Source: Anaerolineae bacterium (lineage in GTDB: Bacteria > Chloroflexota > Anaerolineae > Anaerolineales > Anaerolineaceae). From it: a stretch of 64,000 nt of DNA. The position numbers were made by a program, and so were the translations under genes. The notes under the pieces are model-generated. The model did no database searches. It saw only the letters and a program-made list of their open reading frames with translations, and was not told the DNA's origin. Position 1 is the stretch's first letter. The number at the start of each line of letters is the position of its first letter. The stretch is from positions 1-64,000 of the forward strand of contig JABUFD010000002.1 of the NCBI GenBank assembly GCA_013314735.1, read 5' to 3'. This document shows, piece after piece, positions 1 to 64,000 of the stretch.

Positions 1-1632
1 AATCTTTAAAAGGGTCTCAAAACAACCCTTGGCTTCCGGGTCGAGCGTCGCAAAACAATCATTGAGGATACCCTTGAGAGTCTCAGAACAATCCTTGGTT
101 AAATCTGAGAGTCTCAAAACAACCTTTGGTTCTGTATTGACAGTCTCGAAACAACCATTGCCCAATAAAGTGATCCAAGAATCTAATTCGTCTTGAACAC
201 AATGACTTTCCGATTTCACAAGAAGGGACGAAACAGCCTGTTGGATGACTTGGTGTTGTGGCGTGAGAGGATCCACCCTTTGCACTTTGAATTTCCAACT
301 ATAACAACCCTCAGAATTGACCCGATGATCGATTCGTTCAACAAATAGAGCTAATAGATCCTGGAGACGTTGCCGGCGAGAGAATTCATCAACGGTGCGA
401 ACACTCAATTCATCTTTTTGTTTTCCTCTCTCTATCCAGGCTGGAAGCCAGTTCGCCACCACGCGAGCGTTATTAATTCCGAGACGATTTGCGATCGCCT
501 GATATCCACCATCAATCCAGACTGCATCTCGGATCTCACCTGTCTCATCGTTGAAGAAGCACATATTGCGCAAAACCAGGACAAACATGGCAGTATCTGC
601 TCCGAGAACCGGCAACCAGTTTCTGAGAAAATACCAGGTAACCAGGATGAAATCCCCCTGACCTAACAATCGGTCAGCAAGCTGATCTGCCAGGGTCCCA
701 AGTTCTCCATCGAGCCGGTGACCAATCAACTCCCGGATGACCTCCTGAACGGTCAAATAGTGTGGTTTCTTTTTATCGAATTCTTCTTGAGGCAGGCGCA
801 CCGGATAATGCAAGATGTCCTTTGGATTCGCGTCGATAGCCAATTGCAATGCAGACTGAGGGGAATCCTGGATATCATGAGCCAGTAAGTAAGTTTTCAA
901 GTCTTCAGCATCCCCAGGTGTCAGCGGGGATTCGAACAGTTCATATTTGTTGGAGGACTTTTTGGCTCTCCCTGAGCGCTTATCGACTTCATGATCGGTG
1001 TCAATTTTTCTCGCAAACCATCCCAGACTGCTGCCGGGTTGTAATAAGCGAAAGAACTGAGCCCGGCTGATCCCAGCCCATTGGCAAATACGCTCAGCCC
1101 GAACGGCAACTTTACAGCTCCCTTTTCGCTCCTTTCCACCACTTGCCAGGTAATACTCCTGCCATAATGCCATGATCAAGAAAATAGCTTGCGAACCAAC
1201 GTACGGCAGCCAACGCAGGTAATAAACCGGCAAGCGAACTACCCGGCTTGGCTCAATCAGGTAATTCCGGATGGAGCTGTAGTGGATATCCAACTCAATG
1301 GGATTGTCCTGAGAATCTTCCTGGTCTGGATCAACTTCCTGAAAGAGATCATCCCCATCATCAATTTCCTGGTCACAGACAACGAAACGGACCTTAACTT
1401 CTCTGTTCATCACCCCCATTAGGAATCGCTGCAGGGTGGTCGTTAATCGGTTTTCTAACCACTCACGGCCATACGCATTTATGCAGCCGATCACAAAAGT
1501 GTCATCTGAAAAATCCACAAGATGGGTTGGTTTCACCCAGGTGTTAAAAGCCGCCCGCGACATATCCATTTCGAGGTTAGCAATTGCCGCTTGCCAGGCT
1601 TTTTCCGGTGAAAATTCAACGACTGCATTCAT
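1..1632 (-). CDS. DnaA-domain-I replication initiator-like protein (3' end outside window)
   Basis: One reading frame is open without a stop from an ATG at 1632 to the left edge: 544 codons, C-terminus missing. The start has AGGGA 9 bases upstream. Residues about 8-85 match the N-terminal domain of DnaA (Trp at 14, then AFNTWVKP, then NAYGREWLENRL), which in DnaA contacts the helicase DnaB. The remaining visible ~450 residues show no Walker A or other AAA+ motif, so this is not chromosomal DnaA. The family seen on plasmids and phages suggests an initiator that recruits the host helicase; that is inference. The C-terminal visible part has 11-residue repeats around GCFETL. The gene is followed upstream by partition genes on the same strand. 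Many short ORFs in other frames here are shadows. Confidence 0.85.
   Translation of the reverse strand, partial: MNAVVEFSPEKAWQAAIANLEMDMSRAAFNTWVKPTHLVDFSDDTFVIGCINAYGREWLENRLTTTLQRFLMGVMNREVKVRFVVCDQEIDDGDDLFQEVDPDQEDSQDNPIELDIHYSSIRNYLIEPSRVVRLPVYYLRWLPYVGSQAIFLIMALWQEYYLASGGKERKGSCKVAVRAERICQWAGISRAQFFRLLQPGSSLGWFARKIDTDHEVDKRSGRAKKSSNKYELFESPLTPGDAEDLKTYLLAHDIQDSPQSALQLAIDANPKDILHYPVRLPQEEFDKKKPHYLTVQEVIRELIGHRLDGELGTLADQLADRLLGQGDFILVTWYFLRNWLPVLGADTAMFVLVLRNMCFFNDETGEIRDAVWIDGGYQAIANRLGINNARVVANWLPAWIERGKQKDELSVRTVDEFSRRQRLQDLLALFVERIDHRVNSEGCYSWKFKVQRVDPLTPQHQVIQQAVSSLLVKSESHCVQDELDSWITLLGNGCFETVNTEPKVVLRLSDLTKDCSETLKGILNDCFATLDPEAKGCFETLLKI
14..163 (-). repeat. Iteron-like direct repeats inside the initiator gene
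   Basis: Five copies of a repeat with minus-strand consensus CCAAGGTTGTTTTGAGACTC have matching points at about 14, 47, 80, 111 and 143, that is spacings of 33, 33, 31 and 32 bases. The fourth copy is out of the coding frame relative to the others (31 + 32 = 63), so its DNA sequence is kept while its peptide reads differently. Conservation across a frame change points to DNA-level function such as initiator binding. More copies may lie left of the window. Confidence 0.7.
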
Positions 1633-1766
1633 AAAAGAAATCCCTATCGATAAAAAAATCAATATCGAATAAAGCGAAATAAAGGCACAATTACAGCCTT
1701 TGTTGGAAGGCTAGTGGTTACCCCATTTCTCCTGGAAAAGACCCCTTTACGGGCTTCTTGTGGTTT

Positions 1767-1849
1767 CAACGTCAGCAACGTCGTCTGCGTCAACGTCTGC
1801 GGCATGTCAGCAGCACGTCTGCGGCACGTCAGCATGGACGCAGACGTGG
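1767..1849. repeat. Cluster of short GTC-core repeats, possible centromere or origin site
   Basis: The gap between the initiator and the partition genes holds repeated 10-mers of the form [CG][AC]ACGTC[TA]GC at about 1767, 1791, 1813 and 1824. A variant CAACGTCGTC lies at 1776 and an inverted copy at 1840-1849. Such clusters beside parA-type genes commonly act as the partition site or as an initiator/operator site; which of these applies cannot be told from sequence. The rest of the gap (1633-1906) is AT-rich. Confidence 0.55.
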
Positions 1850-1906
1850 TTTTTGGAGTGAAAATGAAATTGTTGTTTTTCCAGGAAAGGTCAGAGGTCA
1901 TTTAGT

Positions 1907-2602
1907 TCACTCCAGAAATAATGTCTTTCCAATTGTTTTAGGGGATGGTTGCAGGATTAAGCTTCCATTGTGAAATGCCTGTGAACCTTCTATAACGAAG
2001 AAACAGACAACTTCTCCGACCGGTAACGTATGTTCCCGCGCAATCGACCGAACTTCTTCCTTTAATAAAATAGGAATTCGAAATGTCGCTCTTATTTCCC
2101 ATTGGGGGATGGCTTCTTGGTCTTTCTTGGATTTTTTCTTTTCGGTCCCGCTAGCCTTCTTTTCCGGAACCGAGAATGCATCAGCTAACCATTTATGGTT
2201 TGTCGGTTTTTGAGCAGGCAAGATGGTGCTTCCTTTATCGCCTTCAGAGTACAGAGTCATCCGCTGCGCCTTTGGGTACGCTAAAAGTTTGATCTCTCCA
2301 TTGCGGTAAAGCCTTGCGCCATATTCAAGGTACGCCCTGAAGACTTCATCTCTAGGAACTGAAAGCGACTGAGCATCTTTGATAATCAAATCTACAACCT
2401 GCCGAGGAATTCCCCGATACGTCGCAGTTTCGAGCCGATGTTCCTGTTCCCACTTACGTGATCTTTTCTTCCTGAGATCTGCCGTGGGAATTAAATCCAA
2501 GGGCTGTCGCTGGAGTATCGTGGTTGGCTGATGTTGATCCTCCTCAACCTCGATCATCGGATTAGGATCGCGTAGTCCTGTAAATGCGTCACGCCTGGCC
2601 AT
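1907..2602 (-). CDS. Putative ParA-partner DNA-binding protein with two RHH-like modules
   Basis: The 231-residue protein lies 8 bases after parA and starts with AGAGGATGCC before the ATG. It is hydrophilic and basic. Two segments resemble each other: residues 61-110 (TYRGIPRQVV, then SVPRDEVFRAYLEYG) and 173-221 (TFRIPILLKEEV, then LPVGEVVCFFVIEG). Each has the pattern of a short strand, a helix, a turn and a second helix, as in ribbon-helix-helix proteins that bind centromere repeats beside ParA. A Lys-rich linker (about 148-163) separates them. The centromere-binding role is inferred from position and pattern; it lacks ParB signature motifs. Confidence 0.6.
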   Translation of the reverse strand: MARRDAFTGLRDPNPMIEVEEDQHQPTTILQRQPLDLIPTADLRKKRSRKWEQEHRLETATYRGIPRQVVDLIIKDAQSLSVPRDEVFRAYLEYGARLYRNGEIKLLAYPKAQRMTLYSEGDKGSTILPAQKPTNHKWLADAFSVPEKKASGTEKKKSKKDQEAIPQWEIRATFRIPILLKEEVRSIAREHTLPVGEVVCFFVIEGSQAFHNGSLILQPSPKTIGKTLFLE

Positions 2603-2610
2603 GGCATCCT

Positions 2611-3381
2611 CTAATATTTCAACACGAGAGTTGCTAAAGATTCATATTCCTCAGCTGCCCGCGTTTCTGGCGCATACTCAAAAATAGTCTTTGCCTCAGA
2701 CCAACATTCACGTAAGACAGTCGCCCGATGAATGGGGGAAAGCACTTTGTCGTTGAATGTTGCCTGCAGATCCTGCAGGGAGTCGCGTGACTCGTTGGTA
2801 CTATCGAAAAAGGTGGGTAATATTCCCAGCAATCCCCCTTGCCAATTCTTTTTGTCCCTCAAGGTTTGGATGGTCGTGACTGTCTTTGCTAACGAATTCA
2901 GTGATGCGAATTCTGTTGCAGTAGGAACAATTACCAGGTCAGCCGCCCAGATTGCACGCTCCTGTAATCCACCCACAGACGGGGATGTATCGAAAATGAT
3001 GTAGTCAAACCGGTCTTTAGTGAATGTTTTCAACAGCCCTTTTATGTAGGAGATCGGTTGATCCTGGACACCCAACATCATTTGCGCAGCGGAGGTCATT
3101 GAGTTGCCTGGAATCAACTGTAAGAAATCACGGCCTGTATCACGGACCCATTGGCGAATAAATGTTATTTCACTGGGAGAGCCTGGCTGGGTTGTCAGAA
3201 AATAATACGTTCCCATTTGGCTATCCATACCCAACTTGGTTGCGCATTGTCCTTGTGGGTCAAGGTCAATCAACAACACTTGCTTATTTTTCAGCGTGAG
3301 AGCATGTGCCAGATTTACAGCGGTGGTTGTCTTTCCTACCCCACCTTTCTGGTTCGAGATGGTGATGATTTTTGTGGCCAT
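2611..3381 (-). CDS. parA: ParA/Soj-family partition ATPase
   Basis: The 256-residue protein has a deviant Walker A motif KGGVGKTT at residues 12-19 with the signature lysine, the switch motif DLDPQGQ at 39-45 and a Walker B-like IIFDTSPS around 128-135. These define the ParA/MinD family that moves DNA by ATP-dependent gradients on the nucleoid. Length fits a small (type Ib/Soj-like) ParA without an N-terminal HTH. AAGGAG precedes the ATG. It is co-transcribed with the putative partner downstream and lies 11 bases after the unknown gene upstream. Context suggests segregation of a plasmid-like or integrated element, not the main chromosome, because no parB or gidAB is nearby. Confidence 0.9.
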   Translation of the reverse strand: MATKIITISNQKGGVGKTTTAVNLAHALTLKNKQVLLIDLDPQGQCATKLGMDSQMGTYYFLTTQPGSPSEITFIRQWVRDTGRDFLQLIPGNSMTSAAQMMLGVQDQPISYIKGLLKTFTKDRFDYIIFDTSPSVGGLQERAIWAADLVIVPTATEFASLNSLAKTVTTIQTLRDKKNWQGGLLGILPTFFDSTNESRDSLQDLQATFNDKVLSPIHRATVLRECWSEAKTIFEYAPETRAAEEYESLATLVLKY

Positions 3382-3392
3382 TTGATTTCTCC

Positions 3393-3983
3393 TTAATCGA
3401 TAAATTGCAACTGCGTTCGGCCCTCATGACCATGAACAGAAATGACATCTTCGAGAGTCTGATAAACTCCCATGGCATAAGGTTCTCTGAGCCAGTGAAT
3501 GACTGCCAAGCCACTGCTAAATACAGTACCTTCTGCTACCTCACCAGTCCCTGAAACACCGGTGAGGTCTTCCGCTCGAATCAACACAAATCGACGCATC
3601 TGACGGTTTGATGAAATAGGTTTTTGTTTTCGAGCCATGCCTTCAGCTTTCGTTTGGGTTTTGCAGTTTGTTCGCCGGCTCCGGTTACGGATTCTTGGCT
3701 TCTTCTGAATCACTTTGGAATTTGTCAGATCCAACAACAAGCCATCTTTATAAGTAAGGCGGCATCCTGAGCTGATGTGTTCAAATACGATTCCTTCCGG
3801 CCAGGTTGATTTCTCGTCCCGGTTGAGGCGGATATCGATCATTCGAAATAATCTCCCAAAGAACATTCCTGGATCATCATCTACCCTGGTTGGATCCATA
3901 ATGACTTTCCACACGTAACCTCGAAGTTCAACGGGGTTCTTTCTATCTTGAGTAATATAAAAATCTAAGTCTTTATCTGGCAT
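3393..3983 (-). CDS. Conserved protein of unknown function in the partition operon
   Basis: I take the ATG at 3983 (196 residues) over a TTG 51 bases further upstream because the TTG has no ribosome site. The middle is rich in Arg and Lys (RIRNRSRR). The last ~65 residues (RRFVLIRAEDLTGVSGTGEV, then a GRTQLQFID end) resemble a small uncharacterised domain found alone in many bacteria, in which DxxGVSGTG is followed by FSxG and a HGH/GxT end. I know no function for it. Being first in the operon with parA and the initiator, it may serve replication or maintenance of the element. Confidence 0.6.
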   Translation of the reverse strand: MPDKDLDFYITQDRKNPVELRGYVWKVIMDPTRVDDDPGMFFGRLFRMIDIRLNRDEKSTWPEGIVFEHISSGCRLTYKDGLLLDLTNSKVIQKKPRIRNRSRRTNCKTQTKAEGMARKQKPISSNRQMRRFVLIRAEDLTGVSGTGEVAEGTVFSSGLAVIHWLREPYAMGVYQTLEDVISVHGHEGRTQLQFID

Positions 3984-4498
3984 CTTGATTGGTTCTCCGA
4001 ACCTAATAAAATAAGCCGGCAAACAGGTGCGCAAATAGATTGGCAGGGGAAAAGGATTAGCCCTGACCTTATGCAGGCTTAATGAAATTGTGGAACACCC
4101 ATGACTGAGAAATCAAAAATTAATAGAACTAAGGCATTTTTTAAAAATCCCAAATTTCATTGGATAATGAGAGGATAACCGGATAATTTATTTCAAACAA
4201 CCTATTAAAATCGTTAGGGTGACTATCGAATTTAATAGCAGAATTGGCATATGGAGACTCAAAAATAGAAATGTTTAACAGGATATTCTAATAAAAACAG
4301 GCGATAAGCAATTGAACTCCAGGTGTCAGTTTGTTAGGATTTTTGTACTCAATTTGTTATTATTAACATGCAAGAAATTTTTATGACTTGAGAATTGATT
4401 TACCAAAAAAAGATAAAGCTTTTTCTGGCATATTTATCTATTGAATTTGTAATAGCGAATTACTACAATTTCAATCTGCGAAAGACTGAAGGATAAAA
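3984..4498. other. AT-rich intergenic region
   Basis: This gap of about 515 bases separates the leftward partition operon from the rightward gene at 4499, so it should hold both promoters. It is strongly AT-rich with many A and T runs. I see no credible ORF, no RNA gene and no clear terminator or long inverted repeat. I cannot assign -35/-10 boxes with confidence. Confidence 0.4.
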
Positions 4499-5482
4499 AT
4501 GGAAATAAACAAATTATCATCATGGTTATTGAGTTCTTCTCCATATACGGAATACAATACACGCCTTGAATTGCTTAACCAGTCTCCAGATGATTCAAAT
4601 GTACTTGCGGCACGCCGTAAGATGATCGCACACCCTCAAATTCAGACTCTACTAAATGAGGTGGTACATTGGCCGGGCAATATCCTGAAAAACCATAAAG
4701 ATGCCAGCCATTGTCTGCACAAATTGGTCTTTCTAGCTGATATAGGCTTGCGCTTAGGAGACCCTGAGATCGGTTTTATTGTGGAAAGAATTCTGAGCCA
4801 TCAATCACAAGAAGGGCAATTTCAGGTATTGGTGAATATCAATCCTACTTATGGGGGGACGGGTGAGGATCAATGGTCATGGATGATATGCGATGCCCCG
4901 CTTGTGCTTTACACTCTATTAAAATTTGGCATGAGTTGCGATGATGAACGAATTCGTAATGCCAAAGATTATCTATTGAGTTTGGTCCGGGAGAATGGCT
5001 GGCCGTGCTCAGTGGCCCCGGATTTGGGAAATTTTAGGGGTCCAGGTCGTAAAGCGGACCCCTGCCCCTTAGCCACGTTGGAAATGTTGAAGGTTTTGGC
5101 TTTGGTCCCGAATGTTGAGCCAAACATTGTCCGAACAGGCATTGATATGATTTTAGGAATGTGGGAGAAGAGAAGGGAACAAAAACATTACCTTTTTGCG
5201 ATGGGAACGGATTTTAAGAAACTCAAGGCTCCCTTAATTTGGTTCGATATTTTACACACCTTAGATGTACTAACTCAGTTTCCTTGTGCGGTAGCAGACC
5301 CTCGCTTACAAGAAATGCTAGTTATTGTAAGCAAAAAATCAGATACATATGGTCAATTTACGTCCGAATCAGTTTGGACCCCCTGGAAAGAATGGGATTT
5401 TGGTCAAAAGAAATTGCCATCACCGTGGTTGACTTTCTTGGTGCTACGAGTAATGAGACGAGCGAATTATTCACAGAATTAA
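4499..5482 (+). CDS. Prenyltransferase/squalene-cyclase-fold protein
   Basis: This 327-residue soluble protein starts with GAAGGATAAAA before the ATG. The pattern GQFQVLVNINPTYGGTGEDQ, then WMICDAPLVLYTLLKFG, then RIRNAKDYLLSLVRENGWPC is the repeated helix-pair layout of the alpha/alpha-toroid fold shared by squalene cyclases and protein prenyltransferases. The DxDD motif of class II terpene cyclases is not visible and the protein is only half the length of a squalene-hopene cyclase, so cyclase activity is doubtful. It stands alone between two AT-rich gaps. Function is unknown beyond the fold. Confidence 0.6.
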   Translation: MEINKLSSWLLSSSPYTEYNTRLELLNQSPDDSNVLAARRKMIAHPQIQTLLNEVVHWPGNILKNHKDASHCLHKLVFLADIGLRLGDPEIGFIVERILSHQSQEGQFQVLVNINPTYGGTGEDQWSWMICDAPLVLYTLLKFGMSCDDERIRNAKDYLLSLVRENGWPCSVAPDLGNFRGPGRKADPCPLATLEMLKVLALVPNVEPNIVRTGIDMILGMWEKRREQKHYLFAMGTDFKKLKAPLIWFDILHTLDVLTQFPCAVADPRLQEMLVIVSKKSDTYGQFTSESVWTPWKEWDFGQKKLPSPWLTFLVLRVMRRANYSQN

Positions 5483-5780
5483 TGTGTTAAGTATCTTCAA
5501 TATAATAAATCAACAACTGAGTGGATATACAATTTTTCCAACAAGAGTCCCTACTATAACAATTGCTAAGTGTTAAAACGGGGAGAGGGGTTGGCGATTC
5601 GTTATTCTATAATTTCATTAGCCCTGGGGCGAGGAAATTGTACTCGTGATTGTAAGATTTCTGGCTTTGCCATTTTATGCGAAAACCATTTATGCATTAA
5701 AACTGAGGAAGCCTCCAACTAGATTTACCAACCGTCGCGGACGGATATTGGCAAATTCCAATTCATGGTAAATTACCATA
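5483..5780. other. Intergenic region between convergent genes
   Basis: This stretch of 298 bases lies between a rightward and a leftward gene. It holds a near-palindrome ATGGTAAATTACCAT at about 5764-5778, too short for a convincing terminator, and a 44-codon open frame starting at TTG 5591 that has four Cys codons but no usable ribosome site. Nothing else is recognisable. Confidence 0.35.
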
Positions 5781-6389
5781 TCATGCTTTTCCTTGATGGG
5801 ATTTAAGCTCTTCCTCATTTTGCAGCAAATTTGCATTGACTAATGGAAGGATCAGTTCCATGAATGTAGATAGCGGCATTCTTTCCTTTGCGTGATTCCA
5901 GTGTTGCGCGAGTCCATAGATCGACCAACTCGCAGCTGTTGCTGCGATCTCAGCAGGAATATTTGATTCGGTTTGATTAAGCCAGGCCATGAACAGATCT
6001 TTTATTTGTTCCTTTACCTGAGCTTCCATAAGCGGTTCAAACTGACCACGCGGCGATTTACATTGACCGCTTGCTTCACGAATGAATTCGCATACCACTT
6101 GAATTAAGGCGCGCAAATTGTCTTCGCTATAGTGGCAGGCATTCAGTGTGCGTTTTTCGATTTCCGCCCTGAATTCCTGGCGGATTTTGAATTCGAATAG
6201 GGCATATTTATCCGAAAAATGAGCATAAAACGTGGCCCGATTAATTCCAGCTCGTTCGGTAATGTCCTGGACTGAAATGGATTGGAAATCCTTTTCATGA
6301 AGAAGATCCGAGAAAGCACCTTCCAAAAGTAGTCGAGTGCGTTTGATTCTGGGATCGATTTTATCCTCAATTACTAGACTTGACGACAT
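5781..6389 (-). CDS. TetR/AcrR-family transcriptional regulator
   Basis: The 202-residue protein has a classic TetR N-terminus: residues 17-30 (RTRLLLEGAFSDLL) then SISVQDITERAGINRATFYAHFSDKYALFE, with the helix-turn-helix at about 38-57. The C-terminal ~130 residues form the ligand-binding and dimer domain, which is not conserved enough to name a ligand. GGAG lies 5 bases before the ATG. It is divergent from the operon at 6525 and shares the promoter region containing a perfect palindrome, so it very probably represses that operon and possibly itself. The operon content suggests the inducer is a reactive electrophile or quinone. Confidence 0.9.
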   Translation of the reverse strand: MSSSLVIEDKIDPRIKRTRLLLEGAFSDLLHEKDFQSISVQDITERAGINRATFYAHFSDKYALFEFKIRQEFRAEIEKRTLNACHYSEDNLRALIQVVCEFIREASGQCKSPRGQFEPLMEAQVKEQIKDLFMAWLNQTESNIPAEIAATAASWSIYGLAQHWNHAKERMPLSTFMELILPLVNANLLQNEEELKSHQGKA

Positions 6390-6434
6390 ATTAACTCCTT
6401 CGTCGTTTATCCAACAAATTTCGTATTTTGGTGA

Positions 6435-6463
6435 TTGACAAAAATTAACAATACTTGTTTAAT
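6435..6463 (+). promoter_or_regulatory. Promoter of the TetR-controlled operon
   Basis: A perfect -35 box TTGACA at 6435-6440 is followed after exactly 17 bases by TTTAAT at 6458-6463 (5 of 6 matches to the -10 consensus). The expected start site falls inside the palindrome just downstream. Confidence 0.75.
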
Positions 6464-6465
6464 AA

Positions 6466-6479
6466 ACAACATATGTTGT
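6466..6479. promoter_or_regulatory. Palindromic operator for the divergent TetR regulator
   Basis: ACAACATATGTTGT is a perfect 14-bp palindrome placed three bases after the -10 box, where a bound repressor would block transcription. Length and position fit a TetR-family dimer site. Confidence 0.75.
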
Positions 6480-6524
6480 ATTAACAACTAATGTAGTTTA
6501 CTATAAACTTAACGGAGTGTCAAT

Positions 6525-6722
6525 ATGGAAGATATTTTACACATCACTTTAGAATTACTGGCCGCCACGTTCAGCTTTGTTGTAGCCCTGTTTCTTATGA
6601 AAGCGACCAATCGGTCACAACGATGGGAAGATGTTCGCCTCGTGTCCGTGCCAGCCTACTCCCAGCTTCAAAAATTTACTGTAACAGACTTAAGGGGCTT
6701 ATCGGATGATATCTCAAATTGA
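6525..6722 (+). CDS. Small single-pass membrane protein
   Basis: The 65-residue protein is the first gene of the TetR-controlled operon, with CGGAGTG 8-9 bases before the ATG. Residues about 6-26 (HITLELLAATFSFVVALFLM) form one transmembrane helix, followed by a basic, polar tail. It overlaps the next gene by 17 bases, which suggests translational coupling. I do not recognise the family. It may be the remnant of a longer protein or a small partner of the LUD protein. Confidence 0.6.
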   Translation: MEDILHITLELLAATFSFVVALFLMKATNRSQRWEDVRLVSVPAYSQLQKFTVTDLRGLSDDISN

Positions 6723-7353
6723 AAACAACACCGTCGCCCCAAATGAACAGTATTCGCGGTTGGCTAGTGACACCCAAATCATGCGCACCGCTCAATCCCT
6801 AGAGGCTCACGGCATCCATGCTATCATCGCTGCGAATGGCGAGGAAACTCGAACGAAACTGCTGGAACTATTACCGGAGGGGGCGGAAGTTTTTCTTGGT
6901 AGTTCCGACACAGTGAAAGAACTCGGATTGAAAGAAATAGTTGACAACTCGGAGCGCTTCAATTCAGTCCGCGTTCGACTGGCCAAAATGGACAGCAGCA
7001 CTCAGAACCGTGAGATGATCAAAATGGGTGCAGTGCCAGAATACATCATCGGAAGCGTTCAAGCTGTGACCGAAGACGGGAGCGTAGTTATCGCTTCCAA
7101 CACAGGCAGCCAACTGGCACCTTATGCTGCATCTGCAGCTCATGTCATCTGGGTGGTCGGTTCGCAAAAGATTGTTCGAACACTTGAGGAGGGTTTTGAA
7201 CGTGTGTACCAGTATGCACTCCCGCTGGAAGATGCCCGACTGATGAAAGAATATGGGATGCGCAGTAGCGTTAACAAAATGCTAATTATCCACAAGGAAG
7301 TCATCCCCGGGCGGACCACCATTATCCTGGTGAAGGAGAAACTGGGTTTCTGA
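6706..7353 (+). CDS. LUD-domain protein (LutC/YkgG-like, DUF162)
   Basis: The 215-residue protein has the features of the LUD family: a segment with GAEVFLGSSDTVKELGL, then VIASNTGSQLAPYA, then VIWVVGSQKIVRTLEEGFER and YALPLEDARL. Members include LutC, a subunit of the lactate utilisation complex LutABC. Here LutA and LutB (FeS proteins) are absent, so this is a stand-alone form of unknown reaction. Stand-alone LUD genes often sit in stress or redox operons. It is the second gene of the TetR-controlled operon. Confidence 0.8.
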   Translation: MISQIENNTVAPNEQYSRLASDTQIMRTAQSLEAHGIHAIIAANGEETRTKLLELLPEGAEVFLGSSDTVKELGLKEIVDNSERFNSVRVRLAKMDSSTQNREMIKMGAVPEYIIGSVQAVTEDGSVVIASNTGSQLAPYAASAAHVIWVVGSQKIVRTLEEGFERVYQYALPLEDARLMKEYGMRSSVNKMLIIHKEVIPGRTTIILVKEKLGF

Positions 7354-7361
7354 TATGAAAT

Positions 7362-7562
7362 ATGCAGCCATCCATCACCAGGATGAAACGGGGGCTCAAA
7401 CACTTTCAAGCTCCCGTGACGGCCGCAATTGCCCCTGTATGCGAATTTGCCCTGAATGACTGCTATGCCATAGTCGGTACCCAACCTTATGAGGTGTTTG
7501 AAAAGGCTTTAAAACGACTGATTGAACGAAAACTGAAAGTAGGAGACAAAAATGAATTCTAA
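7362..7562 (+). pseudogene. C-terminal remnant of a DsbA-family oxidoreductase
   Basis: The 66-codon frame carries, near its end, NDCYAIVGTQPYEVFEKAL and then KRLIERK. This matches the C-terminus of DsbA/FrnE-type thioredoxin-fold proteins, where a GVPTFVxNxKYAIxGAQPYEVF segment is typical. The cis-Pro loop is altered (APVCEFAL) and there is no room upstream for the thioredoxin core with its CxxC, because the LUD gene ends 8 bases before. No ribosome site precedes the ATG. I read it as the tail left by a deletion; the alternative is a true small protein. Confidence 0.6.
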
Positions 7563-8067
7563 CAACCCAACTTCATTTCCCGAACGTAAACGATCCAGGC
7601 CGGCAACCAATCAGGGTATGCCACACGCTCAAATTGGCATCCGACCCATAGCGGCGATTAACGATGAACTGTTTCGGCGGTCTTTCTCTTTGCCTATGGT
7701 TCAGAACCGTCCCACGGTCATCTCAGTCCCGGGAGCGCGCGCGTTGTGGTTGGATGAGGGTATGCCTCTGGCTCACCCTGAAGTGATCGCGCGTGGGCGC
7801 GAGTTTGCCCACATCCATCCCGATGGCAGCCTGCATCTTTCGCTGCCACCAGAACGCGCCCGAGAAGCTGTAGAAAAAGGCTGGGCTGAGCCCCATCCGA
7901 TCGCCAGTTATATCGGCATCGATGGGATGGTCATGCTTTATACCCCATTAGATCAAGAAGAGCTGGAGGTAGTTTTTCAGTTGATCGTTGAATCATATAC
8001 CTTTGTTACCGGTAATTCTTTTCAGCCGGAAAATGCTCTCCAACAAGTTCGAAGGAGTAATCCATGA
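7552..8067 (+). CDS. DUF5519 (luciferase-domain-like) protein
   Basis: The 171-residue protein has AGGAGACAAAA before the ATG and overlaps the DsbA remnant by 11 bases. Residues about 60-145 contain ARALWLDEGMP, then EFAHIHPDGSLHLSLPPERA, WAEPHP and GMVMLYTPLDQEELEVV, the pattern of the DUF5519 family, named for similarity to a segment of plant and bacterial luciferase-annotated proteins. No reaction is known. The first 45 residues are polar and not conserved. The stop overlaps the next start (ATGA), so the two are coupled. The operon suggests a role with the ring-cleavage-type VOC protein. Confidence 0.75.
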   Translation: MNSNNPTSFPERKRSRPATNQGMPHAQIGIRPIAAINDELFRRSFSLPMVQNRPTVISVPGARALWLDEGMPLAHPEVIARGREFAHIHPDGSLHLSLPPERAREAVEKGWAEPHPIASYIGIDGMVMLYTPLDQEELEVVFQLIVESYTFVTGNSFQPENALQQVRRSNP

Positions 8068-8996
8068 TTGTTCCTCAGCCGATTACTATCGCTTCTCACC
8101 GGATCCACCCGAATACCCGGCCTGGCTATGTCCATCTCAAGGTGGCCGATATCGAACGTCAGCTCGCTTTTTATCAAAATGTGCTGGGTTTGAGGTTGAA
8201 CTGGCGGAACCAAAAAAGCGCCGGGTTGGGTGTGGAAGGCGAAGATATTGTCCGGATGACCGAGATCCCCAACGGCAGGCGATATCGCGGTGTGACAGGA
8301 ATCTATCATTTTGCCATCCTTTTCCCCAACCGCCGCGAGCTGGCCCGAGCGGTTACTCGCCTTTTCACCCTGCGCTGGCCCAATTACCCAACGGATCATG
8401 TGATGACCAAAACCACTTACCTGGATGATCCGGAAGGGAACAACATCGAGTTATATTGCGAGTCGCCAGAGGATGGGATTTCTGAAGTTGTCAATGGAGA
8501 GTTCATTGCCCGCCATTCAGACGGCACGCCCAGTGATGGGCGCGAGCCGCTTGACCTCGATGCGTTGTTCTCCAATCTTAACAAAGATGATCCCCTGGAT
8601 GTGCCTGTACCGATAGAAACACGCATGGGACATTTCCACCTCTATGTAGCAAACCTGAATGCAACCCGGCATTTCTATCATGAATTGCTCGGATTCGACG
8701 ATATGGGCATTGCGCGAACCTTCCGGATGGGCATGGTATCTGCCGGGGGGTATCATCATCACATTGGATTTAATACGTGGCAAGGGGAGGGTGCTCCGGC
8801 GCCGCTCTCTGATGGTTTGGGATTGAAATATTTCACTTTCAACTTGCCGGATGCTGAGGAACTCAACCGCATGGATGAGATGCTTCGGGAAGCGGGGGTG
8901 GAATATGAGCACCATACTGACGGCTTATTCTTACGTGATCCTTCCCAAAATTCTCTGCTCTTAACAACCGCCGAACTGGTGAAGGAGAATAAGTGA
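8064..8996 (+). CDS. Two-domain VOC protein (CatE/MhqO-like ring-cleavage dioxygenase)
   Basis: The 310-residue protein holds two vicinal-oxygen-chelate domains, at about 20-135 and 187-302. The first keeps a possible metal triad: H24 (GYVHLKV), H82 (YHFAI) and E129 (NNIELY). The second has H192 and a His cluster at 231-233 but SLLL where the Glu would be. Two-domain proteins of this type include Bacillus CatE and MhqO, involved in catechol or quinone detoxification. A partner carboxylesterase at 9580 supports that reading, as in MhqD/MhqE pairs. It overlaps the upstream gene by 4 bases. Confidence 0.8.
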   Translation: MIVPQPITIASHRIHPNTRPGYVHLKVADIERQLAFYQNVLGLRLNWRNQKSAGLGVEGEDIVRMTEIPNGRRYRGVTGIYHFAILFPNRRELARAVTRLFTLRWPNYPTDHVMTKTTYLDDPEGNNIELYCESPEDGISEVVNGEFIARHSDGTPSDGREPLDLDALFSNLNKDDPLDVPVPIETRMGHFHLYVANLNATRHFYHELLGFDDMGIARTFRMGMVSAGGYHHHIGFNTWQGEGAPAPLSDGLGLKYFTFNLPDAEELNRMDEMLREAGVEYEHHTDGLFLRDPSQNSLLLTTAELVKENK

Positions 8997-8999
8997 CCC

Positions 9000-9479
9000 A
9001 TGACGAACGGTGAATTGAAGGTTGGATCGCCAGCGCCTGATTTCAGGCTTACCTCTAGTGGTGGCGGCGAAATCGAACTCGCCGATTACCGCGGTCGATC
9101 GCGCGTGGTATTGTTCTTCGTCCGCGAGTTTAATTGAATGCAATGCCGAACACATGTCGCCCAGTTGGGGCGTATGCGGCAGGAATTTGGGAATGCAGGC
9201 GCTGAAGTGCTCATTGTCCTGGGAGACTCCCTGGAGCGTGCAGCCAAATATGCCGAGCAGCTCAAAGCGCCCTTCCCCGTTCTGGCCGATCCCGAGCGCA
9301 CGGTTTATCGTGCCTATGACCTGGACCGGGTAGCCTTCGTCATCCAGCGCACCGCCTCGGTGATTGTGGATCGAAAAGGCAGAATCCGATATATCAAACG
9401 CGCCACCAATCCAATGGAATGGCTGCGGGAGAGTCGCGAATTGTTGGCATTTGTGAAAGGTTTAGAAAGGGAAACATGA
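9000..9479 (+). CDS. Candidate selenocysteine-containing peroxiredoxin-like protein (AhpC/TSA family), in-frame UGA at 9135
   Basis: Reading from ATG 9000, the first 45 residues (KVGSPAPDFRLTSS, then RVVLFFVREFN) are a perfect start of an AhpC/TSA thioredoxin-fold protein. A TGA at 9135-9137 follows, then MQCRTHVAQLGRMRQEF and a normal C-terminus to 9479. In PRXL2-like relatives this place reads RxxGCxxCR, so the UGA replaces the first Cys of CxxC and would give UMQC, with Sec at residue 46 of 159. A hairpin lies just downstream. Alternatives are a nonsense mutation or re-initiation at ATG 9138, which would give a protein without its active site. The gene lies 3 bases after the VOC gene. SelA/B/C/D are not in the window. 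Confidence 0.7.
9153..9175 (+). promoter_or_regulatory. Putative bacterial SECIS hairpin
   Basis: CGCCC (9158-9162) pairs with GGGCG (9168-9172) around the loop AGTTG, and outer CAT/ATG pairs follow after a small internal loop. The apical loop begins 25 bases after the UGA, within the range known for bacterial SECIS elements, and it contains a GU pair of bases as SelB-binding loops do. It was found by eye; folding energy was not computed. Confidence 0.5.
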
Positions 9480-9583
9480 TCCCACAAATTCAAACCTCGA
9501 AACCTGTTATGGGTATTGCGGCTGTCTTCGAGGATCGGAGATTTACGATCCATCGATTGCTAATCACAGGTAAATCAGAATGA
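9476..9583 (+). CDS. Tiny coupled ORF of unknown function
   Basis: A 35-codon frame starts with ATG overlapping the stop of the peroxiredoxin-like gene (ATGA) and ends with TGA overlapping the ATG of the esterase gene (ATGA again). GAAAGGGAAAC precedes the start. The peptide (IQTSKPVMGIAAVFEDRRF and onward) is not recognisable. Exact ATGA junctions on both sides suggest that ribosomes pass through it, either as a real small protein or as a coupling leader for the esterase. It could also be a decayed gene remnant. Confidence 0.4.
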   Translation: MIPQIQTSKPVMGIAAVFEDRRFTIHRLLITGKSE

Positions 9584-10260
9584 ACAATATAGAAAGCCGC
9601 ATGAACTTATCCATTTACCATCTGATCCAGTTTCCCAAGACCTACTTTCCCGGGAATGGGCTAACCCGATACCCCGCTATCCTGGCCCTGCATGGGCATG
9701 GCGGCAGCGAACGCGACCTGATTGGGCTGGCGCCTGATTTGCCTGAAAACCTGTTATGGGTCAGCGGGCGGGGACCGGTGGTTTTTGCTCCCGGTGCTTA
9801 CGACTGGTATCCCGTCACGCAGTTCGGCCGCCCCGACCCCAATTTGCTTGAGCAAGCGTTGGGAAAAATAGATCAATTCATCGGTGAACTTTTAGAAAAT
9901 TACCCCATTGACCCTAAGAAAGTCTTTTTGATGGGCTTCAGTCAGGGCAGCATGATTTCAATGTCATTTTTGCTAACCCATCCTGATCGAATTACTGGCG
10001 TCATTGCCCAGTCTGGTTACGTGCCCATGCAGTCTAATCTAGCGATTAACCTGGCGGGGATCAAAGGTAAGCCGGTTGTGATGACCCACGGTTTCGAGGA
10101 CGCGAGCATGCCGCTGGATTGGTCGCAACAGTCCCGTGATTACCTGTTGAATCATGGCCTGGATGTGGAATATCACAACTTCCACATGGGCCACACTATC
10201 ACCGCAGAATATCTGGCGGCGGTGCGTAAATGGTTGGAAAAGCAACTTGCAAATGAATAG
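9580..10260 (+). CDS. Phospholipase/carboxylesterase-family alpha/beta hydrolase (MhqD-like)
   Basis: The 226-residue protein has LALHGHGGSERDL (oxyanion region, about 35-47), the nucleophile elbow GFSQGS with S121, and likely Asp174 (HGFEDASMP) and His205 (MGHTI). This is the short esterase type that includes Bacillus MhqD, which acts with a ring-cleavage VOC protein in quinone resistance. It is the last gene of the TetR-controlled operon. The substrate is not shown by the sequence. The following 208 bases to the next gene hold nothing I can name. Confidence 0.85.
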   Translation: MNNIESRMNLSIYHLIQFPKTYFPGNGLTRYPAILALHGHGGSERDLIGLAPDLPENLLWVSGRGPVVFAPGAYDWYPVTQFGRPDPNLLEQALGKIDQFIGELLENYPIDPKKVFLMGFSQGSMISMSFLLTHPDRITGVIAQSGYVPMQSNLAINLAGIKGKPVVMTHGFEDASMPLDWSQQSRDYLLNHGLDVEYHNFHMGHTITAEYLAAVRKWLEKQLANE

Positions 10261-10468
10261 AAAGCCGGATTAATCTATCCCTGGGCGCTGCCTTGTGCTC
10301 CGGAAAAGCGAAGCGGCGCATGATCTTGTTCCTGAGCGGCAAAAGCACCTCTTTGGAGGATTCTTTCTCCGCAGTCGCAGTGGTTCAGAATGACAGTCCA
10401 TTTGCCCTGCAGCAGCAACTTGTGTCAATTAAATTGCGCGCCTACTTGATGGCAGGCAATCGGTTATT

Positions 10469-11101
10469 TCACTTTTTTATTTTCGCCAAAATGCACTTTT
10501 CAGCGATTTCTACGGCACCATCCCAGCCGGTTGATGAGGTATTCACACACAAATCGTAATATCGTGCATCGACCCAGTTTTTTTGCGTAAATTTTTTATT
10601 GTAAGCATCCCGCTCTTGGTCATTTGTCTTAATAAGTTTTCGAGCATCCTGTTCTGTCAATTCATAGAGCGTACACAAACGCTTTACTCGATCTGAGTGA
10701 TTTGCGGTCAGGAGAATTGAAACATGATTGGGGTGATTCTTAAGAATATCCCAACCGCAGCGGCCTAAAAATATTGCTGAGCTTTTTGAGGCTATTTTTT
10801 GAATGGTTTCGCATTCTGTCTTAAATAATTCAGAATCAGATGGAGCGAGTTGGGGAAATTCAGCAATAATTATAGGGCTCAATCCAATCATCGAGCGATT
10901 AAAATTATCCCAAAAAGTGGTTAATCGCTCCTCCCTCCTTTCCACTTCACTTTCCAAAATATTCAGTTGTTGAGCTACACTTTGAATTATCTCTCGATCT
11001 AAAAACGGGATTCCTAATCTGTCGGCTAATTTTTCTCCGACATATGCCCCGCCACTACCGATTAGATGACTAATAGTAATCGCCAAATCTTCATTTTCCA
11101 T
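10469..11101 (-). CDS. Cytidylate kinase-like family protein
   Basis: The 210-residue protein begins ITISHLIGSGGAYVGEKLADRLGIPFLDREI, the P-loop region of the cytidylate-kinase-like family (PF13189 type), which has GSGG in place of GSGKST. A later FLGRCGWDIL and a LIKTNDQERDAYNKKF segment fit the lid with catalytic Arg. Such proteins are annotated as CMP-kinase-like but their substrate is unproven; the real cmk is usually elsewhere. It is the last gene of the long minus-strand run and is separated from the CDP-alcohol transferase by 186 AT-rich bases. A role in CMP recycling from lipid synthesis is a guess from context. Confidence 0.75.
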   Translation of the reverse strand: MENEDLAITISHLIGSGGAYVGEKLADRLGIPFLDREIIQSVAQQLNILESEVERREERLTTFWDNFNRSMIGLSPIIIAEFPQLAPSDSELFKTECETIQKIASKSSAIFLGRCGWDILKNHPNHVSILLTANHSDRVKRLCTLYELTEQDARKLIKTNDQERDAYNKKFTQKNWVDARYYDLCVNTSSTGWDGAVEIAEKCILAKIKK

Positions 11102-11287
11102 ATGAACCTCACATTACATAATCTGACCTCATCCTGCACACAATGAACGGATAGTAAGTCAATATTCAATACTTTCGTCAATTAACTATCATAATTTCAT
11201 ATAACATAAAACGCAAATTAATCGCCGTATTTATTTCGAGATTTGAGAGGTGATTTTAATTTTTCATTTATTGTTTATTCGCAGATA

Positions 11288-12013
11288 TTATTTCAAGTTT
11301 TTATGGTCGGTTTGATGACACGACTCGTTGATCAACCTCTCATTATCGATTTTCCTCAATGATCTGGCACTGCTAATAGAAAAAATGAGAAACATTGAAT
11401 ACAAAATAAGCGCAACAACCACAACGGCAATGTCTAAGAAAGTTAGAGGAGTTATATTCCCAATATAAAATTTAGCTTTAGGATCTTTCATGAAATAGAT
11501 CACAATATTTAGAATTATTGCCAAAGCGCGAATTTCAGTTGGCCCTAATTCACCAAAGGATATTTGAAAAACATTATTGGTATATGTGGATAGATAAGTA
11601 TAAATTGAAAGTAGCAGATATCCAATCAATGCAATCAAAGCCAATTCCATACTTAAATAGGGTGAGAACCCTAATCCCAAAAAAATCAATAAAATACTGA
11701 TGGCGTCAATTATATGGTCGATAAAGAACCCATATAAAGGTCGCTCAATCTTACGTTTGCGGGCCAGGGTTCCATCCAGGCTATCTCCAAACCAGTTCAG
11801 CAAAAACCCGAAACTCGCGAGCCAAAGAAAATTTATATTTATATTCGTTGCACAATAGGATATAAAAATTAGAAAGGATGCAAACAATCCCAGACCAGTC
11901 AAATGGTCAGGGGTGACCCAGGCAGGTAAATGTTCCGCAAGCCAATTTAGTGCGGGGCGTTCCAAAGGTCCAAGGATTGTGTTGTTAATGCGGATGTGAT
12001 TCTTCTTTTCCAT
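11288..12013 (-). CDS. CDP-alcohol phosphatidyltransferase-family membrane enzyme
   Basis: The 241-residue membrane protein carries the family signature, DGTLARKRKIERPLYGFFID followed by HIID, in the cytosolic loop after the second helix. The spacing between AR and G is nine residues against the usual eight. Several hydrophobic segments follow (ISILLIFLGLGF, ALIALIGYLLL, DIAVVVVALILYSMFLIF). The family transfers a phospho-alcohol from a CDP-linked donor, as in PgsA, Pis or Pss. The substrate cannot be told here. GGAGAAAAA precedes the ATG. It lies next to a flippase-like gene, which supports a membrane-lipid role. Confidence 0.85.
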   Translation of the reverse strand: MEKKNHIRINNTILGPLERPALNWLAEHLPAWVTPDHLTGLGLFASFLIFISYCATNININFLWLASFGFLLNWFGDSLDGTLARKRKIERPLYGFFIDHIIDAISILLIFLGLGFSPYLSMELALIALIGYLLLSIYTYLSTYTNNVFQISFGELGPTEIRALAIILNIVIYFMKDPKAKFYIGNITPLTFLDIAVVVVALILYSMFLIFSISSARSLRKIDNERLINESCHQTDHKNLK

Positions 12014-12062
12014 TTTTTCTCCGATTTAGTAAGGATCAAGAATCTTAAAGCGTAAAAGAAAT

Positions 12063-13037
12063 TTAGAAGGCAGATTCCTTTTGTTTATGTAGAAGTGCAC
12101 GAAATGCGGCCATTCCCAAAAAAAATGGAACCCAAAAAGTGATCGCTCGAAATGCAAGAGTGAGAATGGCGGCAGATTCGAGTTCAACTCCCAAAGAATT
12201 TAGCGCCAGGGTCATCATGCCTTCCATGACCCCAATCCCAGAGGGGGTAGGTGAGATAATCGTAAATAGGTAACCCAAAGTAAAGCCACTTACTACAACT
12301 CCCAGATCAAATTTGAGTCCAAATGCAAGAAAAAGTAAGGAAAGTATAGAGATCAGAATTACTTTATTCACAAACGCAAGACCGAGTGGCAGAAACAACA
12401 GCCGAATATTATTATGGATCGTTTGGGCTCCAATATGAATTTCTTCTGAGAAATGGATGATCTGTTCATCGCTTATACTGATCTTTTTGAAAAAAATACG
12501 AATAATCCGGTTAAGCATCTGAAAGATTACGCCCAGGATTGTTTTCAATAAATCAATGTGTTTACTACTTAAGAATATTATCAAAATTAATCCACTGATG
12601 ATCCCTCCCAACAGGCATGTGGCAGCTATTTCAAACCAGGTTAGCGGTTGGTGCGCCCGCAAAATAAGAAGACCAACAAGAGAAGTAATAAACAACGCAA
12701 GGTCATCAAACAAGAGATAAAGCATGCTAGCAAATGTTACCCGTGCGCTTGAAATGCCCTTTTCTTTTGCATCCGATATGAACAGCAATAGCGTAGAAAT
12801 TCCTGCTGAAGGGGTAATGATCCTCACAAAGTTTACTGCAGCAGAACTTAATGTAACCATATGCAAATAGGATTCCTTGATACCAACAAGTCCGTAGATC
12901 ACACAATATGAAAATCCCATTGTAGCCATCCACAAAAGTACAAGGATGAAAGCAATGAAAATGTATAAAGATTCCGCCTGACCTAAAATCTTTTTCATCT
13001 CCGAAACTTCAGAAATTTGAGTCAGGACAAATAACAC
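12063..13037 (-). CDS. Lysylphosphatidylglycerol-synthase-TM/YbhN-family membrane protein
   Basis: The protein has about eight transmembrane helices and the UPF0104/AglD-like pattern with a late segment PSGIGVMEGMM, typical of YbhN/MprF flippase-domain relatives. The GTG start at 13037 gives 324 residues but cuts the first helix and has no ribosome site. The frame is open further upstream; an ATA at 13076 gives an IKRFLITLILFIAVLF helix and has GAAGGG 9 bases before it. The true start is therefore probably 13076 with a rare ATA codon. Likely role: moving a lipid or glycolipid across the membrane; substrate unknown. Confidence 0.75.
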   Translation of the reverse strand: MLFVLTQISEVSEMKKILGQAESLYIFIAFILVLLWMATMGFSYCVIYGLVGIKESYLHMVTLSSAAVNFVRIITPSAGISTLLLFISDAKEKGISSARVTFASMLYLLFDDLALFITSLVGLLILRAHQPLTWFEIAATCLLGGIISGLILIIFLSSKHIDLLKTILGVIFQMLNRIIRIFFKKISISDEQIIHFSEEIHIGAQTIHNNIRLLFLPLGLAFVNKVILISILSLLFLAFGLKFDLGVVVSGFTLGYLFTIISPTPSGIGVMEGMMTLALNSLGVELESAAILTLAFRAITFWVPFFLGMAAFRALLHKQKESAF

Positions 13038-13121
13038 GGCAATAAAAAGAATTAGCGTGATAAGAAATCTCTTTATAGTATCTTTCCCTTCGTAAGGATC
13101 GTAATCTTTAAACCATTTTCA

Positions 13122-13907
13122 TTAGAAATCCGATGTAAAAATCATCAGTACACCCAGGCAAGCAAATACACCGCTGACTATTTTTTCGAGCGTTTTCTCA
13201 CTCACCTTATTCGCCAATTTGGATGTAAGCAAACCACCTATAATCGATCCGACCGCGACGATTAATCCTGATAGGAAATTTACATTCCCATGAAGAGCAT
13301 ACCCAACCGTTCCTGATGCAGCGGTTAAGGCCATAATCAGTGATGAAGTACCAATGGCCTTGTGTATGGGGTACTTAAGAACAAGGATGAGAACAAGCAG
13401 AAATGCCATCCCGCCCCCGGCCCCTACCATACCACTCATCCCGCCAAGTAGTAGCCCAATCCCAATCGAAGCCAATATTTTTTTGGGATTAAGCGGCTGT
13501 ATATTCTCAACATCTAGCCTGGCTTTAGAGGGAAGCATTGATTTTCTCCACATGGCGATGGCCATGATGAAAATCATCACGATAAACCCGACTCCCATTT
13601 GGCCGCCAGATAGAGATTGATTTGCGAGTAAGGAACCTATTTGAGCCCCTATAATGGCACCAAGAGCGAGCCATAAGCCCGATTTTATATTCACATTCCC
13701 GTTTTTATAATAGGACCAGGCGACAAATAGAGGTGTGATGACATCGACAAACAAGCTGGTCCCGATTGCTGTGTGCATGGAGAAACCCAATAAAACAGTC
13801 AAGAGCGGAACAACCACCACCACGCCGCTTGCACCGGTTAAGCCAACAACACTTCCCGTCAGCAATCCAATGCCAATCAAACCAATCAATTGTGTGATTA
13901 AGGACAT
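13122..13907 (-). CDS. Sulfite exporter TauE/SafE-family membrane protein
   Basis: The 261-residue protein has two similar halves, each beginning with a Gly-rich helix pair: GLLTGSVVGLTGASGVVVVV and, midway, GLLLGGMSGMVGAGGG. About eight helices are present. This two-fold repeat defines TauE/SafE (DUF81) permeases, which carry sulfite, sulfoacetate or other organic anions. No neighbouring sulfur gene identifies the substrate. It lies 21 bases from the adjacent DegV gene on the same strand and appears to be in the same operon. Confidence 0.85.
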   Translation of the reverse strand: MSLITQLIGLIGIGLLTGSVVGLTGASGVVVVVPLLTVLLGFSMHTAIGTSLFVDVITPLFVAWSYYKNGNVNIKSGLWLALGAIIGAQIGSLLANQSLSGGQMGVGFIVMIFIMAIAMWRKSMLPSKARLDVENIQPLNPKKILASIGIGLLLGGMSGMVGAGGGMAFLLVLILVLKYPIHKAIGTSSLIMALTAASGTVGYALHGNVNFLSGLIVAVGSIIGGLLTSKLANKVSEKTLEKIVSGVFACLGVLMIFTSDF

Positions 13908-13928
13908 ACCTAATTGACCTTTTTAATT

Positions 13929-14780
13929 TTATTCTGCTGTATAAAAAACCAATCCCAATGTACCAGGTCCTGCGTGGACGCCGATGACTGGTCCCATATC
14001 GGAGGTAATCATTTCGATACAATTGAATTGATCTCTGATTGAATGTTCAAATTGTTGCGCTTCTTCGGGAATATTTCCGTGCAGGATTGTTACATGGACG
14101 GGTTGATCGCCCACCTTTTCCTTCATCAACTCTATTAACCGGGAAAGTGAGCGATTACGCGTACGCTGTTTCTCTAAGGGCTCTATCCTTCCGTTACTAA
14201 TATACAAGATTGGCTTGATATCGAGGGCTGATCCTAAAAATGCCGTACCTCCCCCAATTCTTCCGCCTTTATGTAAGTATTCCAGCGTTTTTACCGTGAA
14301 AATTACATTTAGACGCTTTTTAATGTCGTCAACCAACTTTAAAATGCTTTGGGCATCCTGACCCTGTCCCGCCGCTCTGGCAGCAGCAAGCGATATCATT
14401 CCCAGCCCCAGGGAGACCGATTCAGAATTAACAATATGAACGGGAATTTTATTAAATTGTTCGTTGGCCATTTCAGCGGATTGAATGGTCGCACTCATAT
14501 GATGAGAAATCACGATGGTAATAATTTCATCAACCTCATCAGCGAGCTTATTATAAATATTGACGAAATCAGAGGCAGTCGGTTGGGCAGTAGTGGGTAA
14601 TTTTTTGCTGGCAGCAAGAAGTTTATAAAATTCAGTATCCTCCAAATCAATTCCGGCGCGGTAGGTTTTGTCACCAAATGTGACATAAACAGGTGCAATA
14701 TGAATTCCTAATTCCTCTCCGCGTGCTGGCGATAAAGAACATGCGCCATCTGTGACAATTGCAACTTTCTGGTTTTTCAT
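13929..14780 (-). CDS. DegV-family fatty-acid-binding protein (first paralogue)
   Basis: The 283-residue protein has the DegV layout: VAIVTDGACSLSP at the N-terminus, PVYVTFGDKTYRAGIDL, then TTAQPTASDF, GGRIGGG near 170 and the C-terminal GVHAGPGTLGLVFY. DegV/FakB proteins bind a fatty acid so that FakA can phosphorylate it for PlsX/PlsY. The lipid-binding TxxQP motif is kept. No FakA (DAK-type) kinase is in the window. The gene is 24 bases from a plsY-like gene on the same strand, fitting uptake of exogenous fatty acids. Confidence 0.9.
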   Translation of the reverse strand: MKNQKVAIVTDGACSLSPARGEELGIHIAPVYVTFGDKTYRAGIDLEDTEFYKLLAASKKLPTTAQPTASDFVNIYNKLADEVDEIITIVISHHMSATIQSAEMANEQFNKIPVHIVNSESVSLGLGMISLAAARAAGQGQDAQSILKLVDDIKKRLNVIFTVKTLEYLHKGGRIGGGTAFLGSALDIKPILYISNGRIEPLEKQRTRNRSLSRLIELMKEKVGDQPVHVTILHGNIPEEAQQFEHSIRDQFNCIEMITSDMGPVIGVHAGPGTLGLVFYTAE

Positions 14781-14804
14781 GATTTAATCCTTTCTCGAAT
14801 AGAG

Positions 14805-15449
14805 TTACTTGATCTTTCTTGACCGCCAGCTTACGCCGCGTTCGTTACCATTCTTTAATCGGGCTAAGTTCGGAAGTAAGGCCAGAACCAATAAACCCGT
14901 GCTCAAAACCCCATACACAATATATTGCCAGGAGGATAAACCCAGCAGATATTGAATAACCGATAAAAGTAAAGTACTCACTCCAATACTGAGGGTAGCG
15001 AGCGATGCATACCCGACAGCAAAAAACATGATAAGGGCAATAGCGCTGATAATTGGGAAGGCAGATGGCATGAGAGCGAACACGCCCCCAAGAGCTGTTG
15101 CTCCACCAGCTCCCCCTTTGAAAACCAATTTGCCAGTAGTGTCTTTTTCCACAAGAAAAACCGAATAATTATGCCCAACGATAGCAAAAATTGGTGCCAT
15201 AATTTCCAATCCAACCATTCCTGGCGCGATGTACCTGGCGAACCAAACACTAGCCACCCCTTTAAAACCGTCCAAAAACAGAGTGAGTAATGCAATCGGA
15301 TACCCACTTGCGCGCATTGTGTTGGTCGTTCCTGTTCTTCCACTGCCCATTTTCCGGATATCCACTCCTTTTACCAGTTTCGAGAAGATCCAGCCAAAAG
15401 GGATGGCGCCCAGGAAATATGAAAAAAACAAACTAAAGACAAATTTCAA
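14805..15449 (-). CDS. plsY: PlsY glycerol-3-phosphate acyltransferase
   Basis: The 214-residue membrane protein has the PlsY signatures: FLGAIPFGWIFSKLVKGVDI, the phosphate loop GSGRTGTTNTMRASG, then LDGFKGVASV, then GHNYSVFL with a GGAGGATALGG loop. PlsY moves an acyl group from acyl-phosphate to glycerol-3-phosphate on the inner face of the membrane, giving lysophosphatidate. The Arg in GSGRTG replaces the usual Asn of GSGN, a change I believe also occurs in other Chloroflexota. It overlaps the MBL gene upstream by 4 bases. Confidence 0.9.
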   Translation of the reverse strand: MKFVFSLFFSYFLGAIPFGWIFSKLVKGVDIRKMGSGRTGTTNTMRASGYPIALLTLFLDGFKGVASVWFARYIAPGMVGLEIMAPIFAIVGHNYSVFLVEKDTTGKLVFKGGAGGATALGGVFALMPSAFPIISAIALIMFFAVGYASLATLSIGVSTLLLSVIQYLLGLSSWQYIVYGVLSTGLLVLALLPNLARLKNGNERGVSWRSRKIK

Positions 15450-16114
15450 TTTTCCAATAACTCCTTTTTTTCAAACGTGTACCAGTTTTCTCCATACAAG
15501 ATAACTGAATCGATTCGAGGGATTAATTCATTCGGATTCGCTTCAGTCCCATCAAGATCGTAATGAATTGGGAGGATATAAGGCGATGCCATTTTCTTAG
15601 CCATCTCTATAACTACAGATTTATATTTTTCGGGTCCTATAGGTGAAGTACGCCAGGGCAGGCATAAAATATCCGGATGAATTTCTGGCGGAAATTGATG
15701 GGCGTCGCCAATATGCAATAAGTCGGCATCATCATGGATCAAGAATGAGAGTGGTGTTCCTCCAGGATCAGGGATCTTAAAACGAAAAAGTAAGCTGACG
15801 ATGAAATAGACCGGGTCTTTAACCACACTAAAGCCTGGCAAAATTTCAATGTTTTCGATACGTTCTCCAGTGGTCAACGGTTGAAGACGAGAAGAAGGCA
15901 CTCCCATTTTTAATGCAATATCGCACACGTCTCGAGAAGCCACTACAATACCAGTTGGAATCTGAGCCACCTTACCGATATGGTCCTTGTGGGCATGCGA
16001 AACACAAATATACTCAACATTCGGCAAAGGATCCCGTGTAAAATCCGGATCGATCAAGATATGATGCTTTCCAACAATTTCTACACACGAGTGTCCAAGA
16101 AAACGAATTTTCAT
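15446..16114 (-). CDS. UlaG-like metallo-beta-lactamase-fold hydrolase
   Basis: The 222-residue protein begins MKIRFLGHSCVEI and has the metal motif HAHKDH at 40-45, then a later HIGDAHQFP and PIHYD, as in the UlaG/RomA branch of metallo-beta-lactamase-fold proteins. Such proteins are often annotated as metal-dependent hydrolases acting on phosphoesters or N-acyl lipids. The substrate is unknown. Stop and start overlap with plsY (4 bases), so the two are translated together, which may hint at a lipid-linked substrate. Confidence 0.8.
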   Translation of the reverse strand: MKIRFLGHSCVEIVGKHHILIDPDFTRDPLPNVEYICVSHAHKDHIGKVAQIPTGIVVASRDVCDIALKMGVPSSRLQPLTTGERIENIEILPGFSVVKDPVYFIVSLLFRFKIPDPGGTPLSFLIHDDADLLHIGDAHQFPPEIHPDILCLPWRTSPIGPEKYKSVVIEMAKKMASPYILPIHYDLDGTEANPNELIPRIDSVILYGENWYTFEKKELLEN

Positions 16115-16135
16115 TAAATCTCCTATTTATAAAGG

Positions 16136-16801
16136 TTATTTCTTCTTTTGCTTGATCATTATTTGCAGGACTGAAACGAAAGCCAGACCCAATCCGATCA
16201 AATAGACTGGCCAGTTAAATTGGGTTGGCCTTAAATCGTTTAGTGCAGCAGTGGATGCGGGTAATATCTGAATTGCATCTGCCATGAAAGAATAAAGCAA
16301 CAACAATACGCCCAAGATGAGTGGAATCCAAATAGATTGTGGAAAATGGACGGGGTTATTATTCACATTTTCCCTAAGCACTGCCACGCCCCCCGTGATC
16401 ATCAATATCGAAATTAAAACAGGAGAGAGTACTGGACCCCACCAGGGTAGAGGAATTAAGAATAATAAGTCGGGATCCAAAAGGCTTTTAGGCCAGCCGA
16501 TGAAAACGTTTAACCAGAGGTAATAAAAAATATCCCAAACACCAAATGCGATGAGCGTATAGCTCAAACGAGATTGATTATTATGCCCTGCGATCCATCC
16601 AATTGCCAGGAGCATAATTAAGGTTGCCAGCTCTCTTCCTATTTCGATGACAGCGATTTGCTGGTCAAAAGGTGGAACCTGAAGAATCAAGTCGCCAATA
16701 CCGAATAATCGTCGTAAATATACAACGATGGCAGCTTCCAGGTACGCCATGGAGATTGAAAAAATGGAGATCCAGATTATCTTTGAAACCAGTCGCTTCA
16801 T
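16136..16801 (-). CDS. Six-helix membrane protein of unknown function
   Basis: The 221-residue protein contains about six hydrophobic segments: IIWISIFSISMAYLEAAIVV, ELATLIMLLAIGWIAG, TLIAFGVWDIFYYLWLNVFI, LSPVLISILMITGGVAVL, IPLILGVLLLLYSFMA and LIGLGLAFVSVLQIMI. The GVWDIFYYLWL segment is distinctive, but I know no characterised relative. It overlaps the thioesterase gene by 4 bases and so is translationally coupled to it. Its operon suggests a membrane or lipid role; nothing in the sequence proves this. Confidence 0.65.
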   Translation of the reverse strand: MKRLVSKIIWISIFSISMAYLEAAIVVYLRRLFGIGDLILQVPPFDQQIAVIEIGRELATLIMLLAIGWIAGHNNQSRLSYTLIAFGVWDIFYYLWLNVFIGWPKSLLDPDLLFLIPLPWWGPVLSPVLISILMITGGVAVLRENVNNNPVHFPQSIWIPLILGVLLLLYSFMADAIQILPASTAALNDLRPTQFNWPVYLIGLGLAFVSVLQIMIKQKKK

Positions 16802-17241
16802 GCTTCTGGCTCCAAAAATTGCTCTGCCACCTTGTCGAAAAAATGATTTGCTTCTGCGTAAATTCCTTTTGCAGAAACAGCTACAGACCCATCCGGTAAT
16901 AAAATTTCACCAAGCGCAAGTATGCGCCTTTCGGTCTTACCGCTCATTACCGCTTGTATTTTTACTGGTTTTCCCAATGGTATTGGTTTGCGATAATCAA
17001 TCGACAGGTTTGCAGTGACAACCTTGTAGCCGGAATGGAAAACGGCCAATCCCATGGCTTCGTCCATAACTGCTGCCGAAGCGCCTCCGTGTACAAATCC
17101 TGGTGGTCCTTGTTGAAAATCACTAAACTCGAAGGAAGCAAAAATATGATTTCCCGCCATTAGTTGCCAGGCAATCCCAATACTCTTGGGATTCGACTTC
17201 CCACAAACAAAACAAGATCCATGGTCAGGTAAAAAATCCAT
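16798..17241 (-). CDS. PaaI-type hotdog thioesterase
   Basis: The 147-residue protein has the PaaI pattern FVHGGASAAVMDEAMGLAV (about 48-66) with the catalytic Asp/Glu on the central helix, then TANLSIDYRKPIPLGKPV. The N-terminal CFVCGKSNP with two close Cys is common in one branch of this family. It would hydrolyse an acyl-CoA. Its place between two plsY-like genes suggests release or trimming of fatty acyl groups. Length is standard. Confidence 0.85.
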   Translation of the reverse strand: MDFLPDHGSCFVCGKSNPKSIGIAWQLMAGNHIFASFEFSDFQQGPPGFVHGGASAAVMDEAMGLAVFHSGYKVVTANLSIDYRKPIPLGKPVKIQAVMSGKTERRILALGEILLPDGSVAVSAKGIYAEANHFFDKVAEQFLEPEA

Positions 17242-17252
17242 TCAAGTCTCCT

Positions 17253-17942
17253 CTAAAAATCTCGTGGTTCTCTGCGAATCCATGCCTGGTGGTCCTGGAT
17301 ATCACGATCCAAAAATATTCGCCGGAGGATTACTTTACGCCGTTCGGTTTGATTGGTTGGTAGTGGCCGTTGATTGGCTTCCAACCTTTTGATCAAAGTA
17401 ATTAACACCATAAGAATAGAACACCAAAAAACGATGGAAGGGCCGCCCATCCAGGCGGCAAAGATTGGCAGGAGAATTACGACAAACAAGGGGATGGCTG
17501 CGGAATGAAAAAGATTACCTAATCCTAAACCAGCCAAAACGATTAAAACCCCCCAGGGGAAAAGAACCAGCAATTCACCCAAAAAAGGACTAAAACCACG
17601 CCCGCCATGAAAATTTAAGTAAATAGGCCAGTTATGACCAATCATTGCAGAAAAACCTGCCAGCATCGCAACCACTTCCCCCATCCCCAGGCGTAAACCA
17701 AGCCAGGTGGGAATTGCGCCTTTGAATATATCGAATAGCCCGACCGGAATTATCGCCCATTTTGCTACATGCTCCCAGACCATGGAGGCACTGACTGTTC
17801 CGCTGCCGTATTGCCTTAAATCTATTCCTTTGAGCCATTTTCCGGCCAGATAGCCGCTTGGTATCGAACCGAAAAGATACCCAAAAATCATGAGAAATAT
17901 AGTCGTCACTACCGGTATGGTTTGTGCAAAGTTAACAATCAT
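17253..17942 (-). CDS. Divergent PlsY-family acyltransferase paralogue
   Basis: I take the ATG at 17942 (229 residues; GAGG 6 bases upstream) over a TTG at 17948. The protein resembles PlsY in FGYLFGSIPSGYLAGKWLKG, FDIFKGAIPTWLG and GHNWPIYLNFHGGRGFSP. Its phosphate-loop region reads GSGTVSASMVWEHV where PlsY has GSGNxGxTNxLR, so the Thr-Asn pair is lost. It may act on another acceptor or be inactive. The motif near GGRG is better kept than in the first paralogue. It sits between thioesterase and DegV genes. Confidence 0.8.
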   Translation of the reverse strand: MIVNFAQTIPVVTTIFLMIFGYLFGSIPSGYLAGKWLKGIDLRQYGSGTVSASMVWEHVAKWAIIPVGLFDIFKGAIPTWLGLRLGMGEVVAMLAGFSAMIGHNWPIYLNFHGGRGFSPFLGELLVLFPWGVLIVLAGLGLGNLFHSAAIPLFVVILLPIFAAWMGGPSIVFWCSILMVLITLIKRLEANQRPLPTNQTERRKVILRRIFLDRDIQDHQAWIRREPRDF

Positions 17943-17971
17943 AAGCAACCTCTTTGACGATTTTTACTCTT

Positions 17972-18844
17972 CTACTCATACAGATAACCTAATCCAATCA
18001 AGCCTGGTCCGGCATGCGCTCCCATGACTGGTGTGAACTCGCCGATTGGAATATCCAACGTTGGGTACAGTTCCTTTAACGATTGTCTCAGTACTTCAGC
18101 TTCTTCAACTGCATCAGCATGCATCACTGATAAACCTAATTTCGTAAAACCAGGCGTTTCTTTAGCTAGGATCGAAAGAATCCCAGGAATTATTTTTTCT
18201 TTTTTACGGATAATCGTGGAAGGCGCTACGATTCCTTCATCGTTAATGGTTAAAATTGGTACGATCTGAAGTACGCTGCCAACCAGGTATGCTGCTTTTC
18301 CAATCCGACCACCTTGGGCGAGATAGTCCAATGAGTCCAACGCAGCGATCAATCCCGACCTATGTCTGGCGTCCATTAAATATTGGACTACGTCTTCAAT
18401 TGTTTCGCCCGCTCGCAACCGCTTTGCTGCTTCAACCGCCAGCAACCCTTGTGGAGCTGCAGCCCTTAAACTATCAATGACGGTCACTTTATTCCTGGGA
18501 TATTCACCCGATAGCATTTTGGCTGCATCAACTGCAGCGGTGTAATCAGAGCTTAATTTCCCCGAAAGAGAAATACAAAGCACATCGCTTTCCTGTTGGT
18601 CAATAATTCTCTTAAAGCACGCATAGTATTGTCCGACGTTGGGCGCAGCGGTCTTTACTTCAATCTTTTGCGTGCGCATTTTCTGGTAAAGATCACTAGG
18701 AAAGAGATCAATACCGTCCAGATATTCTTTCCCTTCAACTATGATGACCAACGGAAGAATTACAATGCCTAATTGACTGGCAATTTCTGGCGGCACCTGG
18801 GCTGCGCTGCCCGTTACAACAACCGGCGTGTTTTGAGGTTTCAT
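17972..18844 (-). CDS. DegV-family protein (second, divergent paralogue)
   Basis: The 290-residue protein keeps the DegV fold pattern (ILPLVIIVEGKEYLDGIDLF, GGRIGKAAYLVGS, GAHAGPGLIGLGY), but where DegV has TSQPS it reads TAAPN, and the N-terminal DSxxDL reads GSAAQVP. It overlaps the exporter lipoprotein gene by 4 bases. Coupling of a putative lipid-binding protein to an ABC exporter is unusual and suggests that the exporter and the lipid genes serve one task. The ligand is unknown. Confidence 0.85.
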   Translation of the reverse strand: MKPQNTPVVVTGSAAQVPPEIASQLGIVILPLVIIVEGKEYLDGIDLFPSDLYQKMRTQKIEVKTAAPNVGQYYACFKRIIDQQESDVLCISLSGKLSSDYTAAVDAAKMLSGEYPRNKVTVIDSLRAAAPQGLLAVEAAKRLRAGETIEDVVQYLMDARHRSGLIAALDSLDYLAQGGRIGKAAYLVGSVLQIVPILTINDEGIVAPSTIIRKKEKIIPGILSILAKETPGFTKLGLSVMHADAVEEAEVLRQSLKELYPTLDIPIGEFTPVMGAHAGPGLIGLGYLYE

Positions 18845-20136
18845 TTTCCGATAAAAATGACATCCGCGGGCATGCCGGGTTTCAACTCAAGATTTGTATT
18901 GGGCACAGTGATCTTCACTGCGTAAACGGTGGTTTTCCGACCGTCAACGGTTTGAACGTTTCGAGGCGTAAATTCAGCCTGGTCCGAGATGTAAGAAACA
19001 GTCCCAGTGAATTTTTCTCCTGGGAACGAATCAACTGCAATCGAGACGATATCACCCAACTTGATTTTTCCGTATTCCGTTTCAGGAATGTAAACCGTAA
19101 GACTCACTTCATCAAGTTGTCCAATGGTTAACGCAACGCTTCCTGGAACAAGCATTTCACCTTCTTCCAGATTTCGGGTCAGAACAATTCCATCAGTCGG
19201 GGAGGAGATGATTGTCTTTTCCATTTGGATATCAATCAGAGCCAGGGCTGCTTGCGCCTGCGCCAAAACGGCTTCTGCTTGCTGCACGCCTGAATCCGCT
19301 GCCTGGACCATTAAAGATTGGTCGCCACTTTCCAGGGAGGTTAAATAATCCACCGCTCGATCCATCCGTTCTTGTGCAACGCGGACACGTGCCCGCGCTT
19401 CAAGAACTTCTGTCGCTGCCTGAGTAGTTAATAGGCGATTGTAGTCTGTTTGAGCAGAACTTAGCTCTGTTTTTGCCGTGTCATAAAGATCATTCGCATA
19501 ATTGGAAATATCTTCTTTGTCCTGTGCACCATTAGCCTGCGTTAGCACCTGATCAGCAATTAAGAATGCAGCTTGTGCGTCTGCTAATCGTTTCTCGGCT
19601 GACAAAAAATCCCGTGAGGAATTATTAGCCAGGACTTTTTTAAGATTTTCTTTTTCTATATCCAAATCTGCAGCAGCCGCATCTACTTCTGACTTGGCCG
19701 AATTGATTTTTTCCTCTTTGTCAAAATACCACACCGGAAGATCAAATTCCTCGGGTTGAGGGATATTCCAACTATTGATACGATTTTGTTGATCTTGTAA
19801 CCGGGCGTTATTCACCGCAATATCATATTGAATCCTGGCTGAATTTACAGCCTTTTCCGCTACGGTTACTGCGGCAGAAGCCTGGTCCCGTTGCGCTTGA
19901 AGTAACGCATCATCCAACTGGAAAAGTACATCGCCTTTTTTAACCTGGGAGCCTTCATTCACATCGACAGAGACAACTGTGCCACCAATCTGAGAAGCAA
20001 TGTTGATCTCGGTAGCTGAAATAATCCCTGACGCCTTGAGCTCATTGGTGCCATTTCCGTTGATCCCCTGGCAACCGGTCAATGAAATTGCAAGGACAAG
20101 AAAGCAGGATGCAAAGATTAAAACGTGTTTTTTCAT
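18841..20136 (-). CDS. HlyD/MFP-family periplasmic adaptor lipoprotein
   Basis: The 431-residue protein has a lipoprotein signal peptide ending in LTGC with Cys22. After it come a lipoyl-like half (GGTVVSVDVNEGSQVKKGDV), a long coiled-coil region (about 85-290, rich in Ala, Gln and Glu), the second half (SPTDGIVLTRNLEEGEML) and a C-terminal beta domain ending PGMPADVIFIGK. This is the adaptor of a YbhG/MacA-like ABC export system. A lipid anchor fits a monoderm-like envelope. It is the third component of the operon after two ATPases and a permease. Confidence 0.9.
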   Translation of the reverse strand: MKKHVLIFASCFLVLAISLTGCQGINGNGTNELKASGIISATEINIASQIGGTVVSVDVNEGSQVKKGDVLFQLDDALLQAQRDQASAAVTVAEKAVNSARIQYDIAVNNARLQDQQNRINSWNIPQPEEFDLPVWYFDKEEKINSAKSEVDAAAADLDIEKENLKKVLANNSSRDFLSAEKRLADAQAAFLIADQVLTQANGAQDKEDISNYANDLYDTAKTELSSAQTDYNRLLTTQAATEVLEARARVRVAQERMDRAVDYLTSLESGDQSLMVQAADSGVQQAEAVLAQAQAALALIDIQMEKTIISSPTDGIVLTRNLEEGEMLVPGSVALTIGQLDEVSLTVYIPETEYGKIKLGDIVSIAVDSFPGEKFTGTVSYISDQAEFTPRNVQTVDGRKTTVYAVKITVPNTNLELKPGMPADVIFIGK

Positions 20137-20177
20137 TCGATAACTCCTTTATGAGCTTTTTAGTAGCGTTTGAAAAC

Positions 20178-21314
20178 TTACAGCCTTTTTTGGAACAGTA
20201 AAACGCTGGCAAAGAAGACGACAATGCTAAATAAGGCCATAGGCCAAATCCATACCCACAATGAGGCAAACTCAGCGCCTTTTAGAATAATCCCGCGAAC
20301 GATTTCGAGAAAGTAAGTCACAGGTAATAGGTAACCTGCATAATAAGCCAGCCAGGGCATGTTTTCCCGGGGGAAAAGTAAACCTGCCAATATGAACGAT
20401 GGCATCATGATGAAGGATGCCATATACATGGCTTGCATTTGGGTTTTCGATATGTTCGAAATAAAAACGCCCAGGCCCAGCGATCCCAATAAAAAGATCA
20501 GACTCAAAATGCCCAGGAGTGTAATACTGCCTGCGACTTCCACGCCAAACCAGATCGCCCCAACCGTAACAGTCATGACTACATTTACGAAGGCAACCAC
20601 AACAAAGGGTAGGATCTTGCCGAGCATTAATTCCCATGAGCGAACAGGAGTCACGATTAGCTGTTCTAGGGTTCCCTGCTCACGTTCCCGCACGATGGCG
20701 AAAGCGGTGAGCAATAGGGTTTGTATTTGCAGGATGATGGCAACCAGACCAGGGATCATGAAGTTCATACGCTTCATATCCGGGTTATATAAATATCGTA
20801 AACGGGCATCGACCGGTAGATTTAGTTGCATTCCAGAACCGCTTCGTTCAAGGCGGTTGATTAGGATTTCTTGAGACATGGACTGACTGATTGTCTCGGC
20901 AGCCAATTGCGCGGTTTGGGCAACGGTTGGATTCGATCCGTCAATGTAAAATTGTATGGTTCCAGTCCCCCCCGTGCTGAGGTTTCTGCCGAAATTTTCC
21001 GGGATGTACAGACCAACCTTTACGGTGCCTTCATCCAGCAGCTTTAAAATTTCATTTTCGCTTTGGGCTGAATATGTGTATTTGAAAAATCCGCTTACAG
21101 TCAACTTATCAACCAGGGTGCGACTGTTTTCAGTTTGAGATAAATCAGCAACAACCATCGGTATATCCGTTACATCGTTTGCTACAGCATAACCCAATAA
21201 AAAAAGCATCATAACGGGCATGATAATCACAAGCCCAAGAGTTCGGGGGTCTCGGATAATATGAAGCCATTCTTTTCGAACGATTGTGAACATTCTCCGG
21301 AAACTTTGTCTCAC
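20178..21314 (-). CDS. ABC-2 type export permease (YbhS/YbhR-like)
   Basis: I choose the GTG at 21314 (378 residues) because AGGAGG lies 5 bases before it; a start 54 bases upstream would overlap the ATPase gene and has no such site. The protein has one N-terminal helix (LGLVIIMPVMMLFLLGYAVA), a large external domain (about 40-180) and five helices in the last 200 residues with RELEQGTLEQL-like REREQGTLEQLIVTPV, the ABC-2 permease pattern of the YbhS/YhhJ type. Only one permease gene is present, so it probably forms a homodimer. Confidence 0.9.
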   Translation of the reverse strand: MRQSFRRMFTIVRKEWLHIIRDPRTLGLVIIMPVMMLFLLGYAVANDVTDIPMVVADLSQTENSRTLVDKLTVSGFFKYTYSAQSENEILKLLDEGTVKVGLYIPENFGRNLSTGGTGTIQFYIDGSNPTVAQTAQLAAETISQSMSQEILINRLERSGSGMQLNLPVDARLRYLYNPDMKRMNFMIPGLVAIILQIQTLLLTAFAIVREREQGTLEQLIVTPVRSWELMLGKILPFVVVAFVNVVMTVTVGAIWFGVEVAGSITLLGILSLIFLLGSLGLGVFISNISKTQMQAMYMASFIMMPSFILAGLLFPRENMPWLAYYAGYLLPVTYFLEIVRGIILKGAEFASLWVWIWPMALFSIVVFFASVLLFQKRL

Positions 21315-21324
21315 ATGAACCTCC

Positions 21325-22278
21325 TTATTCAATATCCGTCCGTACCTGCTGGCGATTCTCTTGATCAACTAAAGAAACAAACACATCTTCCAGAGATGGA
21401 AGTACTCTTTCGATTCGGTGAACTTGGATTTGATTTTCAGACAATATCTTGAGGATCAGTTCCTTTTCATTTTCATTCGATAAGAGTAAATGCAAGAGCA
21501 CACCATGAGCCGCGACATCCTCCACCTCTGCCAGGGATTTCAAAATATGTTCTGCCTTTCCTGGGGCATTACAATCCACCTCGTATAAATATCCCCGCAT
21601 ATTGTTTTTTAGCGTATCAGGGTCATTTAAGGCGATCAGTCGAGAACGATACATCATGCCAATCACATTACAGAATTCGGCTTCATCCATGTAATGGGTA
21701 GTAGCCAACACACTTACCCCCTTACCAGCCATGGTGTAAATCATTTCCCAAAATTCACGCCGGGATACAGGGTCAACACCGGCAGTGGGTTCATCTAAAA
21801 ACAACATAGGGGGTTCATGAACAATAGCGCAGGCTAAGGCCAGCCGCTGTCGCCAGGCACCTGAAAGGTTATGAGTCAATTGTTTTTCATGGCCGCGCAA
21901 TCCGGCCATTTCAATCAAATCGTCAATTCGTTGTTTTATTCGATCATTTTGGATGCCGTAAAGGTTTGCATAAAACCAAAGGTTTTCGTACACTGTCAGG
22001 TCGTTATATAAGGAGAATTTTTGCGACATATAGCCAATATTGCGTTTGACTTGTTCTGATTGGCCTGCCACATCAAAGCCCAGCACTCTAGCCTCTCCTC
22101 CAGTCGGTTTTAACAGGCCACAAAGCATTCGGATGGTCGTTGTCTTTCCAGCCCCGTTCGGGCCAAGTAATCCAAAAATCTCACCTTTGGGTATTTCAAA
22201 ACTGATGTGGTCCACAGCCGTAAAATCTCCAAAATTACGTGTTAGCTGATGAACTTCGACAGAATTTTCTCGTTTCAT
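21325..22278 (-). CDS. ABC exporter ATPase (second of two)
   Basis: The 317-residue protein has Walker A GPNGAGKT at 39-46, Q-loop IGYMSQKFSLY, Walker B LFLDEPTAGVD and the H-loop TTHYMDEAEFC. The signature reads LSGAWRQRLALA in place of LSGGQ, a change tolerated in many ABC-2 export ATPases. The last ~90 residues form the regulatory tail typical of YbhF/CcmA-like exporters. It overlaps the upstream ATPase gene by 4 bases. In E. coli YbhF these two ATPase domains are fused in one chain; here they are separate. Confidence 0.92.
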   Translation of the reverse strand: MKRENSVEVHQLTRNFGDFTAVDHISFEIPKGEIFGLLGPNGAGKTTTIRMLCGLLKPTGGEARVLGFDVAGQSEQVKRNIGYMSQKFSLYNDLTVYENLWFYANLYGIQNDRIKQRIDDLIEMAGLRGHEKQLTHNLSGAWRQRLALACAIVHEPPMLFLDEPTAGVDPVSRREFWEMIYTMAGKGVSVLATTHYMDEAEFCNVIGMMYRSRLIALNDPDTLKNNMRGYLYEVDCNAPGKAEHILKSLAEVEDVAAHGVLLHLLLSNENEKELILKILSENQIQVHRIERVLPSLEDVFVSLVDQENRQQVRTDIE

Positions 22279-23222
22279 ACAGGATGCTCCTGTGATTCAA
22301 CCAGGTAAATGAATACATCTTCCATTGTGATTCGTGCTTCACGTAAAATTGTGATTTCTGCTCCTGCCTTTTTTAATGCGTCTTTCAAATATTCTTGGAC
22401 GGCCATCGAATTGTTCACCGAAAGACGTAAACGATCACCAACCGCCCGCCATTGGATCACTCCATCGATACTATCCGCCACCTGTCGCAGAGTTCCTCTC
22501 GGTCTTGCTTTGACCTCAATAATCTTGAAGGGCATCTGTTGTTCCATATCCACTGGCGACCCCGAAATTAAACTTTTCCCCTGGTAGATAATGCTGACAA
22601 CGTCACACCGCTCTGCTTCATCCATATAGGGCGTGCTAACAACGATAGTGACTCCTCTTTCGATTACTTTTGCTAAAAGTTGCCATAATTCCCGACGTGA
22701 AACCGGATCTACTCCCGTTGTTGGTTCATCCAGAAGTAGAATTTCGGGTTCATGGATCATCGCGCAAGCCAGAGCCAATTTTTTGCTCATGCCGCCGGAA
22801 AGATTTTCACTTCGCCGAGATGCAAACTCAGTCAATCGAGCAAATTCTAATAATTCTGCGATCCGTTTTTTTTGTTTTTCGCGGGAAACGCCATTCATAT
22901 CCGCAAAAAAGCGAAGGTTTTCTAAAACGCTTAGGTCTGGATATAAACTAAATGCTTGAGGCATATATCCAATTCGAGATCGAACTTGCTCGGATTGTTT
23001 AATTACATCAAAACCGTCTATTTGGGCAGATCCTGAGGTAGGGGTTAACACGGTTGATAAAATCCGAAGCAGTGTGGTTTTACCCGCTCCATCTGGTCCT
23101 ACAATGCCATAGAGTTGACCAGCTTCTACATGCAGGTCGTAATTGTCCAAAGCAGAACGGCTCTCTTTTGACTGGGAAGGATATCGCTTGGTTAGATTAA
23201 ACGTTTCGATTGAGGTTGTCAT
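22275..23222 (-). CDS. ABC exporter ATPase (first of two)
   Basis: The 315-residue protein has Walker A GPDGAGKT at 42-49, Q-loop IGYMPQAFSLY, signature LSGGMSKKLALACA, Walker B LLLDEPTTGVD and a TPYMDEAERC segment in which the switch His is replaced by Pro. With the second ATPase, which keeps the His, it would form a heterodimer with one complete site. It is the first gene of the exporter operon and is preceded by the 25-bp motif also found before the regulator gene at 23973. Confidence 0.92.
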   Translation of the reverse strand: MTTSIETFNLTKRYPSQSKESRSALDNYDLHVEAGQLYGIVGPDGAGKTTLLRILSTVLTPTSGSAQIDGFDVIKQSEQVRSRIGYMPQAFSLYPDLSVLENLRFFADMNGVSREKQKKRIAELLEFARLTEFASRRSENLSGGMSKKLALACAMIHEPEILLLDEPTTGVDPVSRRELWQLLAKVIERGVTIVVSTPYMDEAERCDVVSIIYQGKSLISGSPVDMEQQMPFKIIEVKARPRGTLRQVADSIDGVIQWRAVGDRLRLSVNNSMAVQEYLKDALKKAGAEITILREARITMEDVFIYLVESQEHPV

Positions 23223-23226
23223 AAGA

Positions 23227-23251
23227 AAATTTCCAAAAAGACCAAAATATT
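23227..23251 (-). promoter_or_regulatory. Putative operator before the exporter operon
   Basis: This 25-bp stretch just upstream of the first ATPase ATG matches the one at 23974-23998 at 21 of 25 positions, with the shared core TTTCCAAAA-nn-ACCAAA (plus strand). A TTTGG half-site appears twice. It is a likely binding site of the adjacent regulator. Confidence 0.5.
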
Positions 23252-23262
23252 ATCCACAAAAA

Positions 23263-23973
23263 TTATGCTTTAAGCACCGAAGAAAACATGTCATAGATGT
23301 TGTTGGCTAAACGGTTTGCCAATCGAGGTTCCATTTCTGAGACCAGAGACTGGTACCTTTGGACATACTCAAGAATTGGCTGGTCTCTTTCCAAAATTAA
23401 CGAATTGTCTGATGCCAACAAGCCTAAAATAAAACCTCCTAGAATGATGAGCCCTGATTTTGAAAAGGATTCTTTCCATCCAAACATTTGGGGCATTCTC
23501 TCAAGGAGAACTTTTCGTCCCGTATTTTTGCCGAGACGTAAAATTAGCAAAGTTATCACTTCAAAGCAATACCGAAATGTCTCAGGCGCATCTGGCGGTA
23601 TCCTTGCAATTAATTCGTCGGCTAGGTCGCGGTCATGAATATCGCCTGCGAGAATTCTCTTCATAATTTGGGATTTTACGCTTTCCCAGTTGTCTAGATC
23701 AGCACCATTTGCTAATTCTGCAAACCGGTTATAGGTTAATTGTGTTGGAAGAAATACAATTTCAGATCTACCAACCGTACTTTTACCAGCTTCAATACGA
23801 TATTCAGAAGTTACAAACCCCTTTTCTTCAAGAAGGCGAAGCATGTCATAAGCAGTAAAAGGGCTTACTCCAATTCTCTCGGCTAGGGTTGAATAATGAA
23901 TTGGCCCCTTATACTCACGGCACAAGTCCAGTAGACGGCGGATAAAAGTTTCTTGACGGTGTGTAAGCTTCAT
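23263..23973 (-). CDS. Winged-helix regulator of the exporter operon
   Basis: The first ~65 residues (THRQETFIRRLLDLCREYKG, then YSTLAERIGVSPFTAYDMLRLLEEKGFV) form a winged helix-turn-helix like those in LexA-, DtxR- and MarR-type regulators. The other ~170 residues are helical with one hydrophobic stretch (KSGLIILGGFILGLLAS) and form a probable sensor or dimer domain that I cannot name. It precedes the exporter operon by 40 bases on the same strand, and both genes are preceded by the same 25-bp motif, so autoregulation together with exporter control is likely. Confidence 0.75.
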   Translation of the reverse strand: MKLTHRQETFIRRLLDLCREYKGPIHYSTLAERIGVSPFTAYDMLRLLEEKGFVTSEYRIEAGKSTVGRSEIVFLPTQLTYNRFAELANGADLDNWESVKSQIMKRILAGDIHDRDLADELIARIPPDAPETFRYCFEVITLLILRLGKNTGRKVLLERMPQMFGWKESFSKSGLIILGGFILGLLASDNSLILERDQPILEYVQRYQSLVSEMEPRLANRLANNIYDMFSSVLKA

Positions 23974-23998
23974 AAATTTCCAAAATAACCAAAGAATT
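23974..23998 (-). promoter_or_regulatory. Putative operator before the regulator gene
   Basis: This is the second copy of the motif with core TTTCCAAAA-nn-ACCAAA, directly adjoining the regulator start codon on its upstream side and downstream of a minus-strand promoter. Placement between -10 box and ATG suits repression. Confidence 0.5.
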
Positions 23999-24003
23999 GT
24001 TAT

Positions 24004-24032
24004 ATATTATTGTCGAATTTGGGAATTGTCAA
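24004..24032 (-). promoter_or_regulatory. Promoter of the regulator gene
   Basis: On the minus strand a perfect TTGACA (24027-24032) is followed after 17 bases by TAATAT (24004-24009, 4 of 6 to consensus). It points toward the regulator gene at 23973. Confidence 0.6.
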
Positions 24033-24085
24033 GGCACTTGCTATTGTTGACACATAATTTACGTTAAAAATGATGAAAACATGAC

Positions 24086-24114
24086 TTGACGAACCCACGT
24101 TAAACAGATACTAT
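24086..24114 (+). promoter_or_regulatory. Promoter-like sequence upstream of the tRNA fragment
   Basis: TTGACG at 24086-24091, a 17-base spacer and TACTAT at 24109-24114 form a plausible rightward promoter. The transcript would pass the tRNA-like fragment and end at the terminator near 24299, giving an RNA of roughly 180 bases. No known RNA family is recognisable in 24120-24222. Confidence 0.4.
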
Positions 24115-24224
24115 ACGAACATCGATTAGCTACCGCAGCGTGCCCGGCAAGCGTGTACCAGAGTTCGTCAGGTCGGCTGATTTGCAGAGCCCGCCGCACA
24201 AATGGCACGGATTCAGGATTTTGA

Positions 24225-24269
24225 CTCATAACCCGAAGGTCGATAGTTCGAATCTATCCCCCGCTACTA
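24225..24269 (+). other. 3' fragment of an initiator tRNA, probable attachment-site scar
   Basis: These 45 bases read as a tRNA from the anticodon loop onward: loop CTCATAA (anticodon CAT), CCCGA, variable AGGTC, T arm GATAG-TTCGAAT-CTATC, acceptor CCCCGCT and discriminator A. CTCATAACCCGAAGGTCG is the initiator tRNA sequence of many bacteria. The matching 5' acceptor (AGCGGGG) and D arm are missing; what precedes does not pair. Integrases of ICEs and phages cross over in this part of tRNA genes and leave such fragments. A terminator follows. Confidence 0.65.
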
Positions 24270-24272
24270 ACG

Positions 24273-24300
24273 AAACCAGAGTCAATTTGACTCTGGTTTT
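24273..24300 (+). terminator. Rho-independent terminator after the tRNA fragment
   Basis: AAACCAGAGTC pairs perfectly with GACTCTGGTTT across the loop AATTT, ending in a short T run. It is probably the native terminator of the tRNA locus. Confidence 0.85.
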
Positions 24301-24407
24301 CGATTCGGACTGTGTTACCATGTTGGATGTTGATCGCAATTTTCTATGGCTTCGTACAGACCTAAAATGGTAAGACTTGATGACTTAACTTCAGGAGGTG
24401 TATCACA

Positions 24408-24878
24408 TTGAAATGGCGATGGCTTTACTACCTGCTGGCGGGGATTGCGTTCGGTATCTTTGATTTCTACTTCCAGAACTGGGTGCAGGCACTTTCTGCC
24501 TGGGGGATATGGATCAATATTCCCATCCTGGGGATTTGGCTGGTGCTGTTGGTGCCTGTTGCCGTAGTGGAGGTAAAAACATCCAACTCGCCATGGCTGA
24601 CGGCGGCGGCGTCCGCATTTGCATGGTCTACGGCGGTGGTGGCATATTACCTGTTTAATGGGATCAAATTGATTGTGATTGGAGAGCCCTCTCGGCCGGA
24701 AATGCATCTCTCAAATCGGGGCGATGCCTTTTATTGGAGCAACATCAGGGCCTTCTTCACCGGTGATTTCGTCAGTGGGGTGGGGGAATGGCTGATCATT
24801 GCAATCATCGGCGGCAGCCTGATCGGTCTGGTAATCGGGTTTGTAGCGCTGCGGCTGAAGGATATCAGGAAATCCTGA
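24408..24878 (+). CDS. Small four-helix membrane protein of unknown function
   Basis: The start is TTG at 24408 with AGGAGG nine bases upstream; no in-frame ATG fits as well. The 156-residue protein has about four helices (YYLLAGIAFGIFDFYF, IPILGIWLVLLVPVAVVEV, AAASAFAWSTAVVAYYLF, WLIIAIIGGSLIGLVIGFVALRL) and a ~35-residue polar loop before the last. I do not recognise a family. It is the first gene right of the composition change and the tRNA fragment, so it probably belongs to the host backbone. Confidence 0.7.
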   Translation: MKWRWLYYLLAGIAFGIFDFYFQNWVQALSAWGIWINIPILGIWLVLLVPVAVVEVKTSNSPWLTAAASAFAWSTAVVAYYLFNGIKLIVIGEPSRPEMHLSNRGDAFYWSNIRAFFTGDFVSGVGEWLIIAIIGGSLIGLVIGFVALRLKDIRKS

Positions 24879-24951
24879 GCGGATTCCTTCGCCTCATTAG
24901 CGGTTGACCCCGGTGCTTCTTGTGGGTTAAATGCTGTCTGAATGTGACCGA

Positions 24952-26169
24952 TCAGTAATTGCCATAATGGGCCTGCCGCCGGTATTGTTGGGGGGTTAAT
25001 CCGGTGAATTTCTTGAAGATGGAAGAAAAATAGCTCTGGGATGCGTATTGCAGAAAATAACCGATCTGGGTGATGGAATAGTTTGAATAGCGCATCAATG
25101 CTTGGGCTTCTTTAATTCTCTCGCGGTGAATATAGTCCGTGATCGACAGGCCTGTTTCTTTCTTAAAATTCTGAGAAAGTGTTTTGGCACTTACACGGCT
25201 ACCAGCGACCAGCTGGAGCAAGTCAATGTTTTCATGCAGATGCCCATTGATATACGCACAGGCAGCAGTAATCATTGGCGACAGGCGGTTTTTTCCCAGT
25301 GTCTGTGCGACTTTTTCTGTGAAATCCAGTGCCATTTCAAGGGTGACGCTCGATATGCTGGCTATGTCGTTCATTGGGTCAATCACCTGGCAATAAATAT
25401 CGCTTAATGAATAGGCCAATTCGGGAGGCAGCCCGCCTGCGATGGCTGCCCGGGTCACCAGAGTGATAAAACTGACGAATGTAAACTTTTCCTGTTGTAC
25501 CGGGTCATTGGACATTCGACCGACAACACCCGGGGCCGGGGAGTGTAACGCTTGTTTCAATCGAATCACATCTCCTTCGGACACTGCTTCCAGGATGGTA
25601 TGTTCAAAACTGGATGGTGTATGCATCACCTTGTTTTCCCGAGCTTCAAACAGGGTGTGGGTTAACAACTCCTCCATTTCCAGGGCTGCCCTGGGTTGCT
25701 GCAGAAGGATCATATCGGGTGGAATCATCACCTGTTGTATCATGTAATGGATCAGGGAGAGCGTGATCAAAAAACGGCGGAAGGAAATCACCGGTATCTG
25801 ATGGATATGTTCACAAAAAGCTTTCCGGTACTGCTCTGCCACATTGCGCTGAAGGGCAAGCTTTATGAAGGCATCCTCATCATGGCGGATCGGGGCGGCA
25901 GGCCCCAGGATAAGGAATGTGTTGTCATCCAGTTGGATTACCCCGTAGAAAAAAACTGGATCCAGGATCTCGACCATGGGTGCGGAGGTTGCCGGCCTTT
26001 TCTCCAGGTAATGAGAGATGAGGGAGTGGTTACCTACTGTGGTTTCATCACTCTGGGGCAGCGAGGGCAGAGTATACACCGGGGAACCGTCCGCCTGGCA
26101 TATCATCAGCGGGATGGCGGAGACTTCATAAAACAGGTCCAGTGCTTGTTTGTGCTTGGTCTCTAGCAT
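24952..26169 (-). CDS. AraC-family transcriptional regulator
   Basis: I take the ATG at 26169 (MLETKHKQALDLFYEV; 405 residues) rather than an upstream GTG/TTG-type start. The last ~100 residues are a double helix-turn-helix of AraC type: LLQLVAGSRVSAKTLSQNF, then SITQIGYFLQYASQSYFSSIFKKFTGLTPQQYR. The first ~290 residues are a sensor domain of a kind common in AraC regulators of sugar genes in Firmicutes. It is divergent from the GPH symporter at 26407 and probably activates it. A -10-like TATAAT on the minus strand lies at 26245-26250. Confidence 0.88.
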   Translation of the reverse strand: MLETKHKQALDLFYEVSAIPLMICQADGSPVYTLPSLPQSDETTVGNHSLISHYLEKRPATSAPMVEILDPVFFYGVIQLDDNTFLILGPAAPIRHDEDAFIKLALQRNVAEQYRKAFCEHIHQIPVISFRRFLITLSLIHYMIQQVMIPPDMILLQQPRAALEMEELLTHTLFEARENKVMHTPSSFEHTILEAVSEGDVIRLKQALHSPAPGVVGRMSNDPVQQEKFTFVSFITLVTRAAIAGGLPPELAYSLSDIYCQVIDPMNDIASISSVTLEMALDFTEKVAQTLGKNRLSPMITAACAYINGHLHENIDLLQLVAGSRVSAKTLSQNFKKETGLSITDYIHRERIKEAQALMRYSNYSITQIGYFLQYASQSYFSSIFKKFTGLTPQQYRRQAHYGNY

Positions 26170-26406
26170 GATTACGGTGGAGATCCTCGAAAATTTAAAG
26201 GAATGACATTTTTTTGATAGACAGTTCGGCGTTGCTGCGTTTAAATTATATCCTACCAATTATCCATGCTTTCATTAATCCAGGAATGGAAACCAATTGA
26301 GTGTTGTGTAGGATTGCATACTGTTGCTTGCTGATCCATTTTATCCGGCAATCAACTGAATCCAAAAGTAAAAGGAATCGTCTTCCCACACAAAAAGGAA
26401 TGTGCC

Positions 26407-27834
26407 ATGAAAGATAAGAAACAGCAATATCCTCTTGATTTCAAAACCATGTTCGGTGTCAGTACCATGGGGCTTTCGCAGATGATCGCCAACTCGCTGA
26501 TCACCGGGTTCCTGATGCTGTATATTACCGATTACGCCGGAATCTATACCGGCATCGCGGGAAAAGCCGCCTCAGTGGCTACGCTGATGTTGTTGATCGG
26601 GCGTATCTGGGATGGGATCAATGATCCATTGCTTGGTTTTGTGATGGACCGCAGTCCGCGCACCCGGTGGGGCAAGTTCAAACCCTTCATGTTCTGGGCA
26701 ACCCTGGCATCTGCCCTATTGATCATTGCCTTGTTCAATATTCCCATGGGTGCGTCAGATGCGCTCAAAGTTGCCCTGGTATATGTCCTATACATTTTAT
26801 TTGATACAGCCTTCACGCTGCTGCCGATGAACCCATTGATTCAATCACTTTCTGGTGATACCCGGGTGCGTACCAAACTGCTGGTAGTGCCTCGAGTGGT
26901 GACCACCTTCCTCTCAATCCTGATGTCGTTCTTCCTGGCAATCGCAGTCTCGCTTGGGGTTGATGGGGTTAGGCCGAATATCGGCCTGGCTGTAGTGGTG
27001 TTTATGGTACCATTCACATTACTTTCCATGATTGGCATTGCAATGGTGAGGGAGGGCACCGCAAACGTGGATGAAGAGAAAGTGCAGGTGAAGGATGTCT
27101 TTGCAATGCTGAAGTCCAACAAACCCCTGTGGATATCCCAATTATCCGGGTTGGTGGGTGGTTTCAGCTTCGCTTTTGTCATGGCGGCAATCACCTACTA
27201 TATCAAATATGCCTTTGGTGCTGCAAACCTGGGGACAACCTCCATGATCTGGGGAATTACCATCCTGTTTGGCATGGTTGGCGGTACTTTCCTGGCTCAG
27301 TTCATCCAGAAGCGGGTTACCCCCGGTAACGGTGCGATCATTGTCAATGCCATTTCCATTGTCCCAATGTTGATTTTGTGGGTGATCAATTTATCTGGTC
27401 CCATCCAGCGTCAGGGCCTGATGTTTGCCCTGCTGTTCATTGCCATGCTTGGCGTTGGTGGTGGCTACATTCCCGGAACCTTGATCGGGATGGAATGCAT
27501 GGATTATAACAAGTATGCGACAGGGAAAAGTATGGAAGGTACCATCAACGCTGTCGGCCAATTTGTGTTAAAAATCCAGGCTGCGATCTCCTCTGCCCTG
27601 ACTGGCGTGGTCTTGATTGCTGTTGGATATAATGCGGAGTTGTACCAGGATGCTGCTACCATCCCGGATACCTTATTCAGTGGGTTGGGATTGGTGTTAT
27701 TTGGGCTGCCAGCATTGAGTTCATTATTAGCCATTGTAATCATGGCAATGTACCCGTTGCGCCACAAGGGCAAGCGTGAAGTGATGTATGCTGATATCGA
27801 AGCCAAACACGCTGCAAACCAGTCTTCTGATTAG
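26407..27834 (+). CDS. GPH-family sugar:cation symporter (MelB-like)
   Basis: The 475-residue protein has twelve predicted helices and GPH hallmarks: GRIWDGINDPLLGFVMDRSPRTRWGKFKPFM near residues 70-105 carries the Asp residues that bind sugar and cation in MelB (quoted in two parts: GRIWDGINDPLLGFVMDRS and RTRWGKFKPFM). The C-terminus is cytosolic and polar. Substrate is likely a glycoside, pentoside or hexuronide. The adjacent divergent AraC regulator probably controls it. AAAGGAATGTGCC precedes the ATG. A second GPH gene lies 2.8 kb downstream. Confidence 0.88.
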   Translation: MKDKKQQYPLDFKTMFGVSTMGLSQMIANSLITGFLMLYITDYAGIYTGIAGKAASVATLMLLIGRIWDGINDPLLGFVMDRSPRTRWGKFKPFMFWATLASALLIIALFNIPMGASDALKVALVYVLYILFDTAFTLLPMNPLIQSLSGDTRVRTKLLVVPRVVTTFLSILMSFFLAIAVSLGVDGVRPNIGLAVVVFMVPFTLLSMIGIAMVREGTANVDEEKVQVKDVFAMLKSNKPLWISQLSGLVGGFSFAFVMAAITYYIKYAFGAANLGTTSMIWGITILFGMVGGTFLAQFIQKRVTPGNGAIIVNAISIVPMLILWVINLSGPIQRQGLMFALLFIAMLGVGGGYIPGTLIGMECMDYNKYATGKSMEGTINAVGQFVLKIQAAISSALTGVVLIAVGYNAELYQDAATIPDTLFSGLGLVLFGLPALSSLLAIVIMAMYPLRHKGKREVMYADIEAKHAANQSSD

Positions 27835-28001
27835 CCTGAACCCCTACCCCTTTTCTTGGGGCAGTTGAGGGTGATATCACTCCGATGATTGTCTCTGGTC
27901 ATTGGAGTGTATGGTCGCGAGGGCTGATTGTTTCGCGCTGAAAATCCATGTTATAAATGGTGGTACCTGGCGATTCACAGGCTCAGTAGATCATCGCCGG
28001 G

Positions 28002-28325
28002 ATGTATTGGATCTTGATGGACCGGATTGAGAAGGAAAAAATGGTGATCGAAAGGATGATACGCCTGTATTGCAGGCGTAGGCATCATTCCAGGGAACTG
28101 TGCAGCGAGTGCAGCGAGATGCTGGATTATGCCCACCAGCGGCTGGACAGGTGCCCTTTTGGTGCTGCGAAACCGACTTGTAGAAATTGTCCCATCCATT
28201 GCTACAAGCCTGGGATGCGCAAACGGATCAATGCTGTGATGAAATATTCCGGCCCCCGGATGTTGTTCAGGTACCCGGCTCTGGCCATCGACCACTTGAT
28301 TCATGGACTGAAAAAAGCATCTTAA
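28002..28325 (+). CDS. Nitrous-oxide-stimulated-promoter family protein
   Basis: The 107-residue protein fits this family (PF11756 type) along its whole length: EKMVIERMIRLYCRRRHHS, then LCSECSEMLDYAHQRLDRCPF, KPTCRNCPIHCY and MKYSGPRMLFRYPALAIDHLIHG. The conserved Cys residues suggest a metal site. The family name comes from an old reporter study and no biochemical function is known. It stands alone between a symporter gene and a phosphoesterase gene on the other strand. Confidence 0.85.
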   Translation: MYWILMDRIEKEKMVIERMIRLYCRRRHHSRELCSECSEMLDYAHQRLDRCPFGAAKPTCRNCPIHCYKPGMRKRINAVMKYSGPRMLFRYPALAIDHLIHGLKKAS

Positions 28326-28417
28326 GCCGCAGGCATTGTGGGAAGGGGGATACGCGCCACCAATGCAGAGGGAACAAGGGAGCCTGTTCACAAACCGGCG
28401 ATTGTAGGTGGCAGCTG

Positions 28418-29779
28418 TTAGAAGAATCGATGATTTCCAAAGGTGTCAGCGCTGGAAAAATAAAACGACCAGCCAGATTTCTTGCGTTGCTGTGGATTCT
28501 CACTTGGGCGGAAAATGATCACCTTGGTGATGGCTTGCAGATGGCCAAAGTGGCGAAAATCTGGTGTGGCGGGGATGTAGTTTCGCCAGGTGCCGGTGTT
28601 GAGATAATAGCGTTCCTCGCCCTGGTGGGTTGCGATCAGCGCAACTTCGGGGGTGTGGGTGTGACCGCTGACAACACACCTGACACTGGAATCTTCTGAC
28701 TGGATCACACTCTCTTTTTGCGCCCAGGCAGCCTGGGAGGTCAGTTTGATTTTTCGTGAGACCAGTTTCATGATCTGCTTGACCACCCCATAATTGGCAG
28801 CCACCTTGACCACACCCAGTTTGAGCGCTCCCATCAAGAACACTTTTTTGAGGGGACTGAGAACACTGGATTGGCGGATATGTTCTTTGAAGGCAGTGTT
28901 GTGTTTTAAGCTGTCGATGATTTTCATAAAACAGGGTTTCACCAACGCCCAGGTTTTGCGCTTTTTTACCCCTGGCGTGGAAAACAGGAAGGATAATAAT
29001 GCGCTGGCTGGACGCACATCATCAAATTCGATCAATCGCTTGTAGAGGGCAAATAATTTTTTGTCCTTCTGAATGGCTTCTTCACCATAGTAACGGGAAA
29101 AAAAGTACGGCAGGCCAGCACCGAATTCCACCGACATGATATCCCCCAGGCTGGGTGCCCCATAGACAGATTCGGGAAATTCAATTGGTATCTCCGGCAG
29201 GTGTTCCGTTTTGATTGAAAAATTGTCGCTATTGTATTCATGGCCGTGCCGCACCAGGCAAAATGGCAGTCCGTTGGAATCATTCAGCAGGACGTGATGG
29301 GGGAAGATCTCCGGGCTGTTGCCCAGTCCGAGCAATTCCCGTGCCCTGGCACGCGTTGCCGGGGTGGCATTCACCAGCCGGTCGTGGTTGCCCAGGATGT
29401 AATGGACGGTTACCGGGACAGAGAAGATTTTTGATAGATTATGAAACATGGACAGGGTAGTCTTGACCCGTTTTTCAACCGCAATCGCATCCAATATGCG
29501 CAGAATGGCGTTCTCCACAGGAGAACCTGGTTCAACCTGCTGGTTGGCAACATACGGCCTCTGGTTGCCTTCCAGCCACAGGGCGGAACGATTGATCTCC
29601 AATATGTCGCCAGCCAATACCAGATCTATAGAAGGTATGCCGTTGTTGACTGCAAAATCGTTGAGTTCGGCAAAATAACTGCGAAATATCTGCGGTTCGA
29701 TGTTCCGGTTGAACCGCCGGCTCCCAAGCCGGGTGGATTGGGCTTCTGTAAAATGGATATCTGATAAAACAACAATCAT
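28418..29779 (-). CDS. Calcineurin-like metallophosphoesterase
   Basis: I take the ATG at 29779 (453 residues), which starts directly with the first metal motif: MIVVLSDIHF. The others follow: LVLAGDILE, YILGNHDRL, a VRHGHEYN and VVSGHTHTP, the complete set of dinuclear-metal phosphoesterase motifs. The ~200 residues between GNHD/HGHE and GHTH are longer than in small phosphodiesterases and mostly helical; they may define the substrate, which I cannot name. The gene stands alone. Confidence 0.85.
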   Translation of the reverse strand: MIVVLSDIHFTEAQSTRLGSRRFNRNIEPQIFRSYFAELNDFAVNNGIPSIDLVLAGDILEINRSALWLEGNQRPYVANQQVEPGSPVENAILRILDAIAVEKRVKTTLSMFHNLSKIFSVPVTVHYILGNHDRLVNATPATRARARELLGLGNSPEIFPHHVLLNDSNGLPFCLVRHGHEYNSDNFSIKTEHLPEIPIEFPESVYGAPSLGDIMSVEFGAGLPYFFSRYYGEEAIQKDKKLFALYKRLIEFDDVRPASALLSFLFSTPGVKKRKTWALVKPCFMKIIDSLKHNTAFKEHIRQSSVLSPLKKVFLMGALKLGVVKVAANYGVVKQIMKLVSRKIKLTSQAAWAQKESVIQSEDSSVRCVVSGHTHTPEVALIATHQGEERYYLNTGTWRNYIPATPDFRHFGHLQAITKVIIFRPSENPQQRKKSGWSFYFSSADTFGNHRFF

Positions 29780-29960
29780 GGTTTCTTGCGTAAATGATGA
29801 GGTCCACGGCATTTTTTGAATCAAAGTACAGTCATTCCCCCTTAGTATACCTTTGATTACTGCATATTTTGACCGGTTAACAATCTCCTTACAAAGCAGG
29901 CACGGATTGTTAAAATTTCGCCTGAAACAATGGCTGTATATTGATGGATGGTGGTAACCT

Positions 29961-30401
29961 TTACCAGTTCCAGGTATAGACCTGTTGCGGTGTCAATTTG
30001 ATCAATAAATTGTGCGGGTCTTCAATCCACTCCTGTGGGCCAGGAGCCTTCACGCCTTCATCGCCCAGGTAGCGCTTGTAGATCCAATAGAATTGTTGGC
30101 GCAAAAAATCGCGCGGGTCGCGCACCAGATCTGCTGTGCCCTCGAAAATGACTGCCTGGGTTTTGCCACCCTCTTCGGCAATGTCAATGGATACAGCCAT
30201 TTTGGGATTATTCTCGAGATCCTTGATCTTGCGCGTATTGGAGTAGGAACTGATCCACAGGCTCTCACCATCCCAGGCATACCACACAGGAACTACATGC
30301 GGTTGGCCGCTGGAATCGGATGTGGCCACACGGGCGATGTGGGCATTCTCCAAAAAAGAGTCGATAAAGGCTTTTTTCTCATCAGGAATTGCATTATTCA
30401 T
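29961..30401 (-). CDS. Pyridoxamine 5'-phosphate oxidase-like flavin-binding protein
   Basis: The start at 30401 (146 residues) has GAGG five bases upstream; a longer frame to 30467 lacks a site. The fold pattern is that of FMN- or F420-binding split barrels: AHIARVATSDSSGQPHVVPV, then SLWISSYSNTRKIKDLENNPKMAVSID and AVIFEGTADLV. Length is standard. Members are flavin reductases, F420-dependent reductases or heme-related proteins; the cofactor cannot be told from sequence by eye. Confidence 0.82.
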   Translation of the reverse strand: MNNAIPDEKKAFIDSFLENAHIARVATSDSSGQPHVVPVWYAWDGESLWISSYSNTRKIKDLENNPKMAVSIDIAEEGGKTQAVIFEGTADLVRDPRDFLRQQFYWIYKRYLGDEGVKAPGPQEWIEDPHNLLIKLTPQQVYTWNW

Positions 30402-30599
30402 CATGACCTCGTTCTCCGGGTGTAAAGTGTTGATTTGATTGTAACTGAATTCTCCCATGGAGTTCATGTATATTTCGGATGGCGCTGGAATCTGGAAAAG
30501 AACGACAAAATGACTCCCCGATGTTTCCCGGTAGTGCTATACTCAAACGGATAATTAACCTTGGATATGCCTGAAACAATAATTTGAGGAGTCGAGGCG

Positions 30600-32030
30600 A
30601 TGCAAGAGCGTTCAGAAAAAATGACCTTCTGGCAAAAGCTGGGGTATGGTGTGGGCGATTTTTACGGTGGGGGTGCCGGCACACTGATCAGTTTCTTTTA
30701 CTTGGTTTTCCTGACCGATGTGGTTCGCATCAGCCCGGGGTTGGCCGGGGTGGTGCTGTTGGTCAGTAAAATCTATGACTCAATCACTGACCCGTTTGAG
30801 GGGGTGCTTTCTGACCGGACGCGTACCCGGTTGGGACGCCGCCGCCCCTATCTGCTGGCTGGCATTCCGCTGGTATTCCTCTCCTTTTTTGCCATTTTCT
30901 ACCCGGTCAATTTTGAAAGCGAAACCACCCGTTTTGTGTATGTGATTGCCACTTACCTGTTCTATTCCACTGTGGTCAGCCTGGTGATGTTGAATTACGG
31001 CGCGTTACAATCGGAACTGACCCTGAATTATAACGAGCGTACCTCACTGGCGACGTTCCGTATCTTCTTTTCCACGCTATCATCGATCCTGTGCGCGCTG
31101 CTACCCCTTGAAATTGTGAATGCCATGCCGGATGTACGAACGGGGTGGATTGTAACGGCGATGGTGTTCGGGTTGTTGTTTGCCCTGCCGTTCATTGCCA
31201 CGGTGGCGATCACCCGGGAGCGGCCGGAGTTCCAGAAGGATATGCGCCGCTTTCATTGGAAGCAGGCATTTGTGGAACCGTTCCAGATGCGTACGTTTGT
31301 GTTTGTGCTGGTCATGTATGTAACGGCATTCACCGCCTTTGATGCCACGCAATCCATTGTGGTGTATTTCATTAAATCCTACCTCGGACGGGGGGAGGAC
31401 GTCAGTTTTGTACTGGGCGGGATGTTGATCGCACAGGTGGTGTCGTTGCCGTTTTACCAATGGCTGAGTAAGAAGTTATCAAAGGCGAAGTCCTATATCC
31501 TGGGGGCGGTGCTGTTTGTTGTGGTGATGTTCTTTTCCTTCCTGATCACACCTGCTTCCCCGGGTTGGACCCTGTATGTCTTTGCTGTCCTGGTCGGTTT
31601 GGGCTCAGGAGGGGTGGTGATCATGGTATACGCGATTTTCCCGGACATCCCGGATGTGGATGAACTGCGTACCGGGGAGCGCCGCGAGGGAACCTATTCT
31701 GCACTCACAACCTTTACCCGCAAATTCTCATCCGCACTGGCCGTATTTGCCGTGGCGCAGGTGTTGGAATTGGCCGGTTACATCCCTCCGCTGCAAGAAG
31801 CTGGGAAGTTGATCGAAGCCACCCAAACTCCGGCATTTATCAATGCGCTGCGCTTGTTTTTTGTTTTGATCCCGGTTGGGTTTATCTCTTTTGGCATTTT
31901 CTTTGCCAGCCGATTCCCGTTAACACGTACCCGTTACGACCGGTTGGAAAAAGTACTGGCTGCCAGGCGTACCGGAGCTCCGGTGGATCCCACTGAAGCT
32001 GAGGATTTGACCAGGACGCTGATCGGTTGA
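30600..32030 (+). CDS. GPH-family sugar:cation symporter (second)
   Basis: The 476-residue protein has twelve predicted helices and the GPH motif VSKIYDSITDPFEGVLSDRT followed by RTRLGRRRPYLLAG, equivalent to the cation/sugar-binding region of MelB. GAGGAGTCGAGGCG precedes the ATG. It is not closely similar to the symporter at 26407 by eye, so it is not a recent duplication. There is no adjacent regulator or hydrolase on the same strand, and the substrate is unknown. Confidence 0.88.
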   Translation: MQERSEKMTFWQKLGYGVGDFYGGGAGTLISFFYLVFLTDVVRISPGLAGVVLLVSKIYDSITDPFEGVLSDRTRTRLGRRRPYLLAGIPLVFLSFFAIFYPVNFESETTRFVYVIATYLFYSTVVSLVMLNYGALQSELTLNYNERTSLATFRIFFSTLSSILCALLPLEIVNAMPDVRTGWIVTAMVFGLLFALPFIATVAITRERPEFQKDMRRFHWKQAFVEPFQMRTFVFVLVMYVTAFTAFDATQSIVVYFIKSYLGRGEDVSFVLGGMLIAQVVSLPFYQWLSKKLSKAKSYILGAVLFVVVMFFSFLITPASPGWTLYVFAVLVGLGSGGVVIMVYAIFPDIPDVDELRTGERREGTYSALTTFTRKFSSALAVFAVAQVLELAGYIPPLQEAGKLIEATQTPAFINALRLFFVLIPVGFISFGIFFASRFPLTRTRYDRLEKVLAARRTGAPVDPTEAEDLTRTLIG

Positions 32031-32071
32031 GTTTGGCCAGCTGCTAAGATATATTGCATGGTGCACTGGAT

Positions 32072-32521
32072 ATGAATGACAGCCATCAAAAAAGTACAAC
32101 CTCCCAATTTTTCCAGGCATTAAGAGAAACCTATCATCTGGATACTTTTTTCCAGGCCAATTCCGGGATGGTTGATTTCCCTGAATTTTCTGACTACCTG
32201 GGCGAAATATGCAATGAAAAAGGCTTGATTCCGGAACATGTGGTCCTGGCAGCTGGCATAGAACGGACCTATGGACATCAATTGTTTAATGGGACGCGAA
32301 AGCCGTCACGGGACAAGGTCATCCAACTGGCGTTTGGGTTGGGGCTGGACGTGGAGCAAACGCAAAAATTGTTGCAGGCTGCTGGCAGGAGTACGCTCTA
32401 CCCGAAGATTAAACGAGATGCAGCCATAGTCTTTTGCCTGTATCACCAAAAAGACTTTTATGAAACCCAGGACATTCTGTACCAATTGGGTGTCAGCCCA
32501 TTGGGGAGTATCAGCGGATGA
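32072..32521 (+). CDS. Helix-turn-helix (XRE-like) protein coupled to the kinase gene
   Basis: The ATG at 32072 gives 149 residues; a TTG six codons upstream is also possible. Residues about 45-105 (FSDYLGEICNEKGL, then VVLAAGIERTYGHQLFNGTR, KVIQLAFGLGLDVEQTQKLL) form a Cro/C1-type helix-turn-helix. The C-terminal 45 residues are short and helical. It overlaps the kinase gene by 4 bases (ATGA). Pairs of this kind, an XRE-like protein followed by a Ser/Thr kinase-like protein, suggest that the HTH protein is the kinase target or anti-partner. Confidence 0.75.
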   Translation: MNDSHQKSTTSQFFQALRETYHLDTFFQANSGMVDFPEFSDYLGEICNEKGLIPEHVVLAAGIERTYGHQLFNGTRKPSRDKVIQLAFGLGLDVEQTQKLLQAAGRSTLYPKIKRDAAIVFCLYHQKDFYETQDILYQLGVSPLGSISG

Positions 32522-34128
32522 TGGGAACCCCTGTTGATGAATTTTTACAGGCGTTCGATGACACTGACATTCCCACCGATGTGTCCCTGCGCTACGAGGT
32601 CATTGAGTGTTTTTCCCGGAATGCGTTTCGTGAAACCTACCTGGTGCGGGATCGGGAAACTTCGGCTTACCATGTGGCGCAGTGCCATTGGTCGTACGAT
32701 CCTGCAGTCAGTTCCATTCATACTGCAGTTCTGGAGAAACTGCATCATCCAGCCATTCCGGCCTATGTCAGTGATGTTCACCTTGAGGGCAGCCATTGGA
32801 TTGTGCGCGAATACGCAGAGGGTGAACGGTTGGATCGGTGGATCAAATCCCATCCGTTAGACGATGAACGGTTTGTCTCGATCGCCAGCCAATTGTGCGA
32901 TGTATTGGCCTATCTGCATGGGCAGCAGCCGCCTGTGATCCACCGTGACATCAAGCCGGAGAATATCATCGTGGATTCGGAAGGAAAACTAGCTCTGATC
33001 GATTTTCATATCGCTCGCACCTACCAGGCAGATGCCGCCAATGATACAGTTGCACTGGGAACGCGGCAGTATGCCGCTCCCGAACAATTCGGTTTTTCGC
33101 AAACCGACCCGCGCAGTGACATCTACGCGCTGGGTGTTCTCCTTCACTGGTTGTTGACAGGCAGCGCAGACCTGCACCTGACGCATACCTCCCCCATGGT
33201 GAAGCGCTTTGGCGCTGTGGTCGCGAAGTGCACCGCATTTGACCCGCAGCAGCGGTTCCAATCCGTTCAGCAGGTCAAGGCCGCTTTAACACCACGCACC
33301 ACACCTCGCACCATCTTGCTAATTACCAGTATTGTGTTGTTCCTGATCCTGGGGATGATTGGTTTAAGGCAGGCAGGATGGATGATTGGTAGCCAGGGGC
33401 AAAGAATCCAGTTTAAGGAACCTCTGATTGAGGAAGCGGTGCGCCTGGTATTGAAAAAAGGTAAACAGGATGTCATCACTTCGGAGGATTTGGCTACTGT
33501 TCGTGAACTGTGGATTTTTGGTGACAGGGCGGCAGCAGATGAAACCGGGTACCGCGATCTGGTCGACCAATTCGCCAGCCAAGGTGGAAGCATGTCACGC
33601 GGTGAACTCGATTCCCTCGCTGACCTGACGATGCTGCCCAATTTGAAACGAATCTCCATCGATTACCAGAACATCACCGATCTGGCCCCGCTTGCTGGTC
33701 TGGTAACGCTGCAGCATGTAGACCTGAACCACAATCCGGTGGTTGATGTTACTCCTTTATCCAGCCTGCCGTACCTGACGAATCTATCGCTGTTCGGCAC
33801 CCGGGTATTAGACCTGACCCCGCTTGCCGACTGTGAACAACTGGTTGTGGTGGATGTTGGGGCAACACCGATTGACTCGGTCGAGGCTTTTGCGGGCCTG
33901 GAATCTGTGACCACTCTCGTCATCCGAAAAGGGCAGCTCACTTCACTGGAGGGGATCGGGCAGATACTACCCAACCTCGAATACCTGTATCTGGGTGAGA
34001 CACCGGTTGCGAACCTGGCGCCTTTGCTATCCCTGCCATTTTTAAAACTGGTGGAAGTCAGCGAAGACACCCATCTGGCAGCAGCTGACAGGTATGACAA
34101 CCTGCCATTCCAACTGATAGCAGATTAA
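32518..34128 (+). CDS. Membrane Ser/Thr kinase-like protein with external leucine-rich repeats
   Basis: The 536-residue protein has a kinase domain (about 25-255), a helix at 265-284 (TILLITSIVLFLILGMIGLR) and an outer part with internalin-like leucine-rich repeats (about 375-510; NITDLAPLAGLVTLQHVDL and later copies). HRDIKPEN at 142-149 and APE at 187-189 are intact, but the beta-3 segment reads YHVAQCHW with no Lys, the Gly loop is absent and DFG reads DFH. It may be a weak kinase or a pseudokinase. The repeats suggest binding of an extracellular ligand. Confidence 0.85.
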   Translation: MMGTPVDEFLQAFDDTDIPTDVSLRYEVIECFSRNAFRETYLVRDRETSAYHVAQCHWSYDPAVSSIHTAVLEKLHHPAIPAYVSDVHLEGSHWIVREYAEGERLDRWIKSHPLDDERFVSIASQLCDVLAYLHGQQPPVIHRDIKPENIIVDSEGKLALIDFHIARTYQADAANDTVALGTRQYAAPEQFGFSQTDPRSDIYALGVLLHWLLTGSADLHLTHTSPMVKRFGAVVAKCTAFDPQQRFQSVQQVKAALTPRTTPRTILLITSIVLFLILGMIGLRQAGWMIGSQGQRIQFKEPLIEEAVRLVLKKGKQDVITSEDLATVRELWIFGDRAAADETGYRDLVDQFASQGGSMSRGELDSLADLTMLPNLKRISIDYQNITDLAPLAGLVTLQHVDLNHNPVVDVTPLSSLPYLTNLSLFGTRVLDLTPLADCEQLVVVDVGATPIDSVEAFAGLESVTTLVIRKGQLTSLEGIGQILPNLEYLYLGETPVANLAPLLSLPFLKLVEVSEDTHLAAADRYDNLPFQLIAD

Positions 34129-34223
34129 GCCTGCATTGCCTCAGGTGTGCAGGCTGCACACCTGCATTTGGGAATTCGGGTTAAAATTCACTCAGGAATC
34201 TGGTTGGCGAAGTGAGGTTATCC

Positions 34224-36245
34224 ATGATGAATCGATATCGATTATTTTTATGTGTAGTTCTGTTTTGTGCTGTCATCTTGTGCAGCGCCTGCCAGGGGAA
34301 AACGCTCCCCTCCGCCACGCCGCCAGTGGCGGCAGCAGAAGCTTTGATACCGACGGAAACTGAGGTGGTGGTTGAGGTACAGGAACCGACTGCCACAATG
34401 CAACCAACAGGGACACCAGAACCAAGCCCGACACCGCGCGGGCCGTTGGCTTGCAATCTCACCTTTGATTCTGACCGGGATGGGAATCTTGAGATTTACA
34501 CAATGGGACCGGATGGCAGCAACCAGGTAAACCTGACCAATCACCCGGCGAACGATTATGAACCAGTGTGGGCGCCATACGGTAGTGCGATCGCTTTTGT
34601 TTCAGAGCGGGAGACCGAAGGCGAAGGCGAGGGCGGGAAATTCATCTACGTGATGGATGCTGACGGAGCCAACTTGCGGCAGCTGTCCAATGAAAATGAC
34701 AGCCAATCACCGGATTGGTCAATGGACGGAAACTGGATAGCCTATACTGCCTATGGTGATATTTTTGTCATTCCGGCTGATGGCAGCGCTGAATCGATTA
34801 ACCTGACCAATAGCGAAGCACACGACCAGCTTCCGAAAATCTCACCTGATAGTCAGCAGATTGCCTGGATGACGGGGGAAGAACCCAATCGGCAAATTCA
34901 CATCATGGATCTCGATGGCAGCAACAAGCGGGCCGTGACGGAAGGCGGGAATGTGCATGATCTCGAATGGACCGTGGACGGCAGAATTTTCACCCACTGG
35001 GAACAACCTGATGGCATTTGCAGTAACTGCGTGGTATCGGCGGATGAGAACAATGTCATTGATGGGGGCGGCAAGGGCACCATCCAGGAATACTTGCCCT
35101 TCTGGACAACCGATGGCAACCGGGTGGAACTGATCTTTGGCGATATTTACGGCACCGGTCGTGAAGACATTATTCTGGTTGGAGAGATCTTTCCTGACAT
35201 TTTCCTGTACCTTACCCATGACGCCGGAAACAACCGCAACCCTGATGCGCCGGCATTGTGTGGGCCAGTTGGCGCCAGTGAGGTAATTGAGGCGACCGAA
35301 CCCGCAGCAGCAGGGATGGGGACGTTTACCATCGGGTATGAAACTGGTAATGGCAACAACATGACTCCCTTTCACCAGGATGACCTGGACCGAGCCTGTA
35401 CCGAATTGGGGGTGCAATGTGTGCGCGGAAACAGTATCACGGACCTGGCGGACCAGGGTGTGGATGCGATCCTGTCATTTTCCAACCGTTGGGATGTACA
35501 GGGCTCCTACCCTCAAATCCATGAGGTGGCATCGCAGGGTATTCCCTTATTTGTCCTGAATGCCGAAACAGGGGAACCAGGGGTGTATAACCTGTCAGCA
35601 GAAACTGAAGTATTAACTGTCTCTCTGACCTGGATGTTCAAGGAGATGGGGGATGTGGGTGAATTCGTATACTTCAATTTCGGCGGTAACAATTTTCACC
35701 AAAATATTATCGATACTGTCCTTAAGGATTATCCTGGGATTAAAGCGACAGCCATTCCCGCGCAATATGGCGACCAGTCTTTGACTGGAGACAGTATCTC
35801 TCAATTGATCAAAGACCATCCCGAAGTGGATGCCATCTGGGCGAATGAAGGCCAGATGGACATCTTTTGGGGGATGAATGATCACCTGGGCGATTCGCAA
35901 TTACCCCTCACCACTTGCGTGCCGCGTCGTGACATGCTGGAGGCGTGGAAGGAACGCGTGGACAACGGTGCACTGTTCCGGTGCATAGCATTCATCCAAC
36001 CCGGTGGGGTCGCTTATGAAGGCGTTTACGCAGCCTATTACCTGTTGAGCGGGATGCAGATCAATCCGGATGCACTGGTTGGGGATTGGGGGAATACCTT
36101 GCGGTATCCAATTCCGGTCATCACCAACGATACCCTTGACGATTGGATTGCGCAGTTGGACACGTTCCGGGAAGGCATGTACCAGACATTGGAATTACCA
36201 CCGATGAGCGCGGAAGAGATCCGGCAGGCCTGGTTCAACGACTGA
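34224..36245 (+). CDS. Lipoprotein with PD40 propeller and periplasmic-binding-protein domains
   Basis: The start at 34224 has GAGG six bases upstream; 673 residues. A signal peptide ends near CSAC, a lipobox-like site. A Thr/Pro/Glu-rich linker follows (about 27-70), then a TolB/WD40-like propeller with repeats such as NLEIYTMGPDGSN, FIYVMDADGANLRQL and QIHIMDLDGSNKRAV, and a C-terminal ~310-residue domain like sugar-binding proteins (TFTIGYETGNGNNMTPFHQ, VDAILSFSNRW, AIWANEGQMDIFWG). It is 95 bases after the kinase gene and may be its sensory partner. Confidence 0.8.
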   Translation: MMNRYRLFLCVVLFCAVILCSACQGKTLPSATPPVAAAEALIPTETEVVVEVQEPTATMQPTGTPEPSPTPRGPLACNLTFDSDRDGNLEIYTMGPDGSNQVNLTNHPANDYEPVWAPYGSAIAFVSERETEGEGEGGKFIYVMDADGANLRQLSNENDSQSPDWSMDGNWIAYTAYGDIFVIPADGSAESINLTNSEAHDQLPKISPDSQQIAWMTGEEPNRQIHIMDLDGSNKRAVTEGGNVHDLEWTVDGRIFTHWEQPDGICSNCVVSADENNVIDGGGKGTIQEYLPFWTTDGNRVELIFGDIYGTGREDIILVGEIFPDIFLYLTHDAGNNRNPDAPALCGPVGASEVIEATEPAAAGMGTFTIGYETGNGNNMTPFHQDDLDRACTELGVQCVRGNSITDLADQGVDAILSFSNRWDVQGSYPQIHEVASQGIPLFVLNAETGEPGVYNLSAETEVLTVSLTWMFKEMGDVGEFVYFNFGGNNFHQNIIDTVLKDYPGIKATAIPAQYGDQSLTGDSISQLIKDHPEVDAIWANEGQMDIFWGMNDHLGDSQLPLTTCVPRRDMLEAWKERVDNGALFRCIAFIQPGGVAYEGVYAAYYLLSGMQINPDALVGDWGNTLRYPIPVITNDTLDDWIAQLDTFREGMYQTLELPPMSAEEIRQAWFND

Positions 36246-36303
36246 CTCGCTGGCGAGGAGAAAAATCACCGAATCCCATGTATCAGGGGAGGGTTTCAAA
36301 CAG

Positions 36304-36332
36304 CAGCGGCTGTCCAGTCCGGACAGCCGCTG
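36304..36332. terminator. Strong hairpin between convergent genes
   Basis: CAGCGGCTGTCC pairs with GGACAGCCGCTG across a five-base loop. There is no T run on either side, so it may act as a bidirectional hairpin or stabilise both 3' ends rather than terminate alone. Confidence 0.6.
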
Positions 36333-36365
36333 TGAATGAGACTGGGGGATTGCCAATAAAGATGA

Positions 36366-38189
36366 TCAATCTGCAAATTGCCGTTGGTACAGCGCAGCGT
36401 ATGTCCCGCCGCGGGTCAGCAACTCGTCATGCTTGCCCTGTTCCACAATCCGCCCATCCTGAATGACGCAGATCAGGTCCGCGTTCTGAATGGTGCTCAG
36501 GCGATGGGCAATCACAAATGCGGTACGTGTTTTCAACAGGCTGCGCAGGGCATCCTGGATCAGGCTTTCGGTCATACTGTCCACATTGGCGGTGGCTTCA
36601 TCCAGGATCAGTATTTGAGGATCAGTCAGGATGGCCCGGGCAATACAGATCAACTGCCGCTGCCCAACTGAGAGGTTGGAGGCGCCTTCCTGGATCACTG
36701 TCGCGTAGCCATCTGGTTTCTCGTTGATGAAGTCGTGTGCGTTAGCCAGGCGGGCAGCATTTTCAACCTCCGCATCGGTGGCGGAAGGTTTACCAAAGCG
36801 AATATTGTCGGCAATAGTCCCGGAAAACAGGAAAGAATCCTGGGGTACCAGGCCGATCTGGCGGTGCAACTGGCGCTGTTTCACGTTGCGAACATCGATC
36901 CCATCAATCAGGACAGAACCTTCTGCTACATCGTAAAAACGGGCGATCAGGTTGCTGATGGATGTTTTCCCGGCGCCTGTCGGGCCAACCAGCGCTACGG
37001 TATGGCCAGCAGGGATATCCAGGTTGACATCTTTTAACACCTCCGGGAGGTGTGGCGCGTAACGGAAGGTGACATGGTCAAAGACCACGTGCCCGGTGAT
37101 AGGTGGCATATCAGCGGCATGCGGTTGATCCAGCACATCCGGGGTGGTGTCCAGTAGATTCACCACCTGTTCTCCACCGGCCATGGCCGATTGCAGGGTG
37201 GTAAACATGCGGCTGAGTTCCTGCACCGGCTGGAAAAAGCGGGTCACATACGAGAGAAATGCCACCAGGATGCCGAGGGTGACGTCACCGCTGCCAACCG
37301 CACGTCCGCCAAACCACAGCACAATTGCTGAAGCCAGGATACCGAGGAATTCTATTCCGGGCAGGAAAATGAACGAAAGCGACATGGCGCCGATGTTGGC
37401 TTTCCGGTTGTCTTCATTGACTGAATTGAAACGTTCCTGGGTGGTATCCTCTTGCCCAAAGGCCTGGATCACCCGCACACCAGCGATATCTTCCGCCAGG
37501 CCGCCGACCACTTTGGCGACACTGTTGCGGGTTTCCCGGTAGGCAATCCTTGCCCGGCGTGAGAACCACATTGTCATCAAAACCATCAATGGTAAAACGG
37601 CAAATGTCAGCAATGCCAGCCGTACGTTCATGCTCAGCATTACTGCAATGATCCCTACCAATACCAGGAAATCACCCAGCAGGGTGATAATGCCCTGGGA
37701 TAGCAGGTCATTAATAGTAGCGACATCATTCATCACTCGTGAAACTGTCACGCCAACAATATGGTTATCGTGGTAGCTGAGTGATAAGGCTTGCAGATGC
37801 TCAAATAAATCTTTGCGGATGTTTGCCAGCATGCGCTGCCCGACAATCGAGAGCAGGTATTGCTGGGAACGTGTCGCAATGTACAGGATTAAGTACGAAC
37901 CTGCGGTCAGGAGTGAAATGCGGACCAGGCCGGCCTGATCACCTCCGCTGATGTAAGAATCAACGGTCACCTTCAACAAATAGGGGGTCAATAATGTCAT
38001 CCCCGAGATGAGCAGCATGGCAAAAAACGCTATTACCATCTGACGGGTATATGGCTTCAGGTAGACCAGCATGCGGCGCATTACGCGTTGATCAAAAATT
38101 TTGCCTTCGTCTTCATCATTGCCAGCGAAATTGCGCATTGCGCCTCGTGGCCCCATACCTGCGCCGGAAACACCAATTCCAAAACCCAT
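36366..38189 (-). CDS. Heterodimeric ABC exporter half-transporter (catalytic Walker B)
   Basis: The 607-residue protein has six helices in the first ~330 residues and an ATPase domain with GPTGAGKTS, the signature LSVGQRQLICIARAIL, and Walker B ILILDEATANVD with the catalytic Glu. The signature deviates (LSVGQ). With its partner at 38193, whose Walker B has Asp instead, it would form one good and one degenerate ATP site, as in TM287/288 and BmrCD. An N-terminal Gly-rich stretch is unusual. AGGAG precedes the ATG; the gap to the partner gene is 3 bases. Confidence 0.9.
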   Translation of the reverse strand: MGFGIGVSGAGMGPRGAMRNFAGNDEDEGKIFDQRVMRRMLVYLKPYTRQMVIAFFAMLLISGMTLLTPYLLKVTVDSYISGGDQAGLVRISLLTAGSYLILYIATRSQQYLLSIVGQRMLANIRKDLFEHLQALSLSYHDNHIVGVTVSRVMNDVATINDLLSQGIITLLGDFLVLVGIIAVMLSMNVRLALLTFAVLPLMVLMTMWFSRRARIAYRETRNSVAKVVGGLAEDIAGVRVIQAFGQEDTTQERFNSVNEDNRKANIGAMSLSFIFLPGIEFLGILASAIVLWFGGRAVGSGDVTLGILVAFLSYVTRFFQPVQELSRMFTTLQSAMAGGEQVVNLLDTTPDVLDQPHAADMPPITGHVVFDHVTFRYAPHLPEVLKDVNLDIPAGHTVALVGPTGAGKTSISNLIARFYDVAEGSVLIDGIDVRNVKQRQLHRQIGLVPQDSFLFSGTIADNIRFGKPSATDAEVENAARLANAHDFINEKPDGYATVIQEGASNLSVGQRQLICIARAILTDPQILILDEATANVDSMTESLIQDALRSLLKTRTAFVIAHRLSTIQNADLICVIQDGRIVEQGKHDELLTRGGTYAALYQRQFAD

Positions 38190-38192
38190 CTT

Positions 38193-40004
38193 TTACTCCT
38201 TTCGCGAAACCGCAGCTGTATGCCCAAGGGCTGGAGCGCTGTCGGGTTTGATTTGTTTTTCATAGATACTGGCATACAATGCGGACGTTTTCATGAGGTC
38301 CTCATGTTTTCCCCGGGCTGCGATGCGCCCTTTGTCCAGTACCAGGATCATGTCGGCGGAGTGGATTGTGCTTAATCGGTGGGCAATCACAAATGTGGTG
38401 CGGTTTTGCATCACACGCTCCAATGCCATCTGGATCAGGTGTTCCGTTTCGCTGTCGACGCTTGAGGTGGCATCATCCAGGATCAGGATGCGTGGATCGG
38501 TCAGCAATGCGCGCGCAATCGCCAGGCGCTGTTTCTGCCCGCCAGAAAGCGTCACTCCGCGCTCACCGACCTCAGTATCGTAGCCATGCACCATTTGCAG
38601 GATGAATTCATGCGCCTGGGCGTCTTTGGCGGCGGCTTCGATCTCGGCCTGGGTGGCTTCCGGTCGGCCAAAGGCGATGTTCTCACGGATGGTTGCGGCA
38701 AAAAGGGTGGTTTCCTGCAGCACCATGCCGATCTGCCCGCGCAGTGAAACCAGGCTGACATCCCGGATATCAGTGCCATCGATCAAGATGCGCCCTGCAG
38801 TCGCGTCATAGAAACGCGGGATCAGATTGACAACGCTTGTTTTGCCTGAACCGGTCGGGCCCAGCAGGGCGACCACCTGGCGCGGTTCCACCGTAAAACT
38901 GATATCCTTCAACACCGCAGCCTGGCGGCCATACGAGAATGAAACATCCTCAAATCGAACCTCGCCCCGGTTCAATTTTAAAGCCGGTGCATGGGGTTTT
39001 TCGATTACCGCCGGTACGGTATCCAGAATCTCAAAGATTCGCTCTGCGGAGACGGTTGCCATGGTGATGGCGGGCAGGACCATCCCTAAAAACCGTACAG
39101 GTGACACCAGTTGGGCAATGTAGGTGGTGAAGGCGATCAACTCACCCAGGGTCAATTGCTGGTTGATCACCATGATGCCACCAAGCAATAGCACCCCCAC
39201 GCTGGTGATATTAGCGATCAGGTGCAGCAGCGGCATATTGTTTGACTGCAGCCGTGCCGATGTCGCCGAAAGGTCATACCATTTCTGGTTTTCCACCAGG
39301 AAGCGTTCCATTTCGGCTTCTTCCTGCGCGAAAGTTTTTACCACGCGCACACCGCGCAGATTCTGCTCCACGCGGGTGGTCAACGCGGACAATTGCTGTT
39401 GGATTTGATGCGATAATGGGCGAAAGACGCGGCCAAAACGGATCGATTGGATGATCAACAGCGGCAGGGAGACCAATGCGAGTAACGCCAGAAGGGGGTT
39501 CATCAACAACATCACTGCAATCGTGATCAGCATCAGGAAGGTGCTTTCCAACACGCGGAAGCTGGCGCGGCCGGTCAGGAAGCGGATGCGTTCTACATCC
39601 TGGATCGCACGTGCCAGCAGGTCGCCGGCTTCAGAAGTATCGTGGAAGGAAAACGACAGTTCAGTGACTTTTTTTTGGATGGCATTGCGCAGGTCATACG
39701 CGACGGATTGTGATGCAACTTCGGTCCAAACCCCCTGGAAATAGGAGAGAACACCTTTCACCAGCACCAGGCCAAGGATCGCCCCGACTGCAATTGTTAA
39801 CAGGGAGGTGTCACCGGCAGCAATGCCTTGATCGATTGTCCATCGGATCACCTGGGGATTGACCATTGCCAGCAGGTCAATCAAAACCATCGTAATATAC
39901 ACCCCGATAACAATTTTGCGGTACGGTTTGAGATAACTAAAGCAACGCCATAGGATGGCTGCCTGGGAGGATTTCTTAATGATCGGATGCCTGTTTTTTC
40001 TCAT
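38193..40004 (-). CDS. Heterodimeric ABC exporter half-transporter (degenerate Walker B)
   Basis: The ATG at 40004 (603 residues) has GGAG five bases upstream. Six N-terminal helices are followed by an ATPase domain with GPTGSGKTSVVNL, intact signature LSGGQKQRLAIARALL and Walker B ILILDDATSSVD, where Asp replaces the catalytic Glu. It supplies the good signature to the partner's good Walker B. Such pairs export drugs, peptides or lipids; no neighbour gives the substrate. It is first in a two-gene operon. Confidence 0.9.
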   Translation of the reverse strand: MRKNRHPIIKKSSQAAILWRCFSYLKPYRKIVIGVYITMVLIDLLAMVNPQVIRWTIDQGIAAGDTSLLTIAVGAILGLVLVKGVLSYFQGVWTEVASQSVAYDLRNAIQKKVTELSFSFHDTSEAGDLLARAIQDVERIRFLTGRASFRVLESTFLMLITIAVMLLMNPLLALLALVSLPLLIIQSIRFGRVFRPLSHQIQQQLSALTTRVEQNLRGVRVVKTFAQEEAEMERFLVENQKWYDLSATSARLQSNNMPLLHLIANITSVGVLLLGGIMVINQQLTLGELIAFTTYIAQLVSPVRFLGMVLPAITMATVSAERIFEILDTVPAVIEKPHAPALKLNRGEVRFEDVSFSYGRQAAVLKDISFTVEPRQVVALLGPTGSGKTSVVNLIPRFYDATAGRILIDGTDIRDVSLVSLRGQIGMVLQETTLFAATIRENIAFGRPEATQAEIEAAAKDAQAHEFILQMVHGYDTEVGERGVTLSGGQKQRLAIARALLTDPRILILDDATSSVDSETEHLIQMALERVMQNRTTFVIAHRLSTIHSADMILVLDKGRIAARGKHEDLMKTSALYASIYEKQIKPDSAPALGHTAAVSRKE

Positions 40005-40236
40005 CAATGCTCCAGTGCGGCAAGGATTTCGGCTACTTTCTCCGATGCCCCGCACTCCAACTTAAATTATGCCACACTTCCAACCCTGGCTCTTCCTCCG
40101 GCGTATTTTAGTGATTTGTTTCACGGGTGAAATGAAAAAGTAGTTTCTTTTTTATGGAAAAATTTTGCTTTACTTATTCAACGATTCGGATTTGTATAGG
40201 ATAATTGACTTGAAGTATGAGAAATTGAGGTTATCT

Positions 40237-41217
40237 GTGATCTTGATCCGACAGCGTTTTAAGGGAGAAGCCGATTATCAACGGATGGGGAATTTTTTGC
40301 GTGACTGTTACCTTGCCAACGGTCGTCAGGAACATAGTTGGCATGTTGCCTGCCTGGATCATTGGCGCTGGCATTATCTTGCCACCTGCCGGTTGCTGCC
40401 GACAATGGAAGATGCAGTCACGCTGTGGGAAACCAGAAATGGCCGGCTGGCAGCCTTCATCGTGGCAACATGCCATGATGAAATTGCCATACAAGTGCAT
40501 CCTGACTTCCGTTCCAGGGATTTGGAAAATGATATGATCTGCTATGCGGAAGAACGGTACAGTGATGTGTCACGATCAGGGAAAGGGAGAATTCTGTATG
40601 TTCCACATTTTTCCGACGATCTCCTGCGAAAGAAAATTTTATTGGAGCGAGGGTATTCCATGGGGCATACAAGGGAGAGTCATTGGCAATGGACAATGGG
40701 CGATCCTGTTCCAGTGTGCGTCGTTTCGCCTGGTTTTTCCATCCGTCATATGCAAGGCGAGGAAGATCACTCTGCCCGAAGCTGGTGCTCCTGGCGAACT
40801 TTCCATCCAGATGAGTTGGATGATGCATATGATGGTGACAGCCATTGGTACTGCAATATGGAATCCGCACCGCTATACCGCCCTGAACTCGATCTAGTCG
40901 CCGAATCGGCAAATGGCGAACTGGCGGCGTTTTGTACGATCTCGTTTGATCCTGCCACCAGCAGTGCCTATTGTGTGTTAACAGGCGTCATTCCTGAATA
41001 CAGGCATTTGGGGCTTGGTGAAGCCTTATTGGCAGAGGGTCTGCGAAGGCTGCAATTGTTGGGGTGTCAACAGCTATTTGGTTTGGCCACTGACGAGGGG
41101 GAAAACCAGATCTACCGATCAATCATGACGACGATGCGCACAGCAGAAGTCTGGGTGCGTGATGGCTTTTCGTTTGGGGCAGATGCAGAAGGCATGGCAG
41201 GTGAGTTGTATCACTAA
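40237..41217 (+). CDS. GNAT-family acetyltransferase, two-domain type
   Basis: I choose GTG 40237 (326 residues) because GAGG lies seven bases before it; an upstream TTG has no site. The C-terminal half has the acetyl-CoA pattern CVLTGVIPEYRHLGLGEALLAEGLRRL (R/Q-x-x-G-x-G/A variant, here RHLGLG). The N-terminal half (LAAFIVATCHDEIAIQVHPDF) looks like a second, degenerate GNAT domain. Similar double-GNAT proteins include mycothiol-synthase-like enzymes. The substrate is unknown. It stands alone, upstream of the fucosidase gene by about 110 bases. Confidence 0.78.
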   Translation: MILIRQRFKGEADYQRMGNFLRDCYLANGRQEHSWHVACLDHWRWHYLATCRLLPTMEDAVTLWETRNGRLAAFIVATCHDEIAIQVHPDFRSRDLENDMICYAEERYSDVSRSGKGRILYVPHFSDDLLRKKILLERGYSMGHTRESHWQWTMGDPVPVCVVSPGFSIRHMQGEEDHSARSWCSWRTFHPDELDDAYDGDSHWYCNMESAPLYRPELDLVAESANGELAAFCTISFDPATSSAYCVLTGVIPEYRHLGLGEALLAEGLRRLQLLGCQQLFGLATDEGENQIYRSIMTTMRTAEVWVRDGFSFGADAEGMAGELYH

Positions 41218-41325
41218 TTGGTTACTGGTTGATATTTGCCACGTGTTATGATTTGGATGGTGAATGAATCCTTCACCAGGTTCATTCCACAATACAATTG
41301 AGAAGACGAAGATCAGGAGTACTGA

Positions 41326-43242
41326 ATGGCAGGCAGATTGGATTGGTACCACAACGACAAGTTTGGGCTTTTTATCCACTGGGGACCGTATAGTATCGCA
41401 GGGACCGAGGCTTCCTGGCCGATCATGGCGCCAGACCTGGCGGAAGGGATGTTTCACAACCGGGTACACATCTCTGAAGCGGAATACACAGCCTTACCGC
41501 AGCGATTCAACCCGCAGCATTTTGATCCGGATGAATGGGTGAGGATTGCCAAAGCTGCAGGAATGCGGTACATGGTGTTCACAGCCAAGCATCATGACGG
41601 TTTCTGCATGTTCGATGCGCCCGGAACCGACTATACCATCATGAATACACCCTACGGCAGGGATATCTGCCTCGAGCTGGCACAGGCCTGTGCCAGGGGA
41701 GGGCTACGGCTTGGGTTCTATTACTCACCCCCCGATATGCACCATCCGGGTTACCGGGATACCCACCAACCCACCGTCCACAACTGGACCGGCGAGCCGA
41801 ATCGCCCGGATTGGATAACGTATCTCGATTATATGGAAAGCCACCTGCGCAAGTTGCTGACCGATTATGGGGAAGTTTGCCTGATCTGGTTTGATGGCCT
41901 GGCCAATCATAACAAATACGAACCAGCACGATTTCACCGCCTGATCCATGAACTGAGCCCGAATACATTGATCAATGACCGGCTGGGAGATGGTTACGAT
42001 TTTATCACCCCTGAACAGTTCATCCCAAAAAACGGCATACCGGCGCGGACCGGTAAACCGCCGGCCGGGGTGGACCCGGGCGGAGATGCCTTTTTTCGCA
42101 CAGTGGAATTCCTGTACAAGGTTCCGCTGGCGAAGGGTTGGATCGGGAAACAGATGGATCGTTACGCCGAAGGCAAATTGGAACTGACCCCCGTTCACCA
42201 GGAGCGATACCCCGCGCCAGATCGCTTCCAGCCGTGGGAGACCTGTATGACGATGGGGAACACCTGGGCATACAATCCACATGATGATGGTTGGAAAAGC
42301 AGTGGGGAGTTGCTGCGCAACCTGGTCCGTGTTGCCAGCCGGGGCGGGAATTTTTTGCTGAATGTGGGTCCCGATGGAGACGGCAGGTTTCCGCACCAGG
42401 CTGTGGAACGATTGGATACGATTGGGCGTTGGGTGCAAAAAAACGCGGAAGCCCTCTTCGGTACGACCTACACTCCGCTGGCTGGCGGAGGTTGGGGGGG
42501 CTCGACACGAAAGGACAGCCGGGTGTATCTGCATTTGTTCGCCCCTTTGTCAGATGATAAACTGGTTTTCCCCGCGTTTCCCGGCAGCATCAAACAAGCC
42601 TTACTACTGAATGGAGAAGTTGTCGATTTTGTTCAAAATGAAGGGCAACTCGAGCTTCACCCCAACCTGATTTCTGCGGCAGAAGGAGTGTCCGTGGTGG
42701 CCTTGGAAATAGATCCGCAGGAACCAGGTTGGACGGATTATTCACAACCGGTGGTGACCACCCAGGCACCCTGGGAATATATCCGCCACCAGGCATTCTC
42801 CAGTGCACTGATCAATGCGATCTTGAATGGGATGATTGCCTTCTTCAGCTACCAGGGGCGGCAGGTGATCCCTTATGACGAAATGGCAATCGACATATTG
42901 ATTACAGTGGCGATTATCGCTTTCATCAATGCCTGGCTTGCAGCTGGTTCTGCCCGTACAGCGCTCATCAAAGGCGATATCCGGCAGGAATGGGTTGGAA
43001 AATTCCGTTGGCGTTTACCCCAATCGTCTGCAGTATTGGGTTTACTGACAATGCTGGTGTGTACAGGACTTTTCGGCGGGGTGGTGATGGACGGCTTGTT
43101 GTTTGTATTTGCGCCGATGGGCGTGCCTCAATGGGTGTACATTGTTCTGAAAACGATGTACACCGGGGTCAGCGCCGGTTTGGCAGTGGCAATGGCGGTT
43201 CTGGCTGTGCTCCGTTTCATGCCGGAAAAAGAGAACCGGTGA
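41326..43242 (+). CDS. GH29 alpha-L-fucosidase fused to a four-helix membrane domain
   Basis: The 638-residue protein has the GH29 pattern: KFGLFIHWGPYSIAG at the start, YMVFTAKHHDGFCMFD, and CLIWFDGLANH with the nucleophile Asp. GNFLLNVGPDGDG lies near 340. From about residue 489 the chain becomes a membrane domain with four helices (INAILNGMIAFFSY, DILITVAIIAFINAWLA, AVLGLLTMLVCTGLFGG, GLAVAMAVLAVLRFM). No signal peptide is present. AGGAGTACTGA precedes the ATG. The next gene encodes a mutarotase 26 bases away. The fusion is unusual for a fucosidase and may tether it to the inner face of the membrane. Confidence 0.88.
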   Translation: MAGRLDWYHNDKFGLFIHWGPYSIAGTEASWPIMAPDLAEGMFHNRVHISEAEYTALPQRFNPQHFDPDEWVRIAKAAGMRYMVFTAKHHDGFCMFDAPGTDYTIMNTPYGRDICLELAQACARGGLRLGFYYSPPDMHHPGYRDTHQPTVHNWTGEPNRPDWITYLDYMESHLRKLLTDYGEVCLIWFDGLANHNKYEPARFHRLIHELSPNTLINDRLGDGYDFITPEQFIPKNGIPARTGKPPAGVDPGGDAFFRTVEFLYKVPLAKGWIGKQMDRYAEGKLELTPVHQERYPAPDRFQPWETCMTMGNTWAYNPHDDGWKSSGELLRNLVRVASRGGNFLLNVGPDGDGRFPHQAVERLDTIGRWVQKNAEALFGTTYTPLAGGGWGGSTRKDSRVYLHLFAPLSDDKLVFPAFPGSIKQALLLNGEVVDFVQNEGQLELHPNLISAAEGVSVVALEIDPQEPGWTDYSQPVVTTQAPWEYIRHQAFSSALINAILNGMIAFFSYQGRQVIPYDEMAIDILITVAIIAFINAWLAAGSARTALIKGDIRQEWVGKFRWRLPQSSAVLGLLTMLVCTGLFGGVVMDGLLFVFAPMGVPQWVYIVLKTMYTGVSAGLAVAMAVLAVLRFMPEKENR

Positions 43243-43268
43243 TATTCAAACCAATTAAGGAGAATACG

Positions 43269-43592
43269 ATGCAACGTTATGGAAGTGTCATCAAATTGCG
43301 GACGGAAAAACATGATGAATACAAAGAACTCCATGCCCATGCCTGGCCGGATGTTTTGGCCATGATCCGCGAGTGCAATATCCGAAACTACTCCATCTTT
43401 TTCAAAGATGGGTACCTGTTCAGTTACTTCGAGTACTGCGGTGAGGATTATGCCGCCGATATGGCGAAAATGGCTGCCGATCCTGTCACCCAGGCCTGGT
43501 GGAAACTGACCGACCCTTGTCAGGAACCGCTGGACACCCGCAAACCTGGCGAACATTGGGCTTCGATGGAAGAATACTTTCATACGGATTAA
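43269..43592 (+). CDS. L-rhamnose/L-fucose mutarotase family protein
   Basis: The ATG at 43269 with AGGAG seven bases upstream gives 107 residues, the family's usual length; a longer frame from 42990 lies inside the fucosidase gene and is a shadow. The pattern YGSVIKLRTEKHDEYKELHA, then WPDVLAMIRECNIRNYSIFF and WWKLTDPCQEPL fits the RhaM (YiiL) dimeric mutarotase fold. It interconverts alpha and beta anomers of 6-deoxyhexoses. Beside a fucosidase the substrate is more likely fucose than rhamnose; this is inference. Confidence 0.88.
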   Translation: MQRYGSVIKLRTEKHDEYKELHAHAWPDVLAMIRECNIRNYSIFFKDGYLFSYFEYCGEDYAADMAKMAADPVTQAWWKLTDPCQEPLDTRKPGEHWASMEEYFHTD

Positions 43593-43666
43593 GCCAGGCA
43601 AGCGCGGACGGATAAGATCATATATACTGGTTGGAGACTGGATTGAACCTGGGAAAGGGGGCTATA

Positions 43667-45505
43667 ATGGGGGATATGCGCACACCGGAAACCATCCTGA
43701 AAAGTACCTTCGGATATGATACATTTCTGCCCTACCAGCAGGAAGTGATCAGTAATGTGCTTGCGGGGCGCGATACCCTGGCGATTTTGCCAACCGGGGG
43801 TGGAAAATCATTATGTTACCAGATTCCGGCATTGCTGCTGGAGGGGCTGGCGGTTGTTGTTTCTCCATTGATCTCACTGATGAAAGACCAGGTGGAACAG
43901 CTCCGGGCATACGGCGTTCCGGCCGTATTTCTCAACAGCTCGTTATCCCTGGAAGAGTACCATGCCAATATGCGCATGGTTCAAAACGGGAAGGTCCGCC
44001 TGCTATACGTTGCCCCCGAAACACTATTGACCCCCCGCATCCAGGCCCTCCTGCAAACGGTAAAAGTATCATTGTTGACAATCGATGAAGCACATTGCAT
44101 TTCGGAATGGGGACATGATTTCCGACCGGAATACCGCCAGATGGCGGAAGTACGTCGCCTGTTTCCACAAGCTGCCTGCCTGGCACTGACAGCCACCGCC
44201 ACGGATCGTGTACGGGCTGATATCCGGCACACACTGGATTTCAGCAGCAAGAATGAATTTGTAGCCAGTTTTGACCGGCGCAACCTGTATCTTGCGGTGG
44301 TCTCCAAGAATGGTATACAGCGGCAAATCCTGGAAAAATTGCAGGATTATCGGGATCAATCTGGCATCATCTATTGCTTTTCTCGCAGGCAGGTGGATAA
44401 ATTGGCTGCGGATCTGATTTCACACGGGCATTCAGCCCTGCCGTACCATGCTGGCTTAAGTGATATGGAGCGCCGCCGAAACCAGGACGCTTTTATTCGA
44501 GATGATGTGCAAATCATCGTCGCAACGGTTGCCTTTGGGATGGGCATTAACAAGCCCAACGTCCGCTTTGTGTTCCATTGCGACCTGCCTAAAAGCATCG
44601 AAGGGTATTACCAGGAAATTGGCCGTGCCGGCAGGGATGGATTGCCGGCGGAATGTATTCTGTTTTACAGTTATGCCGATGTTGCCAAAATTCATTACTT
44701 CATCGACCAGAAGGAAGGTTCTGAAAAGCAGACTGCCATCACGCATTTAAACGCGCTGGTGCAATATGCGGAAAATGCGGCAGTCTGCCGGCGAAAACAG
44801 ATACTGGGTTACTTCGGTGAGAGTTCGGAATGGAATGATTGCGGAAATTGTGATGTATGCCTTTCGAAAACGGTTGAGACCCTGACAGATCTGACCGTAC
44901 CAGCCCAGAAATTTCTGCTGGGCATCCACCGCAGCGGAGAACGCTTCGGCGCAGGTCATATTGCTGACATTTTGTTGGGTTCTAAAAATCAGAAGGTACT
45001 GCGTTGGCAGCATGATCAGTTGTCAGTGTACGGCAAAGGGGAAGAGCTAACCCGTAAACAATGGATGCACCTGGCACGCCAGTTGCTCGCCATGGGCTAC
45101 ATTCAACAAAGCAGCGAATACCGCACCCTCAGCCTGACACCACGCGGGGTAGAAGTCCTTCGGAATGAGGTGCGTGTGATGGGTGTGCTCCAAGAAGCGG
45201 GTTCACCAGAAAAGCGCGCCGCGGTGACGCAGTCTGTCGGGGCAGACCAGCAATTGTTCAACCTGCTGCGGCAAAAGCGCAAAGAGATTGCGGATGCCCA
45301 GAACATCCCGCCGTATGTCGTCTTCCCCGATAAAACCCTGATTGAAATGGCCGCGCATCAACCCCAAAACGCAGCGGAAATGATTGGAATTTACGGCGTA
45401 GGCGAAGTGAAATTGCGGCGGTATGGAAAAGCTTTCATTCAGGTGATTGTCAATTACCGCCGGTTACAGCAGGATGCTGATCAAGGCGTTCTGCACGGAA
45501 CCTGA
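43667..45505 (+). CDS. recQ: ATP-dependent DNA helicase RecQ
   Basis: The ATG at 43667 (612 residues) follows AAAGGGGGCTATA. Motifs: Walker A LPTGGGKSLCYQ, TIDEAHCISEWGHDFRPEYR (DEAH form), LALTATAT, and GRAGRDGLPAECILFYS. A zinc-binding region follows (CRRKQILGYFGES, then CGNCDVC), then a winged-helix region and a C-terminal HRDC domain (LFNLLRQKRKEIADAQ, then GIYGVGEVKLRRYG). All domains of full-length RecQ are present. It unwinds DNA 3' to 5' in recombination and repair. It stands alone. Confidence 0.95.
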   Translation: MGDMRTPETILKSTFGYDTFLPYQQEVISNVLAGRDTLAILPTGGGKSLCYQIPALLLEGLAVVVSPLISLMKDQVEQLRAYGVPAVFLNSSLSLEEYHANMRMVQNGKVRLLYVAPETLLTPRIQALLQTVKVSLLTIDEAHCISEWGHDFRPEYRQMAEVRRLFPQAACLALTATATDRVRADIRHTLDFSSKNEFVASFDRRNLYLAVVSKNGIQRQILEKLQDYRDQSGIIYCFSRRQVDKLAADLISHGHSALPYHAGLSDMERRRNQDAFIRDDVQIIVATVAFGMGINKPNVRFVFHCDLPKSIEGYYQEIGRAGRDGLPAECILFYSYADVAKIHYFIDQKEGSEKQTAITHLNALVQYAENAAVCRRKQILGYFGESSEWNDCGNCDVCLSKTVETLTDLTVPAQKFLLGIHRSGERFGAGHIADILLGSKNQKVLRWQHDQLSVYGKGEELTRKQWMHLARQLLAMGYIQQSSEYRTLSLTPRGVEVLRNEVRVMGVLQEAGSPEKRAAVTQSVGADQQLFNLLRQKRKEIADAQNIPPYVVFPDKTLIEMAAHQPQNAAEMIGIYGVGEVKLRRYGKAFIQVIVNYRRLQQDADQGVLHGT

Positions 45506-45625
45506 TACATGTGATTTTTATGAATAAGCTCTAACTTAATTCTGTTTCAGTACCCATTCTCTTTTTGTCCGTTTCCTGTATAATTTTTTTGTCACTGCCA
45601 TTCAACATGATTTCAAAGGGCATTT

Positions 45626-46096
45626 ATGGAAACCGTTGCCGAACATAGCGAACAGTTACTCCCCGATCCGCTAAGCGCTGAGCTTGTCCTGGACCTTTGG
45701 TCCCGGACCTATAATAAGGAAGGGAAGCCGGATTGGTCGCACATTTTTCCGTATTACCATGATGAAATTATCTTCCAGGATACGATTCAGCGCATTGAAG
45801 GGATTGATGAATTCAAGCAGATGTGTGCTCGCCTTACAAAGCGTTGTGAGCAATTGAATATGGACATTGACAGCATTGCTCAGAATGGCAGCTTGATTTT
45901 TTTCACCTGGAAGATGACCATGATCTTCCGGAAATTCCCAAGCACACCCATCTATGGCAGTACCCGGCTGACATTAAATGAAGGCGGAATGATCATTGAG
46001 CAGCGCGATTTTTACGATCTGTGGGGAGATATATTTAACGGCATACCCCGCTTTAAGAAAATGTATCGGCGATTTATGAAGAAATACTTTGGCTAA
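45626..46096 (+). CDS. NTF2/SnoaL-like fold protein
   Basis: The 156-residue protein has the NTF2-like pattern: a helix with LVLDLWSRTYN, then FPYYHDEIIFQDTIQRIEGIDEFKQMCARL, and beta strands ending REQDFYDLW-like IIEQRDFYDLWGDIF. Such folds hold SnoaL cyclases, limonene epoxide hydrolase and ketosteroid isomerase. The catalytic residues cannot be assigned by eye. It is the first of three closely spaced genes with an SDR and an FAD oxidoreductase, so a biosynthetic step on a shared lipid or isoprenoid substrate is plausible. Confidence 0.75.
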   Translation: METVAEHSEQLLPDPLSAELVLDLWSRTYNKEGKPDWSHIFPYYHDEIIFQDTIQRIEGIDEFKQMCARLTKRCEQLNMDIDSIAQNGSLIFFTWKMTMIFRKFPSTPIYGSTRLTLNEGGMIIEQRDFYDLWGDIFNGIPRFKKMYRRFMKKYFG

Positions 46097-46109
46097 GGAG
46101 GAGTAGCGA

Positions 46110-47036
46110 GTGCAGCTTCCAGAAGAGCTCCAATTTATAGCGAATGCGCGCTTGCCGCAAAAAACAACCAGCACGCGAATGGACGGCAAGGTATGTGTGA
46201 TCACTGGTGCCACCTCTGGTGTGGGGTACGCAGCGGCTGAACACCTGGCACAGGGCGGGGCAAACCTGGTACTGGTGTGCCGCAACCCGGAGAAAGCCGC
46301 TTACGTTCAAAATCGCCTGGTCAACCGTTTTGGGGTCGAAGTGGACCTGGTTCTGGCCGATTTTGGCAGGCTCTCCGATGTGCGCACCGCTGTCGCGAAA
46401 ATTCTGGAGCGTACACCCCGGATTGACGTTCTGATCAATAATGCCGGCATCCATGCCACGCGTCGCCGCCTGACACCGGAAGGCTTTGAGAGTGTTTTTT
46501 GTGTGAATCACCTGGCATCATTCCTGTTTACCCGCCTGTTGCTTCCGCGGATCACAGCTTCCGCTCCGGCGCGCATTTTGTTTGTGAACTCAGAGGGGCA
46601 CCGTTTTGGCGGTTTGGACCTGGATGACCTGGATTGGGCAAAGCGGCGTTATAAGGGTCTGCAAGGCTATGGAGCGGCAAAAATCGCCCAACTGCTGACA
46701 ATCTGGGAAATAAACGATCACCTCCAGAGCAGCGGTGTAACGATCAATGCGATGCACCCGGGAGCGGTGCGCACCAACATCGGAATGGATAATGGCTTCC
46801 TGTATCGATTTTACCAACGCTACCTGTTGTGGTGGTTTTTGAAGGACCCATCCATTGCCGGCGAAGCACTGTATTACCTGGCTGCGGCACCGGAGATGGA
46901 AGGAATCAGTGGAAAATTTTTTAACCTGACCATTGATGAAAAACCCGCCGCCCATGCGTTGGATCGGACCTTGGGAAAACGGGTGTGGCAGGTGAGTGAA
47001 ACCTTGACCGGGTTGGCGGAATCAGATTTGACCTAA
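46110..47036 (+). CDS. Short-chain dehydrogenase/reductase
   Basis: The start is GTG with AGGAGG eight bases upstream; 308 residues. The NAD(P) motif is TGATSGVG (about 31-38), followed by LINNAGIH and the catalytic GYGAAK (Tyr-x-x-x-Lys), as in retinol-dehydrogenase/WW-oxidoreductase-like SDRs. A LVCRNPEKA segment after beta-2 with Arg suggests NADP(H). It lies 13 bases after the NTF2-like gene and 40 bases before the FAD oxidoreductase. The substrate is unknown. Confidence 0.88.
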   Translation: MQLPEELQFIANARLPQKTTSTRMDGKVCVITGATSGVGYAAAEHLAQGGANLVLVCRNPEKAAYVQNRLVNRFGVEVDLVLADFGRLSDVRTAVAKILERTPRIDVLINNAGIHATRRRLTPEGFESVFCVNHLASFLFTRLLLPRITASAPARILFVNSEGHRFGGLDLDDLDWAKRRYKGLQGYGAAKIAQLLTIWEINDHLQSSGVTINAMHPGAVRTNIGMDNGFLYRFYQRYLLWWFLKDPSIAGEALYYLAAAPEMEGISGKFFNLTIDEKPAAHALDRTLGKRVWQVSETLTGLAESDLT

Positions 47037-47076
47037 GGCCTTGTGCCCGGGGATTGACGGACAAGCAGGAGTGAAG

Positions 47077-48660
47077 ATGGAATTTGACGCAATCGTGGTT
47101 GGTGGGGGAATATCGGGGTGTATTACCGCCGCGTACCTGGCAAAAGCCGGGTTGAAAACCATTGTGTTTGAAAAAGAACCGCACTGCGGTGGGTTAATCA
47201 ACAGCTTCGAGCGCGATGGATTCCTGTATGATGGTGGTATCCGCGCTGTGGAAAATTCCGGCATCCTTTTTCCCATGCTGGACAGCCTGGGATTGGAACT
47301 GGATCTGGTTAAAAACAATGTTTCCCTGGGGATCGAGGACCGGGTGATCCGTATTGAATCGCTCGAAAACGTGGTCGAATACCAGGATTTGTTGACGCAA
47401 CTTTATCCTGACCAGGCTGATGAGATCGCTGCGATCATCACCAAAATCCGGGAGATCATGCATTATATGGATATCCAGTATGGGATCAAGAACCCCATTT
47501 TCCTGGATATGAAAAAAGACCGGGAATACATGATGAAAGAAATTGTGCCGTGGATGTTTAAGTATGCCACCACAGTTGGAAAAATTTCGGCCATGAATGA
47601 ACCTGCCGAAGAATTCCTGCTGCAATACACACGGCACCAACCGCTGCTGGATATCATCACCCAGCATTTTTTCCAGCAGACTCCGGCCTTTTTCGCGCTG
47701 AGCTACCTGAAAATTTACCTGGACTACTATTATCCCCGCGGCGGTACCGGGAAGTTTATCAAAGCACTGTTGGATTTAATCGATACTCACGGCGGGCGTA
47801 TTTCCACCAGCACAAAAATTGCCGCCATTGACCCGGACCACAAAATCGTTACCGACCAGGATGGGAATCAATACCATTACCATCGCCTGGTATGGGCGGC
47901 AGACCAGAAGACCCTTTACCGTTTGGCTGCAGCGCATCTGCCAGCCAAGCAGAAAGTCAGCGCAGATATTCAAGGGCGGATGGCATTGTTGGATGGGAAG
48001 CGGGGCAACGATTCAATATTTACGCTCTACGTGGCTGTTGACCGCGGCAGGCAGTATTTTGGCGATATCGCCAGCGAGCATTTCTTCTATACCCCCAGCC
48101 GCACCGGTCAATCCCAGGCCGGACCGATCCCTTACAATGCCAGCCGGGTGGAAATGGAAAAATGGTTAGAGAAGTACCTGGCATTAACCACCTATGAAAT
48201 CGCCTGCCCTGTGCTGCGTGATGAAACCCTGGCGCCACCTGGCAAAACTGGACTGATCATCAGTGTCCTGTTCGACTACCAGCTGACCCGGCAGGTGCTC
48301 GAGATGGGCTGGTATGAGGAAATGAAGCAGTTTTGCGAAAAGCGTATGCTGGAGATCCTCAGCACGAGTATTTACCCTGATCTACAGCAAGACGTGATTC
48401 ATCAATTTTCATCCACGCCACTCACAATGGAGCAGTTAACTGGCAATTTTGAAGGCGCGATCACCGGCTGGTCGTTTACCAACCATCCATTGCCAGCGGA
48501 GAGCCGCTTGCCGAGAATCATGAATGCAATCAAAACTCCCATTCCTGGTGTTTATCAAGCCGGGCAGTGGACATACAGCCCTTCTGGTTTGCCGATTTCA
48601 ATTCTGACCGGCAAAATTGCGGCTGACCGGGTTATTAAAGACCTGAAAACAAAAAAGTAA
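47077..48660 (+). CDS. Phytoene-desaturase/carotenoid-isomerase-like FAD oxidoreductase
   Basis: The ATG at 47077 (527 residues) has AGGAG five bases upstream and starts directly with the dinucleotide-binding fold DAIVVGGGISGCITAAYLAK. The FAD pattern continues with EKEPHCGG and ends with GVYQAGQWTYSPSGLPISIL. The layout is that of the phytoene dehydrogenase/CrtISO/retinol saturase group. No phytoene synthase is in the window, so it need not be carotenoid-related. With the SDR and NTF2-like genes it forms a probable three-step operon. Confidence 0.85.
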   Translation: MEFDAIVVGGGISGCITAAYLAKAGLKTIVFEKEPHCGGLINSFERDGFLYDGGIRAVENSGILFPMLDSLGLELDLVKNNVSLGIEDRVIRIESLENVVEYQDLLTQLYPDQADEIAAIITKIREIMHYMDIQYGIKNPIFLDMKKDREYMMKEIVPWMFKYATTVGKISAMNEPAEEFLLQYTRHQPLLDIITQHFFQQTPAFFALSYLKIYLDYYYPRGGTGKFIKALLDLIDTHGGRISTSTKIAAIDPDHKIVTDQDGNQYHYHRLVWAADQKTLYRLAAAHLPAKQKVSADIQGRMALLDGKRGNDSIFTLYVAVDRGRQYFGDIASEHFFYTPSRTGQSQAGPIPYNASRVEMEKWLEKYLALTTYEIACPVLRDETLAPPGKTGLIISVLFDYQLTRQVLEMGWYEEMKQFCEKRMLEILSTSIYPDLQQDVIHQFSSTPLTMEQLTGNFEGAITGWSFTNHPLPAESRLPRIMNAIKTPIPGVYQAGQWTYSPSGLPISILTGKIAADRVIKDLKTKK

Positions 48661-48699
48661 AACCCCATAATAACGGGTGCTGGCTCTGAGGAGTGGTCG

Positions 48700-49872
48700 A
48701 TGACCGATTCAACACCACCAACGGTAGCACACAAGCGCCAGGAACATCAAAAAAAAGTGTTAGAGGTGTTTTTTGTTTTTCTGCGCATTGGGCTGACCGC
48801 CTTCGGCGGCCCGGCTGCACATATTGCTATCATGCAGAATGAAGTAGTCAAACGGCGCAAATGGATTGATGACCAGGAATTCATGGACTTGATCGGCATC
48901 ACCAACCTGGTGCCTGGCCCCAATTCCTCCGAGATGTCGATGCATCTGGGTTTGGTGAGGGCTGGCTGGGCGGGATTTTTTGCCGGCGGTTTCGGTTTTC
49001 TGATTCCTGCATTCCTGCTTGTGTTGGGGTTTGCCTGGGCGTATGTTCAATTCGGCGCAGCCCCCCAGGTGGGTTGGTTGTTGTATGGGATCAAACCGGT
49101 GGTGATCGCGATCATTCTCCAGGCGTTGTGGAACCTGGGGAAAAAAGCGATCAAGAACATCTGGCTGGGTATCATCGGAATCCTGGTGGCGGCTGCTTAC
49201 TTCCTGGGGGTGAATGAGATTGCCTTATTGTTTGGCGGGGCAGTGGTGTATTTACTGTTGAGATGGGAGAAGAAGGCTGGAGCCAGCGGCCTGCCAATGG
49301 CCTGGTTTCCGCTGGTTGGCATACCGCTTGTCGCCAGGCCGTTCACCCTTGCCGGATTATTCTTGTCATTCTTTAAAATTGGCTCGGTATTGTACGGCAG
49401 CGGTTATGTGCTGCTGGCGTTCCTTCAGGCGGAATTTGTTGACCGCCTGGGGTGGCTGACGCAGCAGCAATTACTCGATGCTGTCGCAGTCGGGCAGTTT
49501 ACCCCGGGGCCGTTTTTTACCACGGCCACCTTTATCGGGTATGTATTGGGCGGGTTCCCCGGCGCGGTACTGGCGACACTCGGCATTTTTCTCCCCCCTT
49601 TCATCATCGTGGCACTCAGTCACCAGATCCTCAGGCGTTACAAAGATCACCCGATTGTCCGTAAGCTGCTCGACGGCGTCATTGCTGCCTCTCTGGGGTT
49701 GATGGCAGCAGTTGCTTGGCAATTGGGTGTGAGTTCACTGATCGACTTCTTCAGCATTGGGATTGCGGTGGTGTCGCTGGCCATCATCTTACGTTACAAA
49801 GTCAATTCGGCCTGGCTGGTGCTGGGCGGTGCTTTGTTGGGATTGATGCGTCATATCCTACTTCCGGGCTGA
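48700..49872 (+). CDS. chrA: Chromate transporter (CHR family, two-domain)
   Basis: The 390-residue protein has two CHR halves: FFVFLRIGLTAFGGPAAHIA with NLVPGPNSSEMSMHLG, and LFLSFFKIGSVLYGSGYVLLAFLQ with AVGQFTPGPFFTTATFIGY. The pairs FGG/PGP are the family signatures. About ten helices are present. CHR proteins export chromate by proton antiport; many members have no proven role in resistance. It stands alone, and the 100 bases to the convergent next gene have only a weak inverted repeat. Confidence 0.88.
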   Translation: MTDSTPPTVAHKRQEHQKKVLEVFFVFLRIGLTAFGGPAAHIAIMQNEVVKRRKWIDDQEFMDLIGITNLVPGPNSSEMSMHLGLVRAGWAGFFAGGFGFLIPAFLLVLGFAWAYVQFGAAPQVGWLLYGIKPVVIAIILQALWNLGKKAIKNIWLGIIGILVAAAYFLGVNEIALLFGGAVVYLLLRWEKKAGASGLPMAWFPLVGIPLVARPFTLAGLFLSFFKIGSVLYGSGYVLLAFLQAEFVDRLGWLTQQQLLDAVAVGQFTPGPFFTTATFIGYVLGGFPGAVLATLGIFLPPFIIVALSHQILRRYKDHPIVRKLLDGVIAASLGLMAAVAWQLGVSSLIDFFSIGIAVVSLAIILRYKVNSAWLVLGGALLGLMRHILLPG

Positions 49873-49972
49873 TGTGACCGATGCAGCGTAACGATGCTGA
49901 AATCCAACTGAAACAACAAGCCCCATTCGCTGCTGGCAATGGGACTTGTGATTCAATGGGTTGTAATGGCGT

Positions 49973-50401
49973 TTAATTTTCGAAGGAAAACAAATCCGGG
50001 TTGAATTGCACACGGGCTTCGCCATCGATGGCAACTTCCCCGTTCTCCTTGATAATGGTGGTGGTCAGGATCAGACGCTTCTTTTCCGGCTGCAGTTCTT
50101 TGACACACAATTTGATTTGAACTGATTCATCAATGAAGATCGGCTTAAAAAATTTTACTTCCTGGCCCATGTAGATGGTGCCGAATCCAGGAAACCGCAT
50201 TCCCAGGGCAGCAGAGATCAGGCTGAGGCCGTACATGCCATGGGCGATCGGCCTGCCAAAAATTGATTTGCTAGCGAATTCGGGGTCGGTATGGAGCGGG
50301 TTCTGATCACCGGAGATCCGCGCAAAAGCGTTGATGTGTTCCTGGGTAATGCGGACGGTTTCGTGGTATTCCTGTCCAACGGTAAATTCTTCGTATTTCA
50401 T
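49973..50401 (-). CDS. MaoC-like (R)-specific enoyl-CoA hydratase
   Basis: The 142-residue hotdog protein has the hydratase-2 motif: FARISGDQNPLHTDPEFA (catalytic Asp and His) and then GRPIAHGMYGLSLISAALG. Length is standard. It overlaps the EtfA gene by 4 bases and ends a four-gene operon of fatty acyl-CoA oxidation genes on the minus strand, where it would hydrate enoyl-CoA made by the acyl-CoA dehydrogenase. Confidence 0.9.
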   Translation of the reverse strand: MKYEEFTVGQEYHETVRITQEHINAFARISGDQNPLHTDPEFASKSIFGRPIAHGMYGLSLISAALGMRFPGFGTIYMGQEVKFFKPIFIDESVQIKLCVKELQPEKKRLILTTTIIKENGEVAIDGEARVQFNPDLFSFEN

Positions 50402-51411
50402 GATTTGGTTCCTTTTTCCTGGGATTTCAATTGTTTAACCAGGGCGGGGACGACCTGGAACAGATCACCCACCAGCCCGTAGTGGGCCGCTTTGAAGATG
50501 GGCGCATCTTTATCCTTGTTGATGGCAACAATGGTGCGTGCTTTATTCATCCCTGCCAGGTGCTGAATGGCGCCGGAGATGCCACATGCGATGTACAATT
50601 CAGGCTGGACAGTTTTTCCTGTTTGCCCAACCTGTCGGGCATTGTTGATCCATCCGGCATCGACTGCGGCGCGGGAAGCTGCCACCGTACCGCCGAGGCA
50701 GTCGGCCAATTCCTGCAACAAATCGAATCCTGTTGCGTTGCCCAAGCCGCGTCCGCCGGCGACAATGATCCGGGCCCGGGTAATATCCTCCTCTTGTGAT
50801 TTTTCTTTCACAACGTGGACGATTTCGGTCAGCATATCGCCAGATTGAACCTGCGAAGTTGCCTGGACAACGGCCGCTGCCGGAGCACCTGGCAACGGCA
50901 TTGCTTTAAATACCCCAGGCCTAACAGTTGCCATCTGAGGATGGCGGTTGGGACTGATGATGGTGGCCATCAGGTTCCCGCCGAATGCTGGGCGTGTCAT
51001 CAACAAATTGCCGGTATCTGCGTCCACATCCAGGCTGGTGCAATCTGCTGTCAGACCGGTATCCAGTCGGGATGCCAGGCGTGGCCCGAGGTCACGGCCG
51101 TTGTGGGTGGCGCCGATGAAGAGTACAGCGGGGCTATATTGGTGGATCAGTTCCGCCAATTGGCGTGTATAAACACCGGTTGTGTAAGTGCTGAATTCCG
51201 GGGCATCGGTACAAAGAATGGTTTGCGCGCCAAAGGCAGCCAGCTGATCCAGTTTCCCGGTGACTCCCTGCCCAAAAGCCACAGCACACAGGTTGGTGTT
51301 CAATTTTTCTGCTATGCCGCGTGCTTCGGTGAGGATCTCGTAGACGACTGGTAAAAATTCTCCATCACGTTGTTCGGCAAAAACCCATACAGCATTGTTT
51401 GAATGATTCAT
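50398..51411 (-). CDS. etfA: Electron transfer flavoprotein alpha subunit
   Basis: The ATG at 51411 (337 residues) follows GAGGAG by six bases. The C-terminal FAD domain reads RIIVAGGRGLGNATGFDLLQELA, then ASRAAVDAGWINNARQVGQTGKTV, YIACGISGAIQHLAGM and AINKDKDAPIFKAAHYGLVGDL, the standard EtfA signature. It forms a heterodimer with EtfB and takes electrons from the acyl-CoA dehydrogenase. No ETF-quinone oxidoreductase (FixC type) is in the window, so the electron sink is unknown. Confidence 0.95.
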   Translation of the reverse strand: MNHSNNAVWVFAEQRDGEFLPVVYEILTEARGIAEKLNTNLCAVAFGQGVTGKLDQLAAFGAQTILCTDAPEFSTYTTGVYTRQLAELIHQYSPAVLFIGATHNGRDLGPRLASRLDTGLTADCTSLDVDADTGNLLMTRPAFGGNLMATIISPNRHPQMATVRPGVFKAMPLPGAPAAAVVQATSQVQSGDMLTEIVHVVKEKSQEEDITRARIIVAGGRGLGNATGFDLLQELADCLGGTVAASRAAVDAGWINNARQVGQTGKTVQPELYIACGISGAIQHLAGMNKARTIVAINKDKDAPIFKAAHYGLVGDLFQVVPALVKQLKSQEKGTKS

Positions 51412-51421
51412 GGCAGTCTCC

Positions 51422-52219
51422 TCATTTTTCAATCAGGTTCAGGGTTCGAAAGCTATCGATGAGTGATGCCGCCATTTCATCGGCCGTTCCACTGAAGAAG
51501 CGCACCTCACTCGATGCGGCCGGAGAAAAGGATCGTTTGACACGGGTGGGTGATCCTTTCAGTCCGACCTGCCCCGGATCGAGATCAAGATCTTCCAGTC
51601 CCCACACCTGCACCGGGTCATCCGCCTGGTGGACCTTCACAATATCACGGATATTCATGTAGCGTGGCTGGTTCAACTTGCGTGTGGCGGTGATCAGGAT
51701 CGGCAGATCGGCTTTGACCAGCTGGTACCCATCTTCCATCTGGCGCTCCACCTGCACCGAGTGGTTTTCCAACCGGACGGATTGCGCATAGGTTATCTGG
51801 GGGATTGCCAGGCGTTCCGCCAACTGTGGACCAACCTGGGCGGTGTCACCGTCAATGGCCTGTTGCCCGCACAGGATCAGGTCAAACGGTTGTAGCCGGC
51901 GCACAGCAGCGGCAAGAGTATTGGCGGTGGCCCAGGTATCAGCGCCGCCGAATGCACGATCGGAAAGCAGGATCGCCTGGTCCGCGCCCATGCACAGGCA
52001 CTCGATCAGAGCTTCCTTTGCCTGAAGTGGACCCATGCTGAGCACAACCACATGGGTATCGGGGTCTTCATCTTTCAGTGTAAGTGCGTATTCGAGGGCA
52101 TGAAGGTCATCGGGGTTGATGATGGATGGTACACCTTTGCGGATCATTGTTCCTGTTTCCAGGTCAACGCGGATTTCCCTGGTGTCAGGAACTTGTTTGA
52201 TGCAGACAAGAATGTTCAT
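51422..52219 (-). CDS. etfB: Electron transfer flavoprotein beta subunit
   Basis: The 265-residue protein starts MNILVCIKQVPDT, keeps NPDDLHALEYALTLKDEDPD, then ILCGQQAIDGDTAQVGPQLAERL, and has ARGADQA-like MGADQAILLSD. These are EtfB signatures; the AMP-binding segment is intact. It is 13 bases from the acyl-CoA dehydrogenase gene and 10 from etfA. Whether it belongs to a bifurcating ETF cannot be settled by eye. Confidence 0.95.
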   Translation of the reverse strand: MNILVCIKQVPDTREIRVDLETGTMIRKGVPSIINPDDLHALEYALTLKDEDPDTHVVVLSMGPLQAKEALIECLCMGADQAILLSDRAFGGADTWATANTLAAAVRRLQPFDLILCGQQAIDGDTAQVGPQLAERLAIPQITYAQSVRLENHSVQVERQMEDGYQLVKADLPILITATRKLNQPRYMNIRDIVKVHQADDPVQVWGLEDLDLDPGQVGLKGSPTRVKRSFSPAASSEVRFFSGTADEMAASLIDSFRTLNLIEK

Positions 52220-52232
52220 GGCTGATTCCTTT

Positions 52233-53372
52233 CTATCCGATGGCGTGCGAGGATATCACCATGCGCTGCACTTCGGAAGTACCTTCGTAAATTTCGGTGA
52301 TCTTGGCATCGCGCATCATGCGTTCCACCGGGTATTCGCGCGTGTATCCGTAGCCGCCGTGTAACTGGACCGCCTTGTTGGTGACAAATCCAGCGGTTTC
52401 AGAGGCGAACAGTTTGGCCATCGCGGCCAGGTTCGAATACGGCAGGCCGCGTGTTTTTGCATCAGCGGCCTGATAGGTCAGCAGACGGGCGGCGCTGGTC
52501 TGGGTTTGCATATCGGCAATGGTGAATTGAACCGCCTGGAATTTCGAGATGGGTTGGTTGAATTGTTCGCGCTGCTTGATGTAGGCAATGGTCTCGTCCA
52601 GCGCGCCCTGGGCGATTCCTACCGCCTGGGCGGCAATCCCGATCCGGCCGCCGTCGAGGGTGACCATGGCGATCTTGAAGCCTTTACCTTCTTCGCCCAG
52701 CAGGTTCTCCTGTGGGATGAAAACGTCCTGAAAAATCAATTCGCGGGTTGAGGAACCGTGAATCCCCATTTTTTCCTCCACACGCCCAAAGCTGAAACCT
52801 TCCCATCCCTTTTCGAGGATGAAAGCAGATATTCCACGGGTGCCTTTGGATGGGTCTGTCATCGCAAATACCACGTAAACATCGGCTTCCCCGGCATTGG
52901 TGATAAAGATTTTCGACCCATTCAACCGGTACCCCCCGTCCACTTTTCGGGCGCGTGTCACCTGTGAGGCAGCATCGGTGCCGGCATTGGGCTCGGTCAA
53001 TGCAAACGCACCGAGTGTTTTCCCGTTGGCAGCTGGGATCAGGTATTTTTCCTGCTGCGCAGGGGTGCCGAATTTCAACAATGGATCACAGAATAGCGAA
53101 TTGTGGGCAGAAAGAATCACGCCGGTGGTGGCACACACCTTCGATAATTCTTCCACTGCTATTGCATAACTGATGTCGTCAGCTCCAGCACCGCCAAATT
53201 CGGTGGGGACGTTCATGCCCATCAGGCCGTACCGCTGCATTTTTTGCACATTATCCCGCGGGAACGCGCATGTCTCATCGGTAACCGCAGCCGTGGGTTT
53301 CACTTCCCTGGCAGCGAATGCCCTCACCATCTGTTGAATGCTGGTTTGGGTGGACGTGAGTGAAAAATCCAT
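52233..53372 (-). CDS. Short-chain acyl-CoA dehydrogenase (butyryl-CoA dehydrogenase type)
   Basis: The 379-residue protein has GAFALTEPNAGTDAASQVTRA, GSKIFITNAGEADVYVV, then QLHGGYGYTREYPVERMMRD and IYEGTSEVQRMVIS, where the Glu in YEGTSE is the catalytic base of short- and medium-chain enzymes. Length is standard. It is the first gene of the acd-etfB-etfA-maoC operon. It would oxidise (or in fermenters reduce) short acyl-CoA. A palindromic site lies upstream. Confidence 0.95.
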   Translation of the reverse strand: MDFSLTSTQTSIQQMVRAFAAREVKPTAAVTDETCAFPRDNVQKMQRYGLMGMNVPTEFGGAGADDISYAIAVEELSKVCATTGVILSAHNSLFCDPLLKFGTPAQQEKYLIPAANGKTLGAFALTEPNAGTDAASQVTRARKVDGGYRLNGSKIFITNAGEADVYVVFAMTDPSKGTRGISAFILEKGWEGFSFGRVEEKMGIHGSSTRELIFQDVFIPQENLLGEEGKGFKIAMVTLDGGRIGIAAQAVGIAQGALDETIAYIKQREQFNQPISKFQAVQFTIADMQTQTSAARLLTYQAADAKTRGLPYSNLAAMAKLFASETAGFVTNKAVQLHGGYGYTREYPVERMMRDAKITEIYEGTSEVQRMVISSHAIG

Positions 53373-53408
53373 GCAACCTCCTTTTGGTTAAGAACGGGTT
53401 AACAAATT

Positions 53409-53422
53409 GTGAATTAATTCAC
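53409..53422. promoter_or_regulatory. Palindromic operator upstream of the acyl-CoA dehydrogenase operon
   Basis: GTGAATTAATTCAC is a perfect 14-bp palindrome 37 bases upstream of the operon start. A minus-strand -10 box TATAAT lies at 53438-53443 just beyond it, so the site falls in the 5' leader. A second palindrome ACAAATTTGT lies at 53456-53465. Fatty-acid regulators of TetR or GntR type often use such sites; the regulator is not in the window. Confidence 0.6.
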
Positions 53423-53648
53423 CAAGTATCATTGTTGATTATACGTTTTGCCGTTACAAATTTGTTACAAGCAGGTAGTAACTGGCAGGATATTGTTCAC
53501 GTTTCAGAAAATGAATGTCATATTCTTGGGTCAATCGCTTCTCTCAGGGATCGGGACCCGTGACCCGGACTGATTCTTTCGAATAATTAATAGTATGATG
53601 TTATAAATTAACCATAACGTTGATCTCAAATCCATGAGGAGTTGCATG

Positions 53649-54044
53649 ATGGAAAAAATTGTTAAAACAGATGCTGAATGGAAAGCCCAGTTAACCCCGG
53701 AGCAATACCGCATTACACGGCGCAAGGGGACAGAAGCGCCCTTCTGCGGCGCTTTTTATGACAACAAAAAAAATGGTGTATATCACTGCGTTTGCTGTGA
53801 CCTTCCTTTGTTCGATTCCACGGCCAAATTTGATTCCGGCACAGGCTGGCCTTCCTTTTTTACCCCGGTGAATGAGGCGTATGTGGAAACCCGTACCGAC
53901 ACCAGCCATGGCATGATCCGCACGGAAATCCTGTGCGCGCGTTGTGATGCCCACCTGGGGCATGTCTTCCCGGATGGCCCCAAGCCCACCGGTTTGCGCT
54001 ATTGCCTCAACTCGGAATCGTTGGTTTTCAAGGAAGCAAAGTAA
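53649..54044 (+). CDS. msrB: Peptide-methionine (R)-S-oxide reductase MsrB
   Basis: ATG 53649 (131 residues) is chosen from three possible starts because GAGGAG lies seven bases before it and homologues begin here. Motifs: [24 protein letters not shown], then [13 protein letters not shown] and [13 protein letters not shown]. The two CxxC pairs bind zinc, and the Cys in RYCLNS is catalytic. It reduces methionine-R-sulfoxide in proteins. A terminator follows at 54081-54117. MsrA is separate, 6.7 kb away on the other strand. Confidence 0.95.
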
Positions 54045-54080
54045 GCATCAGTTGATTTTCGCCGGGCATGTAAAGGTATG

Positions 54081-54117
54081 GCAGGGAAGTTCACTTTAAT
54101 TTCCCTGCTGTTTTTTT
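54081..54117 (+). terminator. Rho-independent terminator after msrB
   Basis: GCAGGGAA (54081-54088) pairs with TTCCCTGC (54101-54108) across a 12-base loop and is followed by TG and seven T residues. Confidence 0.8.
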
Positions 54118-54213
54118 GAAATCCGACCGGATTCACGGATTTCCTGGTGGTAAAAATGTGCGGGGAAAAGGGGGTAAAATTACGGGAGACTTCATTTTAA
54201 GGAGAACCATCCC

Positions 54214-54912
54214 ATGCCACATTTGGAACTGCCAACCACTGCCCGGATGATAGATCATACCCTCCTGCGGCCGGATATTACCGATGCCGATTGGCAGCTG
54301 CATTGCCGCCAGGCAGTGGAATATGGCTTTAAAACCGTGGCGATCAACAATGCCGGAATCGTCAAATGTAAACACTATTTGCAGAATTCGCCTGTATTGA
54401 TTGACGCGGCGGTCAGCTTCCCGCTGGGCCAGTGCACGCTGGAAACCAAGCTGATGGAAACACTGGATGCGATTGACAAAGGGGCAGGTGAAGTTGATTA
54501 TGTCATCAACCTGGCGGAAGTTAAAAATGGGAATTGGCGTTATGTGGAAACCGAAATGCACGGGATAGTGCAAATTTGCCGTGACAGCCATGTGGTCTCC
54601 AAGGTGATCCTGGAAACCTGCTACCTGGCGGATGCCGAGAAAAAGAAAATTTGTGAAATTGCCCTGCGCGTGCTGCCCGATTTTGTGAAAACTTCCACCG
54701 GGTTTGGCACTGGCGGAGCGACCGTCGCGGATGTGCGGTTGATGAAATCAGTGGTCGGTGACCAGGTGAAAATTAAAGCTTCCGGCGGGATTCGCAGCCT
54801 GTCCGCATTTACAGCCATGGTCGAAGCCGGTGCTGAGCGGATCGGCACCAGCAGCGGGATCAAGATTCTTGAGGAATTGAAACACCTGCATGCCTCCGGA
54901 GGTGCTGCATGA
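54214..54912 (+). CDS. deoC: Deoxyribose-phosphate aldolase
   Basis: The 232-residue TIM-barrel protein has IDHTLLRPDIT at the start, VDYVINLAEVKNGNW, and the Schiff-base segment DFVKTSTGFGTGGAT with Lys159, then VKIKASGGIR. All match DeoC, which splits 2-deoxyribose-5-phosphate into glyceraldehyde-3-phosphate and acetaldehyde. TAAGGAGAACCATCCC precedes the ATG. Its stop overlaps the start of the FGGY kinase gene by 4 bases, so the two are coupled; the kinase may supply the phosphorylated sugar. Confidence 0.93.
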   Translation: MPHLELPTTARMIDHTLLRPDITDADWQLHCRQAVEYGFKTVAINNAGIVKCKHYLQNSPVLIDAAVSFPLGQCTLETKLMETLDAIDKGAGEVDYVINLAEVKNGNWRYVETEMHGIVQICRDSHVVSKVILETCYLADAEKKKICEIALRVLPDFVKTSTGFGTGGATVADVRLMKSVVGDQVKIKASGGIRSLSAFTAMVEAGAERIGTSSGIKILEELKHLHASGGAA

Positions 54913-56435
54913 CCCCCTACCTGTTGGCCCATGATCTGGGGACTTCCGGCGACAAAGCGACTTTATTCACAGTGGAAGGTCGCCTGGTAAAGAGCTGCGT
55001 GCATGCCTATGGAACCGATTATTTTAATGGAACCTGGGCAGAACAGGATGCCAATGCCTGGTGGCAGGCGGTGTGTGCATCCACCCGTGAGATCATTGAC
55101 GGCATTGATCCCCGCCAGATTGCCGTGGTGAGTTTTTCCGGGCAGATGATGGGTTGCCTGTGCGTAGACCGGCAGGGCAATCCGCTGCGCAATTCGATCA
55201 TCTGGGCGGATATGCGTGCCGAGGCCCAGGCGCAGTCCATCCGCGAGCAAGTCGATGAGCAGGAGTTTTACCGCATTACCGGGAACCGCATCAGCCCATC
55301 CTACAGCGTGGAAAAATTGATGTGGGTACGCGACAATGAACCTGAGATATACGCCCGGACCCATAAAACACTCCAGGCCAAGGAGTACATCATCTTCCGA
55401 TTGACAGGTGAATTTGTCACTGAATATTCCGATGCAGGCGGAACAGAAGTGTTTGACCTGAACACCTTAAGCTGGTCAGAAAAACTGGTGAAGGCCAGCG
55501 GGATTGACGGAGAGAAGCTGCCGGCGGTGTATCCTTCCACGCATGTGGCAGGAGAAGTCCATGCCGGTGCGGCCAGAGAGACCGGACTCGCGGTGGGTAC
55601 ACCGGTGGTGTGCGGCGGTGGGGACGGCATTTGCGCGGCGGTTGGAGCTGGATGCGTTCGCCCCGGGACGGCTTTCAATTATATCGGTTCATCTTCGTGG
55701 GTGGCACTAACCACGGAACAACCGATTTATGATGAACAGCTGCGAACATTTAACTGGGCGCATATTGTTCCGGGGTATTATTCTCCCTGCGGTGCGATGC
55801 AGTCGGCCGGTGGTTCCTACAGCTGGCTGAAAAACCAGCTGGCATTGGCAGAACAGTCGCAGGCTGAACAACAGGGTATCAGCCCTTATGAAGTGATCAA
55901 CACACTCGTTGATCATGCTCCAGCTGGAGCCAATGGGCTGGTATTTCTGCCCTACTTGTTGGGAGAGCGTTCACCGCGCTGGAATTCCAATGCGCGCGGG
56001 ACCTGGATCGGCCTGCAAATGCAGCACACCCGGGCAGATGTGTTTCGCTCGGTGCTGGAAGGGGTGGTCTTTAACCTGGGTGCGATATTGGATATTTTCA
56101 AACAGTATGCAGAAGTTCCAGAAATGGTCGTAATCGGCGGCGGCGCGCAGGGGGCTGTCTGGCGGCAGATGATGGCAGACATCTTTGACATGCCCATCTT
56201 GAAACCCACCATGCTGGAAGAGGCTACTTCCATGGGGGCTGCCATCACCGGTGGGGTGGGCGTGGGCCTGTATTCCGATTTTGCCGTCGTGGACCAGTTC
56301 CTTCAAATTGAAGATGTCACCGAACCCCTGCCGGCAAATGTGGCAGTCTACCGCAAGATGAAGCCGATCGTGGAGGCTGCCTATGAAAGCCTGGTGGGCG
56401 TATACGATCAATTGGCAAGGTTGGCGATACACTGA
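54909..56435 (+). CDS. FGGY-family carbohydrate kinase (xylulokinase-like)
   Basis: The 508-residue protein begins LLAHDLGTSGDKATLF, the phosphate-1 motif of FGGY kinases. It has SFSGQMMGCLCVDRQGNPLR with IIWADMRAE (sugar-binding, as in xylulokinase), GGGDGICAAVGAGCV, and the C-terminal MVVIGGGAQGAVWRQMMADI with EEATSMGAAITGGVG. Length is standard. Coupling to deoC suggests a role in deoxysugar or nucleoside sugar use, but the substrate cannot be fixed by eye; xylulose is the default guess. Confidence 0.88.
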   Translation: MTPYLLAHDLGTSGDKATLFTVEGRLVKSCVHAYGTDYFNGTWAEQDANAWWQAVCASTREIIDGIDPRQIAVVSFSGQMMGCLCVDRQGNPLRNSIIWADMRAEAQAQSIREQVDEQEFYRITGNRISPSYSVEKLMWVRDNEPEIYARTHKTLQAKEYIIFRLTGEFVTEYSDAGGTEVFDLNTLSWSEKLVKASGIDGEKLPAVYPSTHVAGEVHAGAARETGLAVGTPVVCGGGDGICAAVGAGCVRPGTAFNYIGSSSWVALTTEQPIYDEQLRTFNWAHIVPGYYSPCGAMQSAGGSYSWLKNQLALAEQSQAEQQGISPYEVINTLVDHAPAGANGLVFLPYLLGERSPRWNSNARGTWIGLQMQHTRADVFRSVLEGVVFNLGAILDIFKQYAEVPEMVVIGGGAQGAVWRQMMADIFDMPILKPTMLEEATSMGAAITGGVGVGLYSDFAVVDQFLQIEDVTEPLPANVAVYRKMKPIVEAAYESLVGVYDQLARLAIH

Positions 56436-56554
56436 GTAGAAAACCACAAAATCCTGCATGAACTGGCGTGGGCACTGGTGAAAAATTCCTGTATCATCTA
56501 TAATTCAGCCCATCTTTTGCTATCCCCTTTTTCTCCCACGCGCCACAAAGGACA

Positions 56555-57688
56555 ATGATCATGCCGGTTCAACTCAGAGAAGTCACCACTTCGCGGGCGT
56601 TAAAAGAATTTATCCGCTTCCCCCAATCACTGTACCGGGGAAACCCATACTGGGTTCCCGCCTTGTTTTTTGACGAATATAACACCCTGCACTGGAGGAA
56701 AAACCCTGCGTTTCAGACCTGTGAGGCCAGATATTGGCTGGCATACCGCGGTGGCCAGGTGGTGGGAAGGGTTGCCGCAATCTACAATCCAAAGTATGTT
56801 GAAAAATGGGGGAATGCATATGTCCGCTTTGGCTGGCTGGATTTCATCGATGACGAGGAAGTGTCTTCTGTTTTAATTGGTGCGGTCGAGGATTTCGCAC
56901 GGGAGAAAAGGATGGGGGCTATTCATGGCCCCCTGGGTTTTACTGATCTTGATCGCGAAGGAATGCTGGTGGAAGGCTTCCATGAGGTGGGAACCCTGGC
57001 GACGATCTACAATCATTCATATTACCCGCTCCACATGGAACGCCTCGGATTCCGAAAAGATGCTGATTGGGTGGAATATGAGGTTACCGTCCCGGGTGAA
57101 CCGATAGATGAGATCGAACGAGCCGCCGCAGTAGTGATGCGCCGCAGCAAACTGCATCTACTCCAGGTGAAGCACAAAAAAGAACTGATGCAATATGCCC
57201 TCGAGATCTTCCATATTCTTGATGAAGAGTATTCTGAGCTTTACGGTACTGTCCCGCTCAGTGAAGCACAGATGCAGGGATACATTGACCAGTATTTCGG
57301 TTTTGTTGTACCGGAAATGGTGCCTGTGGTGATGGATGAAAACAACCGGATTGTGGCGTTTGCGATCGTGATGAATTCCCTGTCGCGCGCGTTGCAAAAA
57401 GGCAAAGGCGAATTATTCCCATTCGGTTTTTTGCACCTGCTGAGTGCATTGCAAAAGAACGACCTGGCGGATATGTACCTGGTGGCGATCCGTTCCGAAT
57501 ACCAGGGGCGCGGGGTGAATGCGATTTTAATGAGCCAGATTCACAAAGCGTTCCGCGAGCACAGGATCACCCGTGCCGAATCCAACCCCGAACTGGAAAG
57601 CAACGCTGATGTGCAGGGGCAATGGCGGTTTTTTCCGCACCGCCAGCACAAACGCCGCCGGTGTTTCATCAAAGAGGTTACCCGGTAA
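56555..57688 (+). CDS. GNAT-like protein of unknown function
   Basis: The 377-residue protein starts at ATG 56555 or 56561, with AAAGGAC just upstream. The N-terminal part (FIRFPQSLYRGNPYWVPALF, then GRVAAIYNPKYVEKWGNAYVRFGWLDF) and VAIRSEYQGRGVNAILMSQI near 315-335 (Q-x-R/G-x-G/A acetyl-CoA loop) point to a double GNAT fold. Related proteins, common in Bacteroidota and Chloroflexota, have no proven substrate. It stands alone and is convergent with the MFS gene (22 bases apart). Confidence 0.75.
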   Translation: MIMPVQLREVTTSRALKEFIRFPQSLYRGNPYWVPALFFDEYNTLHWRKNPAFQTCEARYWLAYRGGQVVGRVAAIYNPKYVEKWGNAYVRFGWLDFIDDEEVSSVLIGAVEDFAREKRMGAIHGPLGFTDLDREGMLVEGFHEVGTLATIYNHSYYPLHMERLGFRKDADWVEYEVTVPGEPIDEIERAAAVVMRRSKLHLLQVKHKKELMQYALEIFHILDEEYSELYGTVPLSEAQMQGYIDQYFGFVVPEMVPVVMDENNRIVAFAIVMNSLSRALQKGKGELFPFGFLHLLSALQKNDLADMYLVAIRSEYQGRGVNAILMSQIHKAFREHRITRAESNPELESNADVQGQWRFFPHRQHKRRRCFIKEVTR

Positions 57689-57709
57689 GCAGCCCATTTT
57701 CTCCATGGC

Positions 57710-59071
57710 TCATCCGGTTGTATCTCCCGCAGCCTTTTCCAGCGTATCGTGGTCGGGAAGGATGGACTCCACGCTGCGAATGGGGTGGATCGAGAAGGCG
57801 ACCATACCGATCACCGCAATTGCCAGACCGCTGAAGATAAACAGGATCGCCTTTCCAGAGCCCGGCCCGGTACCCACCAGGGGTGAAAAAATGGTGAACA
57901 ATGGCCCTGATGTGGTTTGCATGGCAGGTTCCAGAACATAATCCGCCAGCACTCCACCGATCAGTGGTGCGATGGGCTGGGTGAACCAGGCGATCAGGCG
58001 ACGGGCGGAAAAGACGCGTCCCTGGGCATCCGGCGCGACCTTGGCCTGCCAGATGGCCTGGTTGGACGTATTAATCATCGCGGCCAGGATTGACTCAACG
58101 ACCATCACCGGTGCCCAGATCCATACGGTTTGACCAAACCCTACCAGGGTGAAGATGAGTCCGCTGAATAACCAGCCGGCAAGCACGCCGTTGACACGTT
58201 TTTTGAAGCCCGCCCAGACACTCATCAGGATACCACCTGTAATGCCGCCGATTGCGCCAAACGTTTGCACCGTGGCGAAGATGGTGGTATTGTCAGCGGT
58301 GCGGTCCAGGATCATCGGCGCGAAGGCGGTAAATGCCAGACCGGAGAACAGGTTACCAAAGAAAAATACCATCTGTAAACCCAACAGGCTGGGGCGCTTA
58401 AAGATGTATTGGAAACCGAAGGCTGATTCCTTCCACAGGTTTCCTCTGCCTTGTTGCCCTTCCAGGGTTTTTTCGGGTTGGGGAACAACAACCAGGAGCA
58501 GGGCGAGAATGGCGATGAAAAAGGTTGCCACATCCAGGGTGAGGATGCCAGTCAGGCCGATTACCGGCAGGAGCATGCCCGCCAGCATCGGTGATAACAC
58601 AGCCGGGCCGGATTCCACCAATGACATCATTCCATTCGCGCGGCTGTACTGGTCTTTGCTGACCATGGTGCTGATGGCGGCGGAATAGGCGGGCCACTGG
58701 AAAGTATTGCCCAACCCATTGATCACCGAAGCGATGTACATATGCCAGAATTCCAGATTGCCAGTGGCATACAGCACAAGGATGCCGGCCGTGGATAGCA
58801 CCGCCGTAAGGTCGCTGACCATCATCATCAATTTGCGGTTATAACGGTCAACCATTGCACCGGCAATGGGTGAGAGCAGCAAGAATGGCAGGATGAAACA
58901 CACCTGCATCAACGCCATCGCCGTGGTGCTGCGCGTTTGCTGGTACATCCAGATCGTCAGGGCGAAGCCGGTCATGTTCGATGCCAGCACTGACACAATC
59001 TGTCCCAACCACACCAGGGTGAATCCTTGCATCCCAGCAACGCCTTTAGAGGTGTTTACGTTGTTTGTCAT
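57710..59071 (-). CDS. MFS transporter (MFS_3/EntS-type exporter)
   Basis: The 453-residue protein has twelve predicted helices. MYQQTRSTTAMALMQVCFIL, then SPIAGAMVDRYNRKLMMMVSDL (the MFS motif between helices 2 and 3), and YSRANGMMSLVESGPAVLSPM fit the drug/siderophore exporter group (MFS_3). No siderophore or resistance genes lie nearby. Substrate unknown. Confidence 0.85.
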   Translation of the reverse strand: MTNNVNTSKGVAGMQGFTLVWLGQIVSVLASNMTGFALTIWMYQQTRSTTAMALMQVCFILPFLLLSPIAGAMVDRYNRKLMMMVSDLTAVLSTAGILVLYATGNLEFWHMYIASVINGLGNTFQWPAYSAAISTMVSKDQYSRANGMMSLVESGPAVLSPMLAGMLLPVIGLTGILTLDVATFFIAILALLLVVVPQPEKTLEGQQGRGNLWKESAFGFQYIFKRPSLLGLQMVFFFGNLFSGLAFTAFAPMILDRTADNTTIFATVQTFGAIGGITGGILMSVWAGFKKRVNGVLAGWLFSGLIFTLVGFGQTVWIWAPVMVVESILAAMINTSNQAIWQAKVAPDAQGRVFSARRLIAWFTQPIAPLIGGVLADYVLEPAMQTTSGPLFTIFSPLVGTGPGSGKAILFIFSGLAIAVIGMVAFSIHPIRSVESILPDHDTLEKAAGDTTG

Positions 59072-59229
59072 CGTTCCTCCAGATTGTTTTCCTTCGCTTC
59101 CAATGACTGATTATTTCATGGTTTTTGTCTTTTTTCAATACATACGGGGGAATATTTATTCATAGCACACAGATTGGTTGGGCTGTGGAGATGAAAAGGT
59201 ATAATGGCACTGAGGACAAGGAGATGTGT

Positions 59230-60672
59230 ATGGTAACAATTGAGCAATGGGCATTTGGGGAATGGACATTTGAAGGTCCCACCAGCGGGAATCCGTATAT
59301 CGATGTTTCATTCTCTGCGGTATTTCGACAGGCCAACCGTGAGATGTTCGTCCGGGGCTTCTATGATGGCGATGGTGAGTATGGGCTGCGCTTTATGCCC
59401 GATACCTGTGGGGAATGGCATTTTGCCACAACCAGTAATGCGCCCGAGCTGGATGGGCAAACAGGCGTGCTTGAGTGTATTCCAGCGCAGCCCGGCAACC
59501 ATGGTCCGGTTTCGGTGTGGGGACAAACCCGTTTTGCCTATGCAGACGGGACCCCCTATTTTCAAATCGGAACCACCTGCTATGCCTGGGCGCACCAGGG
59601 TGTGGTGCTGGAACAACAGACGATCCGAACACTGGCGGAATCGCCCTTTAACAAACTTCGTATGTGTGTATTCCCCAAGCATTATCGCTTCAACCACAAT
59701 GAGCCGCCTCTGTATGCCTATGAGAAAAAAGCCGATGGATCTTTCGACCTTGAGCGATTCAATCCGGCGTTTTTCCAGCATTATGAAGATTTACTGGCTG
59801 CATTGCGCACTTTGAATATCGAAGCTGACTTGATTCTATTCCATCCATATGACCGTTGGGGATTTGCTGACATGGAAGCCGAACAGGATGACCTGTACCT
59901 GCGGTATATCATCGCCCGTTTTGCAGCGTTTCGCAACGTATGGTGGTCGCTGGCGAATGAATATGACCTGATGCGGGCGAAAACGGAACTGGATTGGGAC
60001 AGGTTTTTCCGGATTGTCCAGGCAGAGGATCCCTACCATCACCTGCGCTCAATCCACAACTGCCGCGCTTTTTACGACCACAGCAAACCCTGGGTGACCC
60101 ATGCCAGTATTCAACACAGTGACCTCGCGCGGGTCGGAGAATGGCGGATGCAATACGGTAAACCGGTGGTGGATGATGAATGCCAGTATGAAGGCAATAT
60201 TGAAAATCAGTGGGGCAACATCACTGCCCGTGAACTAACGCACCGCTTCTGGGAGGGCACATTGCGCGGCGGGTATGTCGGGCATGGTGAAACCTATCGA
60301 CACCCGGAGGATATCCTGTGGTGGTCAAAAGGGGGTGTGCTGCGCGGGGAGAGCCCTGCACGCATTTGCTTCCTGCGGGATGTTTTGGCGGATGTGGTAC
60401 AGCAGTTGGTGCCGATGGAAAGGGCGGAGGTGATGCTGGAGCGTCAGCGATATGCCAGCGCTCGGATTGGCGACGAATATTTCATCATCTACTTCGGCAA
60501 CAGCCAGGTGGGCGGGGTGACTTTGCAGTTACCGCCTGGCAACAACTATCGGCTTGAGCTGATCGATACCTGGGAGATGACGGTTACCCCGCTGGGTGAT
60601 GTGCGGGAGGAGCAGTATATTGAACTGCCCACAAAGCCCAACCTGGCTTTGCGATTCACCGCTGTGGGCTGA
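59230..60672 (+). CDS. DUF5060/DUF5605-type glycoside hydrolase
   Basis: The ATG at 59230 (480 residues) has AAGGAG seven bases upstream; frames from 59125 have no such site. The N-terminal ~80 residues ([21 protein letters not shown], quoted in part) form the DUF5060 beta-sandwich. A TIM-barrel part follows ([15 protein letters not shown], then [27 protein letters not shown] with the acid Glu, and [13 protein letters not shown] with a second acidic cluster), then a DUF5605-like C-terminal sheet. No signal peptide is visible, so it may act inside on imported oligosaccharides. Confidence 0.82.
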
Positions 60673-60703
60673 CCTTAAGTCATCACATCGAACATTGCGA
60701 GAT

Positions 60704-60737
60704 AAAAAACGCTCACGTTAGGTCGTGAGCGTTTTTT
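60704..60737. terminator. Bidirectional rho-independent terminator
   Basis: AAAAAACGCTCACG pairs perfectly with CGTGAGCGTTTTTT across the loop TTAGGT. The runs of A and T make it work on both strands, ending both the glycosidase gene and msrA. Confidence 0.92.
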
Positions 60738-60771
60738 GGTATGAATGGAGGAGGAGCCAGTCTGAATCGAG

Positions 60772-61299
60772 TTATGCTTTGGTGAGGAATGTGTCTTTGT
60801 ATTTACGCACTTTGGGTGTGATCACAATGCGGCAGTAACCGTCATAAGGATGGTTGGCGAAGTAATTCTGGTGATAATCTTCCGCCTTGAAAAATGTATC
60901 GAGGGGATCAACCGTGGTCACAATCGGGTGATTCCAGCGTTTTTCAGCGTTTAATGATTCGATTTTTCGTTGCGCAATTTCCATTTGCTCCGGGGAGTGG
61001 GTAAAAATTGCGGATCGGTACTGGGTGCCAACATCAGCACCCTGGCGGTTGAGGGTGGTCGGATCGTGCACTGTGAAGAAAATGTCGAGCAGCTTTTCAT
61101 AGGAAACAACTGTAGGGTCAAACTCCAGTTGGACAACTTCAACATGGTTGGTGTTGCCGCTGCAAACCTCTTCGTACGTCGGGTTCGGAGTATGTCCGCC
61201 AGCGTATCCGGAAGTAATGCTCTTGACACCTTCCACCAGTTGATAAACCGCTTCCAAACACCAAAAACAACCGCCTGCCAGTGTTGCTTTTTCTAACAT
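60772..61299 (-). CDS. msrA: Peptide-methionine (S)-S-oxide reductase MsrA
   Basis: The 175-residue protein begins KATLAGGCFWCLEAVYQL with the catalytic Cys in GCFWC, followed by SGYAGGHTPNPTYEEVCSGNTNHVEVV (given in parts: SGYAGGHTPNPTYEEV and TNHVEVV), FFTVHDPTT and QYRSAIF. This is complete MsrA, which reduces methionine-S-sulfoxide. The gene has AAAGGAGGTTTCATC before the ATG. An inverted repeat lies in its promoter region, and MsrB is encoded nearby on the other strand. Confidence 0.95.
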   Translation of the reverse strand: MLEKATLAGGCFWCLEAVYQLVEGVKSITSGYAGGHTPNPTYEEVCSGNTNHVEVVQLEFDPTVVSYEKLLDIFFTVHDPTTLNRQGADVGTQYRSAIFTHSPEQMEIAQRKIESLNAEKRWNHPIVTTVDPLDTFFKAEDYHQNYFANHPYDGYCRIVITPKVRKYKDTFLTKA

Positions 61300-61345
61300 G
61301 ATGAAACCTCCTTTCTTTTTATCTGTCTTTAGTTATATAGTAAAG

Positions 61346-61372
61346 AATAATTATAAGAAAATCATAATTATT
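61346..61372. promoter_or_regulatory. Inverted repeat in the msrA promoter region
   Basis: AATAATTAT and ATAATTATT form a perfect 9-bp inverted repeat with a nine-base centre, 47 bases upstream of msrA. The AT-rich TTATAAT half-site resembles PerR/Fur-type boxes, but the second half deviates. It may be an oxidative-stress operator. Confidence 0.4.
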
Positions 61373-61440
61373 CCATTGGTTATTTATTGACATCCCCCAG
61401 CAAAAGGGTCCTTATTGTAAATTACCGTGCGTAAGCACTT

Positions 61441-61469
61441 GTTGACATCACTTTAGCATTGTATGATGG
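61441..61469 (+). promoter_or_regulatory. Promoter of the TIM-barrel epimerase gene
   Basis: TTGTTG at 61441-61446, a 17-base spacer and TATGAT at 61464-61469 (5 of 6) form a plausible rightward promoter about 50 bases before the TTG start. Confidence 0.5.
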
Positions 61470-61517
61470 TTATGAAACCATTGCTTTTGATAGATAGCGC
61501 AGGAAAGGTGGTGTTGT

Positions 61518-62297
61518 TTGATCATTCCGGGCCTGGTATCGATTACATTTCGGCAACTCTCGCCGCTGGATATCCTGAGGTTAGCGAAACAGGCCGGCCT
61601 TGAGGCAATAGAGTGGGGTGGTGATGTTCATGTTCCGCACGGCAACCGGCGAATCGCAAGCGCAGTCGGGCGGATGACCCGGGAGGAAGGGATTAGCCCC
61701 CTTTGTTATGGTTCCTATTACCGGGCAGGTATTGTGAATGGATTGGAATTTTCTGCAGTTCTTGAAAGCGCCCTGGCGTTGGGTGCACCAGCGATCCGCA
61801 TCTGGGCCGGACGGTTGGGTTCAGCAGATGCTTCGCTTGCGGATCGGGAAGCTGTCACGGCTGACATTATCCGCGTAGTACGGCTGGCTGCGGGGGAGGG
61901 TGTGCGGATAGTGCTGGAATACCACAGCCAAACCCTGACCGATACTGTGGATTCAGCGATTGACCTGTTGCATGCCTGTGGCGCGGATGCTCCCGGCTGT
62001 TTATGGCAACCGCCGGTAGGCAGTTCGCTGGCAATGAATCTTGCCAGCATTGAAAAAATCCGTCCCTGGTTTGCCCACAGCCATGTATTTTCCTGGCATG
62101 TTGATGACCGCGGTGCAGTGGAACGACTCGCATTCGCAAGCCGTGCGGATGATTGGCGGCAGTATTTCCAAAAAATGTCAGCCATGCCCGGTGACCATGC
62201 CGCCTTGCTGGAATTTGTGCGTGATGATGCTGCTGAACAATTGTTACAGGACGCCAGAGATTTACGGTCCTTGCTATCCATTTTGAACCGAAGGTGA
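61518..62297 (+). CDS. Xylose-isomerase-like TIM-barrel sugar epimerase/isomerase
   Basis: The 259-residue protein starts with TTG at 61518; the upstream AGGAAAGGTGG supports this, and no ATG fits. It has GLEAIEWGGDVHVPHG, ALALGAPAIRIWAG, GVRIVLEYHSQTLTDT (Glu and His metal ligands) and a WHVDDRG segment, the layout of the AP_endonuc_2/IolE-like family. Such enzymes isomerise sugars or inositol derivatives. It lies 81 bases before purA but is probably a separate unit. Substrate unknown. Confidence 0.8.
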   Translation: MIIPGLVSITFRQLSPLDILRLAKQAGLEAIEWGGDVHVPHGNRRIASAVGRMTREEGISPLCYGSYYRAGIVNGLEFSAVLESALALGAPAIRIWAGRLGSADASLADREAVTADIIRVVRLAAGEGVRIVLEYHSQTLTDTVDSAIDLLHACGADAPGCLWQPPVGSSLAMNLASIEKIRPWFAHSHVFSWHVDDRGAVERLAFASRADDWRQYFQKMSAMPGDHAALLEFVRDDAAEQLLQDARDLRSLLSILNRR

Positions 62298-62378
62298 GTA
62301 GATTGCGCTGTTGGAGGTTGTGAGCGGTTTTCTGGTACACTTGTGCTGTTATTGGATTGGTGAGTGATTGGATGAACG

Positions 62379-63668
62379 ATGGCGCTTGATATCTTGATCG
62401 GGGTACAGTGGGGAGATGAAGGAAAGGGCAGGTTTGTTGACCTGTTATCACAACAAATGGATTATGTGGCACGGTTTGCCGGAGGCGATAATGCCGGACA
62501 TACCATCCACATTGGTGAACGTGTTTTCAAACTGCATTTGCTGCCTTCGGGAATGATCGATCCCCGGCCAATCTCCGTATTGGGGGCGGGTATGGTCATT
62601 AACCCGGTGGTGCTGTTGAAAGAAATGGAATTCCTGCGGGAATCAGGCATTCCGGTGAATCCATCGCGATTGTTGATCTCCCACCGTGCCCACCTGGTGA
62701 CGCCAGGTCATCGGCTGCTGGATCAATTGAATGAAGCGCGGCGCGGGGCGCAGAAGATCGGCACGACAGGGCGGGGCATCGGTCCGGCGTATGTTGACAA
62801 AGTCAACCGCAGCGGGATCCTCTTTAACGACCTGCTAATCCCGGACAGGCTGATTGATAAGTTGACCATGCACATGGAGGAAGTCAACCAGCGGGTGCGG
62901 GACGTCGTTGGTTTCGAAACCATCCCTGTGGACCAGGTAATTGATGACTATACCGCCATGGCAGAAATCCTGCGCCCCTATATCGCCGATGTTGGCGAAG
63001 TCCTGCGCCAGGCACTCAGTCGCGGGAAACGCATTCTGGCAGAAGGCGCCCAGGGCGCTTTGCTTGACATTGATCACGGTGGGTATCCATTTGTGACCAG
63101 TTCTTCATGCCTCGCACCAAACGCGTTGTTATCGTTGGGGGTGGGAATGCCAAAGGATGTCCGGGTGATCGGTGTGTTCAAAGCATTCCAGACGCGTGTG
63201 GGCGAAGGAGATTTCCCCACGGAAGTGTTCGATGAAACCACGGCAATTTTGCGCGGAGATGGGAGCAAACCGTGGGATGAATTTGGCACCACCACCGGCC
63301 GGCCGCGGCGCGTAGGCTGGCTCGATGGCGTGTTGCTGCGGCAGATGGCGGCATTAAATGGCGTGAGTGTGTTGGGATTGACCAAGCTCGATGTCCTTTC
63401 CGGTTTGCCCGTGGTTAAAATGTGCACGGCTTATGGTGGGCAGAAAGTTCTGGACCCATTGTTGGTTCAGGGACAGGTGGAACCCACCTATCAAGATTTT
63501 CCCGGTTGGGAAGGTGACTTGCAATCTGTGCGGAAATGGCTCGATTTACCCTCCAACGCCCGGCACTATGTGGAAGCGATCGAGGCTTTTATGGATATTC
63601 CCATCCGTTGGGTTTCTGTCGGGCCGGAACGCCAGCAAGTGATTTACCGGGATGAGGACGATCGTTGA
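62379..63668 (+). CDS. purA: Adenylosuccinate synthetase
   Basis: The 429-residue protein begins DILIGVQWGDEGKGRFVDLL with the GTP loop (GDEGKGR; usually GDEGKGK), then AGGDNAGHTI and later GTTGRGIGPAYVDK, TTTGRPRRVGWLDGV and LTKLDVLSGL. It joins IMP and aspartate with GTP hydrolysis in AMP synthesis. Length is standard. Its stop overlaps the next start (TGATG), so it is coupled to purB, the next enzyme of the pathway. Confidence 0.96.
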   Translation: MALDILIGVQWGDEGKGRFVDLLSQQMDYVARFAGGDNAGHTIHIGERVFKLHLLPSGMIDPRPISVLGAGMVINPVVLLKEMEFLRESGIPVNPSRLLISHRAHLVTPGHRLLDQLNEARRGAQKIGTTGRGIGPAYVDKVNRSGILFNDLLIPDRLIDKLTMHMEEVNQRVRDVVGFETIPVDQVIDDYTAMAEILRPYIADVGEVLRQALSRGKRILAEGAQGALLDIDHGGYPFVTSSSCLAPNALLSLGVGMPKDVRVIGVFKAFQTRVGEGDFPTEVFDETTAILRGDGSKPWDEFGTTTGRPRRVGWLDGVLLRQMAALNGVSVLGLTKLDVLSGLPVVKMCTAYGGQKVLDPLLVQGQVEPTYQDFPGWEGDLQSVRKWLDLPSNARHYVEAIEAFMDIPIRWVSVGPERQQVIYRDEDDR

Positions 63669-64000
63669 TGGGTGCGTTTGACCGCTATCAATCGCCTTTC
63701 AGTTGGCGTTACGGGAGTGAGCCGATGCGCCAGTTGTGGGGGGAACGCAATAAATACCGAACCTGGCGCTTGCTGTGGGTAACCCTGGCGGATACCCAGA
63801 TGGAGTTTGGCCTGGTGACTCCAGAGCAGGCTGCTGACCTGCGCAACCATATGGAAGAGGTTGACATCGAAACCACCCTGGCGCATGAGGCTGTGCTGCA
63901 TCATGATGTGATGGCAGAAATTCATACCTTTCAGCAGCAGGCAGAAATCGGCGGGGGAATCATTCATCTTGGCGCAACATCTTCGGATATCAAAGACAAT
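63668..64000 (+). CDS. purB: Adenylosuccinate lyase, N-terminal part (runs off the right edge)
   Basis: An open frame starts at ATG 63668, overlapping the purA stop by one base, and continues to the window end: 111 codons. FDRYQSPFSWRYGSEPMRQLW, then ERNKYRTWRLLWVTLADTQM, EEVDIETTLAHEAVLHHDVMAE (given in parts: HEAVLHHDVMAEIHTF) and IHLGATSSDIKDN match adenylosuccinate lyase, including the conserved TSSDxxDN segment that ends the visible part. It splits adenylosuccinate to AMP and SAICAR to AICAR. The C-terminal two thirds are not in the window. Confidence 0.95.
   Translation, partial: MGAFDRYQSPFSWRYGSEPMRQLWGERNKYRTWRLLWVTLADTQMEFGLVTPEQAADLRNHMEEVDIETTLAHEAVLHHDVMAEIHTFQQQAEIGGGIIHLGATSSDIKDN

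Follow-up and report, generated by a model that had tools for sequence, protein, structure and literature searches.

The window analysed here, the 64,000-nucleotide stretch that opens a contig of 1.13 Mb, carries on its forward strand a gene at 9000–9479 that encodes a UxxC peroxiredoxin (Prx)-like protein, referred to below as U-Prx. The gene has 159 codons when it is read through a UGA at codon 46 (9135–9137, forward strand), which is the only in-frame TGA ahead of the stop and corresponds to the selenocysteine (Sec) codon of the U-Prx family, or to a stop where Sec is not decoded. Translation places this codon in the motif REFNUMQCRTH (REFN-U-MQCR), with U46 and C49 separated by Met and Gln. 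Read through the UGA, the protein matches the AhpC-TSA domain PF00578 over residues 8–132 (E 2e-28, 99.3 bits against a cut-off of 26). This bears out the first-pass annotation, which had placed the UGA exactly where the first Cys of a CxxC motif is expected, with same-frame coding sequence on both flanks. The assignment as a UxxC Prx-like selenoprotein gene is based on the domain, the translation and the orthologues, an AhpC/TSA domain combined with UxxC being the pattern that marks such proteins.

When U-Prx was aligned with the host's own PrxQ/BCP-type protein, U46 fell opposite the Thr of TPGC and C49 opposite its Cys, which we take to be the peroxidatic residue. U-Prx thus has no Thr at the first position of the Cys/Sec motif and lacks the TxxC/TxxU pattern of a peroxiredoxin. 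Its best NCBIfam match is the SelL-related redox protein NF040769 (residues 11–118), yet at 81.6 bits it scores below the curated cut-off of 120 and so is no member by that model. A structure model, built with Cys in place of U46, is confident (pLDDT 87, pTM 0.84); Foldseek matched it best with Bcp/PrxQ-type peroxiredoxins (3drn, TM 0.83) and at a lower level with ResA (TM about 0.7).

Downstream of the UGA we located a SECIS-like hairpin at 9158–9172 (forward strand), formed by CGCCC (9158–9162), the loop AGUUG (9163–9167) and GGGCG (9168–9172), that is, five base pairs. The hairpin starts 20 nt after the UGA and its loop lies 25 nt after it, the distance noted in the first-pass annotation.

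U-Prx lies within a cassette. A TetR-type regulator (PF00440) occupies 5781–6389 on the reverse strand and is followed on the forward strand by a LUD-domain protein (6706–7353, PF02589), a luciferase-domain protein (7552–8067, PF17648), a VOC protein of the glyoxalase/dioxygenase superfamily, possibly of the ring-cleavage type (8064–8996, PF00903), and, beyond U-Prx, an alpha/beta hydrolase resembling the carboxylesterase MhqD (9580–10260; PF02230, 88.3 bits; NCBIfam MhqD 50.9 bits against a cut-off of 325). The stop of the VOC gene lies 3 bases ahead of the U-Prx ATG, and extradiol dioxygenase models matched the VOC protein only far below cut-off. Among 25 related loci, a VOC gene is found nearby at 15, a luciferase-domain gene at 14 and an MhqD-like gene at 7, although several of these loci are near-copies and therefore represent fewer independent cases. 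In one relative (G035), DNA matches to all six cassette genes fall within about 23 kb, provided that its one-contig genome is circular. The family names of the partners (MhqD-like esterase, VOC, LUD, TetR) suggest a possible role in defence against quinones or other electrophiles. As in the mhq operons reported for quinone stress (PMC6798810, PMC12673573), the cassette has a dioxygenase-superfamily gene near an MhqD-like esterase gene, a likeness in which the models matched the cassette proteins only far below cut-off. It is unlike those operons in that its regulator is of the TetR rather than the MarR type and that a selenoprotein gene lies between the two.

Conservation of the UGA codon and the hairpin

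Twenty-two homologous loci were found in GTDB genomes, of which 21 have TGA at the Sec codon and one (L145) has TGC. For alignment, these loci were combined with our own sequence, that of G025 and two copies from G035; identical proteins were collapsed and the fragment L148 was dropped, leaving 18 distinct sequences. Codon 46 is TGA in 16 of them, our own included, and encodes Cys in two (TGC and TGT). The first-pass annotation had proposed aligning homologues for U/C exchange, and such exchange is indeed seen, precisely at the UGA column. G035 has one copy with TGA and a paralogue with TGT, and more distant UxxC relatives within the order mostly have TGA at the same position. The nearest homologue is 71% identical to our protein. 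Among the matches listed for 24 other genomes of the family we found no close homologue (best 3.7e-22, versus 1.8e-65 in another family); no relative was confirmed in viral contigs, and those on plasmids were all less than 60% identical. Two loci look damaged: in L143 (1060–1503) a further in-frame stop, TAA, precedes the Sec codon, and L148 (1015–1116) is truncated and contains stops. The family may be decaying in these two genomes.

The hairpin is conserved along with the UGA. Its loop sequence AGTT is present in all 16 UGA forms and its five pairs in 14, with four pairs in L138 and L146; in L144 the middle pair is altered on both sides from C-G to G-C, and in L019 it is G-U. The two Cys forms have the loops AACTC and ACCTC and keep three of the five pairs (L079) or all five (L145). 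At the hairpin codons 53–57, the third base is the same as ours in a mean of 95% of UGA forms versus 53% at 112 other codons, and the maximum among 100 other five-codon windows is 71%. When the downstream RNA was folded, as had been suggested, fold energy by itself was not significant (z −1.69 for our sequence, with 12 of 200 shuffles equally good); in relatives z ranges from about +0.25 (L127 and L147) to −2.25 (L144). The post-UGA hairpin is a conserved, SECIS-like element, a putative SECIS.

The reading frame has also been maintained. The dN/dS of our sequence is 0.127 to L127 and 0.116 to L129, with 0.09–0.27 for eight other pairs, and pN/pS before and after the UGA is about equal in both comparisons. 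Our sequence differs at 2 of the 39 columns that are invariant across the other 17. It groups with L127 and L129 (support 88/92) on a longer branch (0.31 versus 0.13–0.16), and in relative-rate tests it has more changes in eight of eight comparisons, significantly so in one. Elsewhere in the tree, the two Cys forms and four U forms make up one well-supported group. Judged by these substitution patterns, purifying selection acts on both flanks of the UGA, and the dN/dS, pN/pS, invariant-column and rate results together indicate that selection has maintained a full-length product along most of our branch. We are almost certain that U-Prx represents a genuine selenoprotein family.

Selenocysteine machinery in the host and its relatives

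The first-pass annotation had named a genome with no Sec machinery as the finding that would speak against it, and the assembly of this host fits that description: selA, selB, selC and selD were all searched for and none was detected in the host assembly (4.09 Mb in 13 contigs, 95.5% complete). SelA has no match in the assembly, as compared with strong matches (over 160 bits) in 31 of 40 relatives and weak ones in two. SelB scores below cut-off in the host and above it in 30 of 41 genomes; the best host match, at 198 bits, was identified as EF-Tu. The best SelD matches were likewise under cut-off and proved to be HypE and a HypE/ThiL-like protein. For tRNA-Sec, the best Rfam match (45.1 bits) is a tRNA-Ser, and a custom model made from 12 tRNA-Sec genes of relatives, on which true genes score 88–112 bits, gave at best 40.7 bits, at tRNA-Ser genes. 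Both tRNA-Sec searches scored the best part of the first-look candidates only. Of the 33 relatives in which SelA is strong or SelB exceeds its cut-off, just 26 gave a tRNA-Sec of at least 53 bits, and the custom model was positive in 5 of 10 Sec-user genomes, a set partly chosen for lacking one. As assembled, this host should treat UGA46 as a stop; at 95.5% completeness, the sel genes may nevertheless sit in an assembly gap.

Sec machinery and UGA-containing redoxins generally go together. SelA is present in all 22 genomes of the homologous GTDB loci, and among the matches listed at least one TGA-bearing redoxin occurs in 29 of 33 relatives with SelA or SelB versus one of seven without. That one is G026 (93% complete, 640 contigs); the host is the other exception, with one TGA-bearing redoxin among its two matches listed. 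The redoxin of G026 (L042), which has its TGA elsewhere, in a TDTU-type motif, in a genome lacking strong SelA and over-cut-off SelB, is perhaps a second stranded gene or reflects a gap in the 640-contig assembly. Absence of individual components is seen elsewhere too. G017, a genome of the same family in one contig (99% complete), has neither SelA nor SelB; no SelA, SelB or tRNA-Sec was found in the genus mate G001, which is 69% complete; and SelA is missing from the assemblies of two other Sec users, G002 and G030. In G038, SelA (L083) is split by a frameshift near 5651–5657, which may be a sequencing error or a recent loss. An apparent SelA pseudogene in G025 was rejected, since its two halves join at unknown bases, and was not counted as a loss.

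The usual position of selA could be inspected directly. In seven of nine SelA regions fetched, selA is directly followed by a gene for an M24 peptidase and further on by tsaD; in G035 one gene intervenes at this selA/M24/tsaD locus (families were assigned by Pfam in G008 and by similarity in the other genomes). The host has, on a 1.34-Mb contig, a small ORF, M24, TsaD and OsmC-like genes in that order. The small ORF is 36% identical to the ORF ahead of selA in G008 and overlaps M24 by 11 bp in contiguous sequence with no N, and tblastn found no trace of selA at this locus. This rules out a mere assembly gap at the locus; selA could still have moved into an unassembled part of the genome.

The first 24 kb and the origin of the gene

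The contig begins inside a replication/partition-like module (1–4126, reverse strand; a DnaA_N-type protein and ParA) that extends off its start and is 90–92% identical to DNA of G005, G008 and G021, which represent three other genera of the family. In those genomes some 100 bases separate the module from a 200-nt block that comes after it (L190:9519-9719; L189:9843-10044; L191:10520-10705) and is 93–96% identical to 24084–24283 (forward strand) of the window. In the host, module and block are 20 kb apart with the cassette in between, and such separation of two blocks that adjoin each other elsewhere is one mark expected of an integrated mobile element. A phage-type integrase follows the module, beside the block, in G021 only; the left end in the host lies off the contig. 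The module has no close plasmid relative (four records, with short ParA matches).

Composition, measured as the correlation of 2.5-kb windows with the genome's GC-normalised tetranucleotide profile, shifts at the same block: all ten windows in 1–25,000 lie at 0.61–0.79 and all 15 beyond at 0.81–0.91. In 22 pieces from elsewhere in the genome the values are 0.66–0.92, two of them below 0.79. The cassette window, at 0.78, is less atypical than its surroundings. The stretch at 13.9–21.4 kb is also found near the module in G008, on the opposite side of the block, so that a single simple insertion does not explain all of the arrangement. A composition comparison with G008 and G035 pointed to neither as the donor.

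The block itself has promoter-like and terminator-like flanks and a stretch resembling the 3′ half of a tRNA. Rfam had no match for it, and ARAGORN with default settings called no tRNA; low-grade calls from a looser run were not trusted. Viral contigs contained no exact match to 32 of its bases. The block may serve as an attachment site or encode a small RNA of the module that has yet to be described. Between cassette and block, a reverse-strand cluster at 10469–23222 contains genes for a cytidylate-kinase-like protein, a CDP-alcohol transferase, an LPG-synthase TM protein, TauE, two DegV proteins, two G3P acyltransferases, HlyD, ABC-2 and an ABC ATPase; G008 has part of this cluster, which may be a locus for membrane lipids.

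How a UGA-containing gene came to lie in such a genome can be explained in several ways. That a Cys protein acquired the codon by a chance nonsense mutation, or shows it through a sequencing error, has next to no probability: TGA is one base from TGC and TGT and the host shows no Sec machinery, but TGA at the same codon, with the hairpin, in 15 other distinct sequences rules out a chance nonsense codon, in line with the earlier argument that a random mutation was unlikely. We think it fairly likely that a working selenoprotein gene was imported on an island and became stranded in a host unable to decode Sec. In a Sec-using cell, Sec-tRNA would be brought to UGA46 by SelB bound to the hairpin downstream, and the U46-x-x-C49 pair is predicted to work as a selenol/thiol oxidoreductase. 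The recipient lineage would have lost Sec decoding before the gene arrived, recently and as part of an island measuring at least 20 kb; in such a recipient UGA would end translation, leaving the gene silent or yielding fragments. The conserved UGA and hairpin, the U/C exchange and the presence of SelA in every homologue genome argue for a stranded import, as do the lack of detectable sel genes, the absence of selA from its usual locus, the atypical first 24 kb and the separation of the two blocks. Against it, a contig join at the shared 200-nt block would look alike, sel genes may be in a gap and tRNA-Sec was missed in 7 of 33 relatives, and the placement of 13.9–21.4 kb in G008 speaks against one simple insertion. 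The near-typical cassette, the lack of a visible donor with a nearest homologue at 71%, and our longer branch, though its rate is significant in one test of eight, also count against it.

Such a false join is unlikely, though one of the main rivals: the first 24 kb or so would come from another, Sec-using member of the order, misjoined at the block, whose 93–96% identity between genera could cause the error, and that organism would simply have a normal, functional selenoprotein gene. The composition break at the block, the start of the contig inside a module common to several genera and the lack of a DNA match to 1–20000 in G001 (though that genome is only 69% complete) fit this account. An island ending at the block accounts for the break equally well, however, the assembly consists of few, long contigs, and this contig, taken as a whole, is one of the genus, a GTPase near 531 kb being closest to G001 (75% versus 64% for the next). 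It is somewhat less probable still that the sel genes are present in the organism and unassembled, with U-Prx a working selenoprotein here. The incomplete assembly, the single sel genes missing in other Sec users and the undecayed U-Prx gene would agree with this, but all four genes are missing together, even though selA, selB and selC lie apart in G035 (at 2.28, 2.95 and 1.38 Mb), selA is gone from its place in contiguous sequence, and the other redoxin match listed in the host has no TGA. A vertical relic, in which the lineage owned U-Prx and lost its sel genes so recently that decay has not begun, seems to us very doubtful. The intact gene and the loss of selA where relatives retain it are compatible with this history, and G017 illustrates that loss occurs in the family; against it stand the foreign composition, the lack of a close homologue among the matches listed for 24 family genomes and the incomplete genus mate, whose similar lack of Sec machinery argues for an older loss. 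Going beyond the stranded import, the cassette might be a Sec-dependent electrophile-defence unit that is mobile as cargo, also into hosts unable to decode Sec, and persists there with UGA and hairpin intact, awaiting sel genes or yielding two separate pieces if translation restarts at the ATG directly after the UGA (TGA-ATG); we regard this as an improbable speculation.

Relation to known selenoproteins and significance

Prx-like thiol:disulfide oxidoreductase selenoproteins with PF00578 and UxxC are known (PMC1088965, PMC1794560, PMC13188914), and excerpts of these reports show that the UxxC Prx-like kind has been described since 2005 (PMC1088965). The earlier claim of a probable new selenoprotein holds as to the family, while "new" was overstated. 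To the extent that these excerpts describe them, U-Prx is like the known proteins in its AhpC/TSA fold, in its predicted redox role and in having, where a Prx has TxxC/TxxU, a UxxC like that of thioredoxins. It is unlike them in its subfamily motif REF/Y-x-U-x-Q-C-R-x-H, its cassette with VOC, LUD and MhqD-like genes, and the location of this copy in a genome with no detected sel genes. Orphan SelD and incomplete selenium traits have been reported in bacteria (excerpts of PMC5029168, PMC1794560), and the present case is similar in that part of a selenium system exists without the remainder; orphan SelD, however, is a machinery gene without selenoproteins, whereas the host here has a selenoprotein gene without machinery. 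In a small sample of the literature, we met no report of this subfamily, nor of a bacterium that lacks sel genes and yet has an intact UGA gene. The kind of protein is known, and its stranded state is the unusual part.

Taken together, these data add a UGA-conserved subfamily tied to quinone/electrophile-type genes in Chloroflexota, and they caution against concluding from an annotated Sec codon alone that the host produces selenoproteins. The locus may capture the moment at which a selenoprotein gene sits stranded in a genome from which selA has been cleanly removed. If this is true, it would be relevant to the loss of Sec use and to the spread of selenoprotein genes.
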